This document shows positions 1-64,000 of a stretch of 64,000 bases of DNA, in pieces (the stretch's first letter is position 1; each line of letters starts with the position of its first letter). Location of the stretch: positions 1-64,000 of the forward strand of contig JAUQWO010000014.1 of NCBI GenBank assembly GCA_030835135.1, written 5' to 3'. The notes under the pieces are model-generated. The model ran no database searches and was not told where the DNA came from. It saw only the letters and a list, made by a program, of their open reading frames with translations. The DNA comes from Bacteroidota bacterium. Lineage in GTDB: Bacteria > Bacteroidota > Ignavibacteria > UBA10030 > UBA6906. The position numbers and the translations under genes are program-made.

Positions 1-18
1 AATACAACTGTGGACCCC

Positions 19-678
19 ATGAGAAATGGAAAAAAGAAGGCTCCGGCCCCTGTAATCCGCAGATTGTCGACCTATCACCACATCCTGCTCGGGCTCAAAC
101 ATCGCGAAATTCACAGAATTTCAAGCAGCCTCCTCGCAGAACTCCTTGAGTTCAAGCCCATCCAGGTGAGAAAGGACCTCCAGCTTGCCGGACTCGTCGG
201 GCGTCCCAGAACGGGCTTTGAAGTGGAGGAGATGGAACGGGCCATCAGAGAATTTCTTGGATGGTCGCTCGAAAGCAAAGCCGTCCTCTTCGGCATGGGT
301 AACCTCGGCAGCGCACTCCTCAATTATCCCTGGCGCGAGGATCACGGCCTCCGCTTCATCGGTGCATTCGAGACGCAGCAGGAACGGTCGAATATCCTCG
401 TCAATAATGTCCCCGTCTTTCACGTGTCGTACTTTCCCGAATTCGCACGCGAGAACAAGATCGATATCGGGGTCATCGCCGTGCCCGCAGAGGACGCTCA
501 GGACGTCGCCGACATGATCGTTGCGGCGGGGGTGATGGGCATCTGGAATTTCTCCCATACGCACTTGCGGACGCGCCTGGGAGTGAGTGTCGAGAATGCA
601 CTCTTCACGCAGAGTCTGGCGATCCTGACCCGCCGTCTGGTCGAGTCGCGCGTCGCGGAAGGGACTTCACTCGAATGA
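19..678 (+). CDS. rex: Redox-sensing transcriptional repressor Rex
   Basis: Rex represses fermentative and respiratory genes when NADH is low and leaves DNA when NADH binds. The 219-residue product has the family layout: an N-terminal winged helix (LSTYHHILLGL, then SSLLAELLEFKPIQVRKDL) and a Rossmann domain opened by the GMGNLG dinucleotide-binding motif near residue 96, ending in a domain-swap helix. Length is typical (about 210-220). The frame is open nine bases further up to a GTG at 10; I prefer the ATG at 19, but upstream sequence is missing. Its stop overlaps the next gene's start by four bases (ATGA), so the receptor gene is probably translationally coupled to it. No convincing Rex operator (TTGTGA-type palindrome) was found in the window. 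Confidence 0.93.
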   Translation: MRNGKKKAPAPVIRRLSTYHHILLGLKHREIHRISSSLLAELLEFKPIQVRKDLQLAGLVGRPRTGFEVEEMERAIREFLGWSLESKAVLFGMGNLGSALLNYPWREDHGLRFIGAFETQQERSNILVNNVPVFHVSYFPEFARENKIDIGVIAVPAEDAQDVADMIVAAGVMGIWNFSHTHLRTRLGVSVENALFTQSLAILTRRLVESRVAEGTSLE

Positions 679-2990
679 CGATGGGCCGGCGCATCCTACC
701 TCTGGCTCTTGTTCTTGCTGCCGCCGCCATGATCATGCATGCGGCGGGCGTGGAGGGTCTCCCTCTCACGGGCCGACTCACGGATGCCGAGACCGGGCTA
801 CCGGTGGCCGGCGCGCACCTCGTGATCCGGGAAACGGGACGGATGACCGCATCGGATAGCGCCGGAACATTTGTGATCGTTCTTCCGCGAAGCGGCCGCT
901 ATACTCTCACCGTGCGCCACGTCGCCTATGTGACGGTCGAGAAGAGCATCATCGCCGCTCCGGCGACACCTCCGGCCATCCATCTGTCACTCATCCGCGG
1001 CACCGTCCAGGCAGAAGAGGTCGTTGTGCGAAGCACCCGCACCTCTGGAACATATGCGGCGACACCCTTCCCGGTGGCGATACCTGCAGCGCCTGCGCTC
1101 TCCACACCCGCACTCCCGACGATCCCCGATGCGCTCGCCGCGGTCCCCGGCATCGCGCTCGCACGCGACGGCTCCTGGGAGACCTCTCTGAGCGTGCGTG
1201 GCATGGGTCGCACCGGCGTGGTCACGATGGTCGATGATGCGCGCATCGAGACCTCCACCGATCTCGCCGGACCATTGTCCCTGATCGCTGTGCACGATAT
1301 CGAGCGCGTGGAGATTGTGAAGGGCCCGGCATCGAGCCTCGATGGTACCGGTGCTCTCGGCGGCAGCGTGCATTTCATCTCCAGACGTCCGGTGTTCACG
1401 GACCAACCGCGATTCGGCGGACAGTATAGTGCCGACCTCTCGTCGGTGAATGGGGCTGCCGGACAGTTCCTGTCGCTCGATGGCGCCGCGGGACCGGTCG
1501 CGGCCCGTCTCAGCGGCGGGCGCCGCATCGCGCGCAACACCCGTACGCCGGGAGGAACGTTGGAGAATTCCGGGTATACCGATTTCAGCCTGAGCGGCAC
1601 CCTCGGCATCGAACTCGCCGCGGGTCATGCGCTGCTCCTGACCTATCAGCGGGTGCAGGGTGAGGATGCCGGTATCCCGGGCGGGGCGGCGATCGCCGCA
1701 CCGGCACGTGCGACATATACGCTCGCGCGGAGAGAACTGGGGGCGGTGGAATACCGTGCGGCGAACCTCTCGCCGATCCTTCCGCTGCTCACCATCCGCA
1801 TCGCACGCCAGCAGATCGCGCGGAACGTGGAGATCATCCAATCGCCGGCACTCACGCTCACACCCCATGCTGTCCACACGACGAACAGTGCGCAGGCGGA
1901 GGTCCGGCTCCTTCCTCTGACCACGGTCCTCCTCACCGCCGGTGCCGAGATCTGGCAACGATCGCTCGAGAGCTGGCGCGAACGCAGACAGGTGTCCGCG
2001 GGCACGATCACGGGAGAACGCCCGTTGCCCCTGTCGCGATTCCTGAGTGCCGGGATCTTCGCCCAGGGTGAATGGCAGATCGAACCCGGGCTCCTCACGG
2101 TGACATCCGGTGCCCGTCACGACTGGATCGGCGTGCACAATGACGAGGTGTGGTCGCCGGAGTATCTGATCAGTGGCGGTGTGAAACAGATACCTGCGCC
2201 GGGGAGCCGGATGCTGTGGGCAGCACGGTCTGCCCGTGATGCGTCGTGGAGCGCGAATGCAGGCGTCGTGTATAGTCCTGCGCCGGGGTTGGACCTGACG
2301 GCACTCTGTGCAACGGCGTTCCGTTCGCCATCCCTCGAAGAACGCTATGACTTCATCGATCTGGGAACGTATGTCCGGCTCGGCAACCCGGACCTGCACG
2401 CCGAGCAAAGCCTGAGCGTCAACACCGGTGTCCGTTTCCAGCACGCCGGTTCCCGGATCCAGGCGGATTGCTTTCTGAACGGACTCACGGATATGGTCGC
2501 GGAACTGCCGGGGACATTCGAAGGGCGGCGTGCATACATCCGTGCGAACATCGGGAAGGCCCGTCTCTACGGATACGAGGTGAGTCTCGAGCATGCGCCC
2601 GTGAGCTGGGGCACGGTCGCCGTGACCCTCGCCGCGGTGCGCGGGGAGGACCGCGTGAATCACACACCACTGCCACAGATCCCACCCTGGAGCGGGACGG
2701 TGATGTTCGGCGGGACGGTGACGGACGCAGGCAGTCTCACGCTGACCGCGGCCTGGGCGGCACGGCAGGGATCACCGGGCGGCGATGAATCGGCCACGCC
2801 GGGGTACGTGGTCCTGGATGCCGACCTTGTCCCGGTGCCGGTCTCGATCGCCGGGACATCGCTCGCACTGCGCGCAGGGGTGCGGAACATTTTTGACCGC
2901 GACTACCGACTACATCTGTCCACTCTGCGCGGCATCGTCCGTTCGGAACCGGGCAGGAACCTGATCGTCTCAGCAACTATCACGTTCTGA
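675..2990 (+). CDS. TonB-dependent outer-membrane receptor
   Basis: A 771-residue outer-membrane receptor that should import a ligand using TonB-ExbBD energy. It has a signal peptide (about residues 1-27), a carboxypeptidase-regulatory-like beta-sandwich at about 29-110 typical of FCB receptors, a plug domain at about 130-235 (GMGRTGVVTMVDDARI, then VEIVKGPASSLDGTGALGG) and a C-terminal beta-barrel ending in phenylalanine, the usual assembly signal. It lacks SusC features and no SusD partner follows, so the ligand may be a metal chelate, vitamin or similar molecule rather than glycan; this is inference. It overlaps rex by 4 bp and is followed after 13 bp by a transporter gene, suggesting one transcript. 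Confidence 0.9.
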   Translation: MTMGRRILPLALVLAAAAMIMHAAGVEGLPLTGRLTDAETGLPVAGAHLVIRETGRMTASDSAGTFVIVLPRSGRYTLTVRHVAYVTVEKSIIAAPATPPAIHLSLIRGTVQAEEVVVRSTRTSGTYAATPFPVAIPAAPALSTPALPTIPDALAAVPGIALARDGSWETSLSVRGMGRTGVVTMVDDARIETSTDLAGPLSLIAVHDIERVEIVKGPASSLDGTGALGGSVHFISRRPVFTDQPRFGGQYSADLSSVNGAAGQFLSLDGAAGPVAARLSGGRRIARNTRTPGGTLENSGYTDFSLSGTLGIELAAGHALLLTYQRVQGEDAGIPGGAAIAAPARATYTLARRELGAVEYRAANLSPILPLLTIRIARQQIARNVEIIQSPALTLTPHAVHTTNSAQAEVRLLPLTTVLLTAGAEIWQRSLESWRERRQVSAGTITGERPLPLSRFLSAGIFAQGEWQIEPGLLTVTSGARHDWIGVHNDEVWSPEYLISGGVKQIPAPGSRMLWAARSARDASWSANAGVVYSPAPGLDLTALCATAFRSPSLEERYDFIDLGTYVRLGNPDLHAEQSLSVNTGVRFQHAGSRIQADCFLNGLTDMVAELPGTFEGRRAYIRANIGKARLYGYEVSLEHAPVSWGTVAVTLAAVRGEDRVNHTPLPQIPPWSGTVMFGGTVTDAGSLTLTAAWAARQGSPGGDESATPGYVVLDADLVPVPVSIAGTSLALRAGVRNIFDRDYRLHLSTLRGIVRSEPGRNLIVSATITF

Positions 2991-3003
2991 GGCCGCGCCG
3001 ACA

Positions 3004-3885
3004 ATGCCCTGGTTCCTCCTTGCCACGATCTCTGCGCTTCTGTCTGCCGCTGCCGCGGTCCTGCAGAAGAAAAGCCTTCTGCAGACCCGGGCGCTGCCGT
3101 TCGCGTTCGTGCTCTCCTTTGTCATCATGCTCCTCTCCGTGGTGTTCCTTGCCGGCGTGGACGCGCTGGACGTGCCACCGCTGGTTCTCGCGCTTCTCGT
3201 CGGGAAGAGTCTGGTCGGTGGCACTGCATTCCTCTGTGTGATGATGTCCCTGGAGGGCGGACAGATCAGCACCGTCCTCCCGCTCATGGGACTGACCCCC
3301 GCCATGACCGCGGTCCTGTCGTTCCTGCTCACCGGGGAGACGATGACATGGACCGAGTGGGTGGGTCTCGCCGTCATGATGACCGGCGTGTATCTGGTCG
3401 AGTGGAAGCCGGAAGGGCGGGGCACCTGGGCCGCACGGGTGCAGACGGTTCTGACCGAACGCCGGCTGATCATCCTGGCGCTTCTGCTCTTCGCTGTCTC
3501 CTCTGTCGCTGATAAACTGCTGGTGAGCACGCACAAGACCGATCCCCGTCTCGTGCTCGTCTATCAGCACGTGGTCTTCTGCCTGTTGTTCGGAGGGATG
3601 CTGCTTCTGCGGAAGGTCCCGGTGGGGGAGGTCGTCCGTCAGGCGAGACGCCAGCTCCCGCTGTTCCTCGTCATTGCCCTGGTGACGATCGGCTACCGGT
3701 ATGCGCAGCTCGAGGCGACGCGGCTTGCGCCGGTCGCCCTCGTTCTCGCGGTGAAGCGGACCTCGATCGTCTATGCATCGTTGCTGGGAGGGAAGATCTT
3801 CGCGGATGACCGGCTGGGTCTGCGCCTCGCCGGCGCCGCGCTCATCGTTGCGGCCGGATTCATCATCCTGCGGAACGTGGGCTGA
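3004..3885 (+). CDS. EamA/DMT-family inner-membrane transporter
   Basis: A 293-residue, very hydrophobic protein with about ten predicted membrane helices in two repeated halves (residues about 2-137 and 153-291), the drug/metabolite transporter EamA layout. The first half keeps the conserved pattern around LPLMGLTPAMTAVLSFLL and the second half repeats it around LAPVALVLAVKRTSIVYASL. The substrate cannot be read from sequence. It starts 13 bp after the TonB-dependent receptor on the same strand, so the pair may form an outer- and inner-membrane route for one compound. It converges with the next gene, with only 8 bp between stop codons and no clear terminator hairpin. Confidence 0.85.
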   Translation: MPWFLLATISALLSAAAAVLQKKSLLQTRALPFAFVLSFVIMLLSVVFLAGVDALDVPPLVLALLVGKSLVGGTAFLCVMMSLEGGQISTVLPLMGLTPAMTAVLSFLLTGETMTWTEWVGLAVMMTGVYLVEWKPEGRGTWAARVQTVLTERRLIILALLLFAVSSVADKLLVSTHKTDPRLVLVYQHVVFCLLFGGMLLLRKVPVGEVVRQARRQLPLFLVIALVTIGYRYAQLEATRLAPVALVLAVKRTSIVYASLLGGKIFADDRLGLRLAGAALIVAAGFIILRNVG

Positions 3886-3893
3886 CCCCTCGC

Positions 3894-4766
3894 TCAGGGC
3901 CTCTCGGCTGTTGCCCGCAGGATGAACTCGACGATCGGTGCCGGATCGATGAGACTGTGCGGATGATGCCCGACCCCCGGCTTGCGTATCACCGTGATGC
4001 GTCCACCCGCAGCGAGCACCCTTCGTTCAAAGGGGTCGGTATTCTCGCTGAGAGGCACCGTCATGTCAGCGTCGCCACAGACGTGAAGCATCGGGTATCC
4101 GCCTGCGGCGATCTCCGCCGCCCGATCGAGCGGATTGCCTCTCCAGGCGAGGGCTTCCTCATCCGAGTGCAGCCCGAATTCCTGCTTGAACAGCTCCCAC
4201 AGCGGATGTTTTCCCTTGCCCGTGTCCTTATACCCCGGCCAACTCTTGAAATCCAGTGACGGTGCATCGGCATACACGCAACTGACGCGGTCGGGGTAGG
4301 CGAGTGCATACAGGTACACGTACAGCCCGCCCCGGCTGAACCCCATGAGGGCTGCGCGCCGTGAAAGCCCCGCCGCCACGAGCCGCCGGTAGAACCGGTC
4401 CCAGATCCCGATCGCTTCTGCGTTACCGAACAGCTCGGCCACATCGCAATACACCAGATGATATCCCTGTGCGAGCAGTGCGAGCTCGGTCTGTGGTTCA
4501 TGTCCCCAGAAGCGCGCACGCCAGAGCCACGGATGGCCCGGCGCCGCATGTCCCGGCACGACGATCCGGGCGTCATGGCCTTCGAAGCTGAACGAACAGC
4601 AATCAAAGCCATGATAGTTCGTGTGTACGCCGGTGACACCGGCGCGCCGGAGGACATCGAAGGCCGTGGTATCCGGTGGCGCGGCGGCGACCGCCGTTGC
4701 GCACGCGAGCACCATCAGGAACACCCATGCGGATGCCCGGGGGGATGCGGCACGGTGGATGCTCAT
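3894..4766 (-). CDS. Secreted alpha/beta hydrolase
   Basis: A 290-residue alpha/beta-hydrolase-fold protein. A signal peptide covers about residues 1-29 (hydrophobic core VFLMVLACATAVAAA). The nucleophile elbow is GFSRGG with Ser144; the later CGDADMTVP carries a plausible catalytic Asp and GVGHHPH the catalytic His. The sequence resembles acetyl-xylan-esterase-like or dienelactone-hydrolase-like predicted esterases, but the substrate is unknown. The frame is open further upstream; the ATG at 4766 is chosen because it overlaps the stop of the prolyl oligopeptidase gene by four bases (ATGA) and begins a proper signal peptide. The two genes are therefore probably co-translated and act together outside the cytoplasm. 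Confidence 0.82.
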   Translation of the reverse strand: MSIHRAASPRASAWVFLMVLACATAVAAAPPDTTAFDVLRRAGVTGVHTNYHGFDCCSFSFEGHDARIVVPGHAAPGHPWLWRARFWGHEPQTELALLAQGYHLVYCDVAELFGNAEAIGIWDRFYRRLVAAGLSRRAALMGFSRGGLYVYLYALAYPDRVSCVYADAPSLDFKSWPGYKDTGKGKHPLWELFKQEFGLHSDEEALAWRGNPLDRAAEIAAGGYPMLHVCGDADMTVPLSENTDPFERRVLAAGGRITVIRKPGVGHHPHSLIDPAPIVEFILRATAERP

Positions 4767-6871
4767 TCGTTCACGCCCAACAGGTGGAGCATGAAGGCAT
4801 ACTTGAGTGCCGTGAGCTTCTGGCGCTCGAACCGTCCGGATTCTCCCGCATGCCCTGCCCCCATGTTCACTTTGAAGAGGATCGGATCGTCGCCCGTGTT
4901 GTGCTCGCGTACCCGCGCCACCCATTTGGCGGGTGAGAAGACGGGGACCTGCGTGTCGTTCAGGCCGCCGGTAGCGAGGATCGCCGGATAGCGTGCGGAC
5001 TTCACGTTGTCGTACGGCGACCAGGTGAGGAGGTACTCATAGTGTTCGCGGTTCGCGGGATTCCCCCATTCGTCGTACTCGAGCGTGGTAAGGGGGAGGG
5101 CGGGGTTCTCCATATCCGTGATCACGTCCATCCACGGGACATCCGCGATGATGCCACGGAAGAGGTCCGGCCGCATATTGATCACCGCACCCATCAGCAT
5201 GCCGCCCGCGCTGCCGCCGTTGGCGAACAGGCGGTCGACCGATGTGTAGCGCTCGTTCACGAGGTACTGTGCACAGGCGACGAAGTCCTCGAACGTGTGC
5301 TTCTTCGTCAGGACCTTCCCATCATCGTACCATTGCCGGCCCATTTCCTGTCCACCCCGGACGTGTGCGATCCCGAACCCGAACCCGCGGTCCAGCAAGC
5401 TCACCACCGACGATGTGAAGTAGGGATCAGAATTGGCGCCATACGAGCCGTAGGCGTACAGCAGGAACGGATCGCTGCCGTCATGCGCGAAGCGATCGGT
5501 GCGGTAGACGATGCTCATGGGAACACGCACGCCGTTCCCGGCGTCCACCCACACCCGCTGTGTGGTATACAGCGATGGGTCGAACCCCGGGACGCGGTCG
5601 CGCTTGAGCAGCGAGGCGGTACGTGTGGGGATGTCGTAGCGGTACTCGGACCGTGGCGTTGTCAGCGACGTGTAGGTGTAGCGGATGCTGTCCTGGTCGT
5701 ACCGGTCGGTCGCGAGCGAGAGCCCCGCAACATAGGCGGGTTCCGAGAACTGGACGTTCGCCTCGGTGCCCGTCGTCCGGTCGCGGATGACGATCGTGGT
5801 CAGTCCATTGACCCGGTATTGAGAAACGATGAAACGGGCAAGGACCTCGGTGCTTTCCAGCAGTGCCTCCGGCCGGTGGGGAAGGACATCCTTCCAATGG
5901 GCCATGCCGGGGGACATCACCGGGGCGTTCACCAGTTTGAAGTTCTTTGCATCCCGGTTGGTCATGATGAAGAAGGATCCTTCGGCATGCTCGGCGACCG
6001 CATACAGCATGTCGGGCTGACGCTTCTGGATCAGGACCGGCGGAACGTCGGGCCGGTCCGCCGCGATCGCCCGCCACTCGCTGGCGAGCGTACTCGTGGA
6101 CGCGATGAAGATGAATGCATGGTCCCGCGAGGTGCCGAGCCGGACACTGAACGTGCTATCCGCTTCCGCGTAGACCTCCGCGTCCGAGGCCGGATCGGTG
6201 CCCACCGTGTGGCGCATCACCCTGTAGGCACGGACGGTCGGGTCGTTCAGCACATAATAGAGGGAACGGCTGTCATTGGACCATGCATAATTCCCGCTGG
6301 TGTTGACGATGACATCCGGGAGATCCGTACCGGTGCTCAGGTCCCGGATGCGCAGGACACATCGCCTGTCCCCCGTGGTGTCGGTGCCATACGCCACACG
6401 GCTGTTCCCCGGATCCACGCTGTACCCGCGGATCATGAAGATCTGATGTCCGGACGCAAGCGCCGGCACATCCAGGAAGATCTCCTCGCTCGCCGTCTGG
6501 CTCCCTTTCTTCCTGCAGAAGAAGGGATACTGCTGTCCTTTCTCGAACCGTGTATAGTACCAATAGCTATTGAGCATGACGGGCAACGATGACTGATCCG
6601 GGTCGATGCGTCCCACCAGCTCGTCGTAGATCTTCTTCTGCAGATCGTTCGTCGGCTCGAGCATCGCCGCGGTGTATGCATTTTCCCTGGTCAGGTGGTC
6701 GATGAGTCCCGGATCGGAAGCATCGTTCATCCATGCGTAGTCATCGACCCGTGTATGGCCGAATTCGGTGTAGGTCTTCGGGGCCTTCCGTGCCTCGGGT
6801 GGGACCGGCTTGCTGCAGGAGATGAACAGGATGGCAAGCAGGGAAACGACAATGGTCAGCGTGCGGCGCAT
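4763..6871 (-). CDS. S9 family prolyl oligopeptidase (oligopeptidase B type), lipoprotein
   Basis: A 702-residue S9A serine peptidase that cleaves short peptides. The N-terminus is a lipoprotein signal with the invariant Cys after LFIS, so it should be envelope-anchored. A beta-propeller fills about residues 60-430 and the hydrolase domain follows. The catalytic triad is visible: Ser554 in GGSAGG, Asp639 in GLNDTQV and His674 in GAGHAGESG. The opening PKTYTEFGHTRVDDYAWM is the typical family start of the mature protein. The ATG at 6871 has AAAGG seven bases upstream; longer frames to 7048 lack a credible signal. It is translationally coupled to the esterase-like gene downstream. Confidence 0.92.
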   Translation of the reverse strand: MRRTLTIVVSLLAILFISCSKPVPPEARKAPKTYTEFGHTRVDDYAWMNDASDPGLIDHLTRENAYTAAMLEPTNDLQKKIYDELVGRIDPDQSSLPVMLNSYWYYTRFEKGQQYPFFCRKKGSQTASEEIFLDVPALASGHQIFMIRGYSVDPGNSRVAYGTDTTGDRRCVLRIRDLSTGTDLPDVIVNTSGNYAWSNDSRSLYYVLNDPTVRAYRVMRHTVGTDPASDAEVYAEADSTFSVRLGTSRDHAFIFIASTSTLASEWRAIAADRPDVPPVLIQKRQPDMLYAVAEHAEGSFFIMTNRDAKNFKLVNAPVMSPGMAHWKDVLPHRPEALLESTEVLARFIVSQYRVNGLTTIVIRDRTTGTEANVQFSEPAYVAGLSLATDRYDQDSIRYTYTSLTTPRSEYRYDIPTRTASLLKRDRVPGFDPSLYTTQRVWVDAGNGVRVPMSIVYRTDRFAHDGSDPFLLYAYGSYGANSDPYFTSSVVSLLDRGFGFGIAHVRGGQEMGRQWYDDGKVLTKKHTFEDFVACAQYLVNERYTSVDRLFANGGSAGGMLMGAVINMRPDLFRGIIADVPWMDVITDMENPALPLTTLEYDEWGNPANREHYEYLLTWSPYDNVKSARYPAILATGGLNDTQVPVFSPAKWVARVREHNTGDDPILFKVNMGAGHAGESGRFERQKLTALKYAFMLHLLGVNE

Positions 6872-6970
6872 GGGGGTGCCTTTCATGAAGATGGATGAAC
6901 GTACGAACACCGGGCGAAAGAAGAAAGTGGAAAGCGGTGGGTGGGGAGGAGGGGAAAGAAAACATACTGT

Positions 6971-7000
6971 GCCCGTGGCGCGGGACGCCACACCACGGGC
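6971..7000 (-). terminator. Probable rho-independent terminator after the small cytochrome gene
   Basis: On the minus strand an inverted repeat (GCCCGTGG at one end, CCACGGGC at the other; an alternative inner stem GTGGCG/CGCCAC) is followed a few bases later by a T-rich run (GTTTTCTTTC). It lies 18 bp past the stop at 7018 and before the oligopeptidase gene, so it would separate the two transcripts. Confidence 0.5.
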
Positions 7001-7017
7001 GCTGAGTGGAGGTCGGG

Positions 7018-7392
7018 TCAGTTGTTCAATGCACCCTGGGTGATCCATTCGGCGATGAGCGCGACCTCGTCCTTCGGCAGGAGACCCTGACCCGAAGTGT
7101 CGGGGGGCATCCGGTAATGTGCCTGGCTGGTCGAGCTCAGGATGAACAACCAGCTCTTCATGTAATCTCCGGGGATGACCAGCGGCTTCTTTCCCGGGAG
7201 GATGCGGGATGCCATCATCGCATCATACGATGTCAGGACGATCTTTCCTTCGACCCGGTCCCCTCCGTGACATGCGATGCAACGGGTATTCAGGATCGGT
7301 TGGATCTTTGCTGCATAACTCACCGGTTCAACCTTTTTCCCGCCGCACCCGATGAGCGCGGCAGCGATAAGAACGGCACAGAAGAGTCTCAT
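7018..7392 (-). CDS. Small c-type cytochrome-like lipoprotein
   Basis: A 124-residue protein with a lipoprotein signal (AAALIGC; Cys16) and one haem-c attachment motif CIACH in the context ILNTRCIACHGGD, plus a later MPP that could supply the axial Met. It resembles the short cytochrome domains often found with PSD/DUF1549-type proteins. The ATG at 7392 is chosen: GGGAGG lies 5 bases upstream, and the longer frame to 7617 would start inside the -35 box of the promoter at 7589-7617. It is a homologue of the domain in the gene at 38131-38778, which uses a type IX tail instead of a lipid anchor. Role in electron transfer is inferred from the haem motif only. Confidence 0.75.
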   Translation of the reverse strand: MRLFCAVLIAAALIGCGGKKVEPVSYAAKIQPILNTRCIACHGGDRVEGKIVLTSYDAMMASRILPGKKPLVIPGDYMKSWLFILSSTSQAHYRMPPDTSGQGLLPKDEVALIAEWITQGALNN

Positions 7393-7588
7393 AGGTGCCT
7401 CCCGGACGTTTGGGAACACAGCATGGGCAACGGGTGGGTCCGGAGGGTGCGGGAACTGATGGCCGTGTCGGGCCGTTCTACAAGGGCGAGTCTGCTGGGC
7501 GTGGCAACCTCCTCTCCGGACGATTCCGTGAGTGGTGCACAGCGCGACGGGTGAGGACTTCAGCCTCCATCGTCGCCCTGCTGCGGAA

Positions 7589-7617
7589 AAGATACACCGG
7601 CATCGCGCCAAAGTCAA
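7589..7617 (-). promoter_or_regulatory. Predicted sigma70-type promoter for the cytochrome-like lipoprotein gene
   Basis: Read on the minus strand: TTGACT, 17 bases, TATCTT. The transcript would have a leader of about 190 bases before the ATG at 7392; no known riboswitch was recognised in it. Confidence 0.55.
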
Positions 7618-7649
7618 GATGAACCGATCACCCCCCCAGGACGAACGGC

Positions 7650-8483
7650 ATGGACGATCTGGCGTTTCTCACGGATGAGCAGATCATGTTCTTCCATCGC
7701 GAAGGATATCTGTCGGTCCCCCGCGTGACCACGGACGCGGACGTGACCTTCCTGCGTCGGTCCTATGACCGGATATTCGCCGGGCAAGCCGGACGTGACG
7801 TGGGCGACCAATTCGATCTCGCCGGAACGGACGAGGAGGGGAGGAAGGCGTCGCTGCCGCAGATCCTGCATCCGGCAAAATACGCTCCGGAAATGAACAC
7901 GTCTGCCCTCCTGAAGAATGCAACGATCATGGCCAGGCTTTTGCTCGGACCCGATGCCGTGTGCGAGATCGCTCACGCGATCAACAAACCACCGGACGGC
8001 GGTGCCGAGACCCCATGGCACCAGGATGCCGCCTACTGGGATCCGGAGCTCCGGTATACGGCGATCAGCATCTGGGTCCCCCTGCAGGAGGCGACGGTGG
8101 AGAATGGCTGCATGGAGTTCGTGCCGGGAAGCCAGACGCTGGATGTCCTCCGTCATCGCAGCATCAACGATGATCCGCGCATTCATGGCCTGGAACTGCA
8201 TCCCGACGAGATGGCGCGGACGCATCAGGCGGTCCGGTGTCCGCTCCCTGCCGGGGGCGCGACATTCCATGGGCCCTACATGTTGCACCATACCGGTCCG
8301 AACAGGTCGTCAGGACCCCGGCGCGCGCTGATCCTGAATGCCGGGATCCCGCCGGTCCGCCGCGAGCTACCCCTGCGGTTCGCGTGGATGGAAGAGAAGA
8401 AGACAGCGCGTGAGGAACGCGCCCGGAGCGCCCGTGCGCAGGGGATCGATCCCGGCGGCGCACCCACGGGTGAAGTTCGCTGA
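7650..8483 (+). CDS. Phytanoyl-CoA dioxygenase (PhyH) family protein
   Basis: A 277-residue Fe(II)/2-oxoglutarate-dependent oxygenase of the PhyH family, which hydroxylates varied small molecules. The metal-binding HxD is seen at His124-Asp126 in TPWHQDAAYW, and the distal His at 213/214 in YMLHHTGPN. The N-terminus (FLTDEQIMFFHREGYLSVP) is typical of the family, and length is normal. The ATG at 7650 has AGGA about nine bases upstream. No neighbouring biosynthetic genes reveal the substrate. It converges with the M28 peptidase gene, three bases apart. Confidence 0.88.
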   Translation: MDDLAFLTDEQIMFFHREGYLSVPRVTTDADVTFLRRSYDRIFAGQAGRDVGDQFDLAGTDEEGRKASLPQILHPAKYAPEMNTSALLKNATIMARLLLGPDAVCEIAHAINKPPDGGAETPWHQDAAYWDPELRYTAISIWVPLQEATVENGCMEFVPGSQTLDVLRHRSINDDPRIHGLELHPDEMARTHQAVRCPLPAGGATFHGPYMLHHTGPNRSSGPRRALILNAGIPPVRRELPLRFAWMEEKKTAREERARSARAQGIDPGGAPTGEVR

Positions 8484-8486
8484 GCG

Positions 8487-9722
8487 TTACCGGACCAGCA
8501 GGAGTTTCCGTGTCTGGCTGAACCCGCCTGACGTCAGTCTGCACAGGTACACCCCGCTGGGCTGCGCGGTCGCATCCCATGCGTCCCGATGGACACCTTC
8601 CGACTTCTCACCGTCTGCGATCACCGCGATCTCGCGTCCGAGCAGATCCGTCACCGTGACGCGCACACTGCTGCTGTGCGGGACCACGTACTGGATCATC
8701 GTCATCCCGTTGAAGGGGTTGGGATAGTTTTGTTCGAGCGCGTATGCCGCCGGGTGGTCCACGGGGTCGATCATGGTGAGTGCAGCATCCGTCTCCAGCA
8801 GCAGCGCGAGACCGGAACGTGCGACCTCCGCGCCGTACGCCATGTTCAACGAGGTCGTGGAATCGTGTGCCGTATGGTACCAGGGTGTGAAGGTCTGTTC
8901 GATGTTGAAGAAGGCGCGGTAGCCCTGCACCGCAAATGGGTAGCTGTCACTCTGATTGCGGTAGCTCGTCGACAGGATCGGCGTCAGCGATGTGTACCGC
9001 CGGATCACGCTCGAATCCTGCACGGCAAGATCGCGCGCGTTGTCGTACCAGATGATCCGGATGGCGTTCGGCGCGCCGTGCGGACGATACGCGATCATGT
9101 CGTAGTTCTGCACCTGTACGATCGTGCGTCCCGCGGCTTTCGCGAGTGCCGCGTAATGGCTGCTCCCGACGAGCCCGAGTTCCTCCGCACCGAATGCAAT
9201 GAAGCGCAGCGTCAACCGGGGTGTGTACCCATATGTTTTGAGGACACGTGCCATTTCGAGCACCGCCGCGGTGCCGGATGCATTATCGTCCGCCCCGGGG
9301 GCGACGGTGGTGGGAGATGCGTAGGAATCGTAGTGTGCGCACACGATGATCTCTCCCCCCGATGGCTGCTGGCCGGGAAGGGTGGCGATGACGTTTCTCT
9401 GAGCAGAGGACCCTGACGTGAAGTCATCGTATGCGACGTCGGTGTACCCGAACGAGCGGAAGCGTGCATCCAGCCAGGCGGTCACGCTCTGCACGTTGGC
9501 AGCATTGGCATACCGCGTGCCGAATTCCTCCAGCCCGAGCACATGAGATGCGTATGAGGAGTCCGTCAGCCGGGGAAGATACGCGGAGATCGCGGGGGAG
9601 ACCTGTGCCCGCGCGGCCGGATCGGAGAGGATCGCCAGCAGCGACAGGATCGTGATGATGAGCCGCGCTCGACGGGAGTCGCCATCGTGGCGGGGAGCGA
9701 CGTACTGGCTCCGGTGTGACAT
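8487..9722 (-). CDS. Secreted M28 family zinc peptidase with type IX sorting domain
   Basis: A 411-residue di-zinc aminopeptidase-like enzyme. A signal peptide ends near PAARAQ. Metal ligands and catalytic residues are recognisable in order: CAHYDS, GADDNASG, FGAEELGL, QNYDM and WYHTAHDS. The last ~85 residues form a type IX sorting domain beginning with NYPNPFN and ending KLLLVR, so the protein should be exported across the outer membrane. The ATG at 9722 is preceded by GAGG/GGAGG; an in-frame ATG at 9740 is also possible because the promoter at 9770-9798 would place the RNA start near 9763. The natural substrate is unknown; surface protein digestion is likely. Confidence 0.9.
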   Translation of the reverse strand: MSHRSQYVAPRHDGDSRRARLIITILSLLAILSDPAARAQVSPAISAYLPRLTDSSYASHVLGLEEFGTRYANAANVQSVTAWLDARFRSFGYTDVAYDDFTSGSSAQRNVIATLPGQQPSGGEIIVCAHYDSYASPTTVAPGADDNASGTAAVLEMARVLKTYGYTPRLTLRFIAFGAEELGLVGSSHYAALAKAAGRTIVQVQNYDMIAYRPHGAPNAIRIIWYDNARDLAVQDSSVIRRYTSLTPILSTSYRNQSDSYPFAVQGYRAFFNIEQTFTPWYHTAHDSTTSLNMAYGAEVARSGLALLLETDAALTMIDPVDHPAAYALEQNYPNPFNGMTMIQYVVPHSSSVRVTVTDLLGREIAVIADGEKSEGVHRDAWDATAQPSGVYLCRLTSGGFSQTRKLLLVR

Positions 9723-9769
9723 GGGCCTCAGTGCCTCCATAGGGACATCGGTGTGCTGCGAACTGACAG

Positions 9770-9798
9770 AAGGTACGGGGACTCGGCGGCAGAGTCAA
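9770..9798 (-). promoter_or_regulatory. Predicted sigma70-type promoter for the M28 peptidase gene
   Basis: Minus strand: TTGACT, 17 bases, TACCTT. The leader to the ATG at 9722 would be about 40 bases. Confidence 0.6.
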
Positions 9799-9927
9799 CC
9801 ATGATGCGGTGAAGCGGCGCGTTCTGACGAGGCACATGCTCCGGGGGCACGTGGCCTTCATGCGGTCCTGTTGCCTGCCGCCCTGCCTCCGGAGTCCGCG
9901 CCTGCTGCGGTCAGCACGTGGACGAAA

Positions 9928-9956
9928 TTGACAATCCCGCTGACCGGAGGTATATT
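9928..9956 (+). promoter_or_regulatory. Strong predicted sigma70-type promoter
   Basis: TTGACA, exactly 17 bases, TATATT: an almost perfect consensus. The RNA start would be near 9963, about 40 bases before the ATG at 10004 of the small membrane protein. Confidence 0.7.
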
Positions 9957-10003
9957 CGATACGATCAGCAACCGTGATGACCCCTTCGATCCCGGAGAGC
10001 CGT

Positions 10004-10561
10004 ATGGAACTCAGAGGCACACTCTCGCGCACGTCGTTTGAAGCAGCGTTAACCCCGGCGCATGTACTAAGTGCCCAGATCGTGCAAGGTGCCATGATGC
10101 TGGGGGTCGTGGCCTTTGCGACCGTGGTATCTTTCCTGTACACGCAGGCGCCGCCCGTGGAGCCAACCGGGGCAGAGATCGATCTGGTCCGTCTCATGAC
10201 GTTCGGCCATCTTGGTTTGCTGGCCGTGAATGTCGGGGTGAGCCTCTTCCTTGCCCGGCGCGTGTTCTCACCGGAGGCTCTCGGGGAAGGCGTGGGCCAG
10301 ATCGATGCAACGACACTGGCTGCAAAGGCCGTGCAGCAGCAGCGGGCAGCGATCATCATCCGCATGGCGCTGCTGGAAGGGTCTGCGTTCTTCGGTCTCG
10401 TCATTTGTCTGCTGGCCACGACGAATGGGGTCCTGGGGAGCGCGCCCGAATACTGGATCAACCTTCTGTCCCCGTTTCTGATCATCGGCTTCGGGATCGC
10501 CACATTTCCGACGAAAGAACGCCTTGTTTCGTGGTTTGAGGAGCGGTTCCTGGCCTCCTGA
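10004..10561 (+). CDS. Uncharacterised four-helix membrane protein
   Basis: I do not recognise a family for this 185-residue protein. It has four likely membrane helices (about residues 22-48, 61-86, 114-139 and 147-165) and a loop after helix 2 rich in small residues. The ATG at 10004 is chosen because GGAG lies six bases upstream and the strong promoter at 9928-9956 gives it a short leader; the frame is open a further 30 bases to a GTG. It stands alone between the M28 peptidase and the ETF operon. Function unknown. Confidence 0.65.
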   Translation: MELRGTLSRTSFEAALTPAHVLSAQIVQGAMMLGVVAFATVVSFLYTQAPPVEPTGAEIDLVRLMTFGHLGLLAVNVGVSLFLARRVFSPEALGEGVGQIDATTLAAKAVQQQRAAIIIRMALLEGSAFFGLVICLLATTNGVLGSAPEYWINLLSPFLIIGFGIATFPTKERLVSWFEERFLAS

Positions 10562-10585
10562 TGTAGAGTTTTTCCACATCGGCCC

Positions 10586-10614
10586 TTGATTGCCAAAGAA
10601 TCGAGCAGTATATT
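10586..10614 (+). promoter_or_regulatory. Predicted promoter of the etfB-etfA-acyl-CoA dehydrogenase operon
   Basis: TTGATT, 17 bases, TATATT. Transcription would begin near 10621, giving an unusually long leader of about 180 bases before etfB. Confidence 0.55.
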
Positions 10615-10622
10615 TCGCGTAT

Positions 10623-10642
10623 CACCCGGTGCCCACCGGGTG
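10623..10642 (+). promoter_or_regulatory. Perfect hairpin at the 5' end of the etf leader
   Basis: CACCCGGT, loop GCCC, ACCGGGTG: an 8-bp perfect stem placed just at or after the predicted RNA start. A second small stem, GCGG/CCGC around TATTACT, follows near 10680. It may stabilise the mRNA end or be a binding element; no known riboswitch class was recognised. Confidence 0.4.
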
Positions 10643-10799
10643 CGGTCAGATCAGATCCAACCTTTCCTTCAGGGCCACAGCGGTATTACTCCGCAGCAGA
10701 AGATGTCTCGCAGGGATGCCCGCATATGCGGTTCCCCCCGCAGGCAACGAGCGCAGGTCTGACAGCGATCAGAACATAACGACAGGGTGACGAACACCT

Positions 10800-11687
10800 A
10801 TGTACCACTCGATAGTCCTCGTGAAGCAGGTCCCCGACACCGCCAACATCACCGGCAACGTGATGCAGGATGACGGCACGGTGAACAGGTCCAAACTCCC
10901 CGCCATCTTCAATCCGGAAGACAGGGTCGCGCTGGAAATGGCCCTCCGCATCAAGGATCAGTTCGGCGGCAAGATCACCGTCATGACCATGGGTCCGCCC
11001 CGTGCCTCGGATATCCTCCGGGAGTGCCTGTACATGGGGGCCGACGAGGGGGTGCTGATCAGCGATCGGAAGTTCGCCGGCGCCGATACGCTCGCCACCT
11101 CCTATGTGCTGAGCGAGGCGATCAGGAAAGAGGGATCGTACGATTTCATCTTTGCCGGCCGGCAGGCCATCGACGGCGATACGGCGCAAGTCGGGCCGCA
11201 GACATGTGAGAAGCTGGGCATCCCCCAGATCACCTATCTCGAGGAGATCCAGAAGGTCGAAGGGAAGACGCTTACGGCGAAGCGGAAGATCGAGGGCGGG
11301 TATGAGGTCGTGCGGTGTACGCTCCCCGTCCTGGTCACGGTCATCAAGGATGCGGTCGAACCCCGTCCGTTCAGTGCGAAGCGTGTGATGGCGTTCAAGG
11401 GCGCCAAATCGCTGATGGAGATCGAAAAGATGGCGGAAGGGAACTCCTTGCTGTACGTCGATCAGCTCCGCCACGAATTCGAGGCACGGCAGCTCTTCAT
11501 CCGCACGCTCACCATGGATGACCTGAAGCTGGACGCGGACCGGTGCGGCGTGCACGGCTCGCCGACGAAGGTCTATAAAGTGGAGTCGGTCGTTCTTGCG
11601 GGCGGCGACCGCGAGATGATCGAGCCGACCAAGACCGGATTGGGCAAGCTGGTCGACAAACTGATGGAAGACCATATCCTGGGATGA
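10800..11687 (+). CDS. etfB: Electron transfer flavoprotein subunit beta
   Basis: A 295-residue EtfB, the AMP-binding subunit of the heterodimer that accepts electrons from acyl-CoA dehydrogenases. The start YHSIVLVKQVPDTANI and the family motif GRQAIDGDTAQVGPQ (about residues 119-133) are diagnostic. It is somewhat longer than the approximately 255-residue mitochondrial type, because of a C-terminal extension. It is followed by etfA after 7 bp and by an acyl-CoA dehydrogenase, so the operon encodes both donor and acceptor. A long leader with a hairpin precedes it. Confidence 0.95.
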   Translation: MYHSIVLVKQVPDTANITGNVMQDDGTVNRSKLPAIFNPEDRVALEMALRIKDQFGGKITVMTMGPPRASDILRECLYMGADEGVLISDRKFAGADTLATSYVLSEAIRKEGSYDFIFAGRQAIDGDTAQVGPQTCEKLGIPQITYLEEIQKVEGKTLTAKRKIEGGYEVVRCTLPVLVTVIKDAVEPRPFSAKRVMAFKGAKSLMEIEKMAEGNSLLYVDQLRHEFEARQLFIRTLTMDDLKLDADRCGVHGSPTKVYKVESVVLAGGDREMIEPTKTGLGKLVDKLMEDHILG

Positions 11688-11694
11688 TGCGCAC

Positions 11695-12714
11695 ATGAGC
11701 ACGACAACACGTGATGTCTGGGTATTCATCGAGCAGCGGAACGGGAAACCGGCCGACGTGAGTCTCGAGCTCCTGTGCAAGGGTCGCAAGCTCGCACAGG
11801 CGATGGGTGGTGCGGTGAAAGCCGTGGTGATGGGCGACAGCGTGGACGCGCTGATCGCCGAGGCGTTCCGGTTCGGGGCGGACGAAGCGATCGTGATCGC
11901 GGACCGGGCCCTGGCACAGTACCGCACACTTCCGTATGGCAGGATCCTGTCAGACCTGGTGCGGGAACACACGCCGCGGATCGTTCTCTTCGGTGCAACG
12001 ATCATCGGCCGCGATCTTGCACCGCGGGTCGCATCGGCGACGCGGAGCGGGCTGACCGCCGACTGCACCGATCTGCAGATCTCGAATGTGAATTACCTCC
12101 GCAAGGAATATGCGGACCTGCTCCTGCAGATCCGTCCGGCGTTCGGTGGCAACATCATCGCCACGATCATCACACCCGACAATCCGGTCCAGATGGCCAC
12201 GGTCCGTGAAGGCGTCATGGAAATGCACCCTGCCGACCACCCGGTCGCAGGTCCCGTGACGCGCATCCCGTACGTCGCCGATGCGGTGGACGAACTGCTG
12301 GCGATCGTGGAGCAGCACCATGAAGAGAACCGTGTGAACCTGAAGGCCGCACCGGTGATCGTGGCCGGCGGGTATGGGCTGGGTACCCGGGAGAATTTCA
12401 AGCTCATCTATGACCTCGCGCATGCCCTCGGCGGGGAGGTGGCCGGCAGCCGGGCCGCGGTCGATGCGGGATTCGTGGGGCCCGACCGTCAGGTGGGGCA
12501 GACCGGCGTGACCGTCCGTCCGCGCCTGTACATCGCCGTCGGCATCTCCGGGGCCATCCAGCACCGCGCCGGCATGCAGGAATCGAACAAGATCATCGCG
12601 ATCAACACGGACGCGGATGCCCCGATCTTCGGAGTGGCGCACTATGGGATCGTCGGCGACGCCACCGAGATCATCCCCCGGTTCATCGAAGTGTATCGCA
12701 ATAAATTGAAATAG
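11695..12714 (+). CDS. etfA: Electron transfer flavoprotein subunit alpha
   Basis: A 339-residue EtfA carrying the FAD site. The C-terminal signature is intact: [21 protein letters not shown] and then [23 protein letters not shown] and [12 protein letters not shown]. With EtfB it passes electrons from the dehydrogenase encoded next to the membrane quinone pool, through an ETF:quinone oxidoreductase not present here. The start lies 7 bp after etfB. This is an ordinary, well-supported call. Confidence 0.95.
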
Positions 12715-12722
12715 GCGCGACC

Positions 12723-14447
12723 ATGGCCAACTTCTTTCTTGAAAACCCCGACCTCCAGTTCCATTTCAACAGGTTCAAGCTGGAGGAGATCGTCGGCATC
12801 GCCGAGGACGACTACGAACAATCCAGGACCTACCGCTACGCGCCGGTCAATTATGCGGACGCCATCGAGAACTACCGCAAGGTGCTCGAAGTGGTCGGCG
12901 AGCTTGCCGCCAACCGCATCGCCCCCCGGGCCGCGGATGTGGACCATGAAGGTGCGCAGTGGCACGACGGCAAGGTGAGCTATGCCGCCGGCACGCAGAA
13001 GAACCTCGAGGAGCTGTCGCAGGCCGATCTGATGGGCATGATCCTGCCGCGCAAGTACGGCGGACTCAACTTCCCGTTCACCATGTACATGATGGCCACG
13101 GAGATGATCTCGCGGGCCGATGCTTCGCTGATGAACATCTTCGGGCTTCAGGACATCGGCGACACCATTCGCAAGTTCGGCAATGAAGCGCAGCGCGAAG
13201 AATTCCTCCCCGGCTTCTGCACGGGTGAGTATACCGGCGCCATGGCATTGACCGAGCCCGATGCGGGATCCGATCTCCAGGCCGTGAAACTGCAGGCGTA
13301 CCAGAACGCGGAAGGGAAGTGGTTCCTGAAGGGGATGAAGCGCTTCATCACCAACGGGAACGGCGATGTCCTCGTGGTCCTCGCCCGCTCGGAGTCCGGC
13401 ACCAAGGACGGCCGCGGGCTCAGTATCTTCGCGTGCTATGGCCGCGATGGCGTGGTGGTCCGCCGCATCGAGAACAAGCTCGGGATCCACGGCTCCCCCA
13501 CGTGCGAGCTGCAGTTCAATGATGTCCCCGCGCAGCTGGTCGGCAGCCGGAAGTTCGGGCTCATCAAGTACACCATCGACCTGATGTACCGCGCGCGCAT
13601 GGGCGTCTCGGCGCAGGCCCTGGGCATCTCCCAGGCCGCGTACGAAGAGGCGCTGGTGTACGCGAAGGACCGTGTCCAGTTCGGGAAGTCGATCTATACC
13701 TTCCCGGCGGTCTCGAACATGCTGATCGAGATGCGCGTGACGCTCGAGATGAACCGCTCGCTCTTCTATCGGGCAGCGCAGGTCGTGGACCGGAAAGAGA
13801 AGATCGAGGAGCTGATCGAGAAGCGGAAGGAAGAAGGCAAGCCGGTGACGGAGCTGGTGCAGGACCTGCGCCAGGTGACGGCGATGGCGGGCCTCATGAC
13901 CCCGCTCTCGAAGTACATCCTCACCGAGTCGGCGAACAAGATCACCTACGATGCGCTCCAGATCCATGGCGGCACGGGCTATATGAAGGAGTTCCGCGTG
14001 GAACGCCTCGCCCGCGATGCGCGCATCACGAACATCTACGAGGGCACCTCGCAGCTGCAGATCGTCGCCCTCTACGGGTCGGTCATCAACGACATCATGC
14101 GGGCCGAATTCGAGAAGAATGAAGCACGGGAATACCGTGGTGGCCTCACGCAGCTGGCGGCGAGCCTGAAGGAGATCCGCGGTCTCTTCATCGATTGCCT
14201 GCGGTACGTCAACGAGAAGAAGGACAAGACGTACCAGGAGGTTGCCGCGAAGGATCTCGTGGAACTCTATGGCTATCTGGTGATCGGCTACCTCCTGCTC
14301 GACGAAGCAGAAGAGAACGACCGGAAGGTCTTCATCGCGAACCGTTACATCCTGACCTCCCTTGCGTCCGCCCGGCGGAATGCGGAGAGCATCAAGAGCG
14401 GCGTGTTCACGGACCTTCTCCATGCGGACTCCATCCTGCAGGTCTAG
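12723..14447 (+). CDS. Acyl-CoA dehydrogenase family protein
   Basis: A 574-residue flavoprotein that introduces a double bond into an acyl-CoA and hands electrons to ETF. The core holds the FAD-binding signature TEPDAGSDLQAVKL and the late ARITNIYEGTSQLQ with the likely catalytic Glu. It is longer than the classic approximately 380-residue enzymes because of a C-terminal helical extension (about residues 430-574), as in the larger family members. It follows etfA by 8 bp in the same operon. The preferred chain length is not readable from sequence. A hairpin terminator follows at 14474-14501. Confidence 0.92.
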   Translation: MANFFLENPDLQFHFNRFKLEEIVGIAEDDYEQSRTYRYAPVNYADAIENYRKVLEVVGELAANRIAPRAADVDHEGAQWHDGKVSYAAGTQKNLEELSQADLMGMILPRKYGGLNFPFTMYMMATEMISRADASLMNIFGLQDIGDTIRKFGNEAQREEFLPGFCTGEYTGAMALTEPDAGSDLQAVKLQAYQNAEGKWFLKGMKRFITNGNGDVLVVLARSESGTKDGRGLSIFACYGRDGVVVRRIENKLGIHGSPTCELQFNDVPAQLVGSRKFGLIKYTIDLMYRARMGVSAQALGISQAAYEEALVYAKDRVQFGKSIYTFPAVSNMLIEMRVTLEMNRSLFYRAAQVVDRKEKIEELIEKRKEEGKPVTELVQDLRQVTAMAGLMTPLSKYILTESANKITYDALQIHGGTGYMKEFRVERLARDARITNIYEGTSQLQIVALYGSVINDIMRAEFEKNEAREYRGGLTQLAASLKEIRGLFIDCLRYVNEKKDKTYQEVAAKDLVELYGYLVIGYLLLDEAEENDRKVFIANRYILTSLASARRNAESIKSGVFTDLLHADSILQV

Positions 14448-14473
14448 CGGCACCTCATCGATCGCACCACGCC

Positions 14474-14501
14474 ACGGGCGTTCCGGTCACGGGACGCCCG
14501 T
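14474..14501 (+). terminator. Hairpin terminator after the ETF operon
   Basis: ACGGGCGTTCC, loop GGTCAC, GGGACGCCCGT: an 11-bp stem with one G-T pair, 27 bp past the stop. The following T-run is weak. Confidence 0.5.
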
Positions 14502-14533
14502 TCGCTGTTCCTGCCCCGGGCGATGGCCGTGTG

Positions 14534-14562
14534 TTGAATCTCTCCTCTCTTCGCGCTACATT
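14534..14562 (+). promoter_or_regulatory. Predicted promoter of the nucleotidyltransferase/kinase-fusion pair
   Basis: TTGAAT, 17 bases, TACATT; leader to the ATG at 14628 of about 60 bases. Confidence 0.55.
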
Positions 14563-14627
14563 GAGCCATTTCCAGCACCGCGGTTGTGCATACCTGGGTC
14601 ACGTGCAGTACCCCCGGAGGAACACGG

Positions 14628-15491
14628 ATGAAAGTGGCAAAAGCGATCGTCACCGCCGCAGCGCGGGGGCAACGGAGTCTTCCGTTGCAGACACTCATCG
14701 ACAGGGACGGGCAGCAGAAATCGGTCCTCGGGATCGTGATCGAGGAGATCATGCGCGCAGGGGTCCAGGAGATCTGTCTGATCGTGCATCCCGACGACGA
14801 ATCCGCCTACCGGTCGGTGGCCGGCGACGCCGCACGGCATGTCACGTTCATCCCCCAGCACGACGCCCGTGGCTATGGCCATGCGCTCTGGTGCGCCCGG
14901 GATTTTGCCGGCAAGGAACCGTTCCTGCATCTCGTCGGCGATCACCTGTATGTCAGCCGTACATCGACCGGTTGTGCCCAGCGCGTGGTGGAGACAGCGG
15001 TCAAGGAATCGTGCGCGCTGTCGGGCGTGCAGGCCACCCGCGAAGCGCTCCTGCCGAACTTCGGCGCCCTCGCGGGCAAACGGATCAGCGGGAAGACCGA
15101 CCTCTATACGGTCGATCATGTGATCGAGAAGCCGAGTCCCACGGAAGCCGAACAGCATCTGATCACGCCCGGACTCAGGGCCGGGCACTATCTCTGCTTC
15201 TTCGGGATCCATGTGCTCACCCCCGCGATCATGGAGATCCTCGACGCTCAGGTGGCGGCCGCCGACCGTGTGCCGACGATCTCTGCCGCACTCCGCGAGC
15301 TTGCGGGAAAGGAAAAGTACCTCGCCCTGGAGATGCACGACTACCGGTACAATGTCGGCGTCAAGTATGGTCTCCTGAATGCCCAGTTCGCGCTCGCGCT
15401 CTCCGGTAACGACCGGGAAGACGTCATCGCCATGCTGATGGAGCTCCTGCTCCAGCGCGAGCAGCATGCCCGGGAACGGGGTCCGGCATGA
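14628..15491 (+). CDS. GalU-like nucleotidyltransferase with an altered active-site loop
   Basis: A 287-residue protein with the fold of UTP-glucose-1-phosphate uridylyltransferases. Supporting motifs are [24 protein letters not shown] (abridged: GYGHALW and LVGDH, about residues 82-106), [20 protein letters not shown] and the late [16 protein letters not shown]. The glycine-rich loop normally reading GLGTR is here ARGQR in the context [17 protein letters not shown], so phosphate binding may differ or activity may be lost. The ATG at 14628 has GGAGG seven bases upstream. It overlaps the following kinase fusion by four bases (ATGA), so the two products are probably made in step and may form a complex. 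Confidence 0.8.
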
Positions 15492-18400
15492 GCCGCCTGA
15501 CAGAGATCATCACCTCCCGTGATCCGCAGGTGCGCGACCGGAGCCTGGGGGAGGTCTGCGGAAGCGCCTCCACCGCCGTACTCCTTGAAGAATGTGCGGC
15601 GCTGGAAGCATACCGCCATACGGCGTCGAACTTGTATGAACAGGTGCGCGCCCTGTTCTTCCTGTACGCCATCCACCGCTTCTACCTTCCGCACGCAGGG
15701 GGCATTGCCCGGCGCGGCGACATTCCGTTCGATGGCTATGCCGACCTCCTGAACCGCAGGTTCGAGGAGGCGATCCAGCGCTTTCTGGCGATCCAGGACC
15801 ATCAGGGACCCCATGATGGCATCTCGAGCGCGCTCGCGGCAGCATACCGCAGTCTTGGATTTCAAACGCTGGCAGATCAGGTCCGGGCGAGCGTCCGCTC
15901 GGTCCGCGGCAACCAATGGATGTTCCGTACCGGGCATCCCTCCGACCATCCGCTGAGGATCAACCGGCGCCTGCTGCAGCGCACCGATGGGCTCTTCCCC
16001 GTTATGCACGAGCGCACGCCTGTGCGCATGGATCTCTCCCACAGCGGCTGGAGCGACATCTTCTTCCTCGGGATGGATTTCCCCGAAGGCGCACGCGTCC
16101 TCAATATCTCCGTCGATCTCGCCGTGCGGGAAGAGGGAACCACCGCAGCACCGACCCCACCAGTGGAAGCGTATGTGCGTGTCATCGACGCTCCGGTGAT
16201 CCGGCTGGTCAGCACCGACCTGCGAACGAGCATCGACTGCACGTCCTTCGCCCAGCTGTTTGATTTTGCCGCGGACTATCTCGGACTCCTGAAGGCGGCC
16301 GTGATCGCGTCGGGGATCGTCCCTCCCGGTATGGAGGGTGCGCATCAGCCGCTGGAAGAGTTGCTCGCCCGCATGATCGGCCCCGGTCTCGGGTTGGAGA
16401 TCGTGAGCCAGGTGAACGGCATTCCGAAGGGTTCACGTCTGGCGGTCTCCACGACACTCCTTGCCTCCATTATTGCCGCATGCATGCGTGCGACCGGACA
16501 GACGGCGAGTCTCGACGGCGCGCTGACCGAAGAGGAACGCCGCACGGTCGCCGCCCGGGCCATCCTTGGTGAGTGGCTCGGTGGGTCGGGCGGCGGCTGG
16601 CAGGATTCCGGTGGAGTCTGGCCGGGCATCAAACTCATCGAAGGTGTTGTCAGCGGAGAAGGGGATGCGGAGTTCGGCATCAGTCGTGGCTGCCTCCTGC
16701 CCCGACACCGGGTCTTTACGGCGGCGGAGGTCACTGCTCCGACGCGTGCGCGTCTGCAGGAAAGTCTCGTGCTCGTTCATGGTGGCATGGCGCAGGACGT
16801 CGGGCCCATCCTCGAGATGGTCACCGAACGGTACCTGCTGCGGTCGGCCGACGAGTGGAAAGGTCGGCGTGAGGCCCTGCGCCTGTTCGACGACATCATC
16901 GGTCACCTCACCCATGGCGACATCCGGGCGCTGGGCGGTGCCACGCACCGGAATTTCTTCGGACCGATCCAGACCATCATCCCGTGGGCATCCAATCTCT
17001 ACACGGAATCCATCGTGACGCGCATCGCGCGGGAATTGGGGAAGGACTTCTGGGGGTTCTGGATGCTTGGCGGCATGTCGGGCGGCGGCATGGGCTTCCT
17101 GTTCGATCCCGCCGTCAAACCGCGGGCACAGACACGGCTGCACACGGTGATGCGCGAGGAGAAACGACGCTATCAGGATGGCATACCCTTCGCCATCGAG
17201 CCGGTGGTCTATGATTTCGCCGTCAACGAGAACGGGTCCTGGGGGACGCTGCATTGCGGAATCGACGCGCTGATGCCCCGTGCGTACTACACGCTCACCG
17301 TCCCCCATCTCCTCAGGCGGGATCCGCGGGAACTCTCTGCAGCCCAGCGCCGCGAACTCGAACAACTCACGGCATCGAGCCGGTCGGTGCCGTCGCTTGA
17401 CGGGACCCTTCAGGGGATCGTCGACCGTATGATGCCCGACCGCGGTGCGCAGAACGCCGAAGAGCTCTCCCTGGACGATCTGTTACGCAGGTATGGGTTC
17501 GACCGGACGCACCATGAGCAGATCAAAGCAGATCTCCGCAGCGGTCGCATCGGGCTTGCACAGAACCGGTTGCCGATCAATACGGAGATCGATGATGTGG
17601 ATGCCGCGGATGTCGCGGACTGCACGGCACCGTCGCCGGAAGAATACCTGGCGATCGGCGAAAAGGCCCTCGCCGCTGGTTCTGTTGCCGTGCTGACGCT
17701 CGCTGCCGGTGCGGGAAGCCGGTGGACCCGGGGTGCCGGCACGGTGAAGGCGTTGCACCCCTTCTGCCGGCTCGGCGGTGTGTACCGCTCGTTCATCGAG
17801 ACCCACCTCGCGAAGAGCAGGTCGACGTCGGACCGCTATGGCGTGCAGGTCCCCCACATCATCTCGACCGGGTACCTGACACACGATGCGATCGCGCGTG
17901 CGCTGGCAGCGGAAGAGAACTACGGCTATGGCGGCGGCGTGCACCTGTCGCCGGGCTCGAGCATCGGACTCCGTCTGGTGCCGACCGTGCGCGACCTGCG
18001 GTTCGCCTGGATGGAGATGCCGCAGCAGCTGCTCGACGCCCAGGCGCAGAAAGTGCTGGACAGCCTGCACGCGTCGCTGATGGACTGGGCGGAGCGCGCG
18101 GGTGAGGCGACGGATTATACGGACAACGTCCCGATGCAGTGCCTCCACCCGGTCGGACACTGGTACGAAGTGCCGACGCTCTTCCGGAATGGCGTTCTGC
18201 AACGCATTCTGGAACAGCGTCCCGGACTGAAGCACATCCTCGTCCATAATGTGGATACGATGGGCGCCAATCTCGATCCGGCGTTGCTCGGACGTCACAT
18301 CGCGAGCGGAGCAGGGATGACCGTCGAGGTGATCCATCGCCGGCTCGAGGACCGGGGGGGCGGGCTTGCGAAGACCGATGGGCGCGTGCGGTTGATCGAA

Positions 18401-18814
18401 GGGCTCGCATTGCCGCGTGAAGAGTACGAGTTCCGCCTGTCGTACTACAACACCGCCACGTATTGGCTCGACATAGACCGGATCCTCGCCGCGTTCGGTC
18501 TCACCCGGAACGATCTCGGCGATCGCGAGAAGGTGCACCGTGCGGTACGCGACCTCGCGATGCGCATGCCGACGTATATCACGCTGAAGAACGTGAAGAA
18601 GCGGTGGGGGAAGGGGCAGGAGGATGTGTTCCCCACGCTGCAGTTTGAGAAGCTCTGGGGCGACATGACGATCCTTCCGGGCCTGGCCTGTTCGTATATG
18701 GCCGTTCACCGCGAACGGGGTCAGCAGCTGAAGGAACCAGCCCAGATGGATGGGTGGTTACGCGATGGCTCGGCCGCGTATGTGAATGCGCTCTGCTCCT
18801 GGGGATCTGGCTGA
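15488..18814 (+). CDS. Fusion of GHMP sugar kinase and UDP-sugar pyrophosphorylase
   Basis: A 1108-residue protein of two enzymes. Residues up to about 700 contain a GHMP kinase of the fucokinase/heptose-kinase kind: [11 protein letters not shown] at 312-322, [10 protein letters not shown] at 364-373 and the C-terminal GGMSGGGMG at 528-536. Residues from about 730 on are a UDPGP-type pyrophosphorylase: LAAGAGSR at 738-745, [13 protein letters not shown] at 919-931 and EDRGGGLAK at 954-962, followed by the [12 protein letters not shown] segment. The N-terminal ~300 residues match no family I can name. Together the parts could phosphorylate a free sugar and activate it to a nucleotide sugar, as FKP does, but with the domains in the opposite order. 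Sugar and nucleotide are unknown. It overlaps the GalU-like gene by 4 bp. Confidence 0.8.
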
Positions 18815-18877
18815 TCGGCCCCCTGCAGAATCGCCTGTTCCCTGATAGCCAACCGTTCACCAGCAGCCATGAGTATG

Positions 18878-18905
18878 CCGGCAGAGCGTCGCGACGTTCT
18901 GCCGG
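18878..18905 (+). terminator. Long inverted repeat after the kinase fusion, probable terminator
   Basis: CCGGCAGAGCGTC and GACGTTCTGCCGG, separated by GC, form a 13-bp stem with one G-T pair, 63 bp past the stop. T-rich stretches (GATTTTTTG, GTTTTTGG) begin about 25 bases later rather than at once, so the terminator role is probable but not certain. The remaining 190 bases before the histidine kinase hold no gene. Confidence 0.45.
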
Positions 18906-19096
18906 GATATCCCTTCGTGGATTTCGTCCGATTTTTTGCGTGTTTTTGGCCTTTTCTCTCCCTCCCGCCATACCCTGATGGCACACTGATTGAACCACAG
19001 TCCTCCAGAGTACTGCGTCGTCTCCAGTCCAACCTGTATCTCCGGACGGGAAACGGGCAAACGTTACCATATGCAAGGACCGCAGGGATCAGCAGT

Positions 19097-22000
19097 ATGG
19101 CACAAGGACTCAAGTTATATGACCGGATGAAAGGCCGATTCTGGTTATTGAGTCTTGGTCTCGCCGTCATTCTGCTCATCGCCAGTGGCTGGTGGTTCGG
19201 CGACCGGGAGGCGGACCGGCGCGATCAGGAGATGCGGGAGGAGCTCCTCCGAAATGCGATCTATGTCGCAGGGACGATCAACCCGGCACTTGTCGGTCAA
19301 CTCACGTTCACGCCCGGGGATCGCGATCTTCCCGCCTATCAACGTATCAGAGAACAAATGGACTGGGCAGCGGGCGAGATCACCCGTGCGGGTGTGTACA
19401 GTCTTGCCCTCAGGGGTGATCACCTTCTGTTCGGCCCCGAAACCTATCCGCTCAACGACCCGGCCTCGAGTGTTCCAGGGTCGACGTTTCGTCAAGCCGG
19501 TCCCCAGTACTATGCGATCTTCCGCAACCATGACCCGGTCGTGTTTGGTCCGCAGGAGGATGAGTTCGGGACCTGGGTGACGGCACTTGCCCCGGTGATG
19601 GATGGATCGGGGAGCAACGTCGTCCTGGCGGTCGGTGTGGATGTTCCTGCTTCGGAGTGGAACCGGTCCCTGAATACTGTCCGGATCCGCCCTCTGATCC
19701 TTACCAGCCTGCTCGCCGTCTTTCTCGTTGCCGCGAGCATGCTGGCATATCATGGCCTGCGGCGACTGAGTCCGACGAACATCCAGGTCCGGGTGTGGGT
19801 GATCACGCCATCAGCCATCGCGGTGCTCATCGCCGCGATCTTCTACGGTTTGTACGAGTACCATGTCTACACGCAGGACTCCCATCTGCGTCTGCACGCC
19901 CTGCACGATCAGGTGCAGGATCAATGGAATACCCTCTACGGGGTGCAGGTGCAATCCTTGCGGGCGGTGCATGATCGCTTCATGCTCGATGCCGGCATGG
20001 AACGGGCATGGGTCAGGGGTGAGACGGGCACAGTGCGCTCATTGGCCGCGCAACGATTCGAAGAGTTGAAGTTCGACGTAGGCATCAATCAATTGTTCTG
20101 CATCGCACCGGATGGCACCTGTCTGGCGCGCGGACACAAACCCGCGGAGTTCGGTGATCGGATCGACCGCCCGACCTTTCTCCTTTCCCGTGCAAGCGGG
20201 GAGGATTCATGGGGGACCGAGCTGGGGTCCCGGGGAGCGGTCTCCCTGCGGTATACCCGTCCCTGGACGGTGCGTGGGCGACAGATCGGCTATCTCGAGA
20301 TCGGGAAGAACATCGAAGCGATCGTGCAACGCTTCGCGATCAGCATGCATCTGGACGCGATCACGGTCCTCCATAAGCGCTCTGTGGACCGTGAAGAAGT
20401 GGAACACGGGGTCCGGAACAACTACATTGCCGGCGACTGGGAGAAGTACCCGGCCGGTGTGGTGGTGCAGAGTACGCTCAACGGCATGCCCCGGGAGATC
20501 GAGGAGCTCCTCCGCGAGGGGCGGAACAATGGACCGATCGCGCGCGTGCTCCTGGCCCATCATGGTGATCATGTCTATGGTTGCGGATTCATCCCGATCA
20601 CTGATCCTCACGGCAGTGAGATCCTCTCCCTGATCACGCTCACCGATGTGACGCGAGAACAGGATGCGGCAGAGAACGGGATCCTGATCAGCCTGGGTTT
20701 CGGTGTGGTCCTCCTCGGGAGTGTGATCGCGTTCCTGTGGATCGTCAGCGGCAAGATCCAGGATCAGCTGATGAGCACGTTCGCGCAGATCCGGGAAGGT
20801 GAATCGCGGATGCGGGCGATCACGGAATCGGCCCAGGACGGGATCATCATGATCGATCCCCACGGTGATGTGTCCTTCTGGAACCCTGCCGCCGAACGCA
20901 TCTTCGGATACTCCGCGGCGGAGGTGATCGGCAAGGACCTGCACATGATCATCGCGGCCGACCGATATCAGAAGCTGCATCGGGCAGCCTTCATGGAATT
21001 TCAATCCTCCGGAACGGGTGCGGCGTTCGGCAAGATCCTCGAAGTGGAGGCCTCTGCAAAGGACGGCCGTGAGGTGCCGGTCCAGCTTGCGCTTTCCGCC
21101 GTGCATCTGAACGATGGATGGCATGCCATCGGGCTTGTCCGGGATATCACCGAACAGCGGAAGTATGAAGCGGAGCGTGAGGCCGCGCACCTCGAGCTCA
21201 ATGAGGCCCTCATGGAAGTGCGCGAGGCGAATGAAGCCCTGAAGGAGACCACCGCACGCGCGCATACGCTCGCCGGTCAGGCGGAGGCCGCCAATGTCGC
21301 GAAGTCCCAGTTCCTTGCGAACATGAGCCATGAGATCCGCACACCGATGAACGGGATCATCGGGATGACCGGCCTGCTGATCGATTCGCCCCTGAACCCT
21401 GAACAGAAGCAATTCGTTGATGTGATCAGGACCAGCAGCGAAGCATTGCTTGCCCTCATCAATGACATCCTGGATTTTTCCAAGATCGAGGCACACAAGA
21501 TCGAACTGGATGATCTGGAGTTCGATCTCCATACGATCCTTGAGGAGACCACGGAACTCCTCGCTGTCAAAGCGCACGAGAAAGACCTCCATATCGTGTG
21601 TCTCATCGACCCGGATGTTCCCCGGCTCGTACGGGGTGACCCCGGGCGTGTCCGGCAGATCCTCCTGAACCTCGGGGGGAATGCCGTGAAATTCACTCAC
21701 GAAGGTGGTGTGACGCTCCATGCACGTCTGGACCGGATCGAGGAGGGGAGACCGGTCGTGCGGTTTGCCATCACCGATAGTGGCGTTGGCATTCCCGAAG
21801 AGAAGCAGCAGAGACTCTTCACCCCGTTCACCCAGGTCGATGGCTCCATCACCCGCAGGTATGGTGGTACGGGATTGGGACTTGCGATATCCATGCAACT
21901 TGCCGAGCTCATGGGAGGGGAGATCGGCATGGAGAGTCCGGCCCGCTCCCCCATCACGAAAGAGGAGCAGCGCGGTTCGATGTTCTGGTTCACGGTACGG

Positions 22001-22864
22001 TTCGCTCCGGTGGAGCGTGCCATCCCCGATGTCCCCGGTCCGGTCAGCATCCTGGAAGGGGTGCGTGTTCTGGTGGTGGACGACAGCGAGGCGAACAGAT
22101 TCCTCGTGCGCACGCTGCTGCACAATTGGGGGTGCCGCTCCGGCGAGGCGATCAGCGGCGAACATGCGCTGGAGGTCCTGGAGGAGGCGCTGAACTCCGG
22201 TGATCCGTTCCAGTTCGCCCTCATGGACATGGCGATGCCGGGGATCGATGGCGCCGAGACAGGGAGGAGAGTCAAGGCATCGCGACAGCTCAGGGACACG
22301 CACCTGGTGATGCTGACGTCGATGGGTGAGCAGGGGGATCGGGGGCGGATGCAGGAGATCGGGTTCGCCGCCTACTTCACCAAGCCGTTCCGCCAGAATC
22401 GCCTGAAGGAGGCAATGGAGGTCATCCTGGGCGGGAAGGCATCAGATGTCACACCCGAAGATGCGCCAGCGAAGCCCGCAGCCGCGGAACCCTCGCCGGC
22501 GCGCATCCTGATCGCCGAAGACAACCCGATCAACCAGCTCGTGGCGCTGAAGATCCTCGCGAAGCTCGGCTACCGGGCCGAAACCGTCTCCAACGGCGCG
22601 GAAGCAGTGGAGGCCGTCACCTCGGGCAGCTATGATATCATCCTGATGGATTGTCAGATGCCGGAAATGGACGGGTTCGAGGCGACACGCACACTGCGCG
22701 GGCAGAACCGGGAGATCCCGATCATCGCGATGACCGCCAATGCGATGAAGGGCGACCGCGAACTCTGCATCGAAGCAGGCATGAACGACTATCTCAGCAA
22801 GCCGGTGAAGTCGACCGAACTCGCAGCCATGCTTCAGCGCTGGCTCGCTCCCCCCCGTCCATGA
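19097..22864 (+). CDS. Hybrid sensor histidine kinase with two receiver domains
   Basis: A 1255-residue membrane sensor. N-terminal helices bracket two extracytoplasmic sensor regions: helix about 12-31, sensor about 40-190, a helical pair about 195-260, a second sensor about 260-520 and a further helix about 527-548. Then come a PAS domain (about 570-690), a coiled-coil linker, HisKA with phosphoacceptor His745 in MSHEIRTP, HATPase, and two receivers with Asp1044 in LMDMAMP and Asp1185 in LMDCQMPEMDG. The ATG at 19097 begins the first membrane region; the longer frame to 18869 runs through a terminator-like repeat. No output regulator lies alongside, so it may feed a remote phosphotransfer protein. 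The signal is unknown. Confidence 0.9.
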   Translation: MAQGLKLYDRMKGRFWLLSLGLAVILLIASGWWFGDREADRRDQEMREELLRNAIYVAGTINPALVGQLTFTPGDRDLPAYQRIREQMDWAAGEITRAGVYSLALRGDHLLFGPETYPLNDPASSVPGSTFRQAGPQYYAIFRNHDPVVFGPQEDEFGTWVTALAPVMDGSGSNVVLAVGVDVPASEWNRSLNTVRIRPLILTSLLAVFLVAASMLAYHGLRRLSPTNIQVRVWVITPSAIAVLIAAIFYGLYEYHVYTQDSHLRLHALHDQVQDQWNTLYGVQVQSLRAVHDRFMLDAGMERAWVRGETGTVRSLAAQRFEELKFDVGINQLFCIAPDGTCLARGHKPAEFGDRIDRPTFLLSRASGEDSWGTELGSRGAVSLRYTRPWTVRGRQIGYLEIGKNIEAIVQRFAISMHLDAITVLHKRSVDREEVEHGVRNNYIAGDWEKYPAGVVVQSTLNGMPREIEELLREGRNNGPIARVLLAHHGDHVYGCGFIPITDPHGSEILSLITLTDVTREQDAAENGILISLGFGVVLLGSVIAFLWIVSGKIQDQLMSTFAQIREGESRMRAITESAQDGIIMIDPHGDVSFWNPAAERIFGYSAAEVIGKDLHMIIAADRYQKLHRAAFMEFQSSGTGAAFGKILEVEASAKDGREVPVQLALSAVHLNDGWHAIGLVRDITEQRKYEAEREAAHLELNEALMEVREANEALKETTARAHTLAGQAEAANVAKSQFLANMSHEIRTPMNGIIGMTGLLIDSPLNPEQKQFVDVIRTSSEALLALINDILDFSKIEAHKIELDDLEFDLHTILEETTELLAVKAHEKDLHIVCLIDPDVPRLVRGDPGRVRQILLNLGGNAVKFTHEGGVTLHARLDRIEEGRPVVRFAITDSGVGIPEEKQQRLFTPFTQVDGSITRRYGGTGLGLAISMQLAELMGGEIGMESPARSPITKEEQRGSMFWFTVRFAPVERAIPDVPGPVSILEGVRVLVVDDSEANRFLVRTLLHNWGCRSGEAISGEHALEVLEEALNSGDPFQFALMDMAMPGIDGAETGRRVKASRQLRDTHLVMLTSMGEQGDRGRMQEIGFAAYFTKPFRQNRLKEAMEVILGGKASDVTPEDAPAKPAAAEPSPARILIAEDNPINQLVALKILAKLGYRAETVSNGAEAVEAVTSGSYDIILMDCQMPEMDGFEATRTLRGQNREIPIIAMTANAMKGDRELCIEAGMNDYLSKPVKSTELAAMLQRWLAPPRP

Positions 22865-22880
22865 CCCTCTCGCCGGCCGC

Positions 22881-24779
22881 TCACATGCCGGCGCCGGTCC
22901 CATCAGACAGATCCCGGGCGATCAGGTCATTCACGCGCCGCGCGAATCCCTGCGGGTCCACGAGCTTCGACCCTTCGGCAATGATGGCCTGCTCGTAGAG
23001 GAGCCGCACCACGCGTTCGCACCGGGGATCATCGGGCGCCTTCGCATGCAATGCCAGGACAGCCTGCACAACAGGGTGGTTCCCGTTCAGCTCGAGGATG
23101 CGCTCGGAGGCCTTGCCGGCCTGGCCGAGTTTCGCCATGATCCGTTCCATGTTCGCGCCGAGGGCACCCTCTTCACTGACGAGACAGGAAGCGCTCTCCT
23201 TGAGGCGTGATGAGAGACGCACCTCCTGGATCCCCGGAAGGGTCTGCTTCATGTATCCGAAGAGCCCTTCGAACTTCTTCTTCTCTTCTTCCGGGATCGC
23301 GTCGCTTCCTTCGAGGTCTCCCTTGTCCGCCGCTTTGAGGTGCTTGCCCCGGTATTCATGCAGGGAGGGGAGGACGAACTCGTCGATCGGGTCGGTCATG
23401 AGAATGACGTCCCACCCGCGCGACCGGAAGATCTCCAGCGTCGGTGCATGCTCGATGAGGGCGCGGTTCTCGCCCGTGAGATAGTAGATGTCCTTTTGCT
23501 CCGCCGGCATCGCGCCCACGTACTCCGGCAGGGAGGTGGTCTTGCCCGACTCCGTGTTGATTGACTCGTACAGCATCAGGTCCGCCACCTGCTCGCGGTT
23601 CGTATGGTCCGTGGCGATGCCCTCTTTGAGGACGCCGCCAAGTTCCTTGAAGAATGTGCTGTACGCCTCCGGCGACGAGGTCTTCATCTCCTCCAGCGCT
23701 TTGAGCACGCTCTTCACCAGATTACGCTGGATCCGCTCCAGGAGCGGGTTCTGCTGGAGGAGCTCACGCGAGACGTTGAGCGGGAGGTCGCTGCTGTCCA
23801 CCACGCCACGCACGAACCGGAGATACGGCGGCAACAGCTGCTCACAGTGGTCCATGATCAACACGCGCCTGATGTAGAGCTTCGGACCGTACTTCGGTTC
23901 TCCGAACTGCATGTCGAACGGTTTGTGCCCCGGGATGAAGAGCAGGACCTTGAACTCCGTGGTCCCTTCGCCGGTGTAATGGATCACCTTCGCCGGTTCC
24001 GTGAAGTCGCCGGAGATCTGCTGATAGAATGCGTTGTACTCCTCGGTGGTGACATCGGCCTTCGAACGGAGCCAGAGTGCCTTCCGGGAGTTGAGCGTCT
24101 CCTCGACGATCTCTTTCTCTTTTTTGTCGTTCTCCTTTTCCACGTCCATCACCACCGGATGTTCGATGAAGTCGGAGAACTGCTTCACCAGCCTGCGGAG
24201 CGTCCACGGTTCCAGGAAATCCTTCTCGTCCTCTTTGAGGTGAAGGATGATATCCGTGCCCCGCGTGGCTTTGGGAACGGATTCAACGGTGAATGATCCC
24301 TGACCATCGGATTCCCAGCGCACGCCCATCGTCGGATCGCCGGCCATCCGGGAAAGCACCGTGACGCGGTCCGCCACCATGAAAGCGGAGTAGAACCCCA
24401 CGCCGAACTGACCGATCAGCTCGGGCCTCTCGCCCGACCCGGCGGCCTTGAGCGACTCCAGGAACGCCTTGGTCCCGGAGCGGGCGATCGTCCCCAGATT
24501 CTCCACGACCGTTTCGCGCGACATCCCGATGCCATTGTCCGTGATCGTCAGGGTCCCGGCCGCCGTGTCGGGGATCAGTTTGATCTTCCACTCCCGGTTC
24601 CCCTCGAGCATCTCTTCATTACTCAGCGAGTTGAAGCGGACCGTATCGATCGCGTCGCTTGCATTGCTGATCAGTTCCCGGAGGAAGACCTCCTTATGGG
24701 AATAGAGGGAATGGGTGATGATATTCAGGACCTGGCGAAGTTCGCTCTTGAATTCCAGCGTTTCCTGGTGCGATGACAT
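22881..24779 (-). CDS. htpG: Molecular chaperone HtpG (Hsp90 family)
   Basis: A 632-residue bacterial Hsp90, an ATP-driven chaperone dimer of the cytosol. The N-terminal ATPase motifs are clear: LISNASDAID, DNGIGMSRE and GQFGVGFYSAFMV; the middle-domain motif SSDLPLNVSRELLQ is also present. Length is typical. The ATG at 24779 (MSSHQETLEFKSE) has GGAG eight bases upstream, and the promoter at 24827-24855 precedes it. It is divergent from the membrane protein at 24948, the two promoters lying almost back to back. Confidence 0.97.
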   Translation of the reverse strand: MSSHQETLEFKSELRQVLNIITHSLYSHKEVFLRELISNASDAIDTVRFNSLSNEEMLEGNREWKIKLIPDTAAGTLTITDNGIGMSRETVVENLGTIARSGTKAFLESLKAAGSGERPELIGQFGVGFYSAFMVADRVTVLSRMAGDPTMGVRWESDGQGSFTVESVPKATRGTDIILHLKEDEKDFLEPWTLRRLVKQFSDFIEHPVVMDVEKENDKKEKEIVEETLNSRKALWLRSKADVTTEEYNAFYQQISGDFTEPAKVIHYTGEGTTEFKVLLFIPGHKPFDMQFGEPKYGPKLYIRRVLIMDHCEQLLPPYLRFVRGVVDSSDLPLNVSRELLQQNPLLERIQRNLVKSVLKALEEMKTSSPEAYSTFFKELGGVLKEGIATDHTNREQVADLMLYESINTESGKTTSLPEYVGAMPAEQKDIYYLTGENRALIEHAPTLEIFRSRGWDVILMTDPIDEFVLPSLHEYRGKHLKAADKGDLEGSDAIPEEEKKKFEGLFGYMKQTLPGIQEVRLSSRLKESASCLVSEEGALGANMERIMAKLGQAGKASERILELNGNHPVVQAVLALHAKAPDDPRCERVVRLLYEQAIIAEGSKLVDPQGFARRVNDLIARDLSDGTGAGM

Positions 24780-24826
24780 GGAAAGATCTCCGGTAATGAC
24801 GAGTAGAACGGGCAAAATGCACAGAG

Positions 24827-24855
24827 AGAATAGCGGATTCGGCGAAAAAAATCAA
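24827..24855 (-). promoter_or_regulatory. Predicted promoter of htpG
   Basis: Minus strand: TTGATT, 17 bases, TATTCT. It looks like a housekeeping promoter; no CIRCE repeat (TTAGCACTC-type) is visible. Confidence 0.6.
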
Positions 24856-24861
24856 GACGTG

Positions 24862-24890
24862 TTGCATTCCGGGCGGCAGCTTCGTAGGTT
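24862..24890 (+). promoter_or_regulatory. Predicted promoter of the polytopic membrane protein gene
   Basis: TTGCAT, 17 bases, TAGGTT, divergent from the htpG promoter with only six bases between the two -35 boxes. Confidence 0.45.
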
Positions 24891-24947
24891 TCGTGCATTG
24901 TTGACGCCGGCCTCTTCTCTCCGTTCCTTCGCCCGGACAGTGCGCCT

Positions 24948-26720
24948 ATGCTTCGATCCATTGAACGTTTCCTCGGCCTCCGGTCGCTGCCGTTCATCCT
25001 TGCCTCCGTCGCCGTGCTGCTCGTGCTACCGTCGGCATGGACCGGCTTGCAGCAGGACGACCTCGACCAGCGCTATTTCCTCCATGGCTATGCCGACAGC
25101 ACCGGAGGGGGTGCTGCCGACCTGGATATCTTCGCATTTCTCCGTGGGGATTCCGCCGGTGCACACAGGCTCATGGATGCAGGGGTCGCGCCATGGTGGA
25201 CGCTGCCCTCGCTCCGGTTGGCATTCTGGCGTCCGCTTGCAGCACTGATGCACTACCTGGATTACCTCCTCTGGCCGGATCGGCCGTTCCTGATGCACGC
25301 GCAGAGCTTCCTGTGGTTCTTCGGGTTGATCGTTGCCGGGGCATACCTGTACCGGCGATATCTGGGCGCGACCGTCACGGCAGGCATCGCCGCTGCGTTC
25401 TTCGCCCTCGATGACGTCCACGGTCTCGCGGCGGGATGGATCGCGAACCGCAACGCCATGATGGCCCTGCTCGCCGGGTGCCTGATCCTCATCGTCCACG
25501 ACCGCTGGCGCCGCGATGGGTGGGTGGCCGGATCGCTCCTCGGGCCGTTGTTCCTCGCCGCCGGACTCCTGTCGGGGGAATCCGCGCTTGCCGTGTGTGG
25601 CTATCTTCTTTCCTATGCACTCTTCCTGGACAACGGTACCATCCGCATGCGGATCAGATCGCTCCTGCCCTATGCACTGGTGGCCGGGGTGTGGCTGGTG
25701 GTGCGCGCGCGACTGGGGTACGGCACGTGGGGTTCGGGGTACTACATCGATCCGCTCTCGGAACCGCTCCGCTTCCTGGAAGCGGTGGGGATGCGCTCGC
25801 CACTGCTCATTGCCGATCAGATGTTCTTCCCACCTTCATCGCTTGCACTCTTCCTCGGCGAGCATCTGCTGAGCCCGTTGCTGATCTGGGGAGTGGTGAT
25901 CGTCGTGCTGTTCGCGTTCCTGCTCTGGCCACTCATCAGGGCCGACCGCGTGTCACGGTTCTGGGCAACCGGGATGTTGCTCTCGGTCCCGATCGTGTGC
26001 ACGGCGCTTCCCCACAGCCGCCTGCTGATGTTCACCGGGTTGGGTGCGTTCGGACTGATCGCGATCTGGATACAGCGGGCGCGGGCATGCAATGTGCGGC
26101 CGGGTGAGCCGCGGACGCACGTGCGTGTGCGGCGGTGGGCGGTGTTCCTCCTCATTGCCGTGCATGGGCCTATGGCTGCGCTGTCGCTGATGTACAACGC
26201 CTCGAGCGCGGCGTTCGCGCAGAAGTACATCCAGGACGCGGCTCTTACCCTGGTCGATGATGGCACCATGCGGAGCACGGACCTGATGATCGTGAACCAC
26301 CCGATCCCGTTCTACGCCCATCACGCCGGTACGGCGCGGCTCGTGCTCGGCAGTGTGCCGCCGCGGAGGATACGCGTCCTGGCCCCGGGGTTGGACAGCG
26401 TGCACATCGTACGGCCGGATAGTGCGACGCTTCTCGTACGGCCGTGCGGTGGGTTCATCGGATCCTCGTTCGACAATGTCTTCCGAGGGCCCGCGCATCC
26501 GATGATGCGCGGGGAGCAGGTGCGATTGACGGGGATAACGGCAGAGGTCGTGAACCTGACCGACGATGGAAGGCCATCCGAGGTACGGTTCACGGTCAAT
26601 GGGCGGCTGGAGGATCCCCGGTACCGCTGGGTGCGATGGGAGGCGAACCGCTATGTGCCGTTCCAGCTCCCGCCGGTCGGTGGCTCGGCGGATCTCCCGG
26701 GATCACCGCTCGAATTCTGA
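24948..26720 (+). CDS. Uncharacterised polytopic membrane protein, possibly GT-C-like
   Basis: A 590-residue protein with about ten or eleven membrane helices up to residue 415 and a C-terminal extracytoplasmic domain of about 170 residues. An acidic pair sits just after the first helix (GLQQDDLDQRYF, about residues 34-45), the place where GT-C glycosyltransferases such as the PMT/ArnT type carry a catalytic Asp. That is the only hint of function, and I do not assign one. It is transcribed alone, divergent from htpG, and converges with the M14 carboxypeptidase gene 7 bp away. Confidence 0.6.
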   Translation: MLRSIERFLGLRSLPFILASVAVLLVLPSAWTGLQQDDLDQRYFLHGYADSTGGGAADLDIFAFLRGDSAGAHRLMDAGVAPWWTLPSLRLAFWRPLAALMHYLDYLLWPDRPFLMHAQSFLWFFGLIVAGAYLYRRYLGATVTAGIAAAFFALDDVHGLAAGWIANRNAMMALLAGCLILIVHDRWRRDGWVAGSLLGPLFLAAGLLSGESALAVCGYLLSYALFLDNGTIRMRIRSLLPYALVAGVWLVVRARLGYGTWGSGYYIDPLSEPLRFLEAVGMRSPLLIADQMFFPPSSLALFLGEHLLSPLLIWGVVIVVLFAFLLWPLIRADRVSRFWATGMLLSVPIVCTALPHSRLLMFTGLGAFGLIAIWIQRARACNVRPGEPRTHVRVRRWAVFLLIAVHGPMAALSLMYNASSAAFAQKYIQDAALTLVDDGTMRSTDLMIVNHPIPFYAHHAGTARLVLGSVPPRRIRVLAPGLDSVHIVRPDSATLLVRPCGGFIGSSFDNVFRGPAHPMMRGEQVRLTGITAEVVNLTDDGRPSEVRFTVNGRLEDPRYRWVRWEANRYVPFQLPPVGGSADLPGSPLEF

Positions 26721-26727
26721 CCCCGTC

Positions 26728-28002
26728 TCACCGGACGAGGAGCATCCGGATCGCTACCGAGCGTCCGCCCGATACCGCCCTGCAGATGTATGTGCCGCTC
26801 GCCATCCCGCGCGCGTCCCACCTCAGCGCATACCTTCCCGGTTCCACTCTGTCGTGCAGCAGTATCGTCACTTCGCGGCCCATGACGTCGTAGATCCGCA
26901 CATCGGCCACGCCGCGATCGGTGACTGAGAGGGTGATGGACGTTGACGGGTTGAAGGGGTTGGGATAATTCTGGCTCATGCTGAACGACGCCGGGAGAGT
27001 GCGGTCGGCGACGACCTCCGTGGGTGTGCCGCCGGCAAGCTCGTCCGCGATCCCCGCAAGGATCGCCGCCGCGGTGGTATCGAAGGCCCGTGCATTCGGT
27101 GAGTTCATATCCTCGTACGTGAGGGCGAGCACGTTCGCGCCGTGGTTCAGCCAGAACCAGCTTTCCGGATACTGTTGGGCCGGTGCACTGGTCCAGGATT
27201 GGAAGTACGTGTAGGGCTGTATGCCGCCGGGGAAATACGCGCGGACCTCGTTGATGAACCGCTGTTCGACCGCGGCGTACGCCGCCGACGTCCCCTTGTC
27301 GGTGTGATAAACAAAGTAGCGGACCTCGCCATATGCCGAGTGCATGTTCAGTGCGATGCGGATCGGATTCTCCGTCGCCATGAGCGTGGTGAACGTGTGT
27401 CGGAGCGTCTGCACCTCCGGTTCGCCCGGCACCGCTGTCCAGTTGCTTTCGATATCGATATTGTGGGCATTCTGCCGTGCCTTGGAAAGCTCCACGCCGT
27501 CCGGATTGATCATTGGGACGATGTTGAACACGCACGCCTTCCTGAGTTTCTCTCCGAGTGCTGAAGGGCTGAGGAGTTGCCGGATGATCTCGTTAGTTAC
27601 CCAGGTTCCCTGAACCTCATTCGGATGGGTCCGTGCGTGGATCCACACCCGTTTGCGGGGCGAGAACGTTGGCACCGTATCCTCGATCGTCAGCATGAAG
27701 ATGGGCCGGTTCTGCACCGTTGCGCCGATGGAGTCGATGCGCACGAACGGACTCAGGCCCCACCGCGCAAGGTCTGCTTTGAGTGAATCGAAGCCATAGC
27801 CCCAGTTCAAGGCCGCGGCAAGCCGGTATTCCGCTGTCGTCGTGTCGGGCAGTCCGCACGGGTCGTCGAGAAGGGGCGAAGGCGCGCGGCCCTTGATGTC
27901 GGCGCTTGTGGAGGATGCGATGAGAAGTGCGATGGTACAGGTGACAGCGATGCGCACGAGGTGCGCCGTGGCGGAAAAGCGTGTCGATGAGATCATGGAC
28001 AT
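26728..28002 (-). CDS. Secreted M14 zinc carboxypeptidase with type IX sorting domain
   Basis: A 424-residue M14-type metallocarboxypeptidase. Zinc ligands are His/Glu in RTHPNEVQG and the later His in ALNMHSAYG; NPDG and the Glu of LTYEDMN complete the active site. A signal peptide covers about residues 1-33. The last ~85 residues form a type IX sorting domain (NYPNPFNPST, then IYDVMGREVT and final MLLVR), so it should be displayed or released at the surface. Start codons at 28002 and 27996 are both possible; neither has a strong ribosome site. The longer frame to 28251 runs through a palindrome and is unlikely. Confidence 0.9.
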   Translation of the reverse strand: MSMISSTRFSATAHLVRIAVTCTIALLIASSTSADIKGRAPSPLLDDPCGLPDTTTAEYRLAAALNWGYGFDSLKADLARWGLSPFVRIDSIGATVQNRPIFMLTIEDTVPTFSPRKRVWIHARTHPNEVQGTWVTNEIIRQLLSPSALGEKLRKACVFNIVPMINPDGVELSKARQNAHNIDIESNWTAVPGEPEVQTLRHTFTTLMATENPIRIALNMHSAYGEVRYFVYHTDKGTSAAYAAVEQRFINEVRAYFPGGIQPYTYFQSWTSAPAQQYPESWFWLNHGANVLALTYEDMNSPNARAFDTTAAAILAGIADELAGGTPTEVVADRTLPASFSMSQNYPNPFNPSTSITLSVTDRGVADVRIYDVMGREVTILLHDRVEPGRYALRWDARGMASGTYICRAVSGGRSVAIRMLLVR

Positions 28003-28084
28003 AATATCGTGACGGGGCGGGGGAGTTGCAAGCCGGCGGCGCATCAAGTGTTCCACGCGTCCAATCTGCCGATCCAGCATGTAG

Positions 28085-28104
28085 GGGCGGTGCATGCACC
28101 GCCC
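28085..28104. repeat. REP-like palindrome
   Basis: A perfect 20-bp palindrome, GGGCGGTGCATGCACCGCCC, directly preceded by GTAG and followed by a short T-G run. Such GTAGGGGC-headed palindromes are commonly scattered through genomes as REP elements mobilised by RAYT transposases; no RAYT gene is in this window. It lies between the M14 gene and a broken sorting-domain tail. Confidence 0.45.
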
Positions 28105-28127
28105 TGGGGGGAATCTTTCCGCCTGCG

Positions 28128-28322
28128 TCACCGCACGATGACCATCTTTGTCGTCCGGTTCACCGGGCCCGCTGTGAACCGGCAGATGTACATCCCGCTT
28201 GCGAGTCCGGATGCATCGAACTGCACGAGATACTTTCCCGGATACTTCCATCCATCCACCGGCCGGGCCACCTCGCGCCCGAGCACATGATAGATGTCTA
28301 TGGTGGTCGCGTACCCGAAATC
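28128..28322 (-). pseudogene. Remnant of a type IX sorting domain
   Basis: A 64-codon open frame on the minus strand, bounded upstream by an in-frame stop and without a start codon, reads as the last part of a sorting domain: TTIDIYHVLGREVARPVD, then GKYLVQFDASGLASGMYICR and final KMVIVR (abridged). The NxPNPFNP part and the whole catalytic body are missing. It therefore looks like the stump of a deleted secreted-protein gene lying upstream of the beta-galactosidase. Together with the REP-like palindrome it fills most of the 444-base gap from 28003 to 28446. Confidence 0.7.
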
Positions 28323-28365
28323 TCAGGCCACCTCCCGTCTTGATGCCGACCGGACGATCCCGGCA

Positions 28366-28394
28366 TTGAAACCGTCGATTTTAATCCCTACCTT
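28366..28394 (+). promoter_or_regulatory. Predicted promoter of the GH35 gene
   Basis: TTGAAA, 17 bases, TACCTT; RNA start near 28401, about 45 bases before the ATG at 28447. Confidence 0.5.
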
Positions 28395-28446
28395 GCTTCC
28401 AGCATCACTGTTCCAACGTCCCACTCCCACTGAAGGCCCAAGAACG

Positions 28447-30270
28447 ATGATCCGCTCCATCCAAACCCTCTTCGCGTTCCTTATGCTCACGACCCTGACC
28501 GTTCTGCCGGCCGCCGCCGGACAACCCGGTACCTTTGCCATCCAGGGGGAACATTTCCTCCTGAACGGCAAACCACTCCGCATCATGTCCGGCGAGATGC
28601 ACTATCCCCGCGTGCCACGTGCATACTGGGCGGATCGGTTCGCCAAGATGAAGGCGATGGGACTCAACACACTCTGTACGTATGTCTTCTGGAATGCCCA
28701 TGAGCCCCGGCCCGGGGATTTTGCCTTCGATGGGAATCTGGATATCGCGGCGTACGTCCGCGAAGCGCAGAAAGCCGGGCTCTATGTTATCGTCCGCCCC
28801 GGCCCATACGTCTGCTCGGAATGGGACTTCGGCGGACTCCCGTCCTGGCTCCTCGCAGAACCCGACATCAAAGTACGGTGCTCGGATCCACGGTATATGG
28901 CTGCTTCACGCCGCTACATCGAACGCCTCGCAAAAGAACTGAAAGGCCTCCAGATCTCGGAAGGCGGACCGATCATCATGGTCCAGCTCGAAAATGAGTA
29001 CGGCAGCTACGGCAACGACAAACAGTATCTCCGCGACCTGCGCGACATCCTCGTGAACGCGGGCTTCACGGTACCACTCTTCACATCGGACGGTGGTGCG
29101 CAGTACCTCCTCGAATCCGGGACGCTGCCCGACATCACTCCTGTGGTGAATTTCGGCGGCGGACCCGAAGGTGAGTTCGGCGCACTGATGAAGTTCCGCC
29201 AGAATATCCCGCTGATGTGCGGCGAGTTCTGGTGCGGCTGGTTCACGCACTGGTCGGACAGCCTCTGGGGCCGCTCCGACGGGGCGAAGCAGGCGAAGGA
29301 ACTGGAATGGATGCTGACGACAGGGAAGTCGTTCAACCTGTATATGTTCCACGGCGGCACGAACTTCGGCTTCACCGCAGGTTCGAACCACGCGAAGCTC
29401 TTCGAACCCGACGTGACGAGTTACGATTACGACGCCCCGCTGGATGAAGCCGGACGGCCGACACCCAAGTTCTACGCGTTCCGCGACCTCCTCCAGAAAC
29501 ATGGCCATGGCGGGAAGAAACTACCGGACCTCCCGGCACCACTCCCGATGATCGAGATCCCGAAGATCATGCTCACCGAACACGCCGCACTCTTCTCCTC
29601 GCTCCCGGCACCGATCCATATGCCGCAACCGCAGCCGATGGAGTACTTCGGACAGGAACACGGCCTGGTCCTGTACCGCACGAAGCTCGTCGGCCCCCGC
29701 TCGGGCAAACTCGTGATCACGGAACTGCACGACTTCGCGAGCATTTATATCAATGGGAAGCTCATCGGCCGCATCGACCGCATGCGCGGCGAGAATATGC
29801 TCGAGATCCCGAAAGGGGTCGGCGAGGGCGATGCCACGCTCGATATCCTCGTGGAAGCGATGGGCCGCGTGAACTTCGGCGACAAGCTGATCGACAGGAA
29901 GGGGATCACCGAGCGGGTCACACTCTCCGGAGTGACGCTGATGAGCTGGGATGTGTTCCCGATCCCGATGAATGACGAATTCCTCGGACGGATCCACTAT
30001 GCCGCCGGCGACCCGGCGCAGGCCCCGGCGTTCATGCGCGGATCCTTCGACCTCAAGGCCACCGGCGATACCTATCTCGACATGAAGGGGTGGAAGAAGG
30101 GGATCGTCTGGATCAACGGGCAGAACCTCGGCCGCTTCTGGGATGCCGGCCCGCAGGAACGTCTGTTCGTCCCCGGGTCATGGCTTGTGAAAGGAAAGAA
30201 CGAGATCGTCGTGTTCGATATCGACCGCACAGGCAATGTACCCCTCCGCTCTGTGACCGCCATGAAGTGA
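28447..30270 (+). CDS. GH35 beta-galactosidase
   Basis: A 607-residue secreted family 35 glycoside hydrolase that removes terminal beta-galactose from glycans. A signal peptide covers residues 1-25. The TIM barrel shows RPGPYVCSEWDFGGLPSWLL, the acid/base Glu184 in QLENEYGSYG and the nucleophile Glu260 in MCGEFWCGW. C-terminal beta-sandwich domains follow (from about 390), the last with GRFWDAGPQERLFVPGSWL, typical of the family. Length is normal for bacterial GH35. The longer upstream frame crosses the pseudogene and promoter and is rejected. Followed by a perfect hairpin and then the GH106 gene; both may act on pectin side chains. Confidence 0.95.
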   Translation: MIRSIQTLFAFLMLTTLTVLPAAAGQPGTFAIQGEHFLLNGKPLRIMSGEMHYPRVPRAYWADRFAKMKAMGLNTLCTYVFWNAHEPRPGDFAFDGNLDIAAYVREAQKAGLYVIVRPGPYVCSEWDFGGLPSWLLAEPDIKVRCSDPRYMAASRRYIERLAKELKGLQISEGGPIIMVQLENEYGSYGNDKQYLRDLRDILVNAGFTVPLFTSDGGAQYLLESGTLPDITPVVNFGGGPEGEFGALMKFRQNIPLMCGEFWCGWFTHWSDSLWGRSDGAKQAKELEWMLTTGKSFNLYMFHGGTNFGFTAGSNHAKLFEPDVTSYDYDAPLDEAGRPTPKFYAFRDLLQKHGHGGKKLPDLPAPLPMIEIPKIMLTEHAALFSSLPAPIHMPQPQPMEYFGQEHGLVLYRTKLVGPRSGKLVITELHDFASIYINGKLIGRIDRMRGENMLEIPKGVGEGDATLDILVEAMGRVNFGDKLIDRKGITERVTLSGVTLMSWDVFPIPMNDEFLGRIHYAAGDPAQAPAFMRGSFDLKATGDTYLDMKGWKKGIVWINGQNLGRFWDAGPQERLFVPGSWLVKGKNEIVVFDIDRTGNVPLRSVTAMK

Positions 30271-30280
30271 TCGCACCTAC

Positions 30281-30310
30281 CAGGCCGGGGACCGTGCCGT
30301 CCCCGGCCTG
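30281..30310 (+). terminator. Perfect hairpin between GH35 and GH106 genes
   Basis: CAGGCCGGGGAC, loop CGTGCC, GTCCCCGGCCTG: a 12-bp perfect stem followed by TTCATT, 10 bp past the GH35 stop and 23 bp before the next start. It probably ends or attenuates the GH35 transcript. Confidence 0.6.
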
Positions 30311-30333
30311 TTCATTCCACCCTGAGGGCTCCC

Positions 30334-33300
30334 ATGCTGAAATTCTGCGGCACCCTTCTTGTCACGCTCCTGATCACCCTCTCCGTCAATGCCGGCACCG
30401 CCCCCGATCTGAAGAAAGGATTTGCCACACCGCCGGAAAGCGCGCGCCCGTGGGTCTATTGGGTCTGGATGGACGGCAACCTTACAAAAGAGGGGATCAC
30501 CGCCGATCTGGAGGCGATGAAGCGCGCGGGCATCGGCGGCATGATCATCATGGAAGTGAACGTCGGCATCCCGCAAGGTCCGGTCGAGTTCATGAGCCCG
30601 GTCTGGCGGCAGCATTTCAAACACGTGGTGAAGGAAGCGGAACGCCTCGGACTGGAGATCAGCCTCATCACCGGTCCGGGATGGACGGGCAGCGGCGGCC
30701 CCTGGGTGAAACCGGAGCAGGGGATGAAGCATATCGTCGGCATGCCCACGGTCGTCACCGGTCCGCGGCGTTTTGATGACACGCTCGCACGACCCCAACG
30801 CCGCCCCGCGTTCTTCGGCGACGGCCTCCTCCCGCCGGCCCAGGAACAGGAGAAGAATGCGTACTACCGCGACCTGATGGTCCTTGCCTACCCGACGCCC
30901 GCGCCGACAGCCCCGATCCCGGGCATCGACGAGAAGGCGTTCTACATACGTGCACCGTATTCTTCGCAACCGACCGTCCCGCCGTTCTTCCCGACGTTTG
31001 CGCAGTATCCGGCTCCTGTTGCCGGGACGACGATCGATCCGGCTCGCGTCGTCGACATCACCAGCGCGCTGGGCGCGGATGGGAAGCTGCACTGGGATGT
31101 TCCTGCGGGATCCTGGACCATCATGCGATTCGGCGCCACAAGCACCGGAGCGAATACGCGTCCGGCTCCCGTTCCGGGCCTCGGACTCGAGTGCGACAAG
31201 CTCGACACCAATGCACTGAACACGCACTTCGATGCATTCTTCGGAACCCTCATCCGCGAGATCGGCCCGCATGACTTCTGCGCGCAGGGCGGCTGGAAGA
31301 TGGTGCACATCGACAGTTGGGAGATGGGCGCGCAGAACTGGACCGGCGCGTTCCGCGAAGAGTTCCGCCAACGGCGCGGCTATGACCTTCTTCCGTATAT
31401 CCCCGCGGTCACCGGTGCGATCGTGGGGAGCAGGGAGATCTCCGAACGATTCCTCTGGGACCTCCGGCAGACCGTACAGGAACTTGTCCTGCAGAATCAC
31501 GCGGGACATCTGAAGACGCTCGGGCAGCGGCATGGCTTCACGCTCTCGATCGAACCGTACGATATGAATCCAACCTCGGATATGAGCCTCGGCGCCGTGG
31601 CCGATGTGCCGATGTGCGAGTTCTGGATGTATGGCTTCCATACCAGCTACAGCGTGATCGAAGCCACGTCCATCTCGCACACGACGGGGAAGGCGGTCGT
31701 GGGTGCGGAAGCATTTACTTCGGGAGATACGGAGCACTGGGATGCGTGGCCGGGCTCAATGAAGGTGCTGGGCGACTGGGCTTTCGCCCAGGGCGTGAAC
31801 CGCTTCGTCTTCCACCGGTACCAGCACCAGCCCTGGACCAGCGTGAAGCCCGGCATGACGATGGGTCCGTATGGCGTGCACTGGGAGCGGACGCAATCGT
31901 GGTGGGACCTCGCGCCCGGATACCATACGTATCTTTCCCGCGCGCAGTTCATGTTGCGGCAGGGACTCGCCGTTGCCGATGTCTGTTTCCTTGTGGGCGA
32001 AGGTGCACCACAGGTCTTTCAGGCGCCGCGTTCAGCGCTGCGAGGGAACCCGCCGGACCGCACAGGGTATCGGTTCGATGCATGCGCACCGGATGTGCTG
32101 ATGGCACGCGCATCGGTGAACAACGGCGACATGGTCTTCCCGGATGGGATGCGTTACCGTGTGCTCGTGCTCCCGGAGCGCGAGACGATGACCCCGGCGC
32201 TCCTGCGGAAGGTGCGGGACCTCATCGTGGCCGGTGCCACGGTTATCGGCCCTCCGCCACTGCGGTCCCCCGCGCTGTCGGGCTACCCGGCGTGTGACGC
32301 TGAGATCGCGGCGCTCACCAGGGAGATCTGGGGACCGTGCGATGGCCTGACGGTGACCGAGCACGCATGCGGTGCCGGGAAGGTCGTGTGGATACGGAAG
32401 GATGCTCGCGCGAAACGCGGCGACGTGCAGGACCCGTCGGCCTACCTGCCAACGCCGCTGTTCCGCCTGGAGGCGTCGAACACCGCAATGGATGCCGGCG
32501 TGTTCCGCGAGCGCAGATCTGACGACGGGACCGGCGCCGTCGAGCAGGAACAGTACGGCGATTACAGCGTCGTGGAGAATGTGCTCCGGACACGCGGGAT
32601 CCCGGCAGACTTCGAATCTGACGCCCTGCTCCGATACGGCCACCGCAGGCTCGGTGATGTGGAGATGTACTTCGTGGCAAATCCATCAGACATTGCACTC
32701 ACCGCGGACTGCGTGTTCCGTGTCGCGGGCAAGCGGCCGGAATGCTGGGACCCGGTCACGGGTTCGGTGCGGATCATCCCGGAATTCTCTGTCAGCGACG
32801 GACGGACGAAGGCAAGGATCCGGTTCGAACCACGCCAGTCGATCTTCATCGTATTCAGCGCGCCCGCGGGGAAGGAACCTGTCCGCCGTATGATCAACGA
32901 AACCGTCCTGGCCCACAGGATCGACGGTCCATGGGATGTGACGTTCGCCCCCGCGTGGGCCGGGCCCGGGACGATGCGATTCGATGTGCTGACCGACTGG
33001 AGTACGAACGTGATGGATTCCATCCGGTATTTCAGCGGGGTCGCGACCTACCGGAGTGTCTTCGATCTTCCCAGGCAGATGCGCGGAGGAAATCGGACGG
33101 GTGATGTCTCGATCGATCTTGGCGTGGTGCATGATATGGCGCGCGTTCGTCTTAACGGCAGAGAACTCGGGATCGTCTGGACTCCGCCGATGCGGGTGTC
33201 GACGGCAGGGGTGCTGCGCGCCAAAGGGAACGTGCTGGAGATCGAGGTGGCGAACCGCTGGCGGAACAGATTGGTAGGAGATGAACGGTTCGCAGCGGAT

Positions 33301-33477
33301 GCGGAGTACGGGCCATATGGAAATATCGTGCGATGGCCGGAGTGGCTCACCTCGGGTGGGGCACGTCCATCAACCGGGCGTGCCGCGTTCGCGAGCTGGC
33401 GGCATTTCACTGCAACCACGCCCCTGCTCCCGTCGGGATTGCTCGGACCCGTGCGGCTGATGATGCAGGGCGAGTAG
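30334..33477 (+). CDS. GH106-like alpha-L-rhamnosidase
   Basis: A 1047-residue secreted hydrolase. After the signal peptide (residues 1-20) comes the hallmark start of the GH106 family, ARPWVYWVWMDGNLTKEGI, with DLEAMKRAGIGG and the barrel segment LITGPGWTGSGGPWV. A central barrel and several beta domains follow, and a galactose-binding-like domain lies near the C-terminus (about 860-1040; GPWDVTFAPAW, then ATYRSVFDLP). GH106 members remove alpha-L-rhamnose from pectic RG-I/RG-II or glycosides; the exact linkage is inferred. GAGGG lies five bases before the ATG. Its nearness to the GH35 gene suggests joint action on branched plant glycan. Confidence 0.88.
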   Translation: MLKFCGTLLVTLLITLSVNAGTAPDLKKGFATPPESARPWVYWVWMDGNLTKEGITADLEAMKRAGIGGMIIMEVNVGIPQGPVEFMSPVWRQHFKHVVKEAERLGLEISLITGPGWTGSGGPWVKPEQGMKHIVGMPTVVTGPRRFDDTLARPQRRPAFFGDGLLPPAQEQEKNAYYRDLMVLAYPTPAPTAPIPGIDEKAFYIRAPYSSQPTVPPFFPTFAQYPAPVAGTTIDPARVVDITSALGADGKLHWDVPAGSWTIMRFGATSTGANTRPAPVPGLGLECDKLDTNALNTHFDAFFGTLIREIGPHDFCAQGGWKMVHIDSWEMGAQNWTGAFREEFRQRRGYDLLPYIPAVTGAIVGSREISERFLWDLRQTVQELVLQNHAGHLKTLGQRHGFTLSIEPYDMNPTSDMSLGAVADVPMCEFWMYGFHTSYSVIEATSISHTTGKAVVGAEAFTSGDTEHWDAWPGSMKVLGDWAFAQGVNRFVFHRYQHQPWTSVKPGMTMGPYGVHWERTQSWWDLAPGYHTYLSRAQFMLRQGLAVADVCFLVGEGAPQVFQAPRSALRGNPPDRTGYRFDACAPDVLMARASVNNGDMVFPDGMRYRVLVLPERETMTPALLRKVRDLIVAGATVIGPPPLRSPALSGYPACDAEIAALTREIWGPCDGLTVTEHACGAGKVVWIRKDARAKRGDVQDPSAYLPTPLFRLEASNTAMDAGVFRERRSDDGTGAVEQEQYGDYSVVENVLRTRGIPADFESDALLRYGHRRLGDVEMYFVANPSDIALTADCVFRVAGKRPECWDPVTGSVRIIPEFSVSDGRTKARIRFEPRQSIFIVFSAPAGKEPVRRMINETVLAHRIDGPWDVTFAPAWAGPGTMRFDVLTDWSTNVMDSIRYFSGVATYRSVFDLPRQMRGGNRTGDVSIDLGVVHDMARVRLNGRELGIVWTPPMRVSTAGVLRAKGNVLEIEVANRWRNRLVGDERFAADAEYGPYGNIVRWPEWLTSGGARPSTGRAAFASWRHFTATTPLLPSGLLGPVRLMMQGE

Positions 33478-33487
33478 ACGTCGCCCT
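33467..33487. repeat. Hairpin at the end of the GH106 gene, REP-like
   Basis: AGGGCGA, loop GTAGACG, TCGCCCT, followed by ACA (its complement reads TGTAGGGCGA). It overlaps the stop codon and resembles the head of the palindrome at 28085. It might act as a terminator between the convergent genes. Confidence 0.3.
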
Positions 33488-33509
33488 ACATCGGTCATCA
33501 GGCCAGGGT

Positions 33510-34256
33510 TCAGGGATTTTCGCCGAGCGAGCCGTAGTATTCCAGCACGCGTTCGCGTGAGCCGGAGCGCGTGTAGACATCATCGCGACCGCGGGAGATC
33601 GCGCTCAGGATCACTTCCGCGACCGCTTCCGCGGACTGCGTATCCGGCAGCGTGCGTGAATCGGCACCGCCGTGATGCGCGTTCACGCCAAAGGGCGTGG
33701 CAACCATGCCCGGCGAGATCAGGGAGAAGCGGATCCCGGGGTGTGATGACGCGAACTCGGTGCGGAAGTTCGCCGTCAGGGCGTTCAGGAAGTGCTTCGC
33801 CCCGTTATACGCGCTGCGATGGAGTGCGTAGGGGATCCTCCCCAGCATGGACGACACGTTGATGATGTGTCCCGCGTTCCGCTCCTTGAAATGGGGGAGG
33901 ACCTCCTGCATGCCGTAGAGGGCGGTCTTCACGTTCACGTTCATCATGGTGTCGATGTCGTCGCCGGTGAGCTCCGACGGCAGACGGGTGATGCCCTGGC
34001 CTGCGTTGTTGATCCAGACGTCGATGTGTCCGAACCGGCCGATCACAGCCGCGACGGCCCGCCGTACCGCGGCGCGGTCGGTCATGTCCGCTGCCACTGC
34101 CATCGACTGAGCGCCGCACCGCGCGGCGACCTGCTTCAACGCGTCATCCCGACGAGCGATGAGGGTCACGGAGGCGCCACGCGAAGCCGCCATCACTGCA
34201 ACCGCCTCACCGATCCCGCTGCTTGCCCCCGTTACCACGATCACCCTGTTCTTCAT
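33510..34256 (-). CDS. SDR family NAD(P)-dependent oxidoreductase
   Basis: A 248-residue classical short-chain dehydrogenase. It has the cofactor motif TGASSGIG at residues 8-15, NNAG, the catalytic Ser in NVSSM and the YNGAK pair (Tyr, Lys). ARR after the second strand suggests NADP preference. The substrate is unknown. The ATG at 34256 starts directly at the Rossmann fold; the longer upstream frame overlaps the CotH gene's end and is unlikely. It lies 38 bp downstream of the CotH gene on the same strand, perhaps the last gene of a run beginning with yceI or the Crp-type regulator. Confidence 0.9.
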   Translation of the reverse strand: MKNRVIVVTGASSGIGEAVAVMAASRGASVTLIARRDDALKQVAARCGAQSMAVAADMTDRAAVRRAVAAVIGRFGHIDVWINNAGQGITRLPSELTGDDIDTMMNVNVKTALYGMQEVLPHFKERNAGHIINVSSMLGRIPYALHRSAYNGAKHFLNALTANFRTEFASSHPGIRFSLISPGMVATPFGVNAHHGGADSRTLPDTQSAEAVAEVILSAISRGRDDVYTRSGSRERVLEYYGSLGENP

Positions 34257-34294
34257 TCTCTGTTCTTCCTTGTCACTGCTCTCATCGTTGGTCT

Positions 34295-36658
34295 CTATTT
34301 TACAAGCACACATTTGCGCATCGCCGTGAAGACCTCCGTTTCCAGCCGCACGACATAGATACCACTGGAGAGTCCCGTGGCGTCGAAGACCGCCTGGTGC
34401 CAACCGGCATCCTGCCGTGCATCAAGGAGCACTCGAACCACGCGGCCGAGCAGGTCGTAGGCAACAAGTCTCACCTGCGATGGTGTCGGAAGTTCGAACC
34501 GTACCGTCGTCGATGGATTGAACGGGTTGGGATACACTTCGTCCAGCGCGTAGTGTAGCGGAACGGTGGGCTGTGCGCCCTCCATCCCGGTCAGCACGTT
34601 GGGTTGCCCGGGAGTCGGTTGATGCATTGCCGTGAAGGCCCCATGTCCGTCTGGGTGCCGCCCCAGGGACACATCTGTTTCCTGCGGTCCATACGTGACT
34701 GAATCCATGACCGTGAAGCCGCCTGCCGTCGAGTCGAAGATCCCGACCGCTTCGCCTGCCTTGTCGAGTTTGAACGGCGCATGAAAGCGTCCCTGGCCAG
34801 CCTGATCGTCGCTCCAGATCAGCGCGATACCGCCCGGAGGCAACGTCGTGTCGGGGAGCGCCCATTTGTTCGGGCGTGAGAGATTGTCGGTCATGTACTT
34901 CCCCTTCAAGCCGATCATCGAGCCCGAAATGTTCGTGATCTCGATCCAGTCGTCATGTTCTCCGGCCGGGTCGGTGAGGCCCGTGGCATTCGATGCCAGG
35001 AACTCGTTCACGGCCAGCGGACCCGCAACAAAGGTGCCGGGGATCAGCCACAGGCGCGCAGGAGCATTGGGAGGATCCACTGAGACATTGCCGGATCCGT
35101 CCTCGGCCTGGATCATGTACGAAGTCGAGAGCGCTGCCGGCGGACGCGGCACGCGGCCGCTGAAGACCCCGTCTCCCGCCGCGCCATCACCGTTCCTGCC
35201 ATCATCCCGCAGTTCGACCGTCGCCGGTGCACCGGTACCACTGATGATCGCCATCGAGACGGCGATCTCGCGGCCATCATCCTCCACTGCCGCGGTCACC
35301 GTCACCGAATCGTTCCCGGAGGCGATGTAACTCTGGTAGGTGATGATCGGCGAGATGTCTTCCGGGGCGAGCTGATTCCACGCCGCAAAGGACCTGTTGT
35401 CGAGGTAGTGCTTCAGCCCGTACGGGACATGCGCCCCGAGGGGCTGGGAGAATGATGCGTGGAACTGCGCGACGGTGTACTTGTAGTCGAGCGGTCGGTA
35501 GGGATCGGCTTCGGCGGCAGGCGTGATCATCGTGTGTATCGCATCGACGCGCGGGTACAGCTGTGCCGGCACGAACTGCTCGTGGAAGAAGCGGTTCAGG
35601 TAGTACCGGTACCACGCCGCGAACTTCGGGACGGACAGCAGCCGGGTTGCGAGAGGCCTGGGCTGCGTGGGGTGCCCCCAGGCGTAGAGATCGCGTGTCC
35701 CGATGTCCACCCCCGCCAGTTTGCCCGACCACCAGATCCCCAGGGTATTGTCATAGTCGTAGGGGATGAACTCGAAGCGGTCGGTGGCCGTGTTGTGGTA
35801 CAGATAGTAATTATTCGAGTTGAACCAGTAGTCGTCCCACGACCCCAGAGCGGCGTCCATGGCAAGCACTTTCAAGACGCCTGGCACATTCACGTAGTTG
35901 CCGATCTGCTGCTCCAATTCCTCTGGCGTGGACCAGTTCAGGAACGTGATGAACGTGGCAAGGTCCGCGAAGTCCTGGATCTCGTCATTGATATGCATCT
36001 CGTACACCTGCGTCCCGCCCGAAGTGAACGTCCGGTAGGCCGAGGGGGCCGTCCCACGCCACGTCAGGTCGGCCGGCCACGTGCACTTGTAGAGATTTCC
36101 CGTGTTATTGCCGAACCGGGTGCGGATGAAGTTCTCATCGATGTGCTCGACGCTCAGGTACAGGCCATAGTAGGCCCCGTTGATGTACACCCGTGCATGG
36201 TTGGCGCGTGAAGACGGGACACCGAACGCGTTGAAGAGCTCCCAGCAAATCTTCGCCCGGGAGATCGTAGGATCGTTGTGTTCGCCGTTCAGGTTCAGCT
36301 TTTCCACACCGTGGAAGGAGCGACCGGGGACGAACGTGTTGAACGACACCTTGAAGGATTTCTTCTTCGCATGGCGCGAGGTGTTCCCCCGGAGGCGGAA
36401 TCCGATGCGGGGGATCGAATCCTGGATGGGACCATTGTCGAAGAAAAGATCGGCCGGGTATTCGTGATCGCTCTCGAGCGAATCCGACCGGTACATGAGC
36501 GCCAGGGAATCCGGATGGATCCACACGCGGATCGTTGCCACACTGGAATCCCTGTAGACATCCGCAGCGGGCAGCGGTTGCGCATCGGCCGGCGCCGCGA
36601 GCGACGCCAGCAGCACGACGGTGAGGAGTGCATGGTGTAACGGGCGGTGCGTGAGCAT
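34295..36658 (-). CDS. Secreted CotH-family protein with lamin-tail and type IX sorting domains
   Basis: A 787-residue secreted protein. A signal peptide (residues 1-25) precedes a CotH kinase-like domain (about 40-480: GFRLRGNTSRHAKKKSFKV, KLNLNGEHNDP, RVYINGAYYGLYLSVEHID, FIPYDYDNTLGIWW). CotH proteins are atypical protein kinases in spore coats; the function of secreted bacterial versions is not known. A beta domain and a lamin-tail domain (VNEFLASNATG and DDWIEITN, about 650-760) follow, then a type IX tail (VYPNPFNPSTT, final KCVLVK). The start abuts the Crp-type gene (TGATG, one base shared), so the two are co-transcribed. Confidence 0.85.
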   Translation of the reverse strand: MLTHRPLHHALLTVVLLASLAAPADAQPLPAADVYRDSSVATIRVWIHPDSLALMYRSDSLESDHEYPADLFFDNGPIQDSIPRIGFRLRGNTSRHAKKKSFKVSFNTFVPGRSFHGVEKLNLNGEHNDPTISRAKICWELFNAFGVPSSRANHARVYINGAYYGLYLSVEHIDENFIRTRFGNNTGNLYKCTWPADLTWRGTAPSAYRTFTSGGTQVYEMHINDEIQDFADLATFITFLNWSTPEELEQQIGNYVNVPGVLKVLAMDAALGSWDDYWFNSNNYYLYHNTATDRFEFIPYDYDNTLGIWWSGKLAGVDIGTRDLYAWGHPTQPRPLATRLLSVPKFAAWYRYYLNRFFHEQFVPAQLYPRVDAIHTMITPAAEADPYRPLDYKYTVAQFHASFSQPLGAHVPYGLKHYLDNRSFAAWNQLAPEDISPIITYQSYIASGNDSVTVTAAVEDDGREIAVSMAIISGTGAPATVELRDDGRNGDGAAGDGVFSGRVPRPPAALSTSYMIQAEDGSGNVSVDPPNAPARLWLIPGTFVAGPLAVNEFLASNATGLTDPAGEHDDWIEITNISGSMIGLKGKYMTDNLSRPNKWALPDTTLPPGGIALIWSDDQAGQGRFHAPFKLDKAGEAVGIFDSTAGGFTVMDSVTYGPQETDVSLGRHPDGHGAFTAMHQPTPGQPNVLTGMEGAQPTVPLHYALDEVYPNPFNPSTTVRFELPTPSQVRLVAYDLLGRVVRVLLDARQDAGWHQAVFDATGLSSGIYVVRLETEVFTAMRKCVLVK

Positions 36659-37266
36659 CAACGGTCTCCGGGGTGTTTGGCGATCCTGCCCCGGATCCTG
36701 CTCAGGGCCTCGGGGGTGATCCCCAGATAGGAAGCAATGTGGCGCTGTGCGACCCGCTGCACGATCGAAGGATAGTCGGCGATGAGCTGCAGGTACCGTT
36801 CCTCGGCGCTCAGGCTGATCGTGGCGAGCAGACGGCGGTGGGTTGCGATGTAATTGTTCTGCAGGAGGATCCGGAAATAGCGCTCGAAGGCAGGAACGGT
36901 GGCACAGACCTGCTCGTACGCCACCGCATCGATGAGGAGTACGTCCGATTCTTCGAGCGCTTCGATGATGTATTCGCCGGGTTTCCCCGTGAGGAAACTG
37001 TACATGTCGGTGATCCACCACTGTTCGAGCGCGAACTGGACCACATGCTCCTCCCCCTTCTCATCGACGGAGTACGCGCGGAGACACCCCGCCGCCACGA
37101 ATGCAAGATAGCGGCACGGTTCCCCGGCGTGCGACAGCGTATGCCCCTTCCGCAATCGCCGGGCGGCCATGAGAGAGGTACAGCGGGGGAACTCCTCTTC
37201 CACCAGATCGGTGCGGGCAGCCACATGTGCCTTGAGGGTATCGAACATCACCCGGACATCGTGCAC
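36658..37266 (-). CDS. Crp/Fnr family transcriptional regulator
   Basis: A 202-residue regulator with a cyclic-nucleotide-binding-type beta-roll (about 25-125) and a C-terminal winged helix (about 150-200). The recognition helix reads ITPEALSRIRGR and keeps the E-x-x-S-R pattern that FNR uses to contact TTGAT half-sites. There is no N-terminal cysteine cluster, so it is not an iron-sulphur FNR; the ligand is unknown. A GTG at 37266 with GGAGG seven bases upstream is the best start; the ATG at 37248 is an alternative. Two FNR-type boxes lie upstream of the neighbouring yceI gene, a candidate target. Confidence 0.85.
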   Translation of the reverse strand: MHDVRVMFDTLKAHVAARTDLVEEEFPRCTSLMAARRLRKGHTLSHAGEPCRYLAFVAAGCLRAYSVDEKGEEHVVQFALEQWWITDMYSFLTGKPGEYIIEALEESDVLLIDAVAYEQVCATVPAFERYFRILLQNNYIATHRRLLATISLSAEERYLQLIADYPSIVQRVAQRHIASYLGITPEALSRIRGRIAKHPGDR

Positions 37267-37387
37267 GACGGTACCTCCGGAAATGACAGTGGCAGGAATG
37301 ATCCAGCATCCGACTGTAATATCGGAAAATGGATCGACTCCTGCCACCCGCAGCACGTCAGGTCAGGCTGCCAACCTCACGCTGCAC

Positions 37388-37933
37388 TCAGGCGGCCGCT
37401 GTGGCTGCTCCCTGTGCCCGCTTGAGTTCCACGGCGATCACCAGCTTCACTTCATCGCTCACCACCACGCCGCCCGTTTCCGTCAGGGCGTTCCAGCGAA
37501 GCCCGAAGTCCTGACGGTTGAGCGCACCGGTGATCTCGAACCCGGCGACATCGCCGTCAAAGCCTTTCACCGTGCCATTGTAGTGCACAGTGAGTGCGAT
37601 GGCTTTCGTCGTGCCGCGGATCGTCATGTTGCCCTGCATCACGAACGCGCCGTCACCCTTCGGGACGATCGCGGTGGAGGTGAAGGCGAGGACCGGGAAA
37701 TTCGCCGCGTCGAAGAAATCCGCCGACTTCAGATGCCCGTCACGCTGCTCGTTGTTGGTGCTGATGCTGGTGACGTCCGCCTGGAACGACACGCGGGCGT
37801 CACTGAAATCGTCTTTCATCGCTTCCACGGTGCCGCTGACCGCTGTGAAGCGGCCGGTGACGGACGAGACGACCAGATGCTTCACTTTGAAGGTGACTTC
37901 GGAATGAACCGGATCGATGAGCCACTGTGCCAT
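37388..37933 (-). CDS. YceI family protein
   Basis: A 181-residue protein of the YceI family, lipocalin-like barrels that bind polyisoprenoid or similar lipids and are often induced by stress. Diagnostic stretches are IDPVHSEVTFKVKHLVVSSV, then GTVEA, HLKSADFFDAANFPVLAF and TIRGTTKAI. No signal peptide is apparent, so it would be cytoplasmic, unlike E. coli YceI. GAGG lies six bases before the ATG. The promoter region contains a TATATT -10 box and two FNR-type sites, so expression probably depends on a Crp/Fnr activator, perhaps the one encoded just downstream. Confidence 0.92.
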   Translation of the reverse strand: MAQWLIDPVHSEVTFKVKHLVVSSVTGRFTAVSGTVEAMKDDFSDARVSFQADVTSISTNNEQRDGHLKSADFFDAANFPVLAFTSTAIVPKGDGAFVMQGNMTIRGTTKAIALTVHYNGTVKGFDGDVAGFEITGALNRQDFGLRWNALTETGGVVVSDEVKLVIAVELKRAQGAATAAA

Positions 37934-37979
37934 GACCAACCTCGCTGATGTATGATGGATGTTCTGAATGCGTGGTTCC

Positions 37980-38044
37980 AATATACACTGCGGGGGTCCG
38001 GAACCCATTGATCCAGGACAGGAAGTGCAATTGATCCAGATCAA
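37980..38044 (-). promoter_or_regulatory. yceI promoter with two FNR/CRP-type boxes
   Basis: Minus-strand -10 TATATT at 37980-37985 with a poor -35 (ATGGGT). A perfect FNR-type palindrome TTGATCCAGATCAA lies at 38031-38044, and a half-matching TTGATCCAGGACAG at 38008-38021. If transcription starts near 37973, their centres are at about -64 and -41, the class I and class II activator positions. Confidence 0.6.
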
Positions 38045-38075
38045 TGGCACAGCGGAGGGGGAATGAACGCGAAAA

Positions 38076-38100
38076 CCCCGTCCCACAACGTGGGGCGGGG
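38076..38100 (-). terminator. Rho-independent terminator after the secreted cytochrome gene
   Basis: Read on the minus strand: CCCCGCCCCAC, loop GTT, GTGGGACGGGG, then TTTTCGC. An 11-bp stem (one G-T pair) with a T-run, 30 bp beyond the stop at 38131. Confidence 0.75.
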
Positions 38101-38130
38101 CCTTCAGAGAAGTGGAACCTGCCGGGATGC

Positions 38131-38778
38131 TCAGCGCACCAGGAGCATGCGCTTGGTGAGGACGCGATCCCCGGCCGTCAACTGGTACGTGTAAGTGCCG
38201 CTCGCGAGTCCGGCTGCATTGAATGGCACGGAATGCTGTCCGGCGGTCAGCACTTCATTGAGAAGCACCGCGACCTGTCTGCCGAGCATGTCATAGACCG
38301 CCAACCGTACGGCGCTCGCCGTGGGGAGTTGGAACTCCACCATCGTTGCCGGGTTGAACGGATTAGGGTAGTTCTGCATGAGCTCGAGATGTAGCGGGAC
38401 GCCGGTTTCCGCGACATCCGCGGTGGTCGCGGTTTCTTTTGCGCCGCCCATGATCCACTCGACGATGACCGCGATTTCCTCCGCGGTGAGATACGGACCA
38501 CCGAACGGCATGCGGGCACCGAATGTCTGGGTGCCCTTCAGTTTCCTGACGATCACGCTGTTCGAATCATTCGCCACCACGACCGGGGCGTGGAGACCGG
38601 TGGACATGAGGCTCGCGTAGGGCGTGACATCCATGCCCCCGGAGCCGCCATGACAACCGGCGCACCCATACTTCTCAATGATCGATGTGACATCCGGGGT
38701 GTAGAATTTCTGGGCCGGTGCGGTCGCTGTTCCCGCGAGCACGAACGCCAGCAATGCAAGTACTAGACGTCCCTTCAT
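38131..38778 (-). CDS. Secreted c-type cytochrome-domain protein with type IX sorting domain
   Basis: A 215-residue protein. A signal peptide (1-22) precedes a short domain with one haem-c motif, CAGCH in EKYGCAGCHGG, and a possible axial Met in GARMPFGG; the segment LTAEEIAVIVEWIMGG matches the helix ending the related domain of the lipoprotein at 7018-7392. The rest is a type IX sorting domain (NYPNPFNPAT, then VYDMLGRQVA and final RMLLVR). A cytochrome exported through type IX would need haem attachment in the periplasm before export. AGGAGG stands four bases before the ATG. A terminator follows. Confidence 0.82.
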   Translation of the reverse strand: MKGRLVLALLAFVLAGTATAPAQKFYTPDVTSIIEKYGCAGCHGGSGGMDVTPYASLMSTGLHAPVVVANDSNSVIVRKLKGTQTFGARMPFGGPYLTAEEIAVIVEWIMGGAKETATTADVAETGVPLHLELMQNYPNPFNPATMVEFQLPTASAVRLAVYDMLGRQVAVLLNEVLTAGQHSVPFNAAGLASGTYTYQLTAGDRVLTKRMLLVR

Positions 38779-38937
38779 GGTGCCTCCTGTAATGTGTGTA
38801 CGTGGCTTGTTGGTCCTGATGCTGACTCAACAGGGACCATGCTACACGTGTTCCCACGTCACAGGAGAAATGTGCGATTTTCTACCATAGTGTGGCACCC
38901 GTGTCACATGAGGCGGGTGCGGCACACGGGGGACAGT

Positions 38938-39258
38938 CTAGAAGGGCAGGTCGGTGCTGTAATTCGGCTGGTCCGGGCCAGGATCGAAGCCCGACCGGGC
39001 AGGGGGCTCGGTGCCCGCAGGGAGGGATTCATAAGCGGCGAGGGCGATCCGCCCGAGTTCCGCCTTCAGTTCGCGGGATGCGGTGACGGTCTCGATGAAC
39101 TTCTCGCCGACCTTCTTGCTGGGCATGCTGGCGAAGAGGCCGTTCTTGCCGTTCATGATCTTGAACCCCTCGACCACGAACCCCTCCTCGGTTTGCAGCT
39201 TGAAGAATGCCTTGATGTTGCCTTCCCGGTCGGACCGCCGCATATCGATGATCTGCAT
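38938..39258 (-). CDS. spoVG: SpoVG family regulator
   Basis: A 106-residue SpoVG, a small nucleic-acid-binding regulator first known from Bacillus sporulation and widespread in non-sporulating bacteria. The core FVVEGFKIMNGKNGLFASMPSK (residues about 24-45) is the family signature; a proline-rich tail of about 25 residues is extra. GGAG stands five bases before the ATG at 39258, and the promoter at 39297-39325 fits. It is monocistronic; its targets here are unknown. Confidence 0.85.
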   Translation of the reverse strand: MQIIDMRRSDREGNIKAFFKLQTEEGFVVEGFKIMNGKNGLFASMPSKKVGEKFIETVTASRELKAELGRIALAAYESLPAGTEPPARSGFDPGPDQPNYSTDLPF

Positions 39259-39296
39259 CGCAACTCCATGAATGGGATGAATGATGGGCCACAAGC

Positions 39297-39325
39297 AATA
39301 TCGCGGTTTGTCCGCCCCGTGTCAA
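39297..39325 (-). promoter_or_regulatory. Predicted promoter of spoVG
   Basis: Minus strand: TTGACA, 17 bases, GATATT; leader about 35 bases. Confidence 0.6.
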
Positions 39326-39407
39326 TATGCATCGGAGGTGTTCGTGCTGCATTCGGCCGGTGCCTTCCTGATCAGGAGCATCCTTCTGGCCGCTCACCGG
39401 CGGGTGA

Positions 39408-41219
39408 TCACGGCGTCCGCTCCGGCGTGGTGAAGAGGACGATGGCCTCCATGGAGGTGATCCGCGTGCTGTCGTCTTTCGTCCATACGTCAATGGACCA
39501 CGGGCAGATGCAGACGTCGAGTCCGTTGCCGGACGCCCGGAGCATCATGATGGTGTCCGGAACGGCCTTGATGACGTTCCGGTCGTATCCCTGCAGGATC
39601 GCGGCGGCATGCCCCCTCAGATCGACAGTGAGGTACTGGACACTCGTGTCCGTCCCCGTGAAGGTGAGCGTGTTGATCCCGTCGCGCGATCGGATGCAGA
39701 CGCCTCCCCCGAGCGTGTCCACGCGATCGTTGAATCCCGCGTACGGCGAAAAGCGCGCCAACCGGTCGTAGCCGGTCACCGGGAATCCGCCGTTGGCCCG
39801 GAGCGTCACACTGCCTCCACGCGCTCCTTCCCAGGGCTGAACGAACGTGATGCCCATCATCTCTGCAATGTCCGCCGCTGGCTTGTACCGCAAGCGTGAC
39901 ACGGCGGTGTCGATGCGGAGGTTCGTCTCGAACCATGGCTGGATGCTCTCGAACCCATGGGCGTCGCGCAGGTACGTCAGTATCCCGCTGATCTCCCGTA
40001 CATCTTCGAAGGGGACAGGCGGGTGTGTTGCCGTGACGCGTCCATTGTTCAGTATGCCGGCAGAGGTGAGGAGGGTCTCGAGCCGGGCACGCTGACTGGA
40101 TTCCGACACCGCGAACAACCCCCACGGGCCGAAGCTTATGCCGAATGCCATGAGGCAGAGGGAGAGCGGGATGAACCGCAATGAGTTTTTCCTGCTCAGG
40201 AGGAAATAGAGGACGATGATCCCCAGCCATGCTGCCATGGTGAGCGCGATGTAGCGCGGTTCCGTGATGCCGTATTCCGAGACCCGCCGCCCTATGGCAA
40301 GGAAGAGCATTACGAGAAGTGGAGCAAGGACGATATGGAACCAGAGGATCGCCCGGCGGATCCATACCATTCCTTCCTTCTCGATCAGGGGTTTCAGAAG
40401 GACGACGAGCAGCACTCCGCAGCCGGCGAAGCCGAAAATGAGTCCGCTGACCCACCCTTTGGGCCAATCCCATGCGATCAGGACCTTGATCAGGTACGCG
40501 TACAGGATCACCAGGTACACGAGGACGATCGGGCCGAGGATGTACAGGGCGAAGACCTTCATGCCGCGTGGGTAGGGATGATCGGTGGCGACTCCGGGCC
40601 TTGCGTCCGGTGTTCCCGCAAGCGTGAACCAGGGTGCAAACAGCCCGACGATCGCCACCCAGAGCTCCGGATACCGCTTGCCGGGGATGGTGACCCCGAA
40701 GAGGTTATCGAGAGCCGCGAGCGCCAGGGCGAATCCGGTGAAGAGGACTCCGGCATACACTCCGGCCATGACCACGCGGAGGAAGAACTGCCAGTTGAAA
40801 TGCCAGAACGTCTGCTCCGGTGTATCGTTGGCCGACGGGATGAACATCATCAGGAATGACAGTGCTGCCCCGAACAGGAAGAACCTCCCGGGTACGGCCG
40901 TGGGAGCAAAGGTGAGGTCCTGTGGCACGGTGGCGGCGTAAACAACAAGGAGGAGGATGCCGATCGCCTGGAAGCCCAGTACCCGTGGCCACCTGACATT
41001 CTTCCGTTCCGCATACACAGCCAACGAGAAGAGGAGCGGTATCCCGAGGATCGTCGCGAACAGGATACTGAAGAGTATCGATGGCTCGCCGCTTCCTTCA
41101 TGGTCCACGAGGATCACTGCCACTGCCGTTCCGAGGATCGCATTGCAGATGATCGCCGGAAAGCGGACGAAGGTATCGCGTGCGTCCTGGATCGCCATGC
41201 GCATCGATGGGAGCTTCAT
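39408..41219 (-). CDS. DUF4153 membrane protein
   Basis: A 603-residue membrane protein with about twelve predicted helices in the first 390 residues and a soluble extracytoplasmic domain of about 200 residues at the end. The layout and stretches such as FWHFNWQFFLRVVMAGVYAGVLF (abridged: FWHFNWQFF) and LYILGPIVLVYLVILYAY (abridged: LYILGPIVLVYL) match the DUF4153 family, whose function is unknown. GAGG lies six bases before the ATG at 41219. It starts 29 bp after the DUF5009 gene, so both probably share one transcript. Confidence 0.8.
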   Translation of the reverse strand: MKLPSMRMAIQDARDTFVRFPAIICNAILGTAVAVILVDHEGSGEPSILFSILFATILGIPLLFSLAVYAERKNVRWPRVLGFQAIGILLLVVYAATVPQDLTFAPTAVPGRFFLFGAALSFLMMFIPSANDTPEQTFWHFNWQFFLRVVMAGVYAGVLFTGFALALAALDNLFGVTIPGKRYPELWVAIVGLFAPWFTLAGTPDARPGVATDHPYPRGMKVFALYILGPIVLVYLVILYAYLIKVLIAWDWPKGWVSGLIFGFAGCGVLLVVLLKPLIEKEGMVWIRRAILWFHIVLAPLLVMLFLAIGRRVSEYGITEPRYIALTMAAWLGIIVLYFLLSRKNSLRFIPLSLCLMAFGISFGPWGLFAVSESSQRARLETLLTSAGILNNGRVTATHPPVPFEDVREISGILTYLRDAHGFESIQPWFETNLRIDTAVSRLRYKPAADIAEMMGITFVQPWEGARGGSVTLRANGGFPVTGYDRLARFSPYAGFNDRVDTLGGGVCIRSRDGINTLTFTGTDTSVQYLTVDLRGHAAAILQGYDRNVIKAVPDTIMMLRASGNGLDVCICPWSIDVWTKDDSTRITSMEAIVLFTTPERTP

Positions 41220-41248
41220 TGCATGCCTCGATCTGAAGTGGGAGGGGG

Positions 41249-42400
41249 TCAGATCTTGATGAAGATCTTCTTCCTGTGCATAGTGTACAACACGCCGTAC
41301 AGGACTGCAAACCCGCCGAGCGAGAGTATGAACCACTGCCATGGACCGGAGTACTGCTCCAACCCGCCGAGGAACATGCGTGCGACGCTCGTGTAGTCGA
41401 AGAGGTGGGACGTCACGTAAGCGAATATTGCATTCGATCCGATCACCACAAGTCCGGCTGTCCATGACGTGTAGCGGAGGATATCGGTCAGGACGTAGAA
41501 CACCGAAAGCATCAGTACGCACACGCCGCCGGAGAATAGAACGAATGAACCGGTCCAGAGGTGCTTCACCATTGGATGCAGCGGCATCCATGCGAAGGAC
41601 AGCAGGAGCAGTCCCACGCCACCCGATGCGAGTATCATGAGCGTACGCGTTGGGCGCCGTCCTGCGCGGAGGATATACGCCGTGAACGCTCCGAGCATCG
41701 TTGTGGCGCCGAAGTTCAGGCTCGAGAGTATCCAGGTGTAGGTCGTACCGTCCTGGAAGTTGCCCAGGATCAACTTGTCTATATGAAGGGCAATGTTCCC
41801 TTCCGGGTCATACGGTGCTCCCGGTCCGGGAACGAAGGCGAACACGGCCCAATAGGCCAGCATCAGACCGACTGTTGCCGCGGCCTGCCACAGAAGCGGG
41901 AGGTACAGGGTGATCAGCGAGGCGATGAGATATCCTGCGGCTATGGCCTGGAGCGTATTGCTGTAGAGCGCGATCTTCTCGATGTCGTAGGAGAGGAGGT
42001 GACCTTGCACCATCATCCCGAGGAGCCAGAGGAGCGCGATCCGGATCACGATATGTTTCCAGAGCCGACGATGGGAGGGATCGGCCGCGAGTCGCTTCGT
42101 TGTGGAGTACACCATGGACACCCCCACGAGGAACATGAACAGCGGCATGATGATGTCATAGAACGTGAACCCGTACCATGGCGAGTGATCGAGTTGGGAC
42201 GAGATCCATTGCGTTGCCGGGGAGCCCACACCGCGATCGAACGCCTTGAAAATATACTCGCCCCCGATGATCCAGAACATGTCGAACCCGCGCAAAGCGT
42301 CGATGGCGAGCACGCGTTGTGATGGCGTCGTCGCTCCGCTGCTGGTGATGCTCTGATGATGGAGCCCGATCGCAGAGCGATTCATGGGAGTGTGGTCCAT
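41249..42400 (-). CDS. DUF5009/HGSNAT-like acyltransferase membrane protein
   Basis: A 383-residue protein with about ten membrane helices, similar to bacterial relatives of heparan-alpha-glucosaminide N-acetyltransferase (DUF5009). The N-terminal signature RVLAIDALRGFDMFWIIGG, with the invariant ALRGFDM, is clear, as is the following FYDIIMPLFMFLVGVSM. These proteins are thought to acetylate sugars across the membrane and are common in polysaccharide-degrading Bacteroidota, where the role is unproven. A second possible start lies at 42385; neither has a strong ribosome site. The promoter at 42478-42506 fits. Confidence 0.85.
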   Translation of the reverse strand: MDHTPMNRSAIGLHHQSITSSGATTPSQRVLAIDALRGFDMFWIIGGEYIFKAFDRGVGSPATQWISSQLDHSPWYGFTFYDIIMPLFMFLVGVSMVYSTTKRLAADPSHRRLWKHIVIRIALLWLLGMMVQGHLLSYDIEKIALYSNTLQAIAAGYLIASLITLYLPLLWQAAATVGLMLAYWAVFAFVPGPGAPYDPEGNIALHIDKLILGNFQDGTTYTWILSSLNFGATTMLGAFTAYILRAGRRPTRTLMILASGGVGLLLLSFAWMPLHPMVKHLWTGSFVLFSGGVCVLMLSVFYVLTDILRYTSWTAGLVVIGSNAIFAYVTSHLFDYTSVARMFLGGLEQYSGPWQWFILSLGGFAVLYGVLYTMHRKKIFIKI

Positions 42401-42477
42401 AGGAGAGGTTCACGGAAGGGGAATGTGCGTGCGATCTCTGGCTGTTTCTGGTTCGGAACAAGGGTGTGCCAAACGTC

Positions 42478-42506
42478 GATATAATGATCGTCATCGTACG
42501 CGTCAA
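42478..42506 (-). promoter_or_regulatory. Predicted promoter of the DUF5009-DUF4153 pair
   Basis: Minus strand: TTGACG, 17 bases, TATATC. It sits in the 326-base divergent gap from 42401 to 42726, which holds no gene; on the plus side only a TATCTT -10-like element (42649-42654) without a good -35 is seen before the fucosidase. Confidence 0.6.
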
Positions 42507-42726
42507 ATGCAAAGAGCCACGCCACTGACGGGCAGGGAGCATTTCACACGCCGGAAACCAGGGCAGCCGTGGCATCGCTTCTGACCGGTGCCGGTGCCTG
42601 ATCGCCGGTTGCGCTCCGCACATGGGTGCGTTTCCGCTTGTGATTCCGTATCTTCCTACAGGCCGGGGCGGGCCATCGTCCGTCCTGCACCGCCCCTCCA
42701 CCCAGGATCACTACCGGGAGTCGCAC

Positions 42727-44028
42727 ATGAAGTACGTCGTCGCTCTGCTCTCCATGCTCCTTCTGTCCACGGCACTCAGCCAGGAACCTGATTCCATCAA
42801 GGAACGCCGCATGCGTTGGTTCGAGGATGCCAAGCTCGGCATCTTCATCCACTGGGGCATCTACGCCGTCAACGGCATCGATGAATCATGGTCCTTCTAT
42901 AACGGCTATCTGACCTACGACGAGTACATGAAGCAGCTTAAAGGGTTCACCGCGGCGAAGTATGATCCCACTGCCTGGGCGCGTCTCATCAGGGAGAGTG
43001 GCGCACGGTATGCGGTGCTCACCAGCAAGCACCACGATGGCGTTGCCCTCTGGGACACGCGACAGAACGACCTGAGCGTGGTGAAGAAGACCCCGGCTGC
43101 CCGCGACCTCGTCACTCCATTCTGCGCGGCACTCCGGAAGGAAGACCTGAAAGTGGGGCTCTACTTCTCCCATCTCGACTGGTCGCATCCGGACTATCCC
43201 CATTTCACGCGGACGCAGAAACGCTACGACACCGATTCCGTTCGCTGGCAGCGCTTCCTCACGTTCCAACGCCGCCAGATCGAGGAGGTGGCGACGACGT
43301 TCCATCCGGACCTGCTCTGGTTCGATGGCGATTGGGACTACTCCGCCGAGCAGTGGGATGCAAAGGCGATGCGCGCGCGGATCGCATCGTGGCTCCCGAA
43401 TGCGATCGTGAATTCCCGCATCAACGGCTACGGCGACTATGCGACGCCCGAGCAGGGTGTGCCGATCGCCACGCCGAAGAGCCGCTGGTGGGAGCTCTGC
43501 ATGACCATCAACGACTCCTGGGGGTACCAGGGGAATGACCGGAACTTCAAAAGCCCGAACCAGATCATCCGCATCTTCGTGGATTGCATCGCCATGGGCG
43601 GGAACCTGCTGCTCGACATCGGTCCGAAGGAGGATGGAACCATCCCGCAGGAAGAGGTGAGTGTCCTGAAGGAACTCGGGCGATGGACGAAGAAGCATGA
43701 GGATGCGGTCTACGGCACCCGCGCCGGCATTCCGAAGGAGTACTTCTACGGCCCCACGGCACTCTCGAAAGACCGGACAACGCTGTACCTCTTCGTCGAC
43801 GGGAAACCCAACGGACCGCTCCTCATCAAGGGGCTGAAGAACAAGATCAACCGCGTGTGGGTCGTGGGGAATGGCACCAAACTGAACCCGAAGGTGATGA
43901 TGAAGATGTACTGGAGTCAGATCCCGGGCCTGGTGTACATCGATCTCCCGGACCATGTGCTGGATCCCCAGGTCACGGTCATCGCCGTCCTTCTTGATGG
44001 CCCGGTGGACCTCTTCCACGAGCAATGA
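42727..44028 (+). CDS. GH29 alpha-L-fucosidase
   Basis: A 433-residue secreted family 29 hydrolase that removes alpha-L-fucose. A signal peptide (1-19) precedes the barrel. Signatures are FEDAKLGIFIHWGIYAV, YAVLTSKHHDGVALWDT and the nucleophile Asp200 in LLWFDGDWDY; GGNLLLDIGPKEDGTIP closes the barrel. Length is typical for members with one small C-terminal sandwich. GGGAG stands six bases before the ATG. It overlaps the following CotH gene by four bases, an unusual pairing. Fucose from xyloglucan or other glycans is a likely target. Confidence 0.95.
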   Translation: MKYVVALLSMLLLSTALSQEPDSIKERRMRWFEDAKLGIFIHWGIYAVNGIDESWSFYNGYLTYDEYMKQLKGFTAAKYDPTAWARLIRESGARYAVLTSKHHDGVALWDTRQNDLSVVKKTPAARDLVTPFCAALRKEDLKVGLYFSHLDWSHPDYPHFTRTQKRYDTDSVRWQRFLTFQRRQIEEVATTFHPDLLWFDGDWDYSAEQWDAKAMRARIASWLPNAIVNSRINGYGDYATPEQGVPIATPKSRWWELCMTINDSWGYQGNDRNFKSPNQIIRIFVDCIAMGGNLLLDIGPKEDGTIPQEEVSVLKELGRWTKKHEDAVYGTRAGIPKEYFYGPTALSKDRTTLYLFVDGKPNGPLLIKGLKNKINRVWVVGNGTKLNPKVMMKMYWSQIPGLVYIDLPDHVLDPQVTVIAVLLDGPVDLFHEQ

Positions 44029-45767
44029 ACACGTGCGGACGACACGGACACCCTCTGCGGGGGCCGCGGATGCGACTCCTTGCAACGGTCGTGGCTGTCT
44101 CTGCATGTACCTGCGTCACCGCTCCGGCAGCACCTCTTACCTCCGACTCCCTGGTCGTCCTGACTTCGTCCGATCTCCCGATCGTCGTCATCGATACCCA
44201 CGGACAGGAGATCCCGAATGAACCCAAGATCACCGCGGACATGCGCATCGTCGACAACGGTCCGGGTCTGCGCAACAGCGTGACGGGACCCTTCAACGCG
44301 TACGCGGGGAAGATAGGGATCGAGATCCGGGGATCCTCGTCCGTCCAGTTTCCGAAGAAGCAGTTCGCGGTGGAGACCCGCGACTCCACCGGTGGTGACC
44401 TCGACGTTGCGCTGCTGGGTATGCCCGCGGAAACGGACTGGGTACTCTCGGCGCCGTACAACGACAAGACGCTCATACGCGATGCGGTGGTCTACACCCT
44501 TGCGCGCCGGATGGGCAGATATGCCAGCCGCGCGCGCTTCTGTGAACTGGTGCTGAACGGGAAGTATGCGGGCGTCTACGTGCTCTTCGAGAAGATCAAG
44601 CGGGACAAGGCACGCGTGAATATCGCGAAGATGGATCCACCCGACAGCACCGGTGACGCGCTGACCGGTGGGTATATCTTCAAGATCGACAAGACCGATG
44701 GCGCGGAACATGCGGGGTGGTATTCCGGCTTTCTCCCCTTCGTGGGCGCATCGTACAGGGTCCTGTATCAGTTCCACTACCCGAAGGACGAAGATCTGGT
44801 CTGGCCCCAGCGCGGATACCTCACCCGCTTCGTTCGCGACTTCGAGCTGGCGATGTATCTGCCCACGTTCAACGATCCGGTGAACGGATATGACCGCTGG
44901 CTCGACAGTGATGCATTCATCGACTACGTGCTCATCAACGAGGTGAGCAAGAATGTGGACGGATACCGGCTGAGCACGTTCATGTACAAGGACCGTGACT
45001 CCAGGGGAGGGAAACTGGTGCTGGGGCCGGTGTGGGACTACAACCTGGGATTCGGCAACAGCAACTACCACCGGGGGGCCGCACCGGATGGCTTTCAGAT
45101 CGACTATATGAGCGATTCGGCGGCGTTCCGGAAGAACGAGCCTTTCCTCGGTCCGTTCTGGTGGAAGAAGATCTTCGACGATCCGCCCTTCCGCGCGCGG
45201 ATGCGGCAGCGCTGGGCATCGCTGCGCGCCGGAGAATTCGCGACCGGCAGGATCACGGGCCTTATCGACTCCCTCGTTGCTGTTCTCGGTGAGGCGGCCC
45301 CGCGCAACTTCACACGATGGGCCGTGCTCGGACAGTACATCTGGCCGAATCCGTATGTGGGCCGGACGTATGCGGATGAGATCAGGTACATGACGGATTG
45401 GATCGTGGCGCGACTGGCGTGGATGGACCGGGCACTGTCCGCGACCGGCGCAGAAGGGAACGAGGTGGTGGAGGTACCGGGGGTGGCATCGCTCGGAGCG
45501 AACTATCCGAATCCTTTCAACCCGGGAACAACGATCCCGTTCACTCTCCGCCATGCGGCACGCGTGCGGATCGCCGTGTTCGATGCACTCGGGAGGGAAG
45601 TCTCGTGTGTGATGGATGCGGAGCTTCAACCCGGCGAACATGCGGTGGTGTTCGACGCTTCCGGCCGCGCGTCAGGGATGTATGTCTGCCGCATGACCGC
45701 ATCGCCCGGGGATGCGGCCGCCGGCCTCACGGTGCAGCAATCGCGCCGCTTGCTCCTCATGCGTTGA
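44025..45767 (+). CDS. Secreted CotH-family protein with type IX sorting domain
   Basis: A 580-residue CotH kinase-like protein. The signal peptide begins at the internal Met at 44070 (GGGGG lies upstream of it), which may be the true start; the ATG at 44025 overlaps the fucosidase stop (ATGA). The CotH domain spans about 50-470: GIEIRGSSSVQFPKKQFAVE, DWVLSAPYNDKTLIRD, CELVLNGKYAGVYVLFEKIK and LGPVWDYNLGFGNSNY. A type IX tail follows (NYPNPFNPGTT, final RLLLMR). It differs from the other CotH gene at 34295 in lacking a lamin-tail domain. The substrate is unknown; coupling to an alpha-fucosidase suggests a surface glycan or protein context. Confidence 0.83.
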   Translation: MNTCGRHGHPLRGPRMRLLATVVAVSACTCVTAPAAPLTSDSLVVLTSSDLPIVVIDTHGQEIPNEPKITADMRIVDNGPGLRNSVTGPFNAYAGKIGIEIRGSSSVQFPKKQFAVETRDSTGGDLDVALLGMPAETDWVLSAPYNDKTLIRDAVVYTLARRMGRYASRARFCELVLNGKYAGVYVLFEKIKRDKARVNIAKMDPPDSTGDALTGGYIFKIDKTDGAEHAGWYSGFLPFVGASYRVLYQFHYPKDEDLVWPQRGYLTRFVRDFELAMYLPTFNDPVNGYDRWLDSDAFIDYVLINEVSKNVDGYRLSTFMYKDRDSRGGKLVLGPVWDYNLGFGNSNYHRGAAPDGFQIDYMSDSAAFRKNEPFLGPFWWKKIFDDPPFRARMRQRWASLRAGEFATGRITGLIDSLVAVLGEAAPRNFTRWAVLGQYIWPNPYVGRTYADEIRYMTDWIVARLAWMDRALSATGAEGNEVVEVPGVASLGANYPNPFNPGTTIPFTLRHAARVRIAVFDALGREVSCVMDAELQPGEHAVVFDASGRASGMYVCRMTASPGDAAAGLTVQQSRRLLLMR

Positions 45768-45781
45768 TCCCTCCCTCGCCA

Positions 45782-45808
45782 TGCTGCCGGTCCTTCTCTC
45801 CGGCAGCA
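45782..45808. terminator. Bidirectional hairpin terminator between convergent genes
   Basis: TGCTGCCGG, loop TCCTTCTCT, CCGGCAGCA: a 9-bp perfect stem in the 57-base space between two convergent stop codons. The loop itself is pyrimidine-rich; no long T-run follows. Confidence 0.5.
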
Positions 45809-45824
45809 CGGAAGGATGCTCGCC

Positions 45825-47897
45825 TCACCTGATGAGCAGCATGCTCTTTGCTGCGCTGAACCCGCCGGTCTGCATACGGTAGAAGTACACCCCGGATGCG
45901 AGGTGATGCGCATCGAACGGCAGGGAATGAACGCCGGCGTCCAGGGTGCCGTCGAAGACCGTCGCGATCTCCTGACCAAGCATACTGTAGACGGTGATGC
46001 GCACCGCGGACCGCTCCGGAAGCGAGAACCGTAGCGTCGTTGATGGGTTGAACGGGTTCGGGTAGTTCTGCTGAAGAGCATACCGCCGCGGCGTTGCCTC
46101 CGGATCGTCCGCCACATCGAGAACCACTTCTGATAATGCCCTCCGCCAGACGCCCTGGCCTTCGATCCCGGCATAGAGGTAGTGCCCGTCTGAGGCCAGT
46201 GTGTACACGGTCGGGCCAAGGGTGAACCCCGTGCTTGTCGAAGACCACTTGAGAGTATCGCTCCGCGAGGCCCAGACGCCAGAGGGCAGAGTGCCTGCGA
46301 CAACGGTAGACCCGATCAGACTCAGTGCGTAAACGACGTTCGGCGCGAGGCTCGTGTTCCGCGGGGACCATGTGGCACCCTTGTCGGTGCTCATGAACAC
46401 CCCACCATAGACTGTTCCGCAGAGGAGTTTCGATCCAGCCACACACAACGCGCGGGCATCCGTTGTGGTCATGCCCGTGCTTCGCAGTGACCAACTCGAT
46501 CCTCCGTCGGATGTCATGTACACTCCCTGGCTGGTGGCTGCGAACAGGAGGGAATCCATCGGGACCAGTGCGAACACATTCGCCGTGGGCAGGCCCGTAT
46601 TGCGGAGCGTCCACGTGGCTCCTGTATCGAGCGACCGGTAGACCGCGCCGTTGTTCGTGCCCGCGTAGAGTTCATTCCCCCATTGACCGAAGGATATGAA
46701 GGATGTCCCTGCTCCTGCGGTCATGCTTGTCACCCAGGTCTTGCCGGAATCCGCCGACATGCTGATCGTAAGGACCGTCCCGCCAAACACCTTCCCCCCG
46801 AATGAACTGAGGGCGTAGATGTAGGCACTGGGGAAACCGGAGTTCGATTCCATCCAGGTTCCTCCGCCGTTCGTTGAACGGTATATCCCCCGACCGAATG
46901 AGCCACTGAGGAGTGACGTGCCGAACGTGCATATGCTTCGTATGCTTGAGGCGTTGAGGCCCGTAAGCGATGGAGCCCAGCTGTTGCCTCCGTCACGCGA
47001 GACATAGATGCCTCCGTGCTCTGTACCAATGAGTATTCGAGTGCCAAAGCGTTTGAGAGCATGCACATAGGGGTGTTCCAGCCCGGTGACGGAATGTGTC
47101 CAGCTCGTTCCGCTGTTCGTGCTTGCGTAGACACCGCCCCCATAGGTACATGCATAGATCGTACCTGAGGAGCCAAAGAGTGCGAAGATGCTTACGTATG
47201 AGACACCGGTGTACGCAGACTCCCATGGCTGGCCCAGGGCCGTTTGCCGGAAAATGCCATACGCCGTTCCGACGAACAACTCCGTGCCGTTGCTGAACAG
47301 ACAATTCGCCTTCAGATTCTTCAGCCCGACGGTGTCAACCGTCCATGTGCTTCCATCGTCGCGGGAGAAGTAGACACCGTTGTCGGTTCCCGCCACGATG
47401 CTGTCTCCGTGGGCTGCGATCGCGTAGACCGTCCGGGAGCTGAGGCCTGTGTTGGTCGTATCCCACGTCGCGCCGCCGTCGGTACTTCTGAATACTCCCT
47501 TTCCGGTTGCGGCAAACAAGCTGGTGTGGAGCGTGGCGAGCGCAAAGACGGATCTGTGCAGGTTGGCGCCGCTGGCCGCCCCCCACGTGGTGCCACCGTT
47601 CGTTGACCGGTACACCCCGAGGCTGGTTCCCACGTAGAGGTCCGAGCCGACGAGCATGAAGCACGTGGCATCGCGGTTGTTCAGCCCCTCGCGCACCGGT
47701 GTCCAGGTTGCTCCGCTGTCGGCCGATCGGTAGACGCCGGCACCCGACGTCCCGGCGAACAGGATCCCATCGCGTTCGATGATCGCATTCACGCTTCCCC
47801 CGTACGGCCCGGCGGTCGGAACCCATTGAGCGAAGAGTGTCGTATCCGCGACCACTGTGATCAAGAAGAGAGCGAGTGTACGCAGCAGGGTCTTCAT
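45825..47897 (-). CDS. Secreted beta-propeller (BNR/sortilin-like) protein with type IX sorting domain
   Basis: A 690-residue secreted protein built of at least twelve repeats of about 45 residues with the motif GVYRSTDGGATW (many Asp-box variants such as SADSGATW, STNGGTTW, SRDDGSTW). These fold as a seven-bladed or larger propeller, as in sialidase- and VPS10-like proteins, but no sialidase catalytic residues were recognised. A signal peptide (about 1-24) and a type IX tail (NYPNPFNPSTT, final SMLLIR) are present. The ATG at 47897 has GGTG upstream; an in-frame GTG lies at 47906. Binding or structural role; no enzyme activity is implied. Confidence 0.85.
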   Translation of the reverse strand: MKTLLRTLALFLITVVADTTLFAQWVPTAGPYGGSVNAIIERDGILFAGTSGAGVYRSADSGATWTPVREGLNNRDATCFMLVGSDLYVGTSLGVYRSTNGGTTWGAASGANLHRSVFALATLHTSLFAATGKGVFRSTDGGATWDTTNTGLSSRTVYAIAAHGDSIVAGTDNGVYFSRDDGSTWTVDTVGLKNLKANCLFSNGTELFVGTAYGIFRQTALGQPWESAYTGVSYVSIFALFGSSGTIYACTYGGGVYASTNSGTSWTHSVTGLEHPYVHALKRFGTRILIGTEHGGIYVSRDGGNSWAPSLTGLNASSIRSICTFGTSLLSGSFGRGIYRSTNGGGTWMESNSGFPSAYIYALSSFGGKVFGGTVLTISMSADSGKTWVTSMTAGAGTSFISFGQWGNELYAGTNNGAVYRSLDTGATWTLRNTGLPTANVFALVPMDSLLFAATSQGVYMTSDGGSSWSLRSTGMTTTDARALCVAGSKLLCGTVYGGVFMSTDKGATWSPRNTSLAPNVVYALSLIGSTVVAGTLPSGVWASRSDTLKWSSTSTGFTLGPTVYTLASDGHYLYAGIEGQGVWRRALSEVVLDVADDPEATPRRYALQQNYPNPFNPSTTLRFSLPERSAVRITVYSMLGQEIATVFDGTLDAGVHSLPFDAHHLASGVYFYRMQTGGFSAAKSMLLIR

Positions 47898-48082
47898 CGT
47901 GTTCACCAGGCGATGTGCAAGGAATGCTCACACGGTCCGATGTGCCGGATCGGGAGGGGGATCATGATGCAGAATGTACTGAGGGAAGAACGCCGGTGCC
48001 ATAGAACGAAGTGACGATTTTGCGTGCGGCTGGTCCGCGGGGGATCGGCGCGCTCAGAGGGGGGCGTGAGACGGAACCACTG

Positions 48083-48727
48083 CTACATACGGTGAACGAT
48101 ATGGTCCTGAAGCGCCCGGGCGACCGCCTGGGATTTCGAGTGGACATGCAATTTATCGTAGATGTTGCGGAGGTGGGCGCGTACGGTGAAGACGCTGATG
48201 AAGAGGGCATCGGCGATCTGCTGATAGTCATCCCCTTCGACAAGACGTTCCAGCACCGCGACCTCACGGTTGGTCAGTTGATGGTCCACCTTCTCCGGTG
48301 GCCGGAACTCCTTGAACATCGTCAGGACCCGGCGGGCGATGCTGGGGGACATCGGCGTGCCCCCGCCGAACGCGTTCTCAACCGCTTCCAGCAGGGTGGC
48401 GGGGAGGACCGGCTTCGTCACATAGCCGATCGCTCCGGCACAGATCGCGCGAAAGACGCTGTCATCATCCTGATGGACCGTGAGAACGATGACCTGGTAC
48501 CGCGGATGCTTCTCGCGGAGGAGGCGTGTGGCCTCGATCCCGGACATCCCCGGCAGGCTGATATCCATCAGCACCACATCGGGGTCGATCCTGTCCGATG
48601 CCACGAAGAACGCCTCGGCGTTGGCGAACTCGCCGGCGACCTCGAACCCCGGGGAGGTCCTCAGAATCAGCGATGTCCCCATCCGGAAATCAAGATTATC
48701 TTCGACGATCGCAACACGGATCGGCAT
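48083..48727 (-). CDS. NarL/LuxR-type response regulator
   Basis: A 214-residue response regulator: receiver domain with phosphorylatable Asp55 in VLMDISLPGMSGIE, Lys in VTKPV, and a C-terminal LuxR-type helix-turn-helix (LTNREVAVLERLVEGDDYQQIADAL, abridged: LTNREVAVLE and YQQIADALFIS). The ATG at 48727 has GAGG five bases upstream; one at 48748 is possible. It follows the sensor kinase gene after about 60 bp on the same strand, a standard kinase-regulator pair. It probably controls genes in response to the propeller sensor; targets are unknown. Confidence 0.93.
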   Translation of the reverse strand: MPIRVAIVEDNLDFRMGTSLILRTSPGFEVAGEFANAEAFFVASDRIDPDVVLMDISLPGMSGIEATRLLREKHPRYQVIVLTVHQDDDSVFRAICAGAIGYVTKPVLPATLLEAVENAFGGGTPMSPSIARRVLTMFKEFRPPEKVDHQLTNREVAVLERLVEGDDYQQIADALFISVFTVRAHLRNIYDKLHVHSKSQAVARALQDHIVHRM

Positions 48728-48789
48728 AGAGGCCTCATGGACGGGCATAGGTACGCACCTTTCGCCTGATCTTCAATAGGTTGTTCTGA

Positions 48790-51700
48790 CTATTTGTCGA
48801 GATGCAGGAAGAACACGATGCGCGTGCCGGTGGGTGGATGGGGTTCAACGGACATTGTGCCGCCGAGCGATCTCGCCCTCATCCTCATGGTCGCCGACCC
48901 GCGACCGGGGTCCGCAGCCTCTCCGTTCCATCCCCGTCCGTTGTCGGTCACCGTCGCAAGGACCCCATCCCCGTTCTTCCTGACAGCGACCGCAAGTTCC
49001 GTTCCCCCCGAATGCTTGATGGCATTGTTCATCGCCTCCTTCAACATCATCCAGAGGTTCTTCCGCTGCTCCGGGCTCAGATCAACAGTGGTGAGTTCGT
49101 CATCGTCCTCCACCGCAACGGTGAGCCGCATGCCGCGTGCCCTGCAGGCCGTGACCATCATGTCCCGCAGCCTGTTCATCAGGCTTGCAACGGTCTCCAC
49201 GTTCGGATCGATCGACCAGATGATCTCACGCACGACCTCGGCCGACCCCGTTGCGAGCATCGTGATCCTGTCCAGCAGGGCGCCGGATTCCACTGTGCCA
49301 TTCCGGATCAGCGCACCGAACATGGCGATGCTGCTCAGGTTCGATGCGAGCTCATCATGCAGGTCCGAGGCAAGACGCATGCGCAGCCGCGCCAGCTCAC
49401 GCAGTTTCCGTACGCGGGCCCGGTAGAGGAGGAGCAATACGCACGCGATGACGCCCACGGAGACAAGGATGAACCACCATGTCCGCCAGAAGGGCGGCAG
49501 GACCGTGAAGGAAACGCTTGCGGGATGAGTGCTCGGGGTCCCATCGGGCCCGATCGCCCTCACGTGGAACACATACCCGCCCGGTGCGAGGCGCGCGAAA
49601 CTGACCGTCCGCTGACGGAGTGAGATGTCTCGCCATATCGTCTCGCCGCTGATCGCGTACTGGTATCTGACATTCGCGGTCGCGTACAGCGCGGTGCTCG
49701 AGAAATCGATGGCGAGGTCGCCCTGGTTGTCCTCCAGCGTCAACGGCCCGACGGATCCCACCCCGGGATCTTGCAGTGCGATGGGTTCTCCGCCGATGCG
49801 GATACCCGTGATGAGGATCGAAGGTGGACCTGTGGAAACGACGGCGTCAGGCCGTTTCGAAGACACCCCCTGGAATGTCCCGAACCACATCACCCCCGCC
49901 GGGTCTCTGTGCGCTGCTGTCACGAAATCGCCCGCAAGGCCATCATTCATCGTGAAGTGGCGAACCGTCCCGGTCCGGACTTCCAGACGATCCACTCCGC
50001 GGACGGTTCCCGCCCAGAGAGTGCCGGCGTCTTCAGACGCGAGACAGCGCACATTGTTGCTGGTGAGCCCGTTCGCGCGGCTGTACTGGATGAAGCGAAG
50101 GGAGTCGCGTGACAGGTCGTCGATGCGGAAGATGCCGCTCGTCGCCGTTGCGATCCACAAGCGGTTGGCTCCGTCCACGAGGACGTCGGTGACCATGCCT
50201 TCGGGTATCCCGTCGGCGGGCCCGTATGATCGGAAGGTTCGTCCATTCCAGCGCACGAGGCCGCCGGAGTACATGCCGATCCAGAGCCTTCCGCTGCTGT
50301 CCTCGGTGAAGCAGCTCGGTGCGCGGCGGGGGGGAAGTCCGGGTGATCCTTCGAGGTCCTGGAGGGTCGAAAGATCCGGGCTGAGCGTTGCCAGTCCATC
50401 ATCCTGCGGATCGCCCGTCCGGGTGCCGATCCAGTACGTCCCGCGAGAGTCCTCGTACATGCGGAAGATCTGTGAACCCGGCAATCCATCGCGCTCGGTA
50501 TAGATGCGTTCAGGAGGTCCTGTGCTGCTGCGCTTTCCATACCGGCACAACCCCTGCGATGTGAGTGCCCACCACCGTCCCTGCCTGTCGTGGTAGGCGA
50601 GCTGTGATGCCCACATGGATGCGGCTCCCCGCGGAACGGTCAGCTGGGCAGACCGCACGATCCTGCCTTTGATCGTGCTGACCCACCAATCTCGTGTGAC
50701 GACATAGGGCGTGCCGTCGGCGTCGGAGCCGATGGTCGCGACGGGAAGACTCGCCGCAGGTATCTCAGGAACAACGGTAATGAAGCCGTCGGGAGGCAGA
50801 CACATCGCGCCTGCCGGAGATCCGATCCACAGCCCGCCCTGATCATCGGCGGTCAACGAGTGGATGAGATCGCTGCACAGGCCGTTGTTCATCGTGATCC
50901 CGGAGAACGTGCGTCCGTCGAACCGGGTGAGCCCGCCGGCGGTTCCGATCCATGTGTCCGGCGGCATGGCGCAGATCGCGGTCACGTTATTATTCGTGAG
51001 TCCATCCGCCGTCGTGAAACGCATCGCCGTCCCCCGTCTGTCCGCCGGCCCCTCCAGGGTCCTGTGTCCACGTGCATACATGACCGCATCCGTCCCGGGC
51101 CGACAGCGAAGGGCACCCGTGCTGTCGGGCACGAGGACGATCAGTCCCGCGAAGCGGTGGCCGATCCATATCCTGTCCGTGCCATCGATCGTGACCGTGT
51201 GGAGCACATCGCCATCAGCCTTGTCGTACAGGGTGTAATGCCGCACCGCCCCGTCCGGCTCTGCGACATAGAGCCCGCGATTGGTGGCAACCCACAGTCG
51301 ACCGTGCCGGTCCTCGCTGAGTCCCGTAACCCTTACCACCGGTTGGGCAGGGCCACGCGAGGTATCGAGCTGGATGACGGAAGGACTCCCATCGAGATCG
51401 CGGACGACATTGCCGGTGCCCCCACCCCAGAGGATGCCGGTAGGGCCGAGGGCGAGCGCGTGGACGTTAGGTTGGGGATCGGCATCGCGGATGAGAAATG
51501 GTGCGAACCGCGGAGCATGAACCGAAGTTCCTGATGCCTGGTTCGAGGCGATCAGGCCGCCGTTGGTGATCACGAACAGACGTCCGGAGGGGGCCTCGAG
51601 ACTGAGCAGCGCCGTGCCGGATGTCAATCCGTCTTCAGCTCCGAACGTCACGAACTCGTACCCGTTGTACCGGCTCAGACCGTCCCGCGTGGAGAACCAG

Positions 51701-51861
51701 AGGAATCCTGCCCGGTCCTGCATGACATGCGCGACGAAGGCGCTCCCCAGGCCGTCCGCGGCGGTATAGGTACGAAAGGGAAGCCTCTCCGCAGAGGTAA
51801 TGCGGGAGCAGAGTATCAGAAGAGTGACCACCATGACGCGGAGGAGATCTGTAGATCGCAT
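48790..51861 (-). CDS. Sensor histidine kinase with periplasmic beta-propellers (Reg_prop/Y_Y_Y)
   Basis: A 1023-residue sensor. A signal peptide (1-25) is followed by about 670 residues of Reg_prop repeats (for example GFLWFSTRDGLSRYNG, GLWIGSPAG, RLWIGMYSGGLVRWNG) forming two propellers, a Y_Y_Y domain (about 685-770), one membrane helix (about 775-795) and a HisKA_3/HATPase transmitter with His835 in SDLHDELASNLSS and the late DNGRGWNG. In Bacteroidota similar sensors of glycans are usually hybrids with an AraC output; here the transmitter is NarL-type and the regulator is a separate gene. The strong promoter at 51919-51947 precedes it. Possible starts: 51861 or 51900. Confidence 0.92.
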   Translation of the reverse strand: MRSTDLLRVMVVTLLILCSRITSAERLPFRTYTAADGLGSAFVAHVMQDRAGFLWFSTRDGLSRYNGYEFVTFGAEDGLTSGTALLSLEAPSGRLFVITNGGLIASNQASGTSVHAPRFAPFLIRDADPQPNVHALALGPTGILWGGGTGNVVRDLDGSPSVIQLDTSRGPAQPVVRVTGLSEDRHGRLWVATNRGLYVAEPDGAVRHYTLYDKADGDVLHTVTIDGTDRIWIGHRFAGLIVLVPDSTGALRCRPGTDAVMYARGHRTLEGPADRRGTAMRFTTADGLTNNNVTAICAMPPDTWIGTAGGLTRFDGRTFSGITMNNGLCSDLIHSLTADDQGGLWIGSPAGAMCLPPDGFITVVPEIPAASLPVATIGSDADGTPYVVTRDWWVSTIKGRIVRSAQLTVPRGAASMWASQLAYHDRQGRWWALTSQGLCRYGKRSSTGPPERIYTERDGLPGSQIFRMYEDSRGTYWIGTRTGDPQDDGLATLSPDLSTLQDLEGSPGLPPRRAPSCFTEDSSGRLWIGMYSGGLVRWNGRTFRSYGPADGIPEGMVTDVLVDGANRLWIATATSGIFRIDDLSRDSLRFIQYSRANGLTSNNVRCLASEDAGTLWAGTVRGVDRLEVRTGTVRHFTMNDGLAGDFVTAAHRDPAGVMWFGTFQGVSSKRPDAVVSTGPPSILITGIRIGGEPIALQDPGVGSVGPLTLEDNQGDLAIDFSSTALYATANVRYQYAISGETIWRDISLRQRTVSFARLAPGGYVFHVRAIGPDGTPSTHPASVSFTVLPPFWRTWWFILVSVGVIACVLLLLYRARVRKLRELARLRMRLASDLHDELASNLSSIAMFGALIRNGTVESGALLDRITMLATGSAEVVREIIWSIDPNVETVASLMNRLRDMMVTACRARGMRLTVAVEDDDELTTVDLSPEQRKNLWMMLKEAMNNAIKHSGGTELAVAVRKNGDGVLATVTDNGRGWNGEAADPGRGSATMRMRARSLGGTMSVEPHPPTGTRIVFFLHLDK

Positions 51862-51918
51862 GGATCGTGGTGTCCGGAGAGCGGTTGGTGGAGGCCCCAC
51901 CCCTCATCTCATGGGTGG

Positions 51919-51947
51919 AGTATACGATTTGGGGCGGGGATTGTCAA
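51919..51947 (-). promoter_or_regulatory. Strong predicted promoter of the sensor kinase operon
   Basis: Minus strand: TTGACA, 17 bases, TATACT, a near-consensus sigma70 site. Its -35 box overlaps the -35 box of the divergent promoter at 51941-51969. Confidence 0.7.
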
Positions 51948-51969
51948 TCCATTGATTTTGTCCGATTAT
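51941..51969 (+). promoter_or_regulatory. Predicted promoter of the RsbW-STAS-sigma operon
   Basis: TTGTCA, 17 bases, GATTAT. The leader to the ATG at 51988 would be only about 12 bases. The -35 shares the palindrome ATTGTCAAT with the divergent promoter. Confidence 0.45.
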
Positions 51970-51987
51970 TCCGTTTATTGCTCGGAT

Positions 51988-52392
51988 ATGCAGCGGGACT
52001 TCACAAAGGCGGTTTCTTCCCTCAGCGAGATCTTTGCCTTTATAGATGAGCACGTCGCGGGTACCGGGATCTCGCCGGCCGGGGTCTATGCCATGTATTT
52101 CGTCGTCGAAGAGCTCTTCACGAATATGGTGAAGTACGCCGCGGCATCGGCGGAGGATGTGACCATCGCCGTGGGGATCGACGGGTCACGGCTGACCATC
52201 CAGCTCACCGACCACAACGTGGAACCGTTCGATCCGGCGAACGCCCCGAAAGTCGACCCTTCCACGCCACTGCAGGAGCGCAGGATCGGTGGACTCGGGA
52301 TCCAGCTCGTGCAACAAATGGTGGACGACCTGCAGTACAGCTATGCCGACCGCTGCAGCACCATCACGATCACCAAGACCCTGGAGCCCTAG
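51988..52392 (+). CDS. RsbW-like anti-sigma serine kinase/ATP-binding protein
   Basis: A 134-residue GHKL-fold protein of the RsbW/SpoIIAB kind. The N-box VVEELFTNMVKYA (about 36-48) and the G-box GGLGIQLVQQMVDD (about 100-113) are clear. Such proteins bind a sigma factor or another partner and phosphorylate a STAS antagonist. The ATG at 51988 lacks a strong ribosome site and would have a very short leader. A STAS gene begins one base after the stop and an ECF sigma gene after that, so a partner switch controlling the sigma factor is the natural reading, although RsbW proteins usually hold SigB-type rather than ECF sigma factors. Confidence 0.85.
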   Translation: MQRDFTKAVSSLSEIFAFIDEHVAGTGISPAGVYAMYFVVEELFTNMVKYAAASAEDVTIAVGIDGSRLTIQLTDHNVEPFDPANAPKVDPSTPLQERRIGGLGIQLVQQMVDDLQYSYADRCSTITITKTLEP

Positions 52393-52393
52393 C

Positions 52394-52687
52394 ATGTTCG
52401 TGATCACACCCGCTGACAATGGGGACGTTCTCCTGTCCGGACGCTTCGATGCGGCCCAGGTAGACCGTGCCGATGCGGTCCTGGGGCGCCTCCAGACCAC
52501 CACCCGGATCGATTTTTCGGGCCTGGAATACATCTCCAGCGCCGGACTCGGGTGCCTCCTGAAGGCCCAGAAACGGCTGGCCCAATCCGGCCATGGCCTC
52601 ATTCTTATACGGATGAACAAGCTCGTCCGCGACATCTTCCGTATGGCGCGCCTCGAGGTCGTATTTCGGATCGATGATGACGCCTGA
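52394..52687 (+). CDS. STAS-domain anti-sigma factor antagonist
   Basis: A 97-residue single-domain STAS protein (RsbV/SpoIIAA type). The phosphorylation loop reads IDFSGLEYISSAGLGCLL, with Ser48/Ser49 as candidate sites for the kinase encoded upstream. GGAG stands seven bases before the ATG at 52394. The gene lies one base after the RsbW-like gene and overlaps the sigma gene by 14 bases, so all three are tightly coupled. When unphosphorylated it should capture the kinase and free its other partner. Confidence 0.87.
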   Translation: MFVITPADNGDVLLSGRFDAAQVDRADAVLGRLQTTTRIDFSGLEYISSAGLGCLLKAQKRLAQSGHGLILIRMNKLVRDIFRMARLEVVFRIDDDA

Positions 52688-53258
52688 AACCAACTTTTCA
52701 CCGGACCCCGTGTATATTCAGAAAGGAGACGACGACGGCGAACTCATCGGCCGGATCCTCTCCGGCGATGTTGCGGCATTCGGAACCCTGGTCGACCGCT
52801 ATCAGAAAGTGGTCTTCAATACGGCGCTCAGGTTCCTGCAGGACAGTGATGAGGCGGAGGATGTCGCGCAGAACGTGTTCGTCAAAGTGTATGAACATCT
52901 CGGCACCTACGATCACCGCCTCAAGTTCTTCAGCTGGCTGTACCGGATCACGGTGAACGAGAGTCTGAACCACCTGCGCCAGCGAAAGCCGACCGAACGG
53001 ATGACCGATCAGGTCTCTGTTTCCGATGCGCAGGACGAAGCGGAGAGAGCGGACACCGCCCGGCGGATCCAGGAAGCGATCCGCATGCTCTCGCCCGACC
53101 ACCAGGCATTGATCGTCCTCCGGCACTACGAGGACCTCGGCTATGACGAGATCGCCGCGGTGCTCGCGATCTCGGAGAAGAAAGTGAAATCGCGCCTCTT
53201 CACGGCGCGACAGGTCCTGAAGGACCTGCTCATCAAATGCGGAGTACAGGCACCATGA
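52674..53258 (+). CDS. ECF-type RNA polymerase sigma factor
   Basis: A 194-residue sigma-70 family ECF factor. Region 2 (about 25-95: GDVAAFGTLVDRYQKVVFN, DAEDVAQNVFVKVYEHL-like DEAEDVAQNVF, then FFSWLYRITVNESLNHLR) and region 4 (about 130-185: LSPDHQALIVLRHYEDLGYDE, AISEKKVKSRLFTAR) are both intact. It could start at 52674 or 52677. It overlaps the STAS gene upstream by 14 bp and the anti-sigma-like gene downstream by 4 bp. It is thus flanked by a cytoplasmic partner-switch pair and a membrane protein, two control systems at once. Its target promoters are not recognised. Confidence 0.95.
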   Translation: MMTPETNFSPDPVYIQKGDDDGELIGRILSGDVAAFGTLVDRYQKVVFNTALRFLQDSDEAEDVAQNVFVKVYEHLGTYDHRLKFFSWLYRITVNESLNHLRQRKPTERMTDQVSVSDAQDEAERADTARRIQEAIRMLSPDHQALIVLRHYEDLGYDEIAAVLAISEKKVKSRLFTARQVLKDLLIKCGVQAP

Positions 53259-54520
53259 TCGATGAACGGACAATGGACCTGATCAACAGGGACCTCGACG
53301 GCGCGGCATCTCCCGGGGAGCATGACGCGCTCGTTGCTCTCCGCGCCTCCCGCAGTGATATCGAAGCGGCCTATCAGGGTATGCTGGCCCTCCATCAGGC
53401 GCTCGCGGCGCCCGCACTCCAGGAACCACCGCCCGCACTCAAGCCGGCGATCATGCGGGCGATCACCGCACACCCCCGGGCAACGGTGACACCCACGATC
53501 ATGGACCGCATGCTTGATGCACTGATTCCCCCCACGTTGAAACACACGCTGATCACGTACTTCACAGGAGACGGTATGGAAGCCAATGGGATGCAGACGA
53601 AGAGCAAGCGTGGCACTCTGCTGATCACCGGGGGCGTCTTCGCCGCCATGATCCTGGTCATCATGGTCGCGGTGAAGGATCTGCCGGTTGCCGAGGAGGA
53701 ATCGTCCGGTACGATCGGCGCCGTGAAGAAGTACAACGCTTCCCAGATCGCCGACCAGGACGTCGTGCTTCAGGGCGAATCGGAGAACCCGATCATGGCC
53801 GATGCAGCCACGATCACCAGCGTGGCGACGGTGAGCGAACATGCGCGTGAGCTTTCCCGCCTTGCCGAAGGACTGACGGCGGACGGTCGGGCGGTTGAAG
53901 GTGCCCAGGCACTTGCCGACCAGGCACGTGAACTTGCCGCCCAGGCGGAAGCGGTCCGGTCCCTCGGCCGCGCAGCAGAAGCCGCGAAGTATGCCGAAGC
54001 CGCGAAGGAACTCGCACGCAACGCCGAAGGCCTCCGCGCACTCGGCCGCACGGCAGAGGCGATGAAACTCCAGGATGCTGCGCGGGCCCTCGGGAAGTCC
54101 GCCGAAGGCGCCAGCGCCGCGGTGCTCAACAATGAGGCACGTCTCCTCGCCGAGGGTGCGCGCGAAGTTGCACGCGCTGCTGAAGGTATGAAGAGTCTCG
54201 GGAAGACCGCGGAAGCTGCCCGGCTCGCGGACGCCGCGAAGGAATTCGCGCGCTATGCCGAGTCCGTGAAGTCGTTCGGCCGCACGGCGGAGTCCATGAA
54301 ACTCGCCGAGCGCATAGCGGACCTCGGTGCCATTGCCGTCTTGTTGAAAGCCGAAGGCAGGACCGAACTCGCCCGATCGCTCGAAGCGGGTGTCCGTGAG
54401 ATCGGTCGTGTTGCCGAGGCCGCGAAAGTGATCGGGGCATATGAGGATGGTGCCCGCGCGACGGAAGCCGCAAAGGCCTCGGACGCCGCGAAAGCACTCG
54501 AAGGCGCGCGCACGAACTGA
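53255..54520 (+). CDS. Membrane anti-sigma-like protein with eight 26-residue repeats
   Basis: A 421-residue protein overlapping the sigma gene by 4 bp (ATGA). The N-terminal ~110 residues (LINRDLDGAASPGEHDALVALR, abridged: NRDLDGAASPGE) resemble the cytoplasmic domain of ECF anti-sigma factors, without the zinc HxxxCxxC motif. One membrane helix lies at about 121-142. The extracytoplasmic part contains eight tandem repeats of 26 residues (the first of 27), best seen in AKELARNAEGLRALGRTAEA, alanine-rich and clearly helical. It could sense envelope state or extend through the periplasm. A strong hairpin follows. Likely the sigma factor's membrane partner; this is inferred from position and domain. 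Confidence 0.75.
   Translation: MIDERTMDLINRDLDGAASPGEHDALVALRASRSDIEAAYQGMLALHQALAAPALQEPPPALKPAIMRAITAHPRATVTPTIMDRMLDALIPPTLKHTLITYFTGDGMEANGMQTKSKRGTLLITGGVFAAMILVIMVAVKDLPVAEEESSGTIGAVKKYNASQIADQDVVLQGESENPIMADAATITSVATVSEHARELSRLAEGLTADGRAVEGAQALADQARELAAQAEAVRSLGRAAEAAKYAEAAKELARNAEGLRALGRTAEAMKLQDAARALGKSAEGASAAVLNNEARLLAEGAREVARAAEGMKSLGKTAEAARLADAAKEFARYAESVKSFGRTAESMKLAERIADLGAIAVLLKAEGRTELARSLEAGVREIGRVAEAAKVIGAYEDGARATEAAKASDAAKALEGARTN
53843..54469 (+). repeat. Eight in-frame 78-bp tandem repeats inside the anti-sigma-like gene
   Basis: Units begin at 53843 (81 bp), 53924, 54002, 54080, 54158, 54236, 54314 and 54392 (78 bp each). The protein consensus is roughly AxELxRxAEGxRxLGRTAEA followed by a six-residue AxLADA-like end. 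Copies have diverged at DNA level, so this is old duplication rather than a recent slippage array. Confidence 0.8.
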
Positions 54521-54550
54521 CCTGACGTTGTTGTCTCTCTCCCGTCGTAC

Positions 54551-54578
54551 GCAGGGACGCCCCTCCGGGCGTCCCTGC
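54551..54578 (+). terminator. Terminator after the sigma factor operon
   Basis: GCAGGGACGCCC, loop CTCC, GGGCGTCCCTGC: a 12-bp perfect stem 30 bp past the stop. The T-run after it is weak (TCGTATGAT). Confidence 0.65.
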
Positions 54579-54609
54579 TCGTATGATATCACCACCCCGG
54601 ATGGTTCCC

Positions 54610-57546
54610 ATGTCGATCAGGCGCCCCTGGCTCGTTCTCCTCTGCCTCGTCGTGAGCATCCCTGCGTCCGCACAGTTCTTCACCGTCCGCACACATGACC
54701 TGCGTCTCATCTACTACGATCCCTCGCACGCCTATGTGATCCCGCATCTCGTCCGCACCTTCGAGAATTCCCTCGGCTCTCACCGCCGGTTCTTCGACTA
54801 CCGGCCCGATGGTCCGGTGCACGTCCTGCTTGAGGATTTCGATGATCACGGGTATGCCGGCGCCACGGGTGTCCCGTTCAACTACCTCCGCCTGGGGATC
54901 GAGCCATACCGGTACGATTTCGATACTGCCCCAACGAACGAACGCTTCAATTGGGTGATGAACCACGAACTGCTCCATATCGTGGCCTCCGACAGGGCAT
55001 CGGCAGGGGATCGGTTCTTCCGCGGACTGTTCGGCGGGAAGGTGGCGCCGGTGGCCGATCAGCCTCTCTCCATGCTCTATAGTTATTGGACGAATCCCCG
55101 GAAATACTCGCCCCGCTGGTATCACGAGGGCCTCGCTGTCTTCATGGAGACGTGGATGGCCGGCGGCATCGGGCGTGCGCTGGGAGGGTGGGATGAGATG
55201 GTGTTCCGGACGATGATCAGGGACAGCAGCTTCATCTACGACATCGTCGGGCTCGAATCGGAAGGGACCACGGTCGATTTTCAGGTCGGCGCGAATTCCT
55301 ACCTGTACGGGACCCGCTTTGTGAGCTACTGCGGGTTGACCTTCGGACCGGAGAAGGTGCTCGCATGGTGCTCGCGAACGGACACGAGTGCGGCCGATTT
55401 CAGCAGTGCGTTCTCCGCGGTGTTCGGCAACTCACTCGAACAGGAATGGAGCCGCTGGATCTCCTGGGAGCGCCGGTTTCAACGGACGAATCTGGATTCG
55501 ATACGGCGCTTCCCGGTGACGCATGGGCAACGGATCTCAACGCGGGCGTTGGGTTCCCTTTCGCGCGCCTTCTATGACAGCACGCGGCACGCGATACTGG
55601 CGGCGATCAATTACCCGGGGCAGCTGGCGCACATCGCCGCCATCGATGTTCGTACGGGCCTGCTCAGCAGGATCTGTGACGTGGAGACGCCCGCGCTGTA
55701 TTCGGTCTGTGCGCTGGCATACGATGCAGGGGGGGCACAGCTCTTCTTTACCACCAACAACAGCCGCGACTGGCGTCATCTGTGCCGGGTCGATCTTCGG
55801 ACCCGGGACGTGCAGCGCCTGATCCCGGAAGCCCGCATCGGTGATCTTGCATTCTCTTCCAGCGACAGGGTGCTCTGGGGTGTGCGGCACCATGGAGGGA
55901 TCTCGACGATCGTCCGCATCCCTCCACCGTACACGGCATGGTATACGGTCCTCCCGCTGGAGTACGGGAAGGACATCTTCGACCTCGACGTATCTCCTGA
56001 CGGCACGACGCTCATCGGTTCGCTGATCGAGATCAACGGACATCAGTCGCTCGTGAGTCTGTCCATCCCGGCGTTGATGGCAGGGGAGGGGGACGCGCGG
56101 ACGCTGCTTGCTTTCGAGAACAACACCTCTCCACAGAATTTCACCTTCTCCGGGGACGGGCGATCCCTCTACGGCTCGTCGTACTATACCGGTGTGTCGA
56201 ACCTGATCAGGTACGATCTCGAGGACCGGACCCATGCGGTGCTGACGAATGCCGAGACCGGTCTCTTCCGGCCGGTGCCGTTCTCCGCGGACTCTCTGAT
56301 CGCCTTCGAGTACACCGGCGCCGGCTTCATCCCCGTGATCGTGCCGGTGGACGCGAAAGAGGACCTGAATGCCGTCACGTATCTCGGGCAGCGGATCGTA
56401 GAGGAGCATCCTGTGGTCACGAGGTGGACCGTGGGTTCACCACGTTCAATCGAACCGGATTCCGTGATCACGTACCGGGGCCCGTATGACGGCCTCAGCG
56501 AGTTGCGGCTGCAGTCGATCTATCCGATCGTTGCCGCGTACAAGGACTACACCGCGGCGGGGGTGAAGTTGACGGTGTCCGATCCGCTGCAGCTGGAGAG
56601 CATCGAGGCCGCAGTATCGTACACTCCGTCGCGTTCGTTGCCCATGGGAGAACGCGTGCATGCATCGGTGGATATCCGGCATTGGCCGTGGAAGGTGAGG
56701 CTCTCGTACAACCGGGCGGATTTCTATGATCTGTTCGGTCCGACGAAAACGAGCAGGAAGGGGTACGGGGTCGGCATCGAGTATGCAGGAGGACTGATCA
56801 ATGACCGTCCACGGATGCTGGACTATACCATTGCCGGTGCGGCATTCGGGGGACTCGATCATGTGCCGGAGTATCAGAATGTGTCGACGTCGTACGATCG
56901 CGTGTTCTCGCTGCGTGGAGGACTCACGTACCACAACCTGCGCCGTTCGCTGGGTGCTGTGGAGTACGAGCAGGGCGTGAGTGCATCCGCCAACGTGACG
57001 TCCAACTATGTGCGCTCGTCGCTGTATCCCCGGTTCTCGCTCGACGCGGCGTACGGATTCCTGTTGCCGCTGGATCACTCCTCGGTCTGGCTGCGTGGGG
57101 CGGCCGGAAAGGCGGTCGGGGTACGTGGCGAACCCTTCGCGAGCTTCTACCTTGGTGGATTCGGGAACAACTGGGTGGACCATCAGGACGAGCACCGGTA
57201 CAGGGAGATGGAGAGTTTCCCGGGGATGGAGCTGAACGCCGTCGGTGCCTCAAATTTCCTCAAGGGGATGGTCGAATGGACCCTTCCGCCGGTGCGGTTC
57301 CGGCGGGTCGGCGTGCCGATGATCTTTTGCACGTGGGCCCGCTTCGCGGTCTTTTCTTCGGCATTGGTAACGGATCCAGACCATGCTCCAACGCGGACGG
57401 TGGTCTATAACCTGGGAGGGCAGGTGGATCTGAGGCTGGTCATGTTCTGGCGGCTGGAATCGATGCTGTCCATCGGGTACGCGCTCGCCGCGGTACCGGA
57501 CCAGCGTTCCAGCCGTGAATTCATGGTCTCGCTGAAGATCCTGTGA
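54610..57546 (+). CDS. Secreted zincin (peptidase MA-like) with propeller and outer-membrane barrel
   Basis: A 978-residue envelope protein. After a signal peptide (1-22) comes a zinc-peptidase domain with HELLH at residues 119-123 and Glu173 in YHEGLAVF (gluzincin pattern). A WD40-like propeller fills about 300-600, and from about 640 alternating beta-strands with surface-antigen-like features (NNWVDHQDEHRYREM) run to the C-terminus, suggesting an outer-membrane beta-barrel. This three-part layout would anchor a protease at the surface or just inside the outer membrane. The ATG at 54610 starts the signal peptide. It follows the sigma/anti-sigma genes after a hairpin and may be a target of that system; that is inference. 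Confidence 0.75.
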   Translation: MSIRRPWLVLLCLVVSIPASAQFFTVRTHDLRLIYYDPSHAYVIPHLVRTFENSLGSHRRFFDYRPDGPVHVLLEDFDDHGYAGATGVPFNYLRLGIEPYRYDFDTAPTNERFNWVMNHELLHIVASDRASAGDRFFRGLFGGKVAPVADQPLSMLYSYWTNPRKYSPRWYHEGLAVFMETWMAGGIGRALGGWDEMVFRTMIRDSSFIYDIVGLESEGTTVDFQVGANSYLYGTRFVSYCGLTFGPEKVLAWCSRTDTSAADFSSAFSAVFGNSLEQEWSRWISWERRFQRTNLDSIRRFPVTHGQRISTRALGSLSRAFYDSTRHAILAAINYPGQLAHIAAIDVRTGLLSRICDVETPALYSVCALAYDAGGAQLFFTTNNSRDWRHLCRVDLRTRDVQRLIPEARIGDLAFSSSDRVLWGVRHHGGISTIVRIPPPYTAWYTVLPLEYGKDIFDLDVSPDGTTLIGSLIEINGHQSLVSLSIPALMAGEGDARTLLAFENNTSPQNFTFSGDGRSLYGSSYYTGVSNLIRYDLEDRTHAVLTNAETGLFRPVPFSADSLIAFEYTGAGFIPVIVPVDAKEDLNAVTYLGQRIVEEHPVVTRWTVGSPRSIEPDSVITYRGPYDGLSELRLQSIYPIVAAYKDYTAAGVKLTVSDPLQLESIEAAVSYTPSRSLPMGERVHASVDIRHWPWKVRLSYNRADFYDLFGPTKTSRKGYGVGIEYAGGLINDRPRMLDYTIAGAAFGGLDHVPEYQNVSTSYDRVFSLRGGLTYHNLRRSLGAVEYEQGVSASANVTSNYVRSSLYPRFSLDAAYGFLLPLDHSSVWLRGAAGKAVGVRGEPFASFYLGGFGNNWVDHQDEHRYREMESFPGMELNAVGASNFLKGMVEWTLPPVRFRRVGVPMIFCTWARFAVFSSALVTDPDHAPTRTVVYNLGGQVDLRLVMFWRLESMLSIGYALAAVPDQRSSREFMVSLKIL

Positions 57547-57621
57547 CAGTGCAGCTGCAGTCGATACGTGTTCCCGGGCCAGGCAGGCGCGGTCTGATCC
57601 ATCAGTCGCCTCATTTCTTCC

Positions 57622-57650
57622 TTGACAAACTGCGATTTGTTTGCCATAAT
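57622..57650 (+). promoter_or_regulatory. Predicted promoter of the xylan operon
   Basis: TTGACA, 17 bases, CATAAT; RNA start near 57657, leader about 125 bases. The last base of the -10 box is the first base of the operator that follows. The rest of the gap 57547-57783 holds no gene. Confidence 0.7.
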
Positions 57651-57663
57651 TGAACCAGTTCAA
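57650..57663. promoter_or_regulatory. Palindromic operator of the xylan operon, LacI-type look
   Basis: TTGAACCAGTTCAA: 6-bp perfect arms around CA, lying over the expected RNA start, a classic repressor position. A second, partial site (AACCGGTT, 57673-57680) is centred 20 bp further on, two helical turns away. The same motif at 63768-63781 has the same position relative to its promoter. No LacI-type gene is in the window. Confidence 0.65.
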
Positions 57664-57783
57664 CCTAACTAGAACCGGTTTGGATTTGCCTGAAAGCCTC
57701 TCCTTGCCGCCCGCATGTCTGGGATGTTCCCGGAGGTGTGAAGCTCCGGTGAGAGCGTTGACAGGAACGTGGAGGATCAATGC

Positions 57784-59349
57784 ATGCTCTCGAAGGATCG
57801 TGGCGATCGCCTGGCGCTGTTCACACTCCTCCTGCTCATTCCCGCATCCGTCGCGCTGTCTCCGCGTGCTCATGCCCAGATCGCGGCTGGCACAGGGCGA
57901 TTCATCGGAAATGCGGTGGGCGTTGACGTCCGGTCGGACTTCAAGGTCTACTGGAACCAGCTGACGCCGGGGAATGCAGGCAAATGGGGGAGCGTTGAGT
58001 ATGCAAAGGACCAGTATACCTGGGGCCCGCTCGACGCATTCTACCAGTACTCGCTCGGGAACGGATTCACCTACAAGCATCACACGCTCGTCTGGGGGAA
58101 TCAACAGCCTTCATGGATCACATCGGTCGACTCCGTTGTCCAGCGCGCACAGGTCGAAGAGTGGATCAAGCTCGTCGGGCAGCGGTACCCGCTGATGTCG
58201 ATGGTGGATGTCGTGAATGAACCGTTCCATGCAGTGCCATCGTACGCTCCCGCGATCGGCGGCAGTGGAACGTCTGGTTGGGACTGGGTCATTCAGGCGT
58301 TCACCTGGGCCCGACAATACTGCAACCCGGGGGCACAGCTGATTCTGAATGAATACAACGTCCTCCACGACAATGGTGTCACAAAGAACTACCTCCGCTT
58401 GATCGATACCTTGCGTACGCGCGGCCTGATCGATGCCATCGGGATCCAGGGACATTACTTCGAGTTTCGCGCACCCGCGGCCACAGGGACATACACATAT
58501 AGTGTCGCAACGATCAAAGCGAACCTGGATCGCCTCGTCGCGACCGGATTGCCCGTGTACATCTCGGAGTTCGACATCAATGAACCGGTCGACAGCATCC
58601 AGCTCGCCAACTACCGGACGTACTTCCCGATCTTCTGGGACAACCCGGGCGTGAAGGGCATCACGTTGTGGGGGTATGTCCAGGGTGACATCTGGCAGGA
58701 GAATGGTTACCTCATCAGGACCGACGGCACTGAACGTCCGGCGATGAAATGGCTGCGCAAGTACGTCGCTTCCCCCACGGCGCCCTCTCTTGTTGCCCCC
58801 GTCGGCGGAACCGGGCTCCCTGTGAATCCGCTCCTGATCTGGAACGCGTCCCGCAACGCCAGTGCCTACCGGCTCCAGCTCTCCATTGGCACCGCGTTCT
58901 CAACGACCGCCATGGACACCACCGTGGCGGATACGGTCGTCCGCGCCCGCCACCTGATTGCAGATACGCGGTATTACTGGCGCGTCACGGCGATGAATGA
59001 CAGTGGCGCGGGTGGCTGGTCGGCCACCGGTATGTTCCAGACGGGCACGGAGGTTGCAGGGGTGACGGACGAGCCGACCGTTGTCCGTGCGACCACACTG
59101 CTGCAGAATTTCCCCAACCCGTTCAATCCAGCCACACGCATCACCGTCGTGCTCGCAGAGCGCCAGTGGACACGGGTCCGGGTGTATGATGGACTCGGAC
59201 GGGAGATCGCGACGTTGATGGACGGCGTGCGCGATCCGGGGACATACACCGTCACGTTCGATGGTGCTCACCTGGCGGGAGGAGTGTACTACTGCCGGCT
59301 GCAGGCGGGCACGACGTCGCAAACGCGTGCCATGCTGCTGGTCCAGTGA
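57784..59349 (+). CDS. GH10 endo-1,4-beta-xylanase with type IX sorting domain
   Basis: A 521-residue secreted xylanase. Signal peptide residues 1-31. The GH10 barrel (about 35-330) shows YKHHTLVWGNQQPSW, the acid/base Glu146 in VVNEPFH, NEYN and the nucleophile Glu262 in YISEFDIN, ending with ITLWGYVQGD. A fibronectin-III-like domain (about 345-425) links to a type IX tail (NFPNPFNPAT, final AMLLVQ). GGAGG stands eight bases before the ATG at 57784. First gene of an operon with GH8 and GH115 genes: it cuts the xylan backbone at the cell surface, and the other two finish oligomers. Confidence 0.95.
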   Translation: MLSKDRGDRLALFTLLLLIPASVALSPRAHAQIAAGTGRFIGNAVGVDVRSDFKVYWNQLTPGNAGKWGSVEYAKDQYTWGPLDAFYQYSLGNGFTYKHHTLVWGNQQPSWITSVDSVVQRAQVEEWIKLVGQRYPLMSMVDVVNEPFHAVPSYAPAIGGSGTSGWDWVIQAFTWARQYCNPGAQLILNEYNVLHDNGVTKNYLRLIDTLRTRGLIDAIGIQGHYFEFRAPAATGTYTYSVATIKANLDRLVATGLPVYISEFDINEPVDSIQLANYRTYFPIFWDNPGVKGITLWGYVQGDIWQENGYLIRTDGTERPAMKWLRKYVASPTAPSLVAPVGGTGLPVNPLLIWNASRNASAYRLQLSIGTAFSTTAMDTTVADTVVRARHLIADTRYYWRVTAMNDSGAGGWSATGMFQTGTEVAGVTDEPTVVRATTLLQNFPNPFNPATRITVVLAERQWTRVRVYDGLGREIATLMDGVRDPGTYTVTFDGAHLAGGVYYCRLQAGTTSQTRAMLLVQ

Positions 59350-59374
59350 CATGCATGCGCGGGAAAGGATGACC

Positions 59375-60694
59375 ATGTTCAACGTCGCCCCGGAGCACAG
59401 ACCGGAGAACCGCACGACAGCAGGGCGGCCCCGGTTCCTCCTTCTGCTGATGGCCACAATGCTGATCTCATCGTGTGCGGGGAATCAGATGACGCAGGAT
59501 CCCGCGGTACACGACGAGCGCGGCGCGTACTTCACCGGGGTCTACCCTGATCTGTTCGTGCAATTGCCCGGCATCACCGCCGACAGCGTCGGCCGCAAGA
59601 TCGACGGGGCATTCCGCCTCCTGTTCTATGGTAACGACTCGACCGGGCGCATCTACTATCCTGTCGGCGACACGATGGCGTACATCGAGGATACGGGCAA
59701 CAAGGATGTGCGCACCGAGGGTATGTCCTATGGCATGATGATCGCGGTGCAGCTGGACAAGAAAGAAGAGTTTGACCGGCTGTGGCGATGGGCGAAAGCG
59801 TACATGGATTTTCCCTCGGGCCCGCACCGGGGGTACTTTGCCTGGCATTGCCGGACGGATGGCACGAAACTGGATTCCACCGCTGCCTCCGACGGCGAAG
59901 AGTGGTTCGTCACGGCACTCTTCTTTGCTTCGGCGCGCTGGGGTGATGGCGAAGGCGACCTCCGCTACAGCGAGCAGGCGCAGCGCATCCTCACAACGAT
60001 GCTGCACAAGGAGGATGAGCCGGATCACGGCAGCGTCACCAACATGTTCAGTCGCCGCGATACCCTTGTGGCCTTCGTGCCGTCCGCAGACGCCGATCAC
60101 TTTACCGATCCGTCCTACCAGGTCCCTCACTACTACGAACTCTGGGGGCGCTGGGCCACGCACGACAACGCCTTCTGGTGTGCCGCGGCGCGGTCGTCCC
60201 GGCTCTTGTTGCGGAGATCCGTCCACCCGCGGACGGGCCTTGCGCCCGACTACTCCGGCTTCGATGGCATGCCGATCGAGTGGGGGCCGCCGGGTCACGC
60301 GGACTTTCGATTCGATGCGTGGCGGGTGGCGATGAACACGGCGATGGACTGGCTCTGGTTCCGGCGCGATGCGTGGCAGGTGGCGCAATCGAACCGTCTT
60401 CTGCGCTTCTTCGCGGAACAGGGTATCAGCACCTACGGGAATCAGTTCACGCTGGAGGGGAGGCCGTTGGACACGCCGCACAGCGGCGGACTTGTTGCGA
60501 TGAACGCCGTGGCAGCTCTGGCCGCAACGGACCCGGTGCGGTGGACGTTCGTCCGGGCGCTCTGGGATCTTCCTGTCCCGACAGGAAGGTATCGCTACTA
60601 TGACGGCGTGCTTTATCTGATCGGACTGCTGCAGTGCAGCGGCAATTTCCGTATCTACAGCCCCGCGGGATCACCCACCACCGGCTGTCCCTGA
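59375..60694 (+). CDS. GH8 hydrolase, probable reducing-end xylose-releasing exo-oligoxylanase
   Basis: A 439-residue GH8 enzyme with a lipoprotein signal (LLMATMLISSC, Cys26-28 region), so it is envelope-anchored. The general acid is Glu115 in RTEGMSYGMMIAV and the base is likely Asp245 in FTDPSYQVPHYYELWG, a stretch typical of the oligoxylanase (Rex) group rather than cellulases. Position between GH10 and GH115 genes supports xylo-oligosaccharide trimming. The ATG at 59375 has AAAGG six bases upstream; ATGs at 59351 and 59369 are alternatives. It follows the xylanase by about 25 bp. Confidence 0.88.
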   Translation: MFNVAPEHRPENRTTAGRPRFLLLLMATMLISSCAGNQMTQDPAVHDERGAYFTGVYPDLFVQLPGITADSVGRKIDGAFRLLFYGNDSTGRIYYPVGDTMAYIEDTGNKDVRTEGMSYGMMIAVQLDKKEEFDRLWRWAKAYMDFPSGPHRGYFAWHCRTDGTKLDSTAASDGEEWFVTALFFASARWGDGEGDLRYSEQAQRILTTMLHKEDEPDHGSVTNMFSRRDTLVAFVPSADADHFTDPSYQVPHYYELWGRWATHDNAFWCAAARSSRLLLRRSVHPRTGLAPDYSGFDGMPIEWGPPGHADFRFDAWRVAMNTAMDWLWFRRDAWQVAQSNRLLRFFAEQGISTYGNQFTLEGRPLDTPHSGGLVAMNAVAALAATDPVRWTFVRALWDLPVPTGRYRYYDGVLYLIGLLQCSGNFRIYSPAGSPTTGCP

Positions 60695-60715
60695 ATCCGG
60701 GAAGGACGTGTTATC

Positions 60716-63682
60716 ATGGTGCGATCGAGGATCATGTGGATCGTTCCGGCGTTCCTGATCGTCGGACATTCGTTCGCCCGGGCGGTCGGAGGACCGGAGA
60801 TCGTTACCTTCGGGAAGAACGCCGGAGGGTTCGCTCTCGCGCGTGATGGCCGGCCGGCCGCGGTCTACGCGAGCGATGCCGATCATCCCGGCGTGCTCCG
60901 TGTGGTTGGGATGTTCCGCGCGGACCTTGAACAGGTGACCGGGACACTGCCGGCGATCTCGACAGCGGGTCAACCGCCTGCCGGACCGGTGGTCGTCATC
61001 GGGACGATCGGCAAGAGCCCGCTGATCGATGCGCTCATACGCGCCCGGCAATTGGATGTGCGCACCGTTGCCGGTGCGTGGGAAGCGACGCTGATCCAGA
61101 CCGTGGACCATCCGTACCCCGGCGTGCCGCAGGCACTGGTGATCGCGGGGAGCGATAAGCGGGGGACCATCTACGGGATGTTCCGGCTGTCCGAACAGAT
61201 CGGGGTCTCCCCCTGGTCCTGGTGGGCCGATGTGCCGGTGCAACGGCGTCGCACATTGAGCGTGGCCGCAGGAAGATACGTCATCGCCTCTCCCTCCGTG
61301 AAGTATCGCGGGATATTCCTCAATGACGAGTATCCGGCGCTGACCCGGTGGGTCCACGCGAAGTTCGGCAGTGCCGGGCGTGAGGGCGATCCAACGATCG
61401 CGGAGGACGTTGCGAACTATGGCCGGGGCTTCTATGCGCGCGTGTTCGAACTGCTGTTGCGCCTGAAGGCCAACTATCTCTGGCCTGCGATGTGGAACAA
61501 CGCCTTCAATGAAGACGACCCGGAAAATCCGCGCCTCGCCGATGAACTCGGGATCGTCATGGGCACCTCGCACCAGGAGCCCATGCTCAGGGCGCAGAAG
61601 GAATGGGACCGGCGCTTCCAGAAGACCCTTGGATACTGGAACTATGCGAAGGTCCCCGACACGCTGCACCGGTTCTGGCGTGACGGCATCCGCAGGAACA
61701 AGGAGTACGAGAGCATCGTCACGATCGGGTTGCGCGGTGCCGATGATACGCCCATGGCGCCGGGCGGGGTGGATGCCAACCGCGCCCTGCTCGAGCATAT
61801 CGTGGACGTCCAACGCACCATCATCACGGAAGAGACCGGCCGTGATGCGACCGGCGTACCGCAACTCTGGTGCCCCTACAAGGAGGTCCTGGAATATTAC
61901 AACGCTGGCATGCGCGTGCCGGATGACGTCACGCTGCTCTGGCCCGATGACAACTGGGGGAACCTCCGCCGCGTCCCGACCGCGGAGGAACGGAAGCGCA
62001 CGGGCGGCGCAGGCATCTACTATCACTTCGACTATCACGGGAGTCCACGAAGCTACCAGTGGATCAATGCCAACCCGTTGCCGAAGATCTGGGACCAGAT
62101 GACGCTCGCGCAGCAGCACGGCGCTGACCGTATCTGGGTCGTGAACGTGGGGCACCTCAAGGGGTATGAGCTGCCGATAGAATTCTTCATGGATCTTGCC
62201 TGGGACACGGCGCGCTGGACGGCCCGCGATCTGCGGGAATACACACGGCTGTGGGCGGCGAGGCAGTTCGGGAACCAGGAAGCGGGAGCCATCGCACATA
62301 TCATCGAGGACTACACGCGCTTCAACGGGAGGAGAAAACCCGAACTGCTCGGTCCGTCCACGTATAGTCTCGTGAACCACGGCGAAGCGGAGAAGGTAGT
62401 GGCGGAGTACAAGTCCCTCGCTGTCCGGGCTGCAGCGATCGGCTCCCGGCTTCCGGCGAAATACCAGGACGCATACTACGAACTGGTCCGCTTCCCGGTG
62501 GAGGCGTGCGCACTGGTGAACGAACTGTACGTGTCTGCCGGTATGAACGCGCTCTATGCCGCTCAGGGGCGCGCCAGCGCTTCTGCCATGGCTGCAGCGA
62601 CGCGCCGACTGTTCGATGCGGACACGGCGATGATGGGGCACTTCAACCGGGATCTGGCGGGGGGAAAGTGGAACCACTTCATGGATCAGGCGCATCTGGG
62701 GTATGTCGACTGGGCCGATCCGCCGGAGAACAGTCTGCGTGCGATCCCGCTGGTGGATCCTCCCGTGCCGCCTGTCGCGTCCCTGGGCGTTGCGGTGGAA
62801 GGAACACGTGCGTCCTGGCCGGACCCCGACACCGACACCACCATTGCGCAGTTGTCATTCGACCGGACTTCCACGCAGACACGATGGATCGAAGTCTTCA
62901 ACCGGGGTTCGGTTCCCTTTGCATGCAGTGTTGTACCCGACCGGCCATGGATCGTTGTCCGACCGGAGTCGTCGATGGTCGAGGATCAGACGCGAATGCA
63001 CGTAACGATCGATTGGCAGCGTGCACGGTCGGATGAACGCACCGGCGCGATCCGCATCAGCGGTGCTGGCAGATCGGTGGATGTTCAGGTGAATGTCGTG
63101 TCCGGGCCGGTTACCGGTCGGATCACTCCCGGGACGTTCGTTGAAGAGAATGGTTGCGTCGCCATCGAAGCAGGGCACTTCGCACATGCATCCCGCGCGG
63201 GCCAGGCGTTCTGGGAGGAGATCCCGGGATATGGAAGGACGCGTTCGGGAATGCGCGCGTCTGCAGATGTGAACACCCCGGCGTTTGTCCCGGGCAGAGG
63301 CGCCCCCTGCCTCTCGTACCAGGTGTACATGCGCGAGCCCGGCAGCATACGGGTGACCGCGGTCTTTGGTCCGGTCCTGAATTTTCGCCCGGGTCGGGAT
63401 GTTCGTTACGGTGTGTCCATTGATGGCGAGGAGCCCGCGGTTGTGGTGCTTGTCCCGAAAGATTTCGTTGCCATGCATGGCGTGCAGGAATGGGAAGAGA
63501 TGGTTGCCGACAACCGGCGGCTCGGCGCCTCGAGCCACACTCTCCTCCGGCGCGGGGAGCATACGGTCAGGATATGGATGATCGATCCCGGGCCGGTACT
63601 GGAACGTCTGATCATTCATCGCGAGGCGCTTCCGCCGTCGTACCTTGGCCCTCCGGAGAGTTGGCGGCGGCGTGGCAGGTGA
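60716..63682 (+). CDS. GH115 xylan alpha-1,2-glucuronidase
   Basis: A 988-residue secreted family 115 enzyme that removes (4-O-methyl-)glucuronic acid side chains from xylan. A signal peptide (1-23) is followed by the family hallmark GSDKRGTIYGMFRLSEQIGV and PWSWWADVPV (about 141-177), YRGIFLNDE, LLLRLKANYLWPAMWNNAF and GTSHQEPMLRAQ. The C-terminal region (about 700-985) is a beta-rich domain with a YNSGSA-like end typical of GH115. GAAGGA stands nine bases before the ATG; the gap from the GH8 gene is 21 bp. It completes a compact xylan-degradation operon. Confidence 0.95.
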   Translation: MVRSRIMWIVPAFLIVGHSFARAVGGPEIVTFGKNAGGFALARDGRPAAVYASDADHPGVLRVVGMFRADLEQVTGTLPAISTAGQPPAGPVVVIGTIGKSPLIDALIRARQLDVRTVAGAWEATLIQTVDHPYPGVPQALVIAGSDKRGTIYGMFRLSEQIGVSPWSWWADVPVQRRRTLSVAAGRYVIASPSVKYRGIFLNDEYPALTRWVHAKFGSAGREGDPTIAEDVANYGRGFYARVFELLLRLKANYLWPAMWNNAFNEDDPENPRLADELGIVMGTSHQEPMLRAQKEWDRRFQKTLGYWNYAKVPDTLHRFWRDGIRRNKEYESIVTIGLRGADDTPMAPGGVDANRALLEHIVDVQRTIITEETGRDATGVPQLWCPYKEVLEYYNAGMRVPDDVTLLWPDDNWGNLRRVPTAEERKRTGGAGIYYHFDYHGSPRSYQWINANPLPKIWDQMTLAQQHGADRIWVVNVGHLKGYELPIEFFMDLAWDTARWTARDLREYTRLWAARQFGNQEAGAIAHIIEDYTRFNGRRKPELLGPSTYSLVNHGEAEKVVAEYKSLAVRAAAIGSRLPAKYQDAYYELVRFPVEACALVNELYVSAGMNALYAAQGRASASAMAAATRRLFDADTAMMGHFNRDLAGGKWNHFMDQAHLGYVDWADPPENSLRAIPLVDPPVPPVASLGVAVEGTRASWPDPDTDTTIAQLSFDRTSTQTRWIEVFNRGSVPFACSVVPDRPWIVVRPESSMVEDQTRMHVTIDWQRARSDERTGAIRISGAGRSVDVQVNVVSGPVTGRITPGTFVEENGCVAIEAGHFAHASRAGQAFWEEIPGYGRTRSGMRASADVNTPAFVPGRGAPCLSYQVYMREPGSIRVTAVFGPVLNFRPGRDVRYGVSIDGEEPAVVVLVPKDFVAMHGVQEWEEMVADNRRLGASSHTLLRRGEHTVRIWMIDPGPVLERLIIHREALPPSYLGPPESWRRRGR

Positions 63683-63739
63683 GGGTTGGCCCTCGATGGA
63701 CGGGTGGCAGATATATCTTGGGCAGAGGGCTCTTTGCTG

Positions 63740-63768
63740 TTGATTCTTGTCGTATTCTGTTGTACCAT
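63740..63768 (+). promoter_or_regulatory. Predicted promoter of the gene at the window end
   Basis: TTGATT, 17 bases, TACCAT. Spacing and operator position copy the xylan promoter at 57622-57650. The rest of the gap 63683-63903 holds no gene. Confidence 0.55.
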
Positions 63769-63781
63769 TGAAACGGTTCAA
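63768..63781. promoter_or_regulatory. Second copy of the palindromic operator
   Basis: TTGAAACGGTTCAA, matching the xylan operator at 12 of 14 bases and beginning at the last base of the -10 box, as in the first copy. Consensus of both: TTGAAMCRGTTCAA. Confidence 0.6.
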
Positions 63782-63903
63782 TTGCTCGTCTGCATTCCTC
63801 CGTTCCGCCTGATCCTCGAGATGTGATCGTCCGCCGCTGACACCTCCACCGGTACCGACGGATCTCGGGCACATGTTCCAGTAAGAAATCGCGCAGAGTT
63901 CCA

Positions 63904-64000
63904 GTGACCGACAAGCAATGGGATACACTAGTTCGCGTGGTTCGGGGGGAGATGGTCCAGCCGATGCCGACGGGTTTTATCATCGACTGCCCCTGGCTTC
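63904..64000 (+). CDS. Start of an unidentified gene, cut by the window end
   Basis: An open frame beginning with GTG and running to the last base (32 codons seen). It begins VTDKQWDTLVRVVRGEM and continues PTGFIIDCPWL. The GFIIDCPWL stretch recalls uroporphyrinogen-decarboxylase-like (URO-D/methyltransferase superfamily) proteins found in polysaccharide loci, but this is a weak memory-based match. The start is uncertain: there is no strong ribosome site and no in-frame ATG upstream before the stop at 63838. It lies about 130 bases after the operator-promoter module, so it should be co-regulated with the xylan operon. Confidence 0.4.
   Translation, partial: MTDKQWDTLVRVVRGEMVQPMPTGFIIDCPWL

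Follow-up and report, generated by a model that had tools for sequence, protein, structure and literature searches.

Within a 64,000-nucleotide stretch of contig JAUQWO010000014.1 (hereafter the window), we identified a conserved operon that probably serves envelope signalling by feeding two inputs into a single ECF sigma factor, a reading to which we give a probability of roughly 0.6. Its anatomy appears to be that of a SigW-RsiW-PrsW proteolysis module combined with an RsbUVW partner switch, and both inputs likely converge on the same sigma factor. The initial annotation had described four overlapping or abutting genes here, encoding a kinase, a STAS protein, an ECF sigma factor and a membrane protein, and Pfam matches and gene coordinates bear out all four. 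Together with a fifth gene and two promoter-like sites, they are as follows:

51941-51969, plus strand: sigma-70-like promoter TTGTCA-17-GATTAT, upstream of the kinase gene (consensus scan only)
Overlapping the 51941-51969 promoter, minus strand: divergent promoter-like site TTGACA-17-TATACT (consensus scan only)
51988-52392, plus strand: kinase gene, RsbW/SpoIIAB-like serine kinase (HATPase_c_2) of 134 aa (PF13581, 3.5e-18)
52394-52687, plus strand: STAS gene, RsbV/SpoIIAA-like STAS protein of 97 aa with predicted phospho-acceptor S49 (PF13466, 2.2e-12)
52674-53258, plus strand: sigma gene, SigW/RpoE-like ECF sigma factor of 194 aa with sigma2 and sigma4 only (PF04542, PF08281)
53255-54520, plus strand: fourth gene, membrane/repeat protein with an N-terminal RsiW-like anti-sigma domain
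54583-57546, plus strand: fifth gene, protein with a signal peptide-like start, a HELLH peptidase-like domain, a TolB-like propeller and a predicted C-terminal outer-membrane barrel

The kinase and STAS genes are separated by 1 bp, the STAS and sigma genes overlap by 14 bp, and the sigma and fourth genes overlap by 4 bp (ATGA), a spacing which suggests that sigma and anti-sigma would be co-transcribed. Because a promoter precedes the kinase gene and the next strong promoter-like site lies at 57622, before a GH10 gene (consensus matches only), the transcription unit likely comprises all five genes, at 51988-57546. No ECF-type promoter motif was evident upstream of the kinase gene in 60 loci read by eye, for which the window extract began at a longer ORF rather than at ATG 51988. 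There was no confident Pfam match to either the fourth or the fifth protein. In divergent orientation (48083-51900, minus strand), the window also encodes a sensor kinase (Reg_prop, Y_Y_Y, HisKA_3) together with a LuxR-type response regulator, and the sensor kinase gene and the operon have a common upstream region. Two enzymes are encoded directly 3' of the operon (57769-60694, plus strand), in the place where relatives have PrsW: a GH10, which has a type IX-like secretion tail, and a GH8.

Among 99 related genomes, the best sigma matches were found on 28 contigs and the best kinase matches on 29; as 27 of these are in common, the pairing of kinase and sigma is not due to chance. The usual order in relatives is kinase, STAS, sigma, anti-sigma-like membrane protein, repeat protein, fifth protein and PrsW-family protease. 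Of the 28 relatives carrying the operon kinase, 27 have a strong ortholog of the fifth protein, and the locus of the one exception, G056, ends at a contig edge; three further genomes have such an ortholog but not this kinase. We then scanned 85,462 species genomes for the fifth protein, which gave 439 relatives, and the best 80 of them were fetched. The titles of these loci include Ignavibacteria, Balneolales, Rhodothermaceae, KSB1, Latescibacterota, Eisenbacteria, Krumholzibacteriota, Calditrichota, Zixibacteria, Marinimicrobia, Delongbacteria, Gemmatimonadota, Acidobacteria and Aminicenantes, and in this best-scoring part of the 439 the gene set is present across about a dozen phyla, mostly uncultured. 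Complete flanks were available for 35 loci, which are the best-scoring ones with enough flank rather than a random sample and are nearly all metagenome-assembled. The fifth protein, which was the query, is found in 35/35 of them, PrsW in 34/35, a repeat protein with the juxtamembrane box in 34/35, the ECF sigma factor in 32/35, the anti-sigma domain in 31/35, STAS in 30/35, the kinase in 28/35 and a SpoIIE-type phosphatase in 16/35. The four-gene order is conserved across phyla, which excludes an arrangement found only here, and the initial annotation was right to place both kinds of control in a single operon.

In several phyla the gene order is shuffled, yet the set is kept together (REARRANGEMENT). 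Locus L165 has the order PrsW, kinase, STAS, phosphatase, sigma, anti-sigma, repeat protein and fifth gene; in L181 and L194 the sigma and anti-sigma genes are relocated downstream, and in L198 the kinase and STAS genes are downstream on the opposite strand. L178 and L192 resemble these shuffled loci, with weaker kinase or sigma matches. The units that move are kinase-STAS, sigma-anti-sigma and repeat-barrel-PrsW, and all of them still form one neighbourhood. Next to the sigma gene in the Gemmatimonadota, a single divergent ORF of L186 (7165-7941, minus strand) matches both kinase and STAS, and in L208 (1151-1929, minus strand) the two matches fall in overlapping divergent ORFs. Because the shuffled orders keep the set together, the kinase-STAS pair is probably tied functionally to the rest, beyond plain inheritance. 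Most of the fetched loci do belong to related phyla within the FCB group, as would be expected if these were merely neighbouring genes, functionally unlinked and held together by vertical descent. We regard this as highly improbable, as the set is also found in Acidobacteriota and Gemmatimonadota with rearranged orders and orientations, and the fifth protein is missing from only one relative with the operon kinase, at a contig end.

The kinase and STAS protein have the hallmarks of an RsbUVW-type partner switch. The N-box residues E42 and N46 and the glycines G101 and G104 of the GGLG box are present in 100% of 60 kinase orthologs (HATPase_c_2), and a serine at the position of SpoIIAA-S58 (S49 in the window), predicted to be phosphorylatable, is found in 100% of 63 STAS orthologs. 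A single-sequence PDB search with the kinase gave no match, but the family profile matched RsbW best (6m36, 4.9e-11), and the closest solved homologs are RsbW and SpoIIAB anti-sigmas. An RsbU-type (SpoIIE-type) phosphatase is often encoded at the locus in relatives (16/35 complete loci), while the window genome has 12 SpoIIE matches, 0 of which are linked to the operon. Elsewhere in the same genome there is a phosphatase-STAS-kinase-phosphatase cassette (G000:C49, about 125700-130350) and a phosphatase-kinase-STAS-phosphatase cassette with weak kinase and STAS matches (G000:C27, about 1-5500); no ECF of the operon type was found beside either. The conserved residues, the phosphatase that many relatives have linked to the locus, and the placement of the kinase and STAS genes directly 5' of sigma are all shared with the SigB/SigF RsbUVW systems (SpoIIAB/AA/E). 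Together with the relationship of the kinase to RsbW and SpoIIAB, this placement might suggest a simple SigB-like switch, in which the kinase would serve as principal anti-sigma for the ECF factor, with the membrane protein being a regulon effector and not an anti-sigma. We find this improbable: the sigma factor is an ECF without a sigma-3 domain, there is in addition a class I anti-sigma distinct from the kinase, with an N-terminus that resembles RsiW in both profile and fold, and the gene of this anti-sigma overlaps that of sigma (the median gap between sigma and anti-sigma genes is -3 across 53 loci).

In the sigma factor, Pfam matched Sigma70_r2 and r4_2 with no region 3 between them. It scores 119.6 bits against the NCBIfam SigW model, which is below the cut-off of the model, and its PDB matches are AlgU, SigW and RpoE. 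SpoIIAB-type kinase anti-sigmas dock largely on sigma-3, and the linked sigma, an ECF, is not a target of the SigB/SigF type. As the only sigma-3-bearing sigmas of the window genome are RpoD and a FliA/WhiG-type factor, the genome has no SigB-type target elsewhere. That kinase anti-sigmas are best known with sigma-3 sigmas weighs against the two-input reading, as do the unlinked PrsW gene of the window genome, in which we found no cognate phosphatase, and the finding that RbaW of R. capsulatus did not interact with four tested sigmas, two of which are putative ECFs (PMC3999984). RsbW-like proteins have also served as a non-interacting control for ECFs in the survey of Casas-Pastor et al. (PMC7406223). 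By mirror-tree and partial correlation analysis, every partner correlates through operon inheritance and kinase-sigma coupling is not separable. The initial annotation had proposed either a two-input switch or an RsbW acting on something other than the sigma factor; because the components recur in shuffled orders and there is no SigB-type sigma in the genome, our data favor a partner switch acting on this system, whether or not the kinase touches sigma.

The partner switch is not indispensable to the system, because some loci do not have the kinase, or have neither kinase nor STAS. In L191, L196 and the relative L071, STAS lies beside sigma without an adjacent kinase, a hint in the gene content that STAS may be the output protein, and in L203, L207, L210 and L211 both are absent from an otherwise complete locus. 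The genomes of L191 and L196, and those of the loci that have neither, encode other kinases matching the profile. Such loci would fit a partner switch that does not act on this sigma, with the STAS protein or kinase regulating another target, as has been proposed for BtrUVW of Bordetella and RbaVW of Rhodobacter, and the operon being shared since the outputs are needed simultaneously. There are precedents for kinase-STAS pairs without an identified cognate sigma (PMC7498569, PMC3999984, PMC8256260). We nevertheless consider another target somewhat unlikely, as kinase and STAS stay beside the sigma module in many phyla despite the shuffled order, the genome has no SigB-type sigma, and co-regulation alone would be expected to lose linkage more often.

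The suggestion that the fourth protein is anti-sigma-like held up, being supported by both a profile match and a structural match to RsiW. Its parts are as follows:

53255-53566, plus strand: class I anti-sigma domain at the N-terminus, a 3-helix bundle and a 4th helix
53609-53677, plus strand: single transmembrane helix (residues 119-141 in the model), with KSKRG before it and EEE after
53708-53770, plus strand: juxtamembrane box GTIGAVKKYNASQIADQDVVL on the predicted periplasmic face (regular expression)
53804-54517, plus strand: helical repeat region, predicted periplasmic (helices 184-420 in the model, low confidence; homolog comparison)

A profile built from 45 fourth-protein N-termini matched RsiW (5wuq, 3.8e-9) and RskA (0.0047) in the PDB, while a single-sequence search with the domain gave no match. 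BAG1 matches of the same profile were taken as chance helical matches. The AlphaFold model has a three-helix bundle, with a pLDDT of about 95 at residues 1-50, followed by a fourth helix, and Foldseek aligned the protein to RsiW of the SigW-RsiW complex with a probability of 0.99 and a TM(target) of 0.79; E-values were weak because the query is mostly repeat. The zinc motif HxxxCxxC was found in 0/77 family members. The positive-inside rule predicts an N-in orientation for the transmembrane helix. Many relatives encode the anti-sigma domain and the repeat arm in two genes, while in the window and others they are one fused gene. Whether separate or fused, the repeat part has a membrane helix and, after it, a GT(I)G..KKYR..Q(I)..DV box; by regular expression, GTxG is present in 67/79 homologs and the longer juxtamembrane pattern in 65/79. 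The helix and box are conserved while the arm changes completely between lineages (L083, L145, L174, L187), with a repeat unit of roughly 9 residues, 12 residues or a longer TPR-like form. The split repeat-protein homolog L082 matches MgtE_N. As only one weak 18-bp array was found when the window repeat gene was searched for DNA-level tandem repeats, its repeats are apparently old or degenerate.

An ECF sigma factor with an adjacent class I membrane anti-sigma is the arrangement of the SigW-RsiW-PrsW module of Bacillus subtilis, in which PrsW is the site-1 protease of RsiW (PMC4598750). The sigma factor scores well against SigW models, the anti-sigma domain matches RsiW by profile and model, and most loci co-encode a PrsW-family protease (PF13367) whose catalytic residues E102, E103, K106, E140, H167 and H204 are present in 78/78 members, including the unlinked copy of the window genome, and which would cleave the anti-sigma. 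The window locus itself does not have PrsW. An unlinked ortholog is located at G000:C38, about 103202-104302 (L112 6203-7303, minus strand), and scores 502 bits against the operon-PrsW profile; another PrsW copy, on contig C46, is not among the above-threshold matches of this profile. The window genome also encodes an M50 site-2-type protease. Operon PrsW proteins (e.g., L099 1090-2190, minus strand) have a conserved C-terminal extension of about 120 residues (WLG.GFD.D..LL.MI...) after the PrsW domain. The system differs from the B. subtilis module in that its anti-sigma does not have the HxxxCxxC zinc motif of RsiW and has a long repeat arm or a separate co-encoded repeat protein. In addition, its hosts are diderms, a barrel-peptidase protein is encoded, and the kinase-STAS-phosphatase switch is joined to it.

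This barrel-peptidase protein is the product of the fifth gene, in which HExxH is found in 87/87 orthologs longer than 900 residues. Two sites mark its peptidase-like domain:

54964-54978, plus strand: HELLH motif
55126-55128, plus strand: second Glu, E182, invariant in 12 orthologs

The structural model is of modest confidence overall, and low in the peptidase region. Its propeller matches TolB, and about sixteen C-terminal strands (642-986) are consistent with an outer-membrane barrel. Against a viral fold library, there were only generic propeller matches. We infer that this protein is a sensor rather than an output.

Taken at the level of sequence, the parts, their conservation and their linkage are supported; the proteolysis step, the contact between arm and barrel, and the target of the partner switch are what we propose. 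From the envelope side, the RsiW-like domain of the fourth protein would hold sigma at the inner membrane, while the helical periplasmic arm, either fused or a separate co-encoded protein, would relay the state of the outer-membrane peptidase-propeller-barrel protein. On a signal, the juxtamembrane region would be exposed to PrsW (unlinked in the window genome), after which the site-2 protease would free sigma. From the cytoplasmic side, the kinase would phosphorylate STAS at S49 and an RsbU-type phosphatase would reverse this, so that the amount of releasable sigma may depend on whether kinase or STAS is free or bound. Docking of the kinase on sigma and action via the anti-sigma domain are about equally likely routes for this second input. 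A more specific and rather unlikely version is a widespread AND-gate or dual lock, where an ECF would be held directly by an RsbW-type kinase and at the same time tethered by an RsiW-like anti-sigma that PrsW cleaves, with a lineage-specific arm spanning the periplasm to an outer-membrane sensor.

The nearest precedent for the two-input operon is the Bordetella BtrS/BtrA/BtrUVW system, which likewise combines, in one locus, an ECF with a non-kinase anti-sigma and a set of kinase, STAS protein and phosphatase. BtrA has been described as a secreted anti-sigma, and BtrUVW are said to control type III secretion, through a mechanism described as unknown (PMC7498569). In contrast, the anti-sigma here has a predicted transmembrane helix rather than being a secreted, non-membrane protein, and the listed btr genes include neither PrsW nor a barrel protein. 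A partner switch also controls an ECF in the EcfG-NepR-PhyR system of Alphaproteobacteria, but PhyR is a sigma-mimic response regulator, which the operon does not encode, its antagonist-type protein being of the STAS type. NepR, moreover, does not reside in the membrane. In openly licensed papers, outside the ECF group classification, we found no description of RsbW together with PrsW and RsbV, or of such a combination of an RsbW-like protein with an ECF; what came up was a general review, the control use by Casas-Pastor et al. and the R. capsulatus study. The parts are thus familiar, and it is their combination that we did not find in the literature. If the two-input reading is true, partner switching and regulated intramembrane proteolysis would be joined on one ECF sigma factor in about a dozen mostly uncultured phyla. 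This raises the question of whether an RsbW-type kinase can control an ECF without sigma-3, and of how these diderms may sense the state of their outer membrane through a predicted peptidase-propeller-barrel protein and a fast-changing arm that is fused to the anti-sigma in some lineages.
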